A stretch of 26,499 bases of DNA, taken from positions 1-26,499 of IMG/VR virus record IMGVR_UViG_3300025873_000039; one strand, given 5' to 3'. Under the pieces are notes generated by a model. That model had not been told where the DNA came from. It did no database searches and saw only the letters and a program-made list of their open reading frames with translations. Shown here piece after piece: positions 1-26,499 of this stretch. Each line of letters begins with the position of its first letter. Positions within the stretch are counted from its first letter, which is position 1. The DNA comes from a virus. The translations under genes and the position numbers were made by a program.

Positions 1-2593
1 CTGTTCTTGCAATCTCTGCAGGGAACGATACGAAATTTCCTAAAGGTAATTTACGTGTGCCCTTAACAAAGTCTGAAACGAAATCGTAATTGGGAATATT
101 ATTCTTAACAATGTCGGCTGCTTCTCTTTTGAACCAGTCATCAGTTAACTGAACGGATTCACCTGCAGCATTTGTAAACCATTTACCTCTGACTAAACCA
201 TGTGCGGCCATTGCTTTTTCCATTCTCGTTTTTTCTACAGCCCAAGAATAAATTTTCCAGAAGTCATCTTCAGCGGTGTAGAGATCTTGACCAACTGATT
301 TTAATTTAGCTAACGGTTTCATCAACATAGATGTTCCTCTATTAGCATTCATTGTTTCACCGAAACCTACATCCTGCATCAGTCTAGAAACATCTCCTAG
401 TCTTACGTTGGTATTAACGACTCCAAGTTCTAAGAGCTCATCATAAAGTTCGTTCTGTATTCGTGTTCCTTTCAAAGGAGTTTGCAGAGCTTGGTAAGCC
501 ATCTTGATGGCGTTCTTATCTGCAAACGGAATGATTCCATTCGCTGCTGCAAAGGCTCCAGCACTTATAAAATTTCTCATGTGAGTCACAGGAGATAAAA
601 TTGTTTTAGCAATCTGTGACGTTGCTTTAGGGTAAAGAAGCAAGCTGTGATAAAGTTGTCCTATTGGTCCCTTGTCCACAATTTTTGTTCCTACTTGTTG
701 TAATGCATCAGCCATACCTGGAGTAGAGAACCAAGGGGCACCGGGATCAGAAAAAGGATTCGTTGCTCCATCAGGACTCACCTTGGGTGTCTTACCAGCC
801 TCTTTCATTTTCTTGATCGCTGTTTGTCTTGCTTTAGTTCCTACATGTAATGTTTGAGCAGGGTCTAATACTTCTACTCGTTTATAGTTATCACCAAATA
901 AAGCTAGGGCTTCGTCTTCACTCTGAGTAAACATAGGCCTCTTACCTGCTGAAACTAACTCTTCGTTCTTTTTCATTAAATTTTTAAAGAAAACATTTCT
1001 TCTTACAATCATAGAAAGTTTAGCCGTACCACCTAAGATAGTTTGCATAGGGTTCTTGTGTTTACCGAGCAAGTCTTCGAAGACTTTTCGATCAGTGTCT
1101 TTAGCTATAGCTCCTATAGAAATTCTTTGAGATCCCCTTTGAGTGACTGCACTATCTAGGGAGGTTTTATTAAGAAAGAATTCTGGAATATTAAACAAAG
1201 CATCAGATGGTTTATCCAATCTAAATCCTTTAGGCATTCCTGCACTTTTAAGTACATTGGATACCATAGCCTCTGCTTCCATCGGTTCAAGTTTTCTTCC
1301 TGCTGCTTTAGCGCTGTCTATAAAAACTTCTTTCGCTCTATCAATGAGTTCACGAGTGGGTTTGTATCTAAACCAAGGGATCAAAGATTTGTTGTATGTA
1401 AATTCATAAGTCGATCCTAAATAATTTTTAAATTTATTACTAAAGAGAGATTTAAATTCTGTAACTTCTTCTCTTGTTAGAGATTTTCCTAGTTCGCTAA
1501 AGAGATCTCCCCATTTTTTTCTAATAATACTAAGACCGGCTCTGAGTTTCGTGATGTCGTCGGGCTTGGCTCCAAGCTCATCCATTTTTCTAACTACTTT
1601 AGCTAGCTTATCAACATCCATTTTACTCCAGGTTACTTTACCTGCATCATCCAGTGTACTCGTTCCTGATAGAAGAGCATCGTTAACATCAGCCATGAAT
1701 TCTTTTCTTGCTTTACTGGTTGGTGAGTTGTCCATCATTGTTTTCATTCTTGGAAAGATAGCATCAATGGATTGATCGATGTCTCTTGAAATACTTTTAG
1801 CGACTCTTGAATCTCCGCCTGCTAGTCCTTTGGATAATCGAAATTCAGCAAAGGCTTCAGGTGTCCAGCCACTTCTGGACCTGAACCAGGATCCTACTTT
1901 GTCGATCCATCTATCCATTTGACTGTTGGCAATATCTAATTCGTTATTTCTGTTTCTTAATTTTTTAATTACTCCTCCGGTTCCTCCGATCAAGCCTGTA
2001 AATAAAGCTCCTTCAGTTCCAAACTTAACTCTGTTTAATAAATCTCTGAAGGCATCTTCACCTTCTCCTCGATCAATTTCTGTGGGACCTCCTAAAAGAT
2101 CTCCTAAACTTCCTACGTCTTCTACGTCTCCAACGAATACACCTTCAGCTGCACCCCCAAGTAAGGCTCCAGTCATAAACTGTCTACCTTTACCTTTTGA
2201 GGTAAGTTTGTAGGCATCAGCCATTCCTTTCTTTAAGATAGGATTATCTAGTTGAAGATATTTTCCTGACTTGGAAGCCTGCATGGCTGCGTTAGCCATC
2301 TTGGTTCCGTGTCTAAAGGCTAGACCACCCGGTAGACCAATGTTAACTAAAATTTCTGTAAGTTTTCCAGCTGTTGTTGCTTCAGCTTTTTCATCCCAAT
2401 CTGTGAGATCATCGAACCATCGTTCTACATCAGCTGCTTTGCCTGAGTTGACACCTAGATCCATGAGCGTTGCGCCCAAAGAAAATAAACCTTTAGGGAT
2501 ACCAATAAGACCTGAGCCTATTCCAGCTAGGACTGATTCAAATGTTCCTACTTTATTATTATTGTTGGGGCCCGAATCTGGAAAAATTGCCAT
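1..2593 (-). CDS. Large internal (ejection-type) virion protein, partial at left edge
   Basis: An uninterrupted minus-strand frame begins with ATG at 2593 and remains open to base 1, giving 864 codons of N-terminal sequence; the stop lies outside the window. The start is supported by a strong AGGAGG four bases upstream and sits just after the stop of the preceding gene at 2602. The protein begins MAIFPDSGPNNNNKVG. Gly/Ala-rich hydrophobic stretches lie at about residues 140-155 and 192-210, followed by a long, charged, mostly helical middle. A tract around residues 825-860 contains IPNYDFVSDF and LPLGNFVSFPAE. I remember tracts like this from very large proteins of uncultured marine phages, but cannot name a characterised family. 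Position at the end of the virion operon, after three other Gln/Ala- or Gly-rich proteins, fits a T7 gp15/gp16-like role in DNA ejection. That is inference. No lysozyme or transglycosylase motif is visible in this part. Confidence 0.8.
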   Translation of the reverse strand, partial: MAIFPDSGPNNNNKVGTFESVLAGIGSGLIGIPKGLFSLGATLMDLGVNSGKAADVERWFDDLTDWDEKAEATTAGKLTEILVNIGLPGGLAFRHGTKMANAAMQASKSGKYLQLDNPILKKGMADAYKLTSKGKGRQFMTGALLGGAAEGVFVGDVEDVGSLGDLLGGPTEIDRGEGEDAFRDLLNRVKFGTEGALFTGLIGGTGGVIKKLRNRNNELDIANSQMDRWIDKVGSWFRSRSGWTPEAFAEFRLSKGLAGGDSRVAKSISRDIDQSIDAIFPRMKTMMDNSPTSKARKEFMADVNDALLSGTSTLDDAGKVTWSKMDVDKLAKVVRKMDELGAKPDDITKLRAGLSIIRKKWGDLFSELGKSLTREEVTEFKSLFSNKFKNYLGSTYEFTYNKSLIPWFRYKPTRELIDRAKEVFIDSAKAAGRKLEPMEAEAMVSNVLKSAGMPKGFRLDKPSDALFNIPEFFLNKTSLDSAVTQRGSQRISIGAIAKDTDRKVFEDLLGKHKNPMQTILGGTAKLSMIVRRNVFFKNLMKKNEELVSAGKRPMFTQSEDEALALFGDNYKRVEVLDPAQTLHVGTKARQTAIKKMKEAGKTPKVSPDGATNPFSDPGAPWFSTPGMADALQQVGTKIVDKGPIGQLYHSLLLYPKATSQIAKTILSPVTHMRNFISAGAFAAANGIIPFADKNAIKMAYQALQTPLKGTRIQNELYDELLELGVVNTNVRLGDVSRLMQDVGFGETMNANRGTSMLMKPLAKLKSVGQDLYTAEDDFWKIYSWAVEKTRMEKAMAAHGLVRGKWFTNAAGESVQLTDDWFKREAADIVKNNIPNYDFVSDFVKGTRKLPLGNFVSFPAEIART

Positions 2594-2601
2594 TCACCCT
2601 C

Positions 2602-3915
2602 CTACACAATATGTTTAGGTACGCCACCTGTAACTCTGACTAGGGCACTTCCTATCATATAGATGCCGTCTCCTGTCACTAGACTTTGTATTTTTTCGTC
2701 TTCTGTTGCTCCAGTTGCAGCCTTTTGCTGTTCGTCAGTCACCTTTGTGAACTCTTCACCATATTTATTTGCAGTAAGACGAGCATATTGTTCAAGTTGT
2801 GTTTTGTTTGGAGGAGTTCGTGCAGTAAGAAGAAGGTTTCTTATATCTGTTTCAAATCCTTCCTCTAACGATCTTTCTCCTTGTGCTATTTTTGTTAGTG
2901 TAAGCTTTTTAGCAAGTGCATCTGTCTCTGCATTTAGATCTTTTTCGATCTCAGCTTTAGTCGCCATCAAACCTACTGCTTCTCTAATTTGATCTGGTTT
3001 ATCAAGTCGTTTACTTGTTGCTTGAATAACTGGGTTAATTAATTCTTGAGTAATATTTTTTGGATCCAGACTTCCTCTGTCACTTACAATTTTACTTGCA
3101 TCAATCAGAGCGTCAGCGATCGCTGTCTTTTTGGATCGATCATAACCCATCATGTCTAAATATTTTTGAACTCTTTCATTTCGTTGTTTGTTAGCGAAAG
3201 CTTTTCTCTCTGTGTCGGATAATTCTTTTTTTATTTTTCTTGTTTTATCATAATACATTCCTGGATCGCCACCACCTGGAACTCCTGGAACGGTGTCATG
3301 TGTTACTGGCTCTTTCCACCAATGACTTTGATCACCAGGTACTACTGCCGCTGCATATTTTTTTGCTAAATTCCATCCTCCTTTTGCAACATCTGCTCCA
3401 TGTTTTCTTGTCAGGTCAGCAGCTGTCGCAGGAAGTGTTAACGCTGTTAAAGATGTAATAGGATTTTCTCTTATCGCCTTACCCCAGGTTTCAGGACTTC
3501 TTATAGCTTCTTTCCAACTTAATGGAGCTACTTTGTAGTCACTAGCACCACCCTTTCTTATTTTTCCGTATGGATTGTATCCTTTAGGTGTTGGGGGTTG
3601 TCTAAATCTAGTAGTTGGACCTAGCATACTTTTAATTCTTCCCCATGCACCTAGATTTCCGGGAGCAAACGCTCTTCCTGCTTTAAGTCCTCTGTAAACC
3701 ATTGGTGCTGCTCTTAGAGCAGCCATAGCAGCTGTACCTAACGCTGGTAAAAAGAAATAGTGATGTTCTCTACCATCTGTTTTAGGATATCTTTGGTCAC
3801 CCACTAATCCTGTTCCAGTAGGACCACCGTGTTTATGTGGTTCTCTAATTCCATTCATGATTCCCTGTTTAATGGGACCGCCCATGTTAAACATTGGTCT
3901 AGATAAAGTTCTCAT
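2602..3915 (-). CDS. Putative internal virion protein (437 aa)
   Basis: The product has no recognised enzymatic domain. Residues 10-31 carry a Gly-rich tract (NMGGPIKQGIMNGIREP) of a kind seen at the N-termini of marine phage internal proteins. Residues 52-80 are hydrophobic and Ala-rich (FFLPALGTAAMAALRAA) and could insert in a membrane. A Pro/Gly-rich linker follows, and from about residue 225 the chain is highly charged and predicted helical. The ATG overlaps the stop of the upstream gene as TAATG. Its place between the Gln-rich 296-residue protein and the >864-residue protein suggests a component of the internal core or ejection apparatus. This is a positional inference, and other virion roles are possible. 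Confidence 0.75.
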   Translation of the reverse strand: MRTLSRPMFNMGGPIKQGIMNGIREPHKHGGPTGTGLVGDQRYPKTDGREHHYFFLPALGTAAMAALRAAPMVYRGLKAGRAFAPGNLGAWGRIKSMLGPTTRFRQPPTPKGYNPYGKIRKGGASDYKVAPLSWKEAIRSPETWGKAIRENPITSLTALTLPATAADLTRKHGADVAKGGWNLAKKYAAAVVPGDQSHWWKEPVTHDTVPGVPGGGDPGMYYDKTRKIKKELSDTERKAFANKQRNERVQKYLDMMGYDRSKKTAIADALIDASKIVSDRGSLDPKNITQELINPVIQATSKRLDKPDQIREAVGLMATKAEIEKDLNAETDALAKKLTLTKIAQGERSLEEGFETDIRNLLLTARTPPNKTQLEQYARLTANKYGEEFTKVTDEQQKAATGATEDEKIQSLVTGDGIYMIGSALVRVTGGVPKHIV

Positions 3916-4805
3916 TATTTTATATTTCCAAACATTGGTTGTGGGTTAAACATTTTTTGATACAACCCTCCAACTCCTAAAGCTGTACTTAAAGCTGAAG
4001 ACCAAGGACTTGCTTGTTGAGGTTCTTGGAACTGTGCTGACGCTACTCCACCGGCAAGACCGGTAATCCCTTGACCCCATGCACCAAGTCGACCGTAAGG
4101 TTCATATGCTTGTGCTTGTTTCATTTGTTGATCGGCACTTAAACCTGCTTGTGTCTGTGCTTGTCTTAAACTTCCCATTTGTCCAAGAGCTCCGACGTCC
4201 TGGCCAAGTCCCGCCATTTGATATTGACCTAGACCCATTTGAGCTTGTCCTAATCCTAATTGACCTGCTCCAATGGCTTGTTGATTTTGAAATGCTTGTT
4301 GAGCCCCTTGCTGTGCTTGACCATAACCTTGTTGTAATAATCCTGCGTGAAGCATAGCTCTATTTCGATCGCTTCCTGTTTGATATTCTGCTTGTTGAAC
4401 GCCTTCACGTCCTCCGCCAAAGGCACCAGGTATTCCTAGTGATTGATCTCTTAAAGCTTGTTGTTGAATTTGTGATTGTTTATCGAATTCTGTTAGTGAT
4501 GTATCAATCACATCTTGTTGGTACGGCGACATAAAAGGTTGGTAAGCTGTGGGACCGGTTAAGGCTCCAAGACCTGCTTGTGCTGTTCCTGCTCCTGCGA
4601 CATTAGCTTGAGCTGATTGTAAAAAAGGTTCGTAAGCTCCAACACCTGCTTGAGCTGCATCAATAGCTTTTGTTTGTAAAGGATCTTCACCAGCAACAAA
4701 TTGTTGCCCCATAAATGTAGAGGGTTGCAACGGTGTTTTATAAGCTGCTGTTGCCTGTGTTGCGTAATCTTTTGATAGGTCTTCTAAATAATTTGGTAAT
4801 GCCAT
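3915..4805 (-). CDS. Gln/Ala/Gly-rich putative internal virion protein (296 aa)
   Basis: This protein is dominated by Gln, Ala and Gly in irregular short repeats (GLGQAQMGLGQYQ, GQAQQGAQQAFQNQQ) from about residue 145 to 245, consistent with long amphipathic helices or a coiled coil. The best conserved-looking segment is at about residues 90-150: SPYQQDVIDTSL, then IPGAFGGGREGVQQAEYQ. I associate it with marine phage internal proteins but cannot assign an enzyme function. It shares a TAATG junction with the genes on both sides, so its translation is probably coupled to theirs. An ejection or core role is inferred from position and composition. Confidence 0.75.
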   Translation of the reverse strand: MALPNYLEDLSKDYATQATAAYKTPLQPSTFMGQQFVAGEDPLQTKAIDAAQAGVGAYEPFLQSAQANVAGAGTAQAGLGALTGPTAYQPFMSPYQQDVIDTSLTEFDKQSQIQQQALRDQSLGIPGAFGGGREGVQQAEYQTGSDRNRAMLHAGLLQQGYGQAQQGAQQAFQNQQAIGAGQLGLGQAQMGLGQYQMAGLGQDVGALGQMGSLRQAQTQAGLSADQQMKQAQAYEPYGRLGAWGQGITGLAGGVASAQFQEPQQASPWSSALSTALGVGGLYQKMFNPQPMFGNIK

Positions 4806-6226
4806 TATGCCATCCTTGTTTCTAATTGTCTTGCATTATTATACATGCCTTGTGCGCCTTGAGAGTCTTCTGAAATCGTGCCGCCTGATTCTAAATTGTT
4901 CATAACATTTTCCATAACTTTTGCGCCGGCGTCAATGTCACCACCCCCAGCATTTCTTACAGCATCCGCTGTAAATACAAATTCGTTTTTACTTAATCGA
5001 GCTGGAACATCGTCCGCTCTTTCTTCTCCACCTAGTGGTACAAAACCACCTTCAGCTCTATAATCTTTTTCCATGCCTCCAAGACTCATAAGTCCGCCTT
5101 CAGCTTTTCCAACTCTTACGCCCCCTGTTCTATAGCCAAATTGGTTATGTCCTGCTGGTGTTGTATATCCTGGCACGATTGATCCTGGAACTGATCCACC
5201 GCCAAGTAGTCCTATTCTTCCACCGTAAGCTGCCATCTGAGGGGCTCCCATTTGAGGGTTGAATTGAATATCTTCTTGCATAGCCATTGCTTCAGGTTGT
5301 TGTTCCATTGCCGCTTGATAGACAACCATTAATTGTTCTTCATCTAATTCTTCTAATCGTAATTGAAAAATCTTCATAGCGAGCTCTTCTAATTGCTCTC
5401 TTGTAGGTTCTCCTTGAACCTCTTCAACATTTTCTTCCATCATACCTGCTGGTGTAGCTTCGACCATGGATGCATCTTCTACTAGTTCTCCACCTTGGTA
5501 TCCCATTCTTCCACCATAAGCTGCCATTTGCGGTTGTCCCTGAGCCATGGGTCCTTGAGACTGAGCCTGTTGTAAAACTTGCATTTTAAATTGTTGATAA
5601 GACATCGTACCACCTTGGTTACGATACTTTTGATATTCCATTCTTAACATTTGTTCTGCTTGCGCTTCGCCAGGTTGACCACCGTTAGCTAAGCCAACGA
5701 TTCCTCCTTGAGCAACAGGGGTGTAGAAATTAGGGTTAACAAATTCTTTTGCTGTCTGAAATGATAGGTCACTACCGGCAGGGTTATAATCTTTGTAGTA
5801 GTCTTTTGTTTTGGCCAGTAAACCAGATACGGCAGCAGAAGGTATAGTCCAGTCTTCAACTATGTCTTCATCTTCATCTTTGCCCGCCATAAAAGGCATG
5901 ATTGTACCTAATGTACCTCCACCTATCATGGCTGCTTTGCCTGGATTAGCTTTAATCCAATTCCATAGTCCACCTTTTGTAGTTGTTCCAGATGGATCCC
6001 ATTTTGGTGTTCCCATTAGTCCACGTTTTGCAAGGCCAATACCTTTGCTCCACCAGTTTTTACCGATGCCACTGGAACCAATGCCACCCATTTTGCCAAG
6101 ACCCCATAAGCCACCGCCTAATAAAGCGGCTTTTCCTATAGGACTTTTAACTACTTTCTTAAGACCTTTGCCTATCTTTTTAACAAAGCTTCCTAATCCA
6201 TACTGTTGTCTGTGTGGTTGTGTCAT
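4805..6226 (-). CDS. Putative virion protein with membrane-active N-terminus and GGRxGY motifs (473 aa)
   Basis: The N-terminus is basic (KKIGKGLKKVVKSP) and is followed by two similar Gly-rich hydrophobic segments, GKAALLGGGLWGLG at about 31-44 and GKAAMIGGGTLGTIM at about 96-110. They look like an internal duplication able to enter a membrane. The middle is Gln/Glu-rich and carries AYGGRMGYQGG and AYGGRIGLLGG, related to AKGGRVGYNRG in the gene ending at 6926. The C-terminal part (about 395-440) holds ERADDVPARLSKNEFVFTAD followed by AVRNAGGG. This is a very recognisable conserved block in marine phage virion proteins of unknown function. The upstream GGCGG is a weak ribosome-binding site. 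A role in the internal core or host-membrane penetration is inferred. Confidence 0.78.
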   Translation of the reverse strand: MTQPHRQQYGLGSFVKKIGKGLKKVVKSPIGKAALLGGGLWGLGKMGGIGSSGIGKNWWSKGIGLAKRGLMGTPKWDPSGTTTKGGLWNWIKANPGKAAMIGGGTLGTIMPFMAGKDEDEDIVEDWTIPSAAVSGLLAKTKDYYKDYNPAGSDLSFQTAKEFVNPNFYTPVAQGGIVGLANGGQPGEAQAEQMLRMEYQKYRNQGGTMSYQQFKMQVLQQAQSQGPMAQGQPQMAAYGGRMGYQGGELVEDASMVEATPAGMMEENVEEVQGEPTREQLEELAMKIFQLRLEELDEEQLMVVYQAAMEQQPEAMAMQEDIQFNPQMGAPQMAAYGGRIGLLGGGSVPGSIVPGYTTPAGHNQFGYRTGGVRVGKAEGGLMSLGGMEKDYRAEGGFVPLGGEERADDVPARLSKNEFVFTADAVRNAGGGDIDAGAKVMENVMNNLESGGTISEDSQGAQGMYNNARQLETRMA

Positions 6227-6247
6227 AATTCCGCCTAAATTTTCAAC

Positions 6248-6418
6248 CTACTTTGTTTTACTGAATAAATCAAGCTTTGGCATCAGGACATGGACATCTC
6301 TTCGGATCTCTTTTTCGTCAATTCCCTTAGCTTTCCACTCTTCTTCAGTCTTATATTTCTCTTTTGTTTTTAAATTACTGATCGTTGTTGTGACTTTAGC
6401 TGCTTTTAGTATTTGCAT
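6248..6418 (-). CDS. Small conserved-looking protein (56 aa)
   Basis: Translating the gap between the flanking genes gives a 56-residue protein beginning MQILKAAKVTTTISNLKTK and ending PKLDLFSKTK. It starts with ATG at 6418 in a TAATG overlap with the upstream stop, and AAGGAGG lies about 10 bases upstream. It stops with TAG at 6248-6250. The sequence is charged and has no membrane segment. I recall very similar short proteins next to virion genes in marine phages, but the function is unknown. The TAATG junction, good ribosome-binding site and position inside an otherwise seamless operon all argue that it is real despite its length. Confidence 0.72.
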   Translation of the reverse strand: MQILKAAKVTTTISNLKTKEKYKTEEEWKAKGIDEKEIRRDVHVLMPKLDLFSKTK

Positions 6419-6762
6419 TATACTGTAACCTCCTTTTTAATGTTTAAATATGTAATTCCAATGGTGACAGAATCACCTGAACCCATCGTAACCTTTAATA
6501 GTTTACTTCCTTCCACGACTAAAGGTAGTGTCAATATCTCTGTGCTAGCATTAGCAACCAGAGTTTGAGTATTGACAATATTGAAAGTATTATTTTTAAT
6601 AGTGATTGTGGGAGTATTGCCGGTGTTATTAGTAACCCGAAAAGATTTAATAATATAGGTCTCGCTGATTAAAGGAAGCGTATCAGCAGGATCAAACATT
6701 GTTGTCTCATCCGTGGTCGCTAAGGTTACACCGTAAAATAAATATTGATTAACAACAGCCAT
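6418..6762 (-). CDS. Small beta-rich virion protein (114 aa)
   Basis: The product is Thr/Val/Ile-rich and alternates polar and hydrophobic residues (TPTITIKNNTFNIVNTQTLV), as expected for a small beta-sandwich structural protein. It resembles in style, though not clearly in sequence, the 121-residue gene at 19352-19717 and the 101-residue gene at 24711-25016. Start and stop are each shared with a neighbour as TAATG. A minor virion or decoration protein is likely from context. No specific partner can be named. Confidence 0.7.
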   Translation of the reverse strand: MAVVNQYLFYGVTLATTDETTMFDPADTLPLISETYIIKSFRVTNNTGNTPTITIKNNTFNIVNTQTLVANASTEILTLPLVVEGSKLLKVTMGSGDSVTIGITYLNIKKEVTV

Positions 6763-6926
6763 TATTCCAAAAAGAAACTTCTAGCTTCTATCTCCTGTTT
6801 AACTTCTTCTTGAAAAGAAGTATTAAGTTTATTAATGACAGCGTCCAAGTCTCTGATTAAAGCTTGTAAATTTGTTTGGGTGTATTCCTTACTCGCTCTT
6901 GTTAAGGCCTGAGTAATTTTTGCCAT
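6762..6926 (-). CDS. Small helical protein (54 aa)
   Basis: A 54-codon frame fills the gap between two larger genes exactly. ATG at 6926 overlaps the upstream TAA and its own TAA at 6762 overlaps the next ATG. The protein begins MAKITQALTRASKEYTQTN and has heptad-like hydrophobic spacing through LQALIRDLDAVINKLN, so one long helix or a small coiled coil is expected. No strong ribosome-binding site is seen, so translation probably depends on coupling. I have seen similar short proteins in marine phage virion operons. Function unknown. Confidence 0.72.
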   Translation of the reverse strand: MAKITQALTRASKEYTQTNLQALIRDLDAVINKLNTSFQEEVKQEIEARSFFLE

Positions 6927-8146
6927 TAAACAATACTCGCTATTCCTTGATCACTTTCTCCCTCTGCCATCATGGCTTCTGCTTTAAATTGTTCAAATGA
7001 CATTGGTTCTAGGTTTAATTCTTCCATTTCAAAAAGGTATTTTTGATATTGTTCTACTAACATAGGATCGTCACCTGCAGCCATTTCACTATGAGGCACT
7101 CCTTGATCTTGCATAAATTCAAACATGTTTTCATCTTCGAATTCGTCCCCTTGATATCCACCTGGATTAACGACTCTTCCTCTGTTGTATCCTACTCTTC
7201 CGCCTTTCGCCCAGTAAGCTCCTGAACCAAATCCTGGTCCAGCGACTTGTTTTCCGGCCGCTTGTCTAGAGGCTGTTGCTCCATGCCAACTATCGCTTGT
7301 ATTTCTTCTGCCTTTTGGATCCATGTCTGGATTAAATGTTCCGCCTCCTCCTGTTGTGACAGGACCAGAACCGTCTCCTCCCTGATTAATGGGTCCCACA
7401 GGTATACCGTCTCCTCCTGGTTTAGTGATATCCTTACCGGTTAATCTTCCTCTGTTTTCTAAAATATTTCTTAATCTTGTACTTATTGCTTTTCCTTTAG
7501 CTATTCTGTCCTCTGCCCATGCTAATGTTTTTTCATCCATTTCTTCCAGGCTCTTACTTCCAAACATAGAATCAAAATTTTTACCATAAGGATTAACTTC
7601 TGAAAAAACTTTTTTAAGTCCACTTGAAGGATCATCGGCAAAACGATATTCGTTTCCTTTATATGTGCCATATCCTTTATCATTCATAGACCCCATGATT
7701 TGATCATAAGCTCTTTGTTTGGCTTCGGGTCTTTGAAATTTATTACCTACCCATTCCAGACCACCTTTCACTGCTCCAAATATGGAAGGGAAATTAAAAC
7801 CTTTCTTTTGTGCTTGATACATCATTGCATTATTTCCTTGTCCAGGAACTTGACCATACTCACCAACTTGACCAGAAACATCCAGCATATTTGGTTGCTG
7901 AAAAGGTTGAGGATAGGTAGGCAAGGTATTAATATTAATATTTTCTCTCCAGTTACTAGGGGGATCTCGATGGATGTTGTAGTTAAGATTGCTAGTATTT
8001 GTTGGAAAGCCTAGAGGTGGATGAACTCCTCCTTGATCTTGATAATCTAAATTTGAAAATGATTCATTTTGTAATTGGTTGTTATAAATTGGATCTGGGT
8101 AAAGTGCATTTTGCACTACTCCTGTTCCACCTTTAATTCTTGCCAT
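6926..8146 (-). CDS. Putative virion protein, Gly/Asn/Pro-rich with GGRVGY motif (406 aa)
   Basis: The N-terminal 120 residues are rich in Asn, Pro and Gln and look unstructured. A more ordered, charged region spans about 120-240, and a Gly-rich linker (DGSGPVTTGGGGTFNPD) follows. A segment near residue 310 reads AKGGRVGYNRGRVV, the motif shared with the 473-residue protein downstream. The acidic C-terminus contains MSFEQFKAEAMMAEGES, comparable in pattern to MSYQQFKMQVLQQA in that same protein. The two are therefore probably distant relatives or share a capsid-localisation module. The start is TAATG with GGGAG just upstream. Internal virion protein is the likeliest role. Confidence 0.74.
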   Translation of the reverse strand: MARIKGGTGVVQNALYPDPIYNNQLQNESFSNLDYQDQGGVHPPLGFPTNTSNLNYNIHRDPPSNWRENININTLPTYPQPFQQPNMLDVSGQVGEYGQVPGQGNNAMMYQAQKKGFNFPSIFGAVKGGLEWVGNKFQRPEAKQRAYDQIMGSMNDKGYGTYKGNEYRFADDPSSGLKKVFSEVNPYGKNFDSMFGSKSLEEMDEKTLAWAEDRIAKGKAISTRLRNILENRGRLTGKDITKPGGDGIPVGPINQGGDGSGPVTTGGGGTFNPDMDPKGRRNTSDSWHGATASRQAAGKQVAGPGFGSGAYWAKGGRVGYNRGRVVNPGGYQGDEFEDENMFEFMQDQGVPHSEMAAGDDPMLVEQYQKYLFEMEELNLEPMSFEQFKAEAMMAEGESDQGIASIV

Positions 8147-10326
8147 TATCTTCTCCCGTCTGGTTGAATGTCCAGTCTAAATGTTCCCAGCTTCCAGTCT
8201 TGAGCAGCTGCGGTGTTTTGTACTTTTAATGCAATAGCTCGCGCTCTTGCACGTGTATCCACTTTATCAGTGGAACTTGTGATTGTAAAGGGTCCTAATG
8301 GAGAGCTCGCGGCAGTATTGTTAGGATAGTTTCTCAACATTAAAGTGACTTGCGTGTCTCCTGTTTGAGTTATAAAATCCGGTAAGAATCTTCTGATCTT
8401 CATTAGATATTCTCCATCACCTCGCAGGTCTGGGGACCCTAAAAATTGTCCTTGTGCTGACCTTTTCTGAGTAATATCAAAGTCTCCTGAAGTAATCTCA
8501 CCAAGCACAGAAGTTACTGCACCTCCTGCATTAATTTGATCGGTCCCTGTTTCGTGTTCATAGTAGGTAGTAACTCCATCCGTGTTACCTACAACATCAA
8601 AAGAAACATCGTCGGTATTGTCATAGTAACAAGCATGGGGTTTGTCGTAGATAGAAGAATCTGACCATGCAGTTCGTGGTAAGCTTCCAGTATACCATAC
8701 AGGTTGTTTCGCTAGCAGGGTCTCCATATAATTATAAGTAACAACTCGATCCACTACATTGGAGCCATTAGTACAATAATACCAACTAATTTCTCCGAAT
8801 AGATTATTGAGTCCTGCATTAATTAAATTTCTAGAAGTGGTATTAATATCATCATAAACATAGTCTTCTACTAAGCATGGTATTGTTTGAAGTTGACCAG
8901 CATAACTAAAGAATCCATTCTCAGACATCCAGTATGCAATTCCGTCTACTTCAACACAGGCGTTTTTACCAATGAGTCCACAGTTCGTTCCTACCTGTTC
9001 AAAAGAAAAGGTAAAAGGCTGACCTACAAATCTCATGAGGTAGACAGCATTATCGGTCCAGACATAGAGAGCATCTCGACCTCGAATAGCTCCCATAATT
9101 TTAGAGCCATTAGCAATTCTTTGAGTACCTGCGGTATTAATTGCTGAAGGAGTATAGTCGCTTGTACTTTCTTGATCCGACCATCTTATAAACATATCAT
9201 CTTGAGTTCCCACACTTCCAATTGTAGTTTCGGTTCCAAAGAAGATTAAATGTCTATCAACTGAAGAAACTAACATATGTCTTGAAGCTGTTGGTGCTCC
9301 TGCAACAACGGTTGCTCGATTCGCTGTTGGATTGGCAGCACTTGAATCCCATGAAAAACATTTACTATTATAAATAAGAGCAATAAGAGTAGTTCCATAA
9401 TTATCTAGAACCCATAGACCGGGTTCTAAAGTAACGTCCTCTGTAGAAGAATCACCCCAGCCAACATAGCTAGTGATATTAGTAATGGTTGCACCCGCTG
9501 TGTGTAGGGCTAAAGTTGTTCCATCCTGAGCACGCGCTCCTCCGCTTAAAGTTCCTGTGGCTATATCGTTAGCCGTAAAAGTAATATCCTCAGTCCCTAT
9601 TCTAATGGTTCCTGAAGTTGGAAAGGCTGCTGAACTCGTTAAGACTACAGTGGTGACTGCAGCATCAGATGCAATTGTTGTTACGAGAGTTGTGGTTGCT
9701 GGACCGGAAGCCGTTCCTGAATATTGACCAGTACCATAACCGAATCCTCCAATTTCCTGAGCAGGTCCAACTGTATAATAAGTTTGAGCTCGTGCACTTC
9801 CCACATTAGCTGTGGTTCCAGTTGCAGCAGCATCCATAGTAATTACAATACTTGTTGCTGTAGGAATGGACGTAGCCATAAATTTTTTATCTTCAAAATC
9901 TGCATCGGTGTACCCTGAGCCCGGAGGCGCGGTAACTGTATCTAATAAAACAATATCATCTTCTGACATACCGTGCACAGAAGGAAAAGTTATTGTAACT
10001 GTTCTTTCTGTATCCGTTGTAGAAAAATCACAACCTGTAATCGTCTTATTGATGGGGTGAATGTCATGGTACTGACCTCCTGAATAGACATATAAAATTC
10101 TGTTTGTTCCTATAGCAGCATATTTAATACCTGCATTATCATCAAAATGGTGAAGCGCTCTTCCGGCTCCAGTTAAATTGTCACCACCTAATTGATCCCA
10201 TCCTCCTATTTTTTCAGGGGTTCCATATCTAAAACGCACATAGTCTCCCCCTGTCCATTGCGCTTCTGCGCCAGTAGCAGTTACTTGTTTATTGAATCCG
10301 GGTCTAAAATTTACTTTTTGTAGCAT
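8146..10326 (-). CDS. Tail nozzle/hub-like virion protein (726 aa)
   Basis: The N-terminus MLQKVNFRPGFNKQ and the following WTGGDYVRFRYGTPEKIGGW are hallmarks of a large podovirus structural protein placed after the adaptor genes, with a role like P22 gp10 or T7 gp12. Repeated segments with VWTDNAVYLMRF- and ILYVYSGG-like beta strands fit a beta-propeller core. Two extra modules interrupt the N-terminal half: an HG-type beta module at about residues 107-175 and an RG/H-type beta module at about 211-283. The second is shared with the 320- and 268-residue proteins near 23-24.7 kb. The gene lies directly after the enzyme cargo, with a candidate promoter upstream (10354-10382) and a short AAGG ribosome-binding site. 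Structural role is confident; the exact tail position is inferred. Confidence 0.8.
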   Translation of the reverse strand: MLQKVNFRPGFNKQVTATGAEAQWTGGDYVRFRYGTPEKIGGWDQLGGDNLTGAGRALHHFDDNAGIKYAAIGTNRILYVYSGGQYHDIHPINKTITGCDFSTTDTERTVTITFPSVHGMSEDDIVLLDTVTAPPGSGYTDADFEDKKFMATSIPTATSIVITMDAAATGTTANVGSARAQTYYTVGPAQEIGGFGYGTGQYSGTASGPATTTLVTTIASDAAVTTVVLTSSAAFPTSGTIRIGTEDITFTANDIATGTLSGGARAQDGTTLALHTAGATITNITSYVGWGDSSTEDVTLEPGLWVLDNYGTTLIALIYNSKCFSWDSSAANPTANRATVVAGAPTASRHMLVSSVDRHLIFFGTETTIGSVGTQDDMFIRWSDQESTSDYTPSAINTAGTQRIANGSKIMGAIRGRDALYVWTDNAVYLMRFVGQPFTFSFEQVGTNCGLIGKNACVEVDGIAYWMSENGFFSYAGQLQTIPCLVEDYVYDDINTTSRNLINAGLNNLFGEISWYYCTNGSNVVDRVVTYNYMETLLAKQPVWYTGSLPRTAWSDSSIYDKPHACYYDNTDDVSFDVVGNTDGVTTYYEHETGTDQINAGGAVTSVLGEITSGDFDITQKRSAQGQFLGSPDLRGDGEYLMKIRRFLPDFITQTGDTQVTLMLRNYPNNTAASSPLGPFTITSSTDKVDTRARARAIALKVQNTAAAQDWKLGTFRLDIQPDGRR

Positions 10327-10353
10327 AGAAAAACCTTGAGTACGGTAGAATTT

Positions 10354-10382
10354 ATTATATCTAAGAATTTAGGTGTTTGAAA
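10354..10382 (-). promoter_or_regulatory. Candidate sigma70-type promoter before the nozzle gene
   Basis: On the minus strand a perfect TATAAT (10354-10359) follows TTTCAA (10377-10382) with a 17-base spacer. The -10 box is ideal but the -35 matches only three of six positions. It overlaps the end of the UPF0489-like gene and would start a roughly 20-base leader for the nozzle gene. It could let internal virion genes be expressed independently of the cargo. In such AT-rich DNA, chance matches are common. Confidence 0.3.
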
Positions 10383-10912
10383 GGGTTTTTTTTCTGAGCT
10401 ATTACTGTGTTGGAGTTCATACCTTTAGACGTTGTTTTCAGTATTTCTAAATAAAGACTGACATTTTTTTCATATTCAGCACTTTCACATATAACTAATT
10501 TATCAATATCTGTAAGATCAACTTCATCAATCCTATTTCTAATTTGAAGAATTTCTAATTTCCTCATCCAGTCGGTAATCTCGTCCGGTACAACCATCGA
10601 GTTATAATTTTTTACCCATATATAACCTTTAAGCTTTTTGTGTATGGCAGCCGCTAAAACCCAATTGCCTTCTCTGGGGCGATTATCTAAAGCTCCTTTC
10701 ACAGACGCTTGTTGATCATAGCCAAAATCATGGTGATGATCTATGTTAATTACAGTTGCCCCTTCTTCTATATGTTCATAAATTTCATGGTGTGTGTTGA
10801 TAAAAACAGTGGGTGTTTGTTTTTTAAAAAAATCCATGCATATAGATAAGATGTCCATGAACTGTGTTGGGTGTTGAATCCAATCTAAATCAATTGTTAA
10901 TAATTTTTTCAT
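10361..10912 (-). CDS. UPF0489-like putative metal-dependent protein (183 aa)
   Basis: The early part carries the signature I associate with UPF0489: THHEIYEHI at residues 40-48, then VINIDHHHDFGY at 54-65. The likely metal ligands are H41, H42, D58, H59-H61 and D62. The chain continues with NWVLAAAIHKKL and IWVKN, matching the family pattern of a buried Trp helix followed by a WV strand. The family has an arginase/deacetylase-like metal-site flavour but no firmly established reaction, so no substrate is given. D8 and D10 near the N-terminus may also bind metal. The gene is the last of the enzyme block. It is separated from the carbamoyltransferase by 37 bases that hold a candidate promoter, and no ribosome-binding site is visible. 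Family call is moderate; function is unknown. Confidence 0.62.
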   Translation of the reverse strand: MKKLLTIDLDWIQHPTQFMDILSICMDFFKKQTPTVFINTHHEIYEHIEEGATVINIDHHHDFGYDQQASVKGALDNRPREGNWVLAAAIHKKLKGYIWVKNYNSMVVPDEITDWMRKLEILQIRNRIDEVDLTDIDKLVICESAEYEKNVSLYLEILKTTSKGMNSNTVIAQKKNPFKHLNS

Positions 10913-10924
10913 TAAGTATCAGAC

Positions 10925-10952
10925 TTTATACCATATGGAAAATGTATGTCTA
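10925..10952 (-). promoter_or_regulatory. Candidate promoter before the UPF0489-like gene
   Basis: On the minus strand TAGACA (10947-10952, five of six consensus) and TATAAA (10925-10930, five of six) are separated by 16 bases. The -35 overlaps the stop codon of the carbamoyltransferase gene. Transcription would begin near 10918, only about six bases before the ATG at 10912, giving a nearly leaderless mRNA. That agrees with the absence of a Shine-Dalgarno sequence there. Confidence 0.4.
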
Positions 10953-12470
10953 GTTAACCACATTTTTAGTTATCAAAATATTATGCTCCGGTAGGAAACA
11001 ATATTTTAAATTAGATTTTAATAGTATGTTTTTTAAATCTTCATAGCTTTCCACCACAGGCATTCCAGGTAAATTTAATGACGTATTTAATAACACGGGT
11101 ATTCCATACATCTTATTAAAAGTTTTAATAAGATTGTAATAGTGAGTATTATGTTCAGCTTTTACACACTGAACTCTAGAATAACCATCAACTGATAGAA
11201 CGCTTTTGAGTTTATCTTCTTGGTTTTGTTTAACCTTGTAAACAAAATTCATATAATAAGGAGTTGTATTATAATTAGCAAAAAAATATTCTTCAAAATT
11301 CTCATTTAAAATAGAACATGTGAACGGCCTGTACCATTCTCTTTTCTTTATGTCATTTACTTTTTTAACGGCGTCCCTATGAGCAGGATTCATTAACAAT
11401 GACCGATTGCCTAGAGCTCTTGGACCTTGTTCTGATCTTCCTTGATAAATCGCAACAGGTTCATTAAGCAATATCTTACTGACATCTTTATAATTAGCTT
11501 TTACTAAGGAAAAATTTTTAAAAAATATATCCCTGTTGAACGTATGTTTAAACCCTAAGTATACCGTGTTTAGTTTTTCAATCTTTCCTTTAAGCGTACT
11601 ATAAGCTTTGCCTAAAGATATCCCTTGGTCAGTGCAAAAAGGATTCACAAATATTTTTTTATGTTTTGATAGTCTGGTATTTATTAATATGTTTTGAGCA
11701 ACGCCCCCAGTTAATGTCAGGTTGTCTGAATCTATTCCACTAACTATTTCTTCTGCTTTTAATTCACATGCTGTTTGAAAAGTTTTTACAAAATCTTGGG
11801 AATAAGTATCTTCTTTAAGTGTGCTTAATTTTAAATCTTTAAAAGAATCTCTTATGAAATTTTTATTATATATATGATTAAATATTTCTTGATTAAATTT
11901 TCCATAGCTACTGAGGGCCATAGTCTTACCATCGTTAAACTCATTTCTTCCATTCAAACCTAAACCATCTGTTGTGCTTTTATAACACCTTCCTATACAC
12001 ACATTCCCTTCTAAATCATTAAACCATTCTTTGTGTATGACTTTAAGATTATCATCATATACTGAAGTTTGTTCCGCATAAAATTTATCTTTTTTAAGAA
12101 TTAAATCTCCACGTAGGTCCCATACTAAATGATATGATTTATTAAATGGTGATATGAGTTGATTAGAGTAGGCGTGATAATTGTGATGTGAATGTACGTC
12201 TACATAAACTTGAGCTTCGTATCCTACAATAATATCTGATTGCAAGCATTCTGCCCATTGAGGTGCACAATGATTATTTTTTAAACCAGTTATATGAACC
12301 TCTTTAAATTCTAGGTTTAGACTATTAATAAATTCTATAAGTGTTCGTGAAGGAAAAGAAGTATGTTTAAATCTGTTAAATCTATCTATTTGTGTATGAA
12401 CAATAACTTTGTTTTCTTGAACAATAGTAATAGTTCCATCATGACTTGCATGTATAAATAAATAGTTCAT
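10950..12470 (-). CDS. O-carbamoyltransferase, NodU/CmcH/TobZ family (506 aa)
   Basis: Family members transfer a carbamoyl group from carbamoyl phosphate, through carbamoyl-adenylate, to a hydroxyl on a substrate. Both domains are recognisable. The Kae1-like N-terminal domain has the metal-binding HHNYH at residues 95-99, GKTMALSSYG at 181-190, GGVAQN at 255-260, and NPFCTDQGISLGKA around D281. The YrdC-like C-terminal domain has EQGPRALGNRSLL at 347-359, then KKVN at 369-372 and KKREWYRPF at 375-383, plus LLNTSLNLPGMPVVES further on. The length is slightly under the usual 550-600 residues. It starts one base after the preceding oxygenase stop. In this operon the acceptor hydroxyl could be made by one of the seven oxygenases, which is an inference. 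Carbamoylation of 5-hydroxymethylcytosine by a phage enzyme has been reported, so DNA is an alternative substrate. Confidence 0.88.
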   Translation of the reverse strand: MNYLFIHASHDGTITIVQENKVIVHTQIDRFNRFKHTSFPSRTLIEFINSLNLEFKEVHITGLKNNHCAPQWAECLQSDIIVGYEAQVYVDVHSHHNYHAYSNQLISPFNKSYHLVWDLRGDLILKKDKFYAEQTSVYDDNLKVIHKEWFNDLEGNVCIGRCYKSTTDGLGLNGRNEFNDGKTMALSSYGKFNQEIFNHIYNKNFIRDSFKDLKLSTLKEDTYSQDFVKTFQTACELKAEEIVSGIDSDNLTLTGGVAQNILINTRLSKHKKIFVNPFCTDQGISLGKAYSTLKGKIEKLNTVYLGFKHTFNRDIFFKNFSLVKANYKDVSKILLNEPVAIYQGRSEQGPRALGNRSLLMNPAHRDAVKKVNDIKKREWYRPFTCSILNENFEEYFFANYNTTPYYMNFVYKVKQNQEDKLKSVLSVDGYSRVQCVKAEHNTHYYNLIKTFNKMYGIPVLLNTSLNLPGMPVVESYEDLKNILLKSNLKYCFLPEHNILITKNVVN

Positions 12471-12471
12471 A

Positions 12472-12969
12472 TTAAAAATAGTTAAAATTTAAAACTACTC
12501 TATAGGCTGCATTACATGTGTTTGTCGTACCAGTATGTCTTAGATTTGATGGAAAAGTAACAAATGTATTCTCTACACTTTTAACTCTTTCTCCATTTTC
12601 AAAGATTGTTTCTCCATTGTTTGTATTTAAATAAAAAATACCAGTAGTACAAATAACTGAAACGTCTGTATGCATTTTATGAATTATTTTTTTATCTGTT
12701 CTTATTAAAAGATTAGCTTTAATTCTATTTAATCCCTTAAAATTTATTTTTTCTAATAGAGGTTTTATTAATTCAATATGATCTGACCTAGGTCTAAAAC
12801 CATCATGAAAATAATGAGTAAGTTGAGAGTTTTGATAATGGGTTTGATCATACTCATTATCCCATGTTACTTCAGCTAAATGCCAGGGGAAAAAACTACT
12901 CAGCATTTCTTTTTTTAATTTTTCTATTTCTTCTTTTTTTAAAAAATCTTTATGAATATTAATTGCCAT
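12472..12969 (-). CDS. 2OG-Fe(II) oxygenase, prolyl-hydroxylase-like (165 aa)
   Basis: From ATG at 12969 the protein has the non-haem iron facial triad H100-x-D102 (HKMHTDV) and distal H145 in FPSNLRHTGTT. R157 in YRVVLNFNYF is the likely 2-oxoglutarate-binding residue. The double-stranded beta-helix core, with GIFYLN and GETIFENG strands, is typical of small cyanophage-type prolyl-4-hydroxylase-like oxygenases. A TTG nine bases further upstream would also be open but has no ribosome-binding site, so ATG is preferred; the overlap with the preceding gene is then 11 bases. It aligns by eye with the gene at 13546-14115 (FPSxLRHxG), and these two are probably paralogues. Substrate unknown. Confidence 0.83.
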   Translation of the reverse strand: MAINIHKDFLKKEEIEKLKKEMLSSFFPWHLAEVTWDNEYDQTHYQNSQLTHYFHDGFRPRSDHIELIKPLLEKINFKGLNRIKANLLIRTDKKIIHKMHTDVSVICTTGIFYLNTNNGETIFENGERVKSVENTFVTFPSNLRHTGTTNTCNAAYRVVLNFNYF

Positions 12970-13549
12970 TTTTATCAAAGTTATATGAGAATATAATTCT
13001 CTTGTTTTTAGTTTCTTTACTATCCATCATGTGTTCTACATAACTTCTAAAAATTAAAAGCCTACCTTCCAGAGGGGGATATGTGCAACTAGGAAAAGTT
13101 AATTCATTAAATTCTATTTTATTAGTTAAAATTTCAGGTTTTAAATCTAAAGGGTTAGCAGTATCGTTATGATAAGGTGATCTAAACTGTGTGCCTTTAT
13201 CATTTGCATCAGATTGAAAATAATAAACCGTAGCTACAGCGCAACCAATATGTGTATGCCAAGGTTGTCCTGCACCTTGTGTATAATCAATAACCCAACT
13301 GGCATTAGCTTTGTGTTGGTGAGGGTAATTGTGTGCTTTACAATATTTATTTACTTGTTGAGTTATCCAATCATTAAATTTTTTAAAATTTCTATCTTTA
13401 TGAATAGCAGTGTAAGAAAGTCCTCTAGGATCGTAATCAAATTTATCTAGATGTTTTTTATATTCTTCTTTTATATCTTTATGAAAAGGACAATCTACAA
13501 CACCTATTGCCGTAGGAAACCAAGTCTGTATTTGTAGATCTACACTCAT
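12959..13549 (-). CDS. 2OG-Fe(II) oxygenase-like protein with HxH motif (196 aa)
   Basis: The core reads QPWHTHIGCAVATVYYF, so the first metal motif is H98-x-H100 instead of HxD. The distal histidine is H173 in YVEHMMDS and the probable 2OG-binding arginine is R184, before IIFSYNF. HxH followed by a GVYY-like strand is characteristic of the putative 2OG-Fe(II) oxygenase family PF13759, widespread in T4-like marine phages; here the strand reads ATVYYF. Because the carboxylate ligand is replaced by histidine, the metal chemistry may differ from that of canonical members (oxygenase versus halogenase-like or inactive), which cannot be settled here. Start and stop overlap both neighbours (ATGA on the upstream side). 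Confidence 0.78.
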   Translation of the reverse strand: MSVDLQIQTWFPTAIGVVDCPFHKDIKEEYKKHLDKFDYDPRGLSYTAIHKDRNFKKFNDWITQQVNKYCKAHNYPHQHKANASWVIDYTQGAGQPWHTHIGCAVATVYYFQSDANDKGTQFRSPYHNDTANPLDLKPEILTNKIEFNELTFPSCTYPPLEGRLLIFRSYVEHMMDSKETKNKRIIFSYNFDKNGN

Positions 13550-14115
13550 TGGTTCTCGATCCTTACTACAAGATTAAGACTAACTCTCCATTTATTTTTC
13601 ACTGGAGCTAGACCGTGATGCCTTAAATGACTGGGGAATACTATTGCTTGTCCTTCTTTTCCTAAAATTTTTTGGTCCCCTTCAAACTCAGTTCCTCCAT
13701 CACTGGTGTGAAGATTATAAACTATAGATGCATAGTATCCTGCATAGCCATTTAAATCCGCATCTGTATGCCACTTGCAAGAAGCACCAGGACTACACAG
13801 ATTCCAGTACACCCTTTCTAAATGTTGAATTTTTAAGCCTGTTCTTTCTTTGCAGAAAAAATAAATCCAGTTGCCAAAATTATTTAAGTAGTGATCTGGA
13901 ATTATACTGGGGATAGAATTATTGTGTGAATAAGTAATCTGGTACATTCCTGCGTCTGTTCTTTTGTCCGCTAGAACCTCACTGAATTGGCCACCGATCT
14001 CAGCAGTTGGCTCCACTACAAAACTCCATTTAGCTTTATTTCCTAAATAATTTATTACTTCTGTATTAATTTCTTTCGGAACAGGAAGATCAAAAGTCTC
14101 TATTTTATTATTCAT
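13546..14115 (-). CDS. 2OG-Fe(II) oxygenase, prolyl-hydroxylase-like (189 aa)
   Basis: The metal triad is H116-x-D118 (CKWHTDAD) with the distal histidine in FPSHLRHHGLAP (H166 or H167) and R177 in KWRVSLNLVV as the 2OG anchor. The segment VYNLHTSDGGTEFEG supplies the usual double-stranded beta-helix strands. It immediately follows the halogenase gene with an 8-base overlap. It resembles the oxygenase at 12472-12969 in the FPSxLRH region and is the most typical prolyl-4-hydroxylase-like member of the block. Hydroxylation of a protein side chain or a small molecule is the expected chemistry; the substrate is unknown. Confidence 0.85.
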   Translation of the reverse strand: MNNKIETFDLPVPKEINTEVINYLGNKAKWSFVVEPTAEIGGQFSEVLADKRTDAGMYQITYSHNNSIPSIIPDHYLNNFGNWIYFFCKERTGLKIQHLERVYWNLCSPGASCKWHTDADLNGYAGYYASIVYNLHTSDGGTEFEGDQKILGKEGQAIVFPSHLRHHGLAPVKNKWRVSLNLVVRIENQ

Positions 14116-15655
14116 GAATTTTTTTTAAAACATCTAAAAGTTTTGGTTTTGTTTTTGCAGTTTGTAACCAGCCCTGTCTCTGTAAATCTCTTCCTTTAAT
14201 AGATGCTAATAAATGCTTTTCAGTGAAGTCATTTAAATCGCTAATATTATTTTTATCTTTTATGTGAGTTGGATCAATAGGTAATTGTCTTAAACCAGTT
14301 CCTATGCAATGTATGCCGTGCTCACTATTATACTCGTTATAAATTTTTAATTTTAACTGGTTATCAATATCTGCGTCAGGTAGAAGTTTTAAATTTTTTA
14401 TAGATTTATTTGTTAAGTCTCTCCAGTATTTTGTATCATCTCTCTGAGATAAATAATAATGCAAAGCAACGAACTCAGCAAAGATATCAAATTCAGCTTT
14501 GCATTTATAATTAAAGCCGTCTTTATCAAATTGGTTTAATTCTTCACTATGTAATATTCTGGCCAGGTAAATTAAAAATTTATGTACAGTAAATAATCCA
14601 TTACTTTCTAATGGTTCAATAAAGCCTGCAGACAGACCTATTGCTATAACATTCTTATAAAAAATCTCTTCATGTAAACCTACTTTCATATTAATTTTTC
14701 TATATTCTAAGTTTTGGTCTTCAATATCATAGCCTAAGGTAGACCATAGATGCTGTTTCATTTCATGATATGCGTTATGCTCGTTTGTATATTTAGAACT
14801 GTAAACGTAACCTGTGCCTATTCTTTTCCAACTCGGTATGTTCCAAGCCCAGCCATTACCTAAAGCTGTACAATGTGTATAGGCAACTAATCGTTTTTCT
14901 TTATCTGTGTATGGTACTTGAAAAACTAGGGCCGTATCATTTGGTAATAATTCGTTATAACTATTAAATTTAACTTTCAATATTTTTTCTAGTAGAATAG
15001 ATTGAAACCCTGTGCAATCGATATATAGATCTGCAGCATACTTATTATTTAAAGAAACAATGTTTCCTCTTACGTCTCTTAAAGCATCTTTAATATCATC
15101 TTGAATATATTTAACACCTTCTGGAATACATATTTTTTCTTTTAAAACTTGTCCAAATTTAATTGCATCAAAATGGTACGCGCTTTGCTTCTTAAGATCA
15201 AAATTGCCGAGCTCTCCATTTACATTTTCTCCAAAAGTGTTGTGTTCTACTAATGCTAAACTTGGATATAAGAAGCGTGCATAATCACTATAAGGAACTA
15301 AAGGGTCTCTAAATTTTTTAAAGTACCAAGTATTTTTACCTGCTGCTAAAGTACTTTCATCAGGTCTACCAAAAGGATAGTGAAACCCAGCACTGTTTTT
15401 TTTATAAAAATCTGTAAACTTAATACTTAGTTTATAAGTAGCGTCAGATTCTTTCATAAAATCTTCATCTTTAATTCCTACCAAATCTAGCCAGTCATTG
15501 AATGCTGCTAGCGTGCTTTCTCCCACACCGACAACGGGAACATTTTTACTTTCAATAAGTGTTATTTTTTTATTTGGGAATAGTCTTATTAAGGTTGTTG
15601 CTGTCATCCATCCAGCACTTCCGCCCCCAACAATTATTATTTTATCTGTTCTCAT
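14108..15655 (-). CDS. Flavin-dependent halogenase, tryptophan-halogenase family (515 aa)
   Basis: Such enzymes use FADH2, O2 and halide to make HOX, which is passed to an active-site lysine and placed on an electron-rich substrate. All diagnostic elements are visible. The FAD dinucleotide fold is GGGSAGW at residues 10-16. Catalytic K79 lies in SIKF, matching K79 of PrnA. The halogenase signature W269-x-W271-x-I273-P274 (GWAWNIP) is present. E347 in GFIEPLES corresponds to PrnA E346. Its length is close to the 510-540 residues of known enzymes. It overlaps the upstream oxygenase by ATGA and the downstream one by 8 bases. No flavin reductase is encoded nearby, so the host must supply FADH2. 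VirX1 of cyanophage Syn10 is a characterised viral halogenase. Substrate and halide preference cannot be read from the sequence. Confidence 0.92.
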   Translation of the reverse strand: MRTDKIIIVGGGSAGWMTATTLIRLFPNKKITLIESKNVPVVGVGESTLAAFNDWLDLVGIKDEDFMKESDATYKLSIKFTDFYKKNSAGFHYPFGRPDESTLAAGKNTWYFKKFRDPLVPYSDYARFLYPSLALVEHNTFGENVNGELGNFDLKKQSAYHFDAIKFGQVLKEKICIPEGVKYIQDDIKDALRDVRGNIVSLNNKYAADLYIDCTGFQSILLEKILKVKFNSYNELLPNDTALVFQVPYTDKEKRLVAYTHCTALGNGWAWNIPSWKRIGTGYVYSSKYTNEHNAYHEMKQHLWSTLGYDIEDQNLEYRKINMKVGLHEEIFYKNVIAIGLSAGFIEPLESNGLFTVHKFLIYLARILHSEELNQFDKDGFNYKCKAEFDIFAEFVALHYYLSQRDDTKYWRDLTNKSIKNLKLLPDADIDNQLKLKIYNEYNSEHGIHCIGTGLRQLPIDPTHIKDKNNISDLNDFTEKHLLASIKGRDLQRQGWLQTAKTKPKLLDVLKKIHE

Positions 15656-16233
15656 GTCTTTTTAACATCGGTTCCTAACGCTATTCGGTTATCAAATAAA
15701 TTTGAATTTTTACTACTAGCATCATTGTAATGTAGAAATACTTGAAAGCATCTTGTTCCAGTAAAAGGTTCTCTCCAATGCTCTACTTTACAACCTTTAT
15801 ATATAACTAAATCCCCTTGAGATAAGTTTAGTTTTTTACCAGCCATAAAAATTGGCCATTCATCTCCTCCTAAATTTAAAGACATGCTAAATTCACATTC
15901 GTGTCTGTCTGTGTGTTTTTCAAGTTCATCTCCCTTGTGGTATATTCTCATGAAACTATAAGTAGGAACTAATTTTTTATTGGTTTCCTTTTCAATTACC
16001 TTTTGAAGTTTTAATAATAAAGTATCAAATGCTCCGTCTCCATACATACAAAAAGTTGTAGGGTTTGGTATTTGAATATCTCCAAAAAATCCAAATCGAT
16101 TATCATAAGGAGAGATTGCATTATGGTGTAGGAGTTCAGTTAAAGCAGTGGCTTTAATCATTGCATACTCACAGAGAAAATTACAGATATCAGTGGGTAC
16201 TGTTTTTTTAACTACTAAACAATCTTCTTTCAT
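15652..16233 (-). CDS. 2OG-Fe(II) oxygenase (193 aa)
   Basis: The iron-binding motif is H107-x-D109 (LEKHTDRHECEFS). The distal histidine is H152 in KVEHWREPF, and R161 in GTRCFQVFLHY is the likely 2OG anchor. Strands SMSLNLGGDEWPIF and LSQGDLVIYKG build the beta-helix. The N-terminal half (FLCEYAMIKA, RFGFFGD) resembles phage proline/lysine-hydroxylase-like proteins. It lies directly before the halogenase and is ATGA-coupled to both neighbours. Two cysteines near the N-terminus (C5, C17) are not at metal-ligand positions. A canonical active site is seen; the substrate is unknown. Confidence 0.83.
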   Translation of the reverse strand: MKEDCLVVKKTVPTDICNFLCEYAMIKATALTELLHHNAISPYDNRFGFFGDIQIPNPTTFCMYGDGAFDTLLLKLQKVIEKETNKKLVPTYSFMRIYHKGDELEKHTDRHECEFSMSLNLGGDEWPIFMAGKKLNLSQGDLVIYKGCKVEHWREPFTGTRCFQVFLHYNDASSKNSNLFDNRIALGTDVKKT

Positions 16234-16739
16234 TTATGTAACCCCCATGAAACAATAATTCTTTCTTGACAAGACATTGAAAAATGCGTTGTACCGGTTG
16301 GCGACAATAACATATCTCCTGGTTTTAATTCTATAGTTAAATCTAAATCTTCAAATCTATACATCGTTGATTTGTATAAGCTCAATATTAAAGAATTTTC
16401 TTTATCTTCATGGTCTACTCCTAAACTTTTTTTAAAAGAACAAAACATATCTAGACGATCAATTTTGAAATCTGGCAAATTATCTACTATATGTTTATGC
16501 ATATCTACAAACAAAGGATTAGTCTCTACTCGATAAATTTGAAAAATATGAGAAAACACATCGTTATGATTAATACCAACGTTGGTATCATATTTAATTT
16601 TATTAACGGGATACTGTCTTTGCAAAACTTGATTGCAAACTATATTAAAATCTATCGGTTGAGGAAGAGTCATAGCGCTAGGATAATGCATAACTTTTTT
16701 ATGGTCTACCGCTTCTCTTATTTTTTGAAATAACTGCAT
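16230..16739 (-). CDS. Cupin-type putative Fe(II)/2OG oxygenase (169 aa)
   Basis: This is the most divergent oxygenase in the block. A probable metal motif H110-x-D112 occurs in GVDHEDKENSLILSLY. The beta strand LKPGDMLLSPTGTTHFS supplies H152, and R160 in ERIIVSWGLHK is a candidate 2OG anchor. GDMLLSPxGTTH is the classic shape of the second cupin motif. The spacing fits a small single-domain cupin related to 2OG oxygenases, but other cupin enzymes (isomerases, binding proteins) cannot be excluded. The start is a TAATG overlap with the preceding gene, and the stop is ATGA-coupled to the next. Confidence 0.68.
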   Translation of the reverse strand: MQLFQKIREAVDHKKVMHYPSAMTLPQPIDFNIVCNQVLQRQYPVNKIKYDTNVGINHNDVFSHIFQIYRVETNPLFVDMHKHIVDNLPDFKIDRLDMFCSFKKSLGVDHEDKENSLILSLYKSTMYRFEDLDLTIELKPGDMLLSPTGTTHFSMSCQERIIVSWGLHK

Positions 16740-17344
16740 TATTTAAACGGCTTTCCTGTTGCCCATGTAACTAAACTATATCTTGTTCCTTTCGTAATGG
16801 GAATTACTCTGTGCCATAAAAAGGAAGGAAACACTATACATGCGCCTTGTTTACTAAATCTATATTCGTGAATATTTGGGTCTCTAATATCTCTAAAATC
16901 AAATTGTAAAGTTCCTCCTGTAAATTCGTTAGGATCATTTAATAAAAGCACCATTGATAGTTTACGATATGTTCCTTTAAAAGGTCCTTCTTTATAAGAT
17001 TCGTTACCCATATCAATATGCCAATCATAAAAATTAGTATTTTTATAAATAGTAAATTGACAGGTTTCATAAAAATCAATATCAAAATTCCAACCACAAG
17101 ACTTATTTGCATCGTTAAAATATGGAATGATTGCATCATAAACCCATTTGTCATTTAACCAGGAGACATCACTATTTCTTATACTTTCTTTTTGTTCTTT
17201 TAATTTTTCTTCTGTTAAATCATTTTTAACATCTTCAATAAGAGCATCTTTTACTTCTTGTTTCTTGCCATATTGTATAACATCATTACAAAAGTGTTTT
17301 GGCAATCCTTTAAAGCTATACCAGTATCTATTTTTCAGATTCAT
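16739..17344 (-). CDS. 2OG-Fe(II) oxygenase, PKHD/prolyl-hydroxylase-like (201 aa)
   Basis: A complete catalytic set is visible: H109-x-D111 in YDWHIDMG, H178 in FPSFLWHRVIPI, and R188 in GTRYSLVTWATG exactly ten residues later, as in PKHD-type hydroxylases. FTGGTLQFDF is the standard strand between them. The N-terminal 90 residues contain a charged helical region (EEKLKEQKES). The gene overlaps the upstream oxygenase by 17 bases, with its ATG inside the last codons of that gene, and shares TAATG with the downstream cupin. A hydroxylase acting on a protein or free amino acid is likely by family; the substrate is unknown. Confidence 0.86.
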   Translation of the reverse strand: MNLKNRYWYSFKGLPKHFCNDVIQYGKKQEVKDALIEDVKNDLTEEKLKEQKESIRNSDVSWLNDKWVYDAIIPYFNDANKSCGWNFDIDFYETCQFTIYKNTNFYDWHIDMGNESYKEGPFKGTYRKLSMVLLLNDPNEFTGGTLQFDFRDIRDPNIHEYRFSKQGACIVFPSFLWHRVIPITKGTRYSLVTWATGKPFK

Positions 17345-17993
17345 TATAAATTCTTCTACTAGTATCGTAATGAAAAAAGTGTGTTATGGTATACTTCCCT
17401 AAACCTTTGTCTCTTTTTTCTTCAGGGAGATTAACTGTTTCAGAACCATGTAAATAAAAACATGGAAAAGCCATCAATCTATTGTGCTTACACTCTACCC
17501 TATAGTTATGAAATTCTGGAAAAATAAGATCACCGCCAGTAAAAGCTTTGGGTTCTCTATAGAACCAAATTAAAATTGTCCAAAAAAATGAATCATGATG
17601 TGGTTTATAATAATCAGCATTGTCATAATAAGAAACTAAAGTATAAGAAATATTTGTTTCAGTAAAAGTTCTACTGTAAGCAGGAGCACATTTTTTAATT
17701 GCACTTCTAAAGTCATCAGTTTGTGCTTTGCTAAGGAAAGTTAGTATGTCTGATATTTTAAGGTCTCTTGCTTCAGGTGTGTAAAATTTATCTAAATGAA
17801 TTCTAAAATGTTCTCCTAGATGTTCACCCTTTTCATTTGTAGCTATTTCTTTCCATTCTCCTCTTTCAAATTTATCTTTCTCGCTATAGAAATCTAATTC
17901 TTTCCAAATTCTTTTTTCTTCGGATGGTGAATACCAATTATCGATGAGTACGTGTGAGGGCTTTAATGGTGTTTGTGCTTTTATAAGTTTCAT
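17328..17993 (-). CDS. 2OG-Fe(II) oxygenase, first gene of the cargo operon (221 aa)
   Basis: The metal-binding residues are H132-x-D134 in YKPHHDSF and H182 in FYLHGSETV. A basic residue downstream (R194 or K200, the latter in GKYTITHFF) probably binds 2-oxoglutarate. The strand FTGGDLIFPEF and the closing FPCFYLHG are typical of prolyl-4-hydroxylase-like oxygenases. The N-terminus VLIDNWYSPSEEKRIW looks like the usual start of such phage enzymes. It follows a 47-base gap after the glycine-rich tail gene containing a candidate promoter and palindrome, and GGAAAG provides a weak ribosome-binding site. It overlaps the next oxygenase by 17 bases. Confidence 0.85.
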   Translation of the reverse strand: MKLIKAQTPLKPSHVLIDNWYSPSEEKRIWKELDFYSEKDKFERGEWKEIATNEKGEHLGEHFRIHLDKFYTPEARDLKISDILTFLSKAQTDDFRSAIKKCAPAYSRTFTETNISYTLVSYYDNADYYKPHHDSFFWTILIWFYREPKAFTGGDLIFPEFHNYRVECKHNRLMAFPCFYLHGSETVNLPEEKRDKGLGKYTITHFFHYDTSRRIYNESEK

Positions 17994-18004
17994 ATTTATC
18001 TTTC

Positions 18005-18039
18005 CGGATGCATAATATCATCCGATAAAAATAAATCAA
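18005..18039 (-). promoter_or_regulatory. Candidate promoter with embedded palindrome before the cargo operon
   Basis: On the minus strand TTGATT (18034-18039) and TATTAT (18012-18017) are spaced by 16 bases and would start transcription about a dozen bases before the first oxygenase ATG at 17993. A perfect 6-bp inverted repeat, CGGATG and CATCCG (18019-18024 and 18005-18010 on the window strand), brackets the -10 box, which lies in its 8-base loop. This is the layout expected of an operator that blocks RNA polymerase. As RNA the hairpin is not followed by a U-run, so a terminator is unlikely. Confidence 0.42.
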
Positions 18040-18040
18040 A

Positions 18041-18895
18041 TTATGATGATGACCAATTTCCTGCGACAACTAAGTCGTAGACTTCTTGAAGTCTCCATAC
18101 TCCTGGAGCACCCCCAAAAAATGCAGCTTCTTTAACAGCGCAGTATCCAGCTTGTCCTCCCGGACTTGATGGACCAGCACCTGTGCCATGAGAACCTCCG
18201 CCTCCGCCTTGGTTACTTCCTCCGGATTGCCCGGTATTTCCGCCGCCTTGTCCACCGGCACCGCCACGAGCTCCGCCTGCGCCACCACCAAAATAATAAT
18301 TTGTTGGTGAAGCCGTAGGAGTATTAACTGTGTGTGGAATTCCTTGACCGCCTTGTGTTCTTGAGATGGCATTTTGACCAGCTCCTCCGCCGCCTCCAGC
18401 GGGATCGCCACCTGAGCCACCGTTGTTACCGTATCCTGTGAATTGTCCAGAGGGAGATTGTTGTCCTGAACCTGGGGATCCTGGGCCACCTGCGTGTCCA
18501 GCTCCGCCACCAGAGCCACCGGCTCCTCCAGCAGAGTTTCCTCCATGTCCTGCTCCATATCCGCCACCTTGTGCGGTTTGACCATCAAAAGCAGATGTAC
18601 CTCCTGCGCTTCCTGAAGAATTTCCGCCCATTCCACCACCACTGCCAATACTGACAGGGACACCAGAACCTGGAAGTGTATAAGCTGACGAATATAATAC
18701 TCCGCCTGCGCCTCCACCGCCTCCACGATTAGAACCGCCTCCTCCTCCAGCGCCAACTACAACTACTTCTGCTACTGTTGCACCGGCTGGGGTAAAAGTT
18801 GCTCCTCCTGTGTATGTGGTAACTACTTCAGCGTTTTGTGTAGGATCATTATCTGGTCCTATGATTCCGCCGTTATTATAATATTGTCTAGCCAT
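18041..18895 (-). CDS. Glycine-rich tail-tip / fibre protein (284 aa)
   Basis: After a short N-terminus (MARQYYNNGG) there is a beta segment ending VAEVVVVGAGGGGG, the standard entry to phage glycine-rich fibre domains. About 180 residues of nearly pure Gly/Ser/Ala/Asn follow, probably packed polyglycine-II helices as in known receptor-binding tips. The C-terminus, GVWRLQEVYDLVVAGNW, is a closing motif I recognise from other marine phage tail fibres. ATG at 18895 is chosen because it forms a TAATG junction with GGGAG eight bases upstream; an alternative ATG at 18910 lies inside the preceding gene. Host recognition or adhesion is likely. It directly precedes the enzyme cargo, so it is one candidate substrate. 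Confidence 0.8.
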   Translation of the reverse strand: MARQYYNNGGIIGPDNDPTQNAEVVTTYTGGATFTPAGATVAEVVVVGAGGGGGSNRGGGGGAGGVLYSSAYTLPGSGVPVSIGSGGGMGGNSSGSAGGTSAFDGQTAQGGGYGAGHGGNSAGGAGGSGGGAGHAGGPGSPGSGQQSPSGQFTGYGNNGGSGGDPAGGGGGAGQNAISRTQGGQGIPHTVNTPTASPTNYYFGGGAGGARGGAGGQGGGNTGQSGGSNQGGGGGSHGTGAGPSSPGGQAGYCAVKEAAFFGGAPGVWRLQEVYDLVVAGNWSSS

Positions 18896-19338
18896 TATTG
18901 TGTCTCCCAAGTACTTGTATCAGGATTCCAAATATAATCAACCTGTGGATCTTCGGTTGCTGTATAGTCAGGAGCTCCTGAGTTCGGATATCCGAACCAT
19001 CTTAAATTTTCTTCGTCCCACGAATAGTTGTAAGTGTTTATATAATCTTTAGGTTCTGCAACAGGTGGGTCCCAGTCTCTAGTCGCCTCGTTAAAAGTAA
19101 AACTAGGGAAAGGTTGAGCTTTTTTAAAATAATTTTCAGAGATTAAATAAGTATCGCCTATATATGCTTGACCTCTATTTAAGAAAGTTCCATCTTCAGA
19201 ATATTCTTTAGCTTCAGAAGTATCTACACCAATGTGATTGGCCATAGCTTCTTCAGTATTGATACCATCGTCAGATCCGACTTGGGTATTAATAACTATC
19301 TTACTCTCATCAAGTATTGCGAAGTGTTTATGTGCCAT
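18895..19338 (-). CDS. Small tail appendage protein with Trp-rich C-terminus (147 aa)
   Basis: The start MAHKHFAILDESKIVINTQV, the middle FLNRGQAYIGDTYL, and the C-terminal FNEATRDWDPPV, YSWDEENLRWFGY and YIWNPDTSTWETQ match a widespread marine phage protein. It has repeating W-D-E-tipped beta hairpins and is usually placed next to tail fibre genes. It probably decorates or caps the fibre. GGGGG lies upstream of the ATG. The stop overlaps the next start as TAATG. Structural role by context; no enzymatic motif. Confidence 0.74.
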   Translation of the reverse strand: MAHKHFAILDESKIVINTQVGSDDGINTEEAMANHIGVDTSEAKEYSEDGTFLNRGQAYIGDTYLISENYFKKAQPFPSFTFNEATRDWDPPVAEPKDYINTYNYSWDEENLRWFGYPNSGAPDYTATEDPQVDYIWNPDTSTWETQ

Positions 19339-19351
19339 TACTAGCTACCCC

Positions 19352-19717
19352 CTACGCGTCGTCTAATACTTCGTAATCGATAGTAATTGTCGCATCACTA
19401 TTAGCACTAGCTCCGGCTTCAATGTTATCTCCTTCCATAAGATATATGGAAGTATTTTTATCTATAACCGTTAAAGTAGAGTCTGCGGGTACCGATATAG
19501 TGCTTGCAATTGCAATAGGTGAGCCTCCAGATTTCGTTATAAAAACTGAAATGTCTACTGCGCTAGATCCATCGATGTTTGCGATAAGGATATTGTTAAC
19601 TTTTACCAACTTATTAGATGCTGCTAATAATATTTCTGTTGTTAAAGTTGTATCAAGTTCAGCTTGTACCGATTCTGCGTAAATCGACGTTACTGATACT
19701 AAATTTGGATTTGCCAT
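19352..19717 (-). CDS. Small beta-rich virion/tail protein (121 aa)
   Basis: The protein alternates Val/Ile/Thr strands, with NNILIANIDGSSAVDISVFI, then VPADSTLTVIDKNTSIYLME and GDNIEAGASANSDATI. This pattern is common in small marine phage proteins encoded beside fibre genes. The start has a clear AAGGAG ribosome-binding site. No cysteines or catalytic motifs are present. A minor appendage or collar protein is probable. The style is shared with the 114-residue gene at 6418-6762. Confidence 0.72.
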   Translation of the reverse strand: MANPNLVSVTSIYAESVQAELDTTLTTEILLAASNKLVKVNNILIANIDGSSAVDISVFITKSGGSPIAIASTISVPADSTLTVIDKNTSIYLMEGDNIEAGASANSDATITIDYEVLDDA

Positions 19718-19743
19718 AATATTTTATTCTCCTTAAATTATTA

Positions 19744-20472
19744 TTATCCGAAAACTAATGCCATTGCAATAGCTTTTCCCATTGTTGCTAAAGCCGCGCC
19801 ACCTGCTTGAATTGTTCCAGCACCTTTAGGCACGAAATTAATACCTATATCCGTAGATCCGCCAGTAGCCGTAAATGTGGGATCAGCTAATGCAGCTGCA
19901 TTATTATAAGTAATTTCATTAACAGCAGACCCTGTCGCCGTTAATATGAACAATTCATTCCCACCAGTATCTAAAATAGATGTTCCAATTTTAGGTGCTG
20001 TTAAAGTTTTGTTTGTTAAAGTCTCTGTTCCTGTGAGAGTTACGTCTCCAAGACCAAGTCCTGAATCAACGACATTAGTTCCATCTGAAAATAATAATTT
20101 AGTTCCTGTTTCACCAGCAGCCCAAGCGACTCCTGTGCCTGACACAGTTTTAAAGGTAACAGTATAAGTACTGCCGCCTTCTGCATTATTAACTAACCAC
20201 CAGTTTTCAATACTATCTGGAACGGTTACAACAGAGTTTCCAGCTGATAGAGTTCCAGTTAATTTAATAATTCGAGTAGCTAATGTAGCTCCTGTAGTTC
20301 CATCATTTTTGGTTAAAGTGAGTGTTCCATCATCAGTTAAAGCTTGAGTAGTATAACCACCCGCTATTTGTTCGATAATATTCCAATTTGTATTTGTTAA
20401 TGTTCCCCATGTACCGGCTTTTTCACCAGTAGTCATAAGTTGAACGCCTAAATTCGTATAATTTGATGCCAT
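19744..20472 (-). CDS. Tail fibre protein (242 aa)
   Basis: The N-terminus LGVQLMTTGEKAGTWGTLTN, followed by TNWNIIEQIAGGY, is a recognisable phage fibre attachment domain. The central segment TLTNKTLTAPKIGTSILD, then GNELFILTATGSAVNEITY, is the shaft repeat found in many marine phage fibres. INFVPKGAGTIQAGG and the terminal GKAIAMALVFG complete the usual pattern. Upstream GGAG gives a good start. The fibre probably contacts the host surface. The tip may be provided by the following small proteins and the glycine-rich protein. Confidence 0.84.
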   Translation of the reverse strand: MASNYTNLGVQLMTTGEKAGTWGTLTNTNWNIIEQIAGGYTTQALTDDGTLTLTKNDGTTGATLATRIIKLTGTLSAGNSVVTVPDSIENWWLVNNAEGGSTYTVTFKTVSGTGVAWAAGETGTKLLFSDGTNVVDSGLGLGDVTLTGTETLTNKTLTAPKIGTSILDTGGNELFILTATGSAVNEITYNNAAALADPTFTATGGSTDIGINFVPKGAGTIQAGGAALATMGKAIAMALVFG

Positions 20473-20481
20473 AATTTTCTC

Positions 20482-21705
20482 CTATGCTGAATGTTCTATA
20501 TCTGTATAAGAAGTATTTCCAGTTATGTCAACATCTTTATAATGTAGTGGAGATACTCCCCCAGAACCTAAACTTACTGTAGCTGAGACACCTGTTAGTC
20601 CTACTGCATCATCAGGAGAAAGGGCACCTGTTGAAGCTGTAGCTGAAACTCCAGTTAAAATATAAGTAAACTCAAGAACAGGAGTACCAAGGGATGTTGT
20701 AGCTGAAACGCCTGTAGGATTTATTATTTGAGTTTCAACAATTTCTACGGCGCCAACATAAGCAGTAGCTGATTGACCTGTTAATCCAACTGTCATGTCG
20801 TCTAGAGCAATGGCTCCTGCAGAAACTGTAGATGAAACTCCAGTTAAAGGAACGCCTATTTCTATAACAAAAGACCCGACACTTGCTGTAGCTGAGACTC
20901 CAGTTATAGTGTAGGTCATTGTATGTGAAACAGAACCTACTGAAGCAGTAGCTGATTGACCTGTTGGTCCAACTACCATTTCTAGTGGAGATATTGCTCC
21001 AACACTAGCTGTCGCTGAAACACCTGTAGGAGTTAGTGTAAACGCTGATTCACCCCAGTTTTCAGATCCCCATGTATCTCTTCCCCATCCTTGTTCAGGA
21101 AAAGCAGCAACAGTACCTAAAGATGATGTTAATCCCAATCCGGTTAAAGTGATAACTGGATCTATACTGTCGCCCCAAGGCTCATTGCCCCAAGTATCTC
21201 TACCCCAACCAGCATTTGTTCCAACATATGTTGGAGATCCAACGGAAGAGGTTAAAGCTGATGGTGCGGTAATTGGTACGACAATTTGTGGGTCAGGTGT
21301 TCCGACAGAAGATGTTAAACCTGTCGGTGCTGTAAGTATTTGTAAAGTTTGTATTTCCGCAAGACCAACGGCAGATGTTAAACCTAATCCAGATAATGCA
21401 ACAGAATAGGTTACTCCCCATCCAGCATTACCATATTCAAGTCTGCCCCACCCATCGAGGGCTTGAGCATAAGGAAATGATCCAACAGAAGCTGTTGCTG
21501 ATTGACCTGTAGGAGTAATAGTTAAACCTGATTCACCCCAATTTTCTATGCCCCAAAAATCACTTCCCCATCCTGATTCAGGAAAAGCATCGGGTGTTCC
21601 TAATGATGTTGTTGCAGATAGACCTGTTAAAGAAACAGTAACGGTATCAGATTGCCAGGAATTATATCCCCAGGTTGTTCCGGCTTTATTCCACGTGTTA
21701 GCCAT
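20482..21705 (-). CDS. Repeat-built fibre/appendage protein with TGxSATxSxG and Trp-rich motifs (407 aa)
   Basis: About 14 copies of a degenerate TGVSATASVGS-like unit recur at roughly 20-40-residue spacing through most of the chain. Four longer Gly/Trp-rich inserts (for example GWGRDTWGSENWGES) are interleaved in the first half. Each unit is short and beta-prone, so an elongated stacked beta structure is expected. The C-terminus, ending YKDVDITGNTSYTDIEHSA, is not repetitive. The start codon lies in a 9-bp hairpin with its ribosome-binding site (21703-21723). A structural role is clear from composition and context; whether it is fibre, whisker or decoration is not. Confidence 0.78.
   Translation of the reverse strand: MANTWNKAGTTWGYNSWQSDTVTVSLTGLSATTSLGTPDAFPESGWGSDFWGIENWGESGLTITPTGQSATASVGSFPYAQALDGWGRLEYGNAGWGVTYSVALSGLGLTSAVGLAEIQTLQILTAPTGLTSSVGTPDPQIVVPITAPSALTSSVGSPTYVGTNAGWGRDTWGNEPWGDSIDPVITLTGLGLTSSLGTVAAFPEQGWGRDTWGSENWGESAFTLTPTGVSATASVGAISPLEMVVGPTGQSATASVGSVSHTMTYTITGVSATASVGSFVIEIGVPLTGVSSTVSAGAIALDDMTVGLTGQSATAYVGAVEIVETQIINPTGVSATTSLGTPVLEFTYILTGVSATASTGALSPDDAVGLTGVSATVSLGSGGVSPLHYKDVDITGNTSYTDIEHSA
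20560..21690 (-). repeat. Intragenic degenerate repeats encoding TGxSATxSxG units
   Basis: The DNA repeats that encode the 14 protein units share short cores such as GTAGCTGA and CCTGTTA in varying spacing. They are not identical, so they appear old or under selection for protein variation. They could still support recombination that changes repeat number. Confidence 0.65.
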
Positions 21706-21723
21706 AAGGAGTTGCTCCTTATG
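21703..21723 (-). promoter_or_regulatory. Hairpin enclosing ribosome-binding site and start codon of the repeat-fibre gene
   Basis: The minus strand reads CATAAGGAG, a 3-base CAA loop, then CTCCTTATG: a perfect 9-bp stem. The 5' arm contains the TAA stop of the upstream gene and the AAGGAG ribosome-binding site. The 3' arm contains the ATG of the fibre gene. In the folded mRNA both initiation signals would be paired. A ribosome finishing the upstream gene would open the stem, so translational coupling is the natural reading. Confidence 0.65.
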
Positions 21724-22159
21724 CTATCCGAATAATCGCGTCCGAAGAGTCAGCCGTTGGAAATTGAATTGTAAAAGTTCCGCTTGAAACTGTTTTATCA
21801 CCACCGAATGCAATGGCACAACATGCTGGATCTCCAGTTGCCGTGTCATTAAAAATTAAACATCCATTAGCGGTAAATGAAGCTGAAGTCCAACTCGTGT
21901 CTGAAAAATCACACACAGCTGTATCACTTGATAATACAGGTGTCACACTCGTTAAAGCGTTTCCTTTTGCTGTGTACGCAGTTCCAGACGTATTCGTAAT
22001 TTCTTCTGTTGATGTATAAGCTGTAGTTGATTTACTTAGAGTTGCAGAACTTGTGTACAAAGCTAAATTAAAAGTGTTTCCAGTTGAAGCTGTAAAGTTA
22101 TGAACAGCAGTTAAAATTTCTGTTTTGAAACTGTTACAAATTGCTGATGTTATTGCCAT
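21719..22159 (-). CDS. Small virion/tail protein (146 aa)
   Basis: The N-terminus AITSAICNSFKTEILTAVHN, then FNLALYTSSATLSKSTTAYT, matches a common marine phage structural protein found beside fibre genes. Later strands CDFSDTSWTSASFTANGCLI and FGGDKTVSSGTFTIQFP complete the family pattern. Five cysteines are present, including a CC pair near the C-terminal half. The ribosome-binding site is TAGGAG. Its stop codon is part of the hairpin that controls the next start. A role in tail assembly is inferred from position. Confidence 0.74.
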   Translation of the reverse strand: MAITSAICNSFKTEILTAVHNFTASTGNTFNLALYTSSATLSKSTTAYTSTEEITNTSGTAYTAKGNALTSVTPVLSSDTAVCDFSDTSWTSASFTANGCLIFNDTATGDPACCAIAFGGDKTVSSGTFTIQFPTADSSDAIIRIA

Positions 22160-22172
22160 ATTTATCTCCTAA

Positions 22173-22925
22173 TTACGGTGACGGAGAGTTGACTGGTATT
22201 CTAACGGTTCCGTCAGTATAATCATCTCGTCTTCGTCTCCCAATTTGCACTCCTGCAAACTTTTGTACTTCTTGTTTATATTTATTTTCGTATAATGTCA
22301 ACATATCCATAGGACCTTTTAAAAATCCAAAAGCCTCTACTAAAGTAGCATATAATAAGCCCTGTGGAAAGTACTGACTTAAATAAGTTCCAGATGTTTT
22401 AGTCACTAAACTTTGAGGTACCATATCATAATATATTCTAAACATATAATTAGCATCTGGCGTAGGAGCTACATAAAGACCTCCTGAAGTGGTGTCTGAT
22501 ACTGCTGTGGCTCCCCCAAACATCGCATAATACTTAGGAAATCCTGTAACATCTTGACCTGTTTGACCTCCTGAAGAACCGGTTTCTCTATTGACATATT
22601 CAGTTAAATAAGTTTGGTCCTTTTTCTGTAACCATTCACCAGGACCAGTACTAGCTGAAGTACTATTAAAAACTTTTAAACCACGTACAAATACTGTTCC
22701 AGTATTTCCTTTGCTTCCTTTTCCTGGAACATTTATTGTATTATCATCAATCGCTAAATTTCCTTCACTAACAAATCTATTATTATCACTAGGGACATCA
22801 TAAAAAATTCTAAATTCTGCATTTTCTATAAATCCAGCTAAAATAGCACCAGTCAAAACGTTACTATCTACTTCAGTATAATTTCTAATGTGAGTTTCTA
22901 ATTGTGAAAGTGTATATCCAGCCAT
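22173..22925 (-). CDS. Putative head-tail adaptor protein (250 aa)
   Basis: The N-terminal helical region YTLSQLETHIRNYTEV, followed by FIENAEFRIFYDV, and the C-terminal helix FGFLKGPMDMLTLYENKYKQ with a basic tail (GRRRRDDYTDG) match phage adaptor/gatekeeper-like proteins that dock on the portal, with a role like T7 gp11. The centre is beta-rich. Its neighbours are two other connector-type genes. No clear ribosome-binding site is seen, and the gene follows the preceding stop by five bases. Functional call by pattern and context. Confidence 0.66.
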   Translation of the reverse strand: MAGYTLSQLETHIRNYTEVDSNVLTGAILAGFIENAEFRIFYDVPSDNNRFVSEGNLAIDDNTINVPGKGSKGNTGTVFVRGLKVFNSTSASTGPGEWLQKKDQTYLTEYVNRETGSSGGQTGQDVTGFPKYYAMFGGATAVSDTTSGGLYVAPTPDANYMFRIYYDMVPQSLVTKTSGTYLSQYFPQGLLYATLVEAFGFLKGPMDMLTLYENKYKQEVQKFAGVQIGRRRRDDYTDGTVRIPVNSPSP

Positions 22926-22930
22926 AATAA

Positions 22931-23737
22931 TTAGGGTCTATCGTTTACGGGTCCTCCGAAAACTAAAAATCCCCCTCCTGTTGCTATACTAGTCGCCGCA
23001 GAGACTAAAGTAAAACTAAAACTATTACTGAAAGTCACCGTTGTTCCGGCATCGTCTACACGTGTTTCATCAATTTTAGTTATCTCATACGATCCATAAA
23101 TTTTTGCTCCTGATGTATGAGCTACTGCTGTTGTTGAAACCGGAGTCTTTCCATCAGAGGGAGCTGCGGTTCCTCGTGTACAGCCAGTTAAAGTATGTGT
23201 GCTTCGGCCAGTATATTGAATTGTTTCACTCGTAATTCTTCCATACGCAAGAGAACTGGTATCCGTATTAGTTGATTGAATAACAATATATCCAGCTGTA
23301 GGAAAAGCTGATCCATCAGTTAAAACAATAGAAGTATCCGTAGCCGTAATAGTTGTGGCTAAAGTTGTGTTTAATTCAAAAGTAGATAATGCAACCCCTC
23401 CGACAGGAGTTTTAACTTGATAAAATCTAACTGCGTCTCCCGTTGATCGTCCATGACTTGTTTGTGTTACTATTACTGTAGTTCCAACTTCTGTTAAAAA
23501 AGGATTATCATTTAAAGGAGCAGGAGTAGGCAAAGCTACTCTTGTAGGTCTTGCTCTTTGTAAAGCTTGTGGATCTGCACTGGTAGGTTTTGGATCTAAC
23601 TGTGGTTGCTTAGGCTCGTATTCAGAAGTATGAACCCAGGCTCCATTCCATTCCCTTACCATTTCTAAATAAGGAAAAACTAATCCGGATCTATCTGAAA
23701 CAGCAAGTGCATGTTTCCCTGAAGCAAAAGTAGTCAT
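22931..23737 (-). CDS. Virion protein with nested beta modules (268 aa)
   Basis: The N-terminus FASGKHALAVSDRSGLVFPY, followed by VREWNGAWV and YEPKQPQLDPKP, is characteristic of a marine phage virion protein. Homologues I remember carry cysteine pairs in this region (CDRCG-like) as a small zinc site; here those positions are S14 and S17, so the site appears lost. From about residue 86 to 258 there is a beta module with an HG motif (SHGRSTGDAVRFY). A second module (about 124-214) with FPTAGYIVIQ, YTGRSTHTLTGCTRG and VAHTSGAKI is inserted inside it. The second module recurs in the 320- and 726-residue proteins. Likely a connector or tail component. Confidence 0.72.
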   Translation of the reverse strand: MTTFASGKHALAVSDRSGLVFPYLEMVREWNGAWVHTSEYEPKQPQLDPKPTSADPQALQRARPTRVALPTPAPLNDNPFLTEVGTTVIVTQTSHGRSTGDAVRFYQVKTPVGGVALSTFELNTTLATTITATDTSIVLTDGSAFPTAGYIVIQSTNTDTSSLAYGRITSETIQYTGRSTHTLTGCTRGTAAPSDGKTPVSTTAVAHTSGAKIYGSYEITKIDETRVDDAGTTVTFSNSFSFTLVSAATSIATGGGFLVFGGPVNDRP

Positions 23738-23739
23738 AA

Positions 23740-24702
23740 TTAAGCATTAGGATAGTATACTTTAGGTACAATATAAGTACTTGTAATATCCGCATCCTCC
23801 TTCACGGCTCTAGCCAGTTCATCCTCATAAAAAAGTTTTAATTCTTGTGATCTTTGAGGGGCATTTTTTTGAGATAAATAAAATGCTAGTCCTGCTGTCA
23901 TACAAGGAACAAATCTATAAGGAACATTTGTTGCATTTGTATAAGCACCGGCATCTTGAATTCTTCTTACGTAATATAAATTTAATTTGTTTCCATCTTC
24001 TGCTGCGCCAGGAGTTAGATACAAAGTTAAGTTTGTTCTATCAATAAATCTTTGAACAAAATAAGAAGTAGGAGTTCCTTTTGCTGTCTTGTTAGAATAA
24101 CCTTGATATACAGATCGACTCACTTCTGTCATTGGAGAATCAACACTAGTAGAAGTAATTCTATAATTACATTCTAAAATATTATCCATTCCAGTTGCAT
24201 GTTGAGTGACCGCGTCGGCACTTGAATGAGTGGCAGCCGTTGTTGCATTAGAACCCCGAATACCTCCAGTAAGATTCGCCGCGCCCGTTGCTGCAGATTT
24301 TCCTGTATATCTAATTGCTTCGGACCCTATCGTAATTGTTCCTCCTCCTTGATCCGCGCCAGGCATGTCTTTAACTTCTGTTAAAGGAATATCTGTAACA
24401 GCCGCATTAATTCCTGCAGATAAAGTCGTGGTTAAACCGTTGGACGCACCATCGGCCGGGGATCTATAAGTAGTATAAACATTCGTGCCATCGACTAAAG
24501 TAAAGCCTTGATTAGCAACTTCCCAATAATGAAGTCCTCTATTACCCCATTCAGAGAATATAATATTTAAAGATCGTTTGGCTGTTTTTAATTGATAACC
24601 GGAAACGTTTTGAATTCCGATCCGTTCATAAGATTCTTCTACTAATTCGTCAATAGGAAGAGTCTTGTCGAAAGTATATGATTGAGAAGTAGTGTTAGCC
24701 AC
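23740..24702 (-). CDS. Putative head completion / tail accessory protein, P22 gp4-like role (320 aa), GTG start
   Basis: The N-terminal helices LPIDELVEESYERIGI, then LKTAKRSLNIIFSEWGNRGL, resemble P22 gp4-type proteins that extend the portal: a helical pair with a conserved EW. The C-terminal half (RFIDRTNLTLYLTP, LNLYYVRRIQDAG) returns to the family pattern and ends in charged helices. A beta module with ITIGSEAIRYTG, LTGGIRGSN and AATHSSADAV is inserted at about residues 91-166. The start is GTG at 24702, not ATG, with AGGAGG just upstream and no alternative ATG before the previous stop. Connector role inferred. Confidence 0.7.
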   Translation of the reverse strand: MANTTSQSYTFDKTLPIDELVEESYERIGIQNVSGYQLKTAKRSLNIIFSEWGNRGLHYWEVANQGFTLVDGTNVYTTYRSPADGASNGLTTTLSAGINAAVTDIPLTEVKDMPGADQGGGTITIGSEAIRYTGKSAATGAANLTGGIRGSNATTAATHSSADAVTQHATGMDNILECNYRITSTSVDSPMTEVSRSVYQGYSNKTAKGTPTSYFVQRFIDRTNLTLYLTPGAAEDGNKLNLYYVRRIQDAGAYTNATNVPYRFVPCMTAGLAFYLSQKNAPQRSQELKLFYEDELARAVKEDADITSTYIVPKVYYPNA

Positions 24703-24710
24703 AAGTCCTC

Positions 24711-25016
24711 CTAACCGTAGAAGATAGTAACTTTATCTACGCCACCTGTTAGCTCAGCATAAGCACCGTTAGGACAATAAAGTCCATTACCTGGGACATC
24801 AATTTGATAAACTGAATCTTCCCCTGCTGATCCTGATCCTGCAGGTACATCGAATGTACCAACAACAGTTCCAGTTAGAGAAGTATCTCTAATTACTATA
24901 GTTCCTAAAGCTGCCTCGCTTACATAATAAATTCCAAGAACTCTAGCTGGTCCAGCGAATATCACTCCATCGGTTACGAGATGTGTCGATTTTACATCTA
25001 CATTATATCCTGACAT
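24711..25016 (-). CDS. Small beta-rich virion protein (101 aa)
   Basis: The product has the pattern AGPARVLGIYYVSEA, then GTIVIRDTSLTG, VYQIDVPGNGLYC and a terminal VDKVTIFYG, common in small marine phage structural proteins near the capsid gene. AAGGAG precedes the ATG. A UUCG-loop hairpin lies just upstream, between this gene and its predecessor. Capsid decoration or a head-tail joining role are both possible. Confidence 0.72.
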   Translation of the reverse strand: MSGYNVDVKSTHLVTDGVIFAGPARVLGIYYVSEAALGTIVIRDTSLTGTVVGTFDVPAGSGSAGEDSVYQIDVPGNGLYCPNGAYAELTGGVDKVTIFYG

Positions 25017-25032
25017 AATTTTATCTCCTTAA

Positions 25033-25058
25033 TTGTAAGCTCCCGAAGGAGCTCACAA
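25033..25058 (-). terminator. UUCG-tetraloop hairpin between two virion genes
   Basis: The minus-strand RNA can form an 11-bp stem, TTGTGAGCTCC with GGAGCTTACAA (one G-U pair), closed by a C(UUCG)G tetraloop. It is not followed by a U-run; the next bases lead into the AAGGAG of the following gene. Such stable hairpins between late phage genes may act as weak terminators, RNase processing sites or 3'-end protectors. Confidence 0.5.
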
Positions 25059-25068
25059 AATTTATTTA

Positions 25069-25623
25069 TTAGCTCCAAGGGGTAACCATTGTGCCGCTAC
25101 CATTTAAAGCGCAGTCAATAAGCCAAATGCCATTAGCAGCTGCTCTACAATAAACTATTGAACCACCTAGTCCACCTCTTGTGGTACCGTCCAAAGTTAA
25201 AGTATCAGCTCCTGCCGCATTAAATCCTTCCATGGAATTATCTCCAGTGTCAACATACGATGCAGTTCCTTGAAATACATCAGCTGTACTTCTACCTGCT
25301 GCAGTTCCGCAGTTCAAAGTAAAAGTTTCACTTGATAGATTTGCTGTTAACAGAAACGTATACATCAATCCAACTCTATTTCCAGAGTTTGGATCGTTAG
25401 CACCTGCTACTGCAGAAGTTGCTGTAGTAATGATTTCAGGTAAATTAAAAACAACTGTGTTATTTCCCAGTTGTACTACTTTACCTTGATACAAATCGAT
25501 GCCCGTTATATCTGTACCACCATCAACAGTGCCTGCTGCTATTGTCCCTGTTGCCATGTCGGGACCTGATCCTAAGAATCCTCTTAGGGATCTTACTGGT
25601 CCACTAAACGTTGATCTTGCCAT
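25069..25623 (-). CDS. Putative capsid-associated virion protein (184 aa)
   Basis: The N-terminus MARSTFSGPVRSLRGFLGSG followed by a Gly/Thr/Ala-rich beta-strand protein (VVQLGNNTVVFNLP, MYTFLLTANLSSETFTLNCG) is a familiar gene shortly after the capsid gene in marine phages. No catalytic motif is present. AGGAGG precedes the ATG. It may be a decoration protein or head fibre, which is a position-based inference. The stop is followed by the UUCG hairpin. Confidence 0.72.
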   Translation of the reverse strand: MARSTFSGPVRSLRGFLGSGPDMATGTIAAGTVDGGTDITGIDLYQGKVVQLGNNTVVFNLPEIITTATSAVAGANDPNSGNRVGLMYTFLLTANLSSETFTLNCGTAAGRSTADVFQGTASYVDTGDNSMEGFNAAGADTLTLDGTTRGGLGGSIVYCRAAANGIWLIDCALNGSGTMVTPWS

Positions 25624-25773
25624 ATTATCCTCCTAGTTAATGTAGATATAGTCTCTAGGCCGTCGACTATACTCGTCTATATCTAATTAATAATTGTATA
25701 GTAATTTAGATATAACGTAGATTTGCGTCCAGCGCAAGGTATCCCCATCAATTTGTGTGATTTTTGATAGCGC
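25624..25773 (-). other. Non-coding gap with three small inverted repeats
   Basis: This is the longest gene-free stretch. It contains nested inverted repeats near the downstream gene: a 7-bp stem at 25647-25653 with 25665-25671, alternative to a 9-bp stem at 25643-25651 with 25677-25685. A 5-bp stem lies at 25723-25727 with 25733-25737. Another, GATAGC with GCTATC, overlaps the upstream stop at 25766-25771 and 25781-25786. None has a good U-run. No clear promoter hexamers are visible. It may be an mRNA processing or regulatory leader. Confidence 0.35.
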
Positions 25774-25983
25774 TTAAGTGGCTATCGAAACTTCAGGCTT
25801 GGCGTCGTTTACTTTTGTTTGAAGAGTATCTGCTTCAAACTCGTTGGCAATGATCTTCTTTATAACATCCTGGATTTGTCTATTGATTTCAATCATCCGA
25901 ATATTATGCTTCCCGTCCTTCAGGTGCTCGTTTTGCCATTCTAACTCCAAGGACTTCTTCGTAATGTACAGGTCTTCCGTCAT
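25774..25983 (-). CDS. Small charged helical protein (69 aa)
   Basis: The start at 25983 has a textbook GAGGAGG seven bases upstream, which strongly supports translation. The protein is charged and heptad-like through the middle (IRMIEINRQIQDVIKKIIAN), suggesting a short coiled coil. It overlaps the C-terminal 80 bases of the preceding gene in another frame. No family recognised; a head assembly role is possible from its place next to the capsid gene. Confidence 0.65.
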   Translation of the reverse strand: MTEDLYITKKSLELEWQNEHLKDGKHNIRMIEINRQIQDVIKKIIANEFEADTLQTKVNDAKPEVSIAT

Positions 25984-26164
25984 TTATAACCTCCTCATAG
26001 GTTATCCATTTACCACGGGTAAATCCATCTTTTTCGAACTTTATCTCATTTCTTCCTAGTTTGTCAAGGATTGATTTTTCAATCCCTTCAATACTATCTT
26101 CAGCCATAACGTTTGTTTCACCGCGATGGCCTTCATAATGGATCTGTACTCGGAAGTTTTTCAT
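25904..26164 (-). CDS. Small hypothetical protein (86 aa)
   Basis: The frame encodes a plausible soluble protein (FRVQIHYEGHRGETNVM, then GIEKSILDKLGRNEIKFEKD). It begins just after the terminator that follows the capsid gene. The ribosome-binding site is weak. The last 27 codons overlap the next gene, whose ribosome-binding site lies inside the codons for TYEEVIN. Both frames look protein-like, so I keep both, with less certainty about this one's C-terminal end. Function unknown. Confidence 0.55.
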   Translation of the reverse strand: MKNFRVQIHYEGHRGETNVMAEDSIEGIEKSILDKLGRNEIKFEKDGFTRGKWITYEEVINDGRPVHYEEVLGVRMAKRAPEGREA

Positions 26165-26188
26165 AAGTAATTTCTGTCTTTATTGTCG

Positions 26189-26218
26189 AAATGAGGCGGT
26201 TTTGAGGCCGCCTCACTT
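26189..26218 (-). terminator. Rho-independent-like terminator after the capsid gene
   Basis: On the minus strand AAGTGAGGCGG pairs with CCGCCTCATTT (11 bp with one G-U pair) around an 8-base loop, 20 bases after the capsid stop codon. The U-run is short (TTT, within the stem), so termination may be partial. That would suit a high level of capsid mRNA with lower expression of downstream virion genes. Confidence 0.58.
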
Positions 26219-26237
26219 CATATTTTTGTACTAGGTA

Positions 26238-26499
26238 TTACGCACCTTCAACGCCAAATATTCCTCTAGGATCAGATACGCCAAAAACGTATCTTGCTCT
26301 AGCTTTATATCTAACATTTCCAGTATCGAAATCGCCTTCCATCTTAGTTGTAAGAGGGGCTCTGTCGAAATGTTTCATACCATTAGGGACATCTGTAATA
26401 ATGTACCAAGAATCAGTATCTGTTAAGTAATTGTTCACTCTATAACCTTGAGGAATCATACCCATAGATTTGATTGCATTGATATCATTGTCAGCAGTT
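26238..26499 (-). CDS. Major capsid protein, C-terminal part (cut by right edge)
   Basis: The frame stays open from the right edge to TAA at 26238, giving about 87 C-terminal residues. The sequence MGMIPQGYRVNNYLTDTDSW, then YIITDVPNGMKHFDRAPLT and the closing YKARARYVFGVSDPRGIFG, is the typical C-terminal end of an HK97-fold phage major capsid protein. It has the D-W-Y strand, the FxRxPL turn, and the Y-R-x-R-Y strand near the end. ATG at 26465 is internal, since the frame continues upstream without a stop. A terminator hairpin follows directly, as expected for a highly expressed capsid gene. Confidence 0.75.
   Translation of the reverse strand, partial: TADNDINAIKSMGMIPQGYRVNNYLTDTDSWYIITDVPNGMKHFDRAPLTTKMEGDFDTGNVRYKARARYVFGVSDPRGIFGVEGA

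Follow-up and report, generated by a model that had tools for sequence, protein, structure and literature searches.

Halogenases, 2OG oxygenases and carbamoyltransferases are frequent in ocean phages, where they form a class of unexplained 'auxiliary metabolic' genes, most often attributed to the metabolism of the host or to the repair of DNA. The viral record IMGVR_UViG_3300025873_000039, analysed here over a stretch of 26,499 nucleotides (the window), raises the question what such enzymes act on when they are encoded next to a tail-tip gene. Ten minus-strand genes (A to J, positions 10361-17993, Table 1) comprise one intact flavin halogenase, one NodU/TobZ-type carbamoyltransferase, seven 2OG/cupin-type oxygenases and one UPF0489-like gene; each ORF of the block listed in a preliminary description was found again at its position, and the families as well as the coupling were confirmed. 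We propose, with a probability of roughly two in three, that this block serves as a modular kit for post-translational modification, which would decorate the phage's own Gly-rich tail-tip protein, the product of the adjacent gene K.

Table 1 Genes of the enzyme block and its neighbours in the window
Gene	Product	Position	Strand	Supporting matches and remarks
g7	Virion structural/stabilization protein	8146..10326	-	phrog_3287 1e-99; downstream edge of cassette slot
A	UPF0489-like protein	10361..10912	-	PF12640 2e-4, under Pfam cut-off
B	NodU/CmcH/TobZ-type O-carbamoyltransferase	10950..12470	-	PF16861 6e-49, PF02543 5e-19, phrog_1601
C	2OG-like oxygenase	12472..12978	-	phrog_274 8e-43; HTD...H...R
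D	2OG-Fe(II) oxygenase, HxH type	12959..13549	-	PF13759 9.6e-11, phrog_81
E	2OG-like oxygenase	13546..14115	-	phrog_274 1.6e-15; HTD...H...R
F	Flavin-dependent halogenase	14108..15655	-	PF04820 1.4e-95, phrog_2928; intact motifs
G	2OG-like oxygenase, near-core member S0	15652..16233	-	phrog_2954 3e-42
H	2OG/cupin-like protein	16230..16739	-	weak phrog_4992; HxD...H...R
I	2OG-Fe(II) oxygenase, P4H-like, near-core S1	16739..17344	-	PF13640 3e-13, phrog_61 1e-35
J	2OG-Fe(II) oxygenase, subfamily S10	17328..17993	-	PF13640, phrog_61
K	Gly-rich tail-tip protein, proposed substrate	18041..18910	-	PF21722 Gly_rich_2 6.7e-14
L	147-aa protein, candidate fibre chaperone	18895..19338	-	phrog_7759; paired with K

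Layout and motifs of the enzyme block

Successive genes of the block overlap, abut or lie at most 37 nt apart: gaps of 37 and 1 nt separate A/B and B/C, and the pairs C/D, D/E, E/F, F/G, G/H, H/I and I/J overlap by 20, 4, 8, 4, 4, 1 and 17 nt. Between J and K lie 47 nt. Two terminators were found inside the block against 4.3 expected, none of them prominent, and searches for RNA families and tRNAs across the window returned none. The coupling of the ten genes stands as first described, but not the start of the operon at J; since the unit also includes K and the neighbouring gene L, the operon begins upstream of the enzymes.

The halogenase F retains the FAD motif GxGxxG (G10-G15), W269xWxIP and the catalytic Lys75, which is invariant in 15 relatives; with these PF04820 motifs in place, it is classed as intact. 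In B, both PF02543 and PF16861 score above cut-off, phrog_1601 spans residues 1-497, and the Kae1-like N domain together with the C-terminal domain places the protein in the NodU/CmcH group, with TobZ and GdmN as relatives in the PDB; a scan of viral contigs with the single sequence of B as query recovered the related locus L002 alone. A fails the curated cut-off of UPF0489 (22.2 bits vs 27) and is rare among relatives, occurring in one other cassette (L355). Where dN/dS could be measured it indicates purifying selection (halogenase 0.13, carbamoyltransferase 0.29 and H 0.05, the last in comparison with L002).

The seven oxygenases have plausible active sites. HxD...H is carried by C, E, G, H, I and J, mostly with an Arg about 10 residues downstream, and D shows HxH...H...R; the metal triad with a basic residue is thus present overall and clear in C, E, H and I. 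The HxD/H ligands of G are invariant in 18 relatives, among which the downstream Arg varies, and in J an insertion precedes any downstream basic residue. Two PHROGs labels proved to be mislabels, namely 'DNA endonuclease V' for phrog_274 (C and E, with HTD...H...R) and 'ferrochelatase' for phrog_2954 (G, with HxD...H). The former label would fit 2OG enzymes acting on nucleic acids, in repair or base modification. So would the work on T4-like cyanophages in which halogenase, carbamoyltransferase and 2OG genes are listed as host-like, the part of that paper available to us proposing DNA repair and 2OG/nitrogen sensing as roles and making no link to tail tips (Sullivan 2010, PMC3037559). For the present genes we consider this highly unlikely: they occupy a tail-tip slot and not a place among replication genes, their companions are a halogenase and a carbamoyltransferase, joined in certain relatives by a sulfotransferase, and they covary with tip residues (see below).

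Among the scanned ORFs of the window, a 26.5 kb fragment, there is no scaffold-building enzyme or carrier protein, as had been noted before, and no glycosyltransferase, sugar-nucleotide, HemK methylase or HAD phosphatase gene. Intact, coupled enzymes lacking scaffold or carrier genes should therefore act on a pre-existing molecule, which agrees with the earlier proposal. The preliminary description knew of no account of such a complete set, but in kind the set has a precedent, since the 'second cluster' of the jumbo cyanophage S-SSM6a, interpreted as a secondary-metabolite or capsule system, already places a halogenase together with carbamoyltransferases, 2OGFeDO enzymes and cupins within a single run of genes, directly after large genes annotated merely as hypothetical (Iyer et al. 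2021, PMC7824862). The window shares with it the combination of halogenase, carbamoyltransferase and several 2OG genes. Unlike the window, S-SSM6a carries rfaE, a cytidylyltransferase, HemK methylase and HAD phosphatases, whereas the window has seven 2OG genes and a coupled Gly-rich tip gene. It is unlikely that the block makes or decorates a small molecule (a halogenated amino-acid or sugar-derived metabolite) or a capsule, as suggested for that similar cluster, which also holds sugar-nucleotide genes (PMC7824862), even though the gene types are common to antibiotic tailoring and the closest carbamoyltransferases of known structure have small-molecule substrates: the scanned ORFs contain no scaffold, activation or carrier gene, and the enzymes are swapped as a unit with K, and in different backbones they go with the Gly-rich tip gene and with the residue content of its product.

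The tail-tip gene K and exchange among relatives

K (34% Gly, start codon TTG) matches Gly-rich phage proteins in the viral library, including syn9 Gp38 and the Gly-rich protein of S-TIM4, while profile searches of PDB sequences gave no useful match for K or L. The top fold match of the low-confidence K model (pLDDT 46) is the fibre of cyanophage Pam3 (7ypx_A, E=1.7e-3, prob 1.00) and that of L, at a non-significant score (E=1.3, prob 0.57), is the Pam3 fibre chaperone (7ypx_a); both matches are weak and fall on the two partners of one solved complex. Judged from the models, K seems to resemble the Pam3 fibre tip most in fold and L may be weakly similar to its chaperone. An L-type gene adjoins the Gly-rich gene in many relatives. 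Pam3 gp24 with its chaperone gp25 (PMC9608196) and the gp38 adhesins of S16/T2 (PMC12892980) are Gly-rich tail-tip receptor-binding proteins, as proposed for K, but the parts of both papers available to us mention no modifying enzymes adjoining the adhesin genes.

The closest solved structure to F is VirX1, the flavin halogenase of cyanophage Syn10 (PDB 6QGM, 4.7e-100), F being ~42% identical to the Syn9/Syn10 halogenase; in Syn9, which is related to Syn10, the halogenases likewise come after three Gly-rich ORFs, Gly-rich proteins of Syn9 being encoded at 28855-32300. Work on VirX1 reportedly dealt with small molecules; to our knowledge, no natural substrate has been established for it. This neighbourhood recurs. 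Of the 17 halogenase loci that have 5 kb of sequence to either side, 15 contain a Gly-rich ORF no more than 5 kb from the halogenase; the same holds for 41 of 55 clusters that extend 4 kb to one side, and all 11 loci of the G family have such an ORF nearby. The background, taken over the genes of 15 whole phage genomes, is 11%. Podovirus and myovirus backbones share the arrangement (Syn9, S-RIM44, S-CREM1, P-TIM40, S-TIM4, Sf-CH11, as well as HTVC008M, Mosig, HTVC033P, HTVC023P and 023Pt_psg01), and CRP-902 contains neither the Gly-rich gene nor such enzymes. Exceptions are HTVC027P, with three such enzymes and no Gly-rich gene, and S-B64, L344 and L347, with a halogenase and no Gly-rich neighbour. 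In cyanophage genomes, a permutation test that set all 2OG genes against Gly-rich genes did not reach significance, since many of the former are located elsewhere; for the subsets of halogenase and of G genes the outcome was significant.

L, K and the enzymes are one unit of exchange between phages. Across L, K and the enzymes up to the carbamoyltransferase, L002 is 91-99% identical to the window at the amino acid level (95-99% for the cassette enzymes), whereas outside this unit identity drops to 30% for N, 45% for M and 33% for g7. By DNA megablast, the phage collection yielded no relative. That the ten genes form a single complete set, as first assumed, finds no support; in relatives the set is combinatorial. 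Nearly constant there are only the I-type (S1, 156 loci) and the G-type (S0, 179 loci), and halogenase presence, mapped by parsimony on the tree of g7, requires ~21 changes. Scattered and independently gained genes in relatives had been named as evidence against a joint system; this applies by half, in that gain and loss are frequent but happen nearly always in one slot, next to one kind of gene. As another reading, the cassette may be a hitchhiker in a recombination hotspot beside tail fibres with unrelated cargo, for example for manipulating host 2-oxoglutarate; the region of host recognition is known to be a hypervariable hotspot (PMC7029224) and modulation of 2OG levels is proposed for cyanophages (PMC3037559). 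We regard this as about as unlikely as a small-molecule product: one chemistry is strongly enriched among the cargo, L342, L343, L367 and L012 pair the Gly-rich gene with an adjoining halogenase and lack 2OG genes, and particular enzymes match particular residues in K and not in controls.

Residue composition of K in relation to the enzymes

In a large number of relatives, the enzymes of the cassette correspond to the amino acids that K contains, and this match is specific to K. His makes up 1.41% of K in 63 clusters with the halogenase and 0.51% in 53 clusters without it (P=1e-11), and in pairs of nearest K relatives (n=44) it rises with the halogenase in 37 and falls in 6. Phylogenetic regression on g7 (77 tips), a tree which controls only in part for the module's own history, retained the association (P=1.2e-8, BH 2.6e-6; 1.27% vs 0.43% His). 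A second link concerns a 2OG subfamily absent from the window, S3, and Cys (P=4.2e-13, BH 1.8e-10; 1.71% with vs 0.30% without S3; nearest-relative pairs 23:3). Regressions were run with Pagel lambda <=0.95, fits at lambda = 1 being numerically degenerate and disregarded. Both effects are independent of each other, of K length, of Gly content and of family number, and no matching His enrichment appeared in the main neighbouring structural proteins or in the enzymes I and G. In whole myovirus genomes, Gly-rich proteins close to a halogenase contain 2.8% His vs 1.0% (P=0.004); across a mixed set of non-podovirus contigs, His showed no significant effect (P=0.11).

Other candidate pairs fared less well. 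Tyr and Trp are the expected halogenase targets; they were dropped, because matched pairs gave weak or no signal. The link of I to Pro (P=2.4e-5 in the same regression on 77 tips) was lost in matched pairs (4 up, 3 down), that of I to Gly probably stems from mis-assigned ORFs, and presence of the carbamoyltransferase gave no signal in K residues. Caution is also needed since Gly-rich tips are widespread among phages and linked genes can share history, so that the covariation could be indirect.

A change of host surface polysaccharide or lipopolysaccharide, blocking superinfection, does not predict residue covariation in K. Sugars are substrates of NodU-type carbamoyltransferases, and marine phage host-recognition clusters place glycosyltransferases beside tail fibres (PMC7029224); with the cassette located among late virion genes and no glycosyltransferase or sugar-nucleotide gene among the scanned ORFs, we hold this to be quite unlikely.

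Proposed modification of the tail tip

From the candidates put forward at the outset, which included a virion protein, the evidence points to one, K. The genes and their intact motifs, the coupling, the constant slot next to K, the joint exchange and the K-specific covariation are observations; we infer K as the substrate, the residues modified and the purpose, receptor binding or tip stability. Decoration of K would happen inside the infected cell, ahead of tail assembly or in its course. The 2OG oxygenases would add hydroxyl groups to side chains or oxidise them in some other manner, the halogenase would halogenate aromatic residues, His foremost, in the Gly-rich lattice and loops, and the carbamoyltransferase would cap hydroxyl groups, possibly ones produced by the oxygenases. 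A marine Gly/His-rich protein, the Nereis jaw protein Nvjp-1, is probably halogenated according to PMC13120676 (citing Birkedal 2006); being an unrelated animal structural protein, it resembles K by analogy only. Phages would swap enzymes in and out of the slot along with matching tip variants, and the host-contact surface would gain chemistry beyond the 20 amino acids.

Tentatively, several unrelated marine phage lineages may possess a dedicated, modular side-chain modification for the receptor-binding tip, with one residue type per enzyme (halogenase-His, 2OG subfamily-Cys, P4H-like-Pro) and with enzymes and tip evolving as matched sets, which would give adhesins chemistry outside the genetic code. 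K-type tips would then be the natural substrate that is missing for VirX1 and other halogenases of marine viruses, and this substrate would be directly testable on cultured phages. The data suggest that these marine phages chemically decorate the tip that touches the host cell. If such enzymes build modified receptor-binding tips, a large gene class would move from metabolism to host recognition, and host range would acquire a chemical layer invisible in sequence alone.

Gene block and adjoining probable tip genes

The 26,499-base virus record is a fragment, whose minus-strand genes begin at a capsid-like end and continue through tail genes to the virion protein gene g7 (phrog_3287) and internal virion proteins; 023Pt_psg01 and two pelagiphages, HTVC027P and HTVC023P, are its closest cultured or circularised relatives by g7 (40-48% identity). 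The cassette consists of ten abutting or overlapping genes (A-J), and the preliminary description, which had read them as seven 2OG/cupin-type oxygenases, a halogenase (F), a carbamoyltransferase (B) and a UPF0489-like protein (A), was borne out for all ten by Pfam, PHROG and motif checks. The PHROG labels 'DNA endonuclease V' (phrog_274) and 'ferrochelatase' (phrog_2954) appear to be wrong for C, E and G, which are 2OG-type by motif; these mislabels propagate into public phage annotations. The closest solved structure to the halogenase is VirX1. The block is AT-rich (25-36% GC, versus 35-43% in most virion genes); GC amounts to 38% in the record and 53% in gene K directly upstream, the latter probably explained in part by Gly codons.

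Features of the window and of related loci
Feature	Position	Remark
g4	4805-6226	internal virion protein; short repeat GGR(M/I/V)G(Y/L) common to g4 and g6, by eye
g6	6926-8146	internal virion protein; repeat as in g4
g7	8146-10326	virion protein
Cassette A-J	10361-17993	ten genes
C	12472-12978	phrog_274
E	13546-14115	phrog_274
G	15652-16233	phrog_2954
K	18041-18910	34% glycine; PF21722 match
L	18895-19338	neighbour of K
O	20482-21705	many tandem LTGVSATASVG-type units, fibre-like repeat, by eye
Capsid-like end	26238-26498	
S3 enzyme	L245:2687-3316	example of 63 loci
S3 enzyme	L349:4266-4895	example of 63 loci
Sulfotransferase	L331:2162-2959	PF00685
S-B64 halogenase	61798-63369	locus L116

The low-confidence model of the K product has the fibre of cyanophage Pam3 as top PDB match (7ypx_A, E=1.7e-3, probability 1.00), and the good model of L first matches, not significantly, the chaperone of that fibre (7ypx_a), the Mu fibre chaperone also being among its matches. 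For Pam3, a Gly-rich domain has been proposed as the tip that recognises the host, with gp25 acting as its chaperone (PMC9608196). From these model matches and the Pam3 precedent, the most likely role of K is that of a receptor-binding tail tip, with L as the partner in its assembly.

Exchange and recurrence of the cassette

Compared with the related contig L002, L, K, J, I, H, G, the halogenase, C and the carbamoyltransferase share 91-99% amino-acid identity, whereas the flanking N, M and g7 reach only 30%, 45% and 33%; the exchanged segment thus takes in the tip and its partner along with the enzymes. A, D and E are absent from L002 at this position. Between both, most enzymes have a dN/dS of 0.05-0.30, J one of 0.55 and K one of 0.65.

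In relatives collected with g7 and with the enzymes as queries (gene calls being mechanical), the enzymes sit between Gly-rich/L genes and g7. Most cassettes have I-type (S1) and G-type (S0) enzymes; halogenase, carbamoyltransferase and the remaining 2OG genes are variable, and parsimony puts the number of halogenase changes at about 21. Of the 17 halogenase loci with sufficient flank to either side, 15 have a Gly-rich gene no more than 5 kb away, as do 11 of 11 loci for G; across 15 whole phage genomes the background is 11% of genes. Since many loci share ancestry, binomial P values make them look more independent than they are, and recurrence in different backbones, the same neighbourhood being found in T4-like cyanophages and pelagimyophages, is the stronger point. 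In L012, L342, L343 and L367 the halogenase adjoins a Gly-rich gene without 2OG genes.

Other arrangements were also observed. Two to four clustered halogenase genes stand opposite three tandem Gly-rich genes (1.6-3% His) in L336, L346, L363, L365 and L366. A sulfotransferase, possibly another tip-modifying chemistry, occupies the cassette slot in L331, with related ORFs in four more loci. The S-B64 halogenase adjoins recombination endonuclease genes and is 64 kb away from the single Gly-rich gene, which nonetheless contains 3.4% His.

Residue content of the tips

Were K the substrate of the enzymes, tips accompanying a given enzyme would be expected to contain its target residue. Every residue was tested against every enzyme subfamily in an exploratory analysis (420 tests, BH corrected), with the g7 tree as phylogenetic control because K aligns poorly. 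His content of K tracks the halogenase (P=1.2e-8, BH 2.6e-6) and Cys content tracks S3 (P=4.2e-13, BH 1.8e-10), a PF13759 2OG subfamily absent from the window; the median Gly-rich tip has 7 Cys with S3 and 0 without. The S3 motif is HxH rather than HxD, and three-His metal sites recall thiol dioxygenases.

Among nearest K relatives paired with and without halogenase, His was up in 37 and down in 6 (complete cassettes only: His 25:4, and Cys 23:3 in the pairs with and without S3). Both effects are independent of each other, of the length and Gly content of K and of the number of families. The same directions were seen in contigs retrieved with g7 as sole query, hence not selected for halogenase (His P=0.018, with 4 carriers only; Cys P=8e-5), and in whole genomes of myoviruses the Gly-rich proteins close to a halogenase contain 2.8% His versus 1.0% (P=0.004); in a mixed set of other contigs the His effect was not significant (P=0.11). 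No corresponding enrichment of comparable strength was found in the controls (neighbouring structural proteins, enzymes I and G): nominally, His was lower with halogenase in O_407 (P=0.035) and Cys slightly higher with S3 in enzyme I (P=0.034), and small controls leaned slightly towards more His (Q_250, P=0.05, 9 clusters; P_146, P=0.06, 14 clusters). A link between I and Pro, significant in regression, was not so in nearest-K pairs and was rejected. The window K contains four His, three in Gly-rich contexts as read from the sequence; the 91% identical K of L002 has the same four.

A putative tail-tip modification kit

The same enzyme families are listed for cyanophages (Sullivan et al. 2010, PMC3037559), and for the ten-gene halogenase/carbamoyltransferase/2OG/cupin cluster of S-SSM6a a metabolite or capsule function was proposed (Iyer et al. 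2021, PMC7824862). That cluster contains sugar-nucleotide genes, whereas the window has none, and it immediately follows large genes that carry a hypothetical annotation. No paper tying such enzymes to tail-tip modification was found among the open-access papers searched. A tail-tip modification kit is the most economical reading of the cassette: enzymes expressed late would act on side chains of K ahead of assembly, by oxidation, halogenation and possibly carbamoylation. We put the probability that K is the substrate at roughly 0.7; that the halogenase specifically targets His is more tentative, at slightly less than even odds. A Gly/His-rich protein of the marine Nereis jaws, which is reported to be probably halogenated, offers a chemical precedent (PMC13120676). 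Such modification may benefit receptor binding, loop rigidity or protease resistance of the tip.
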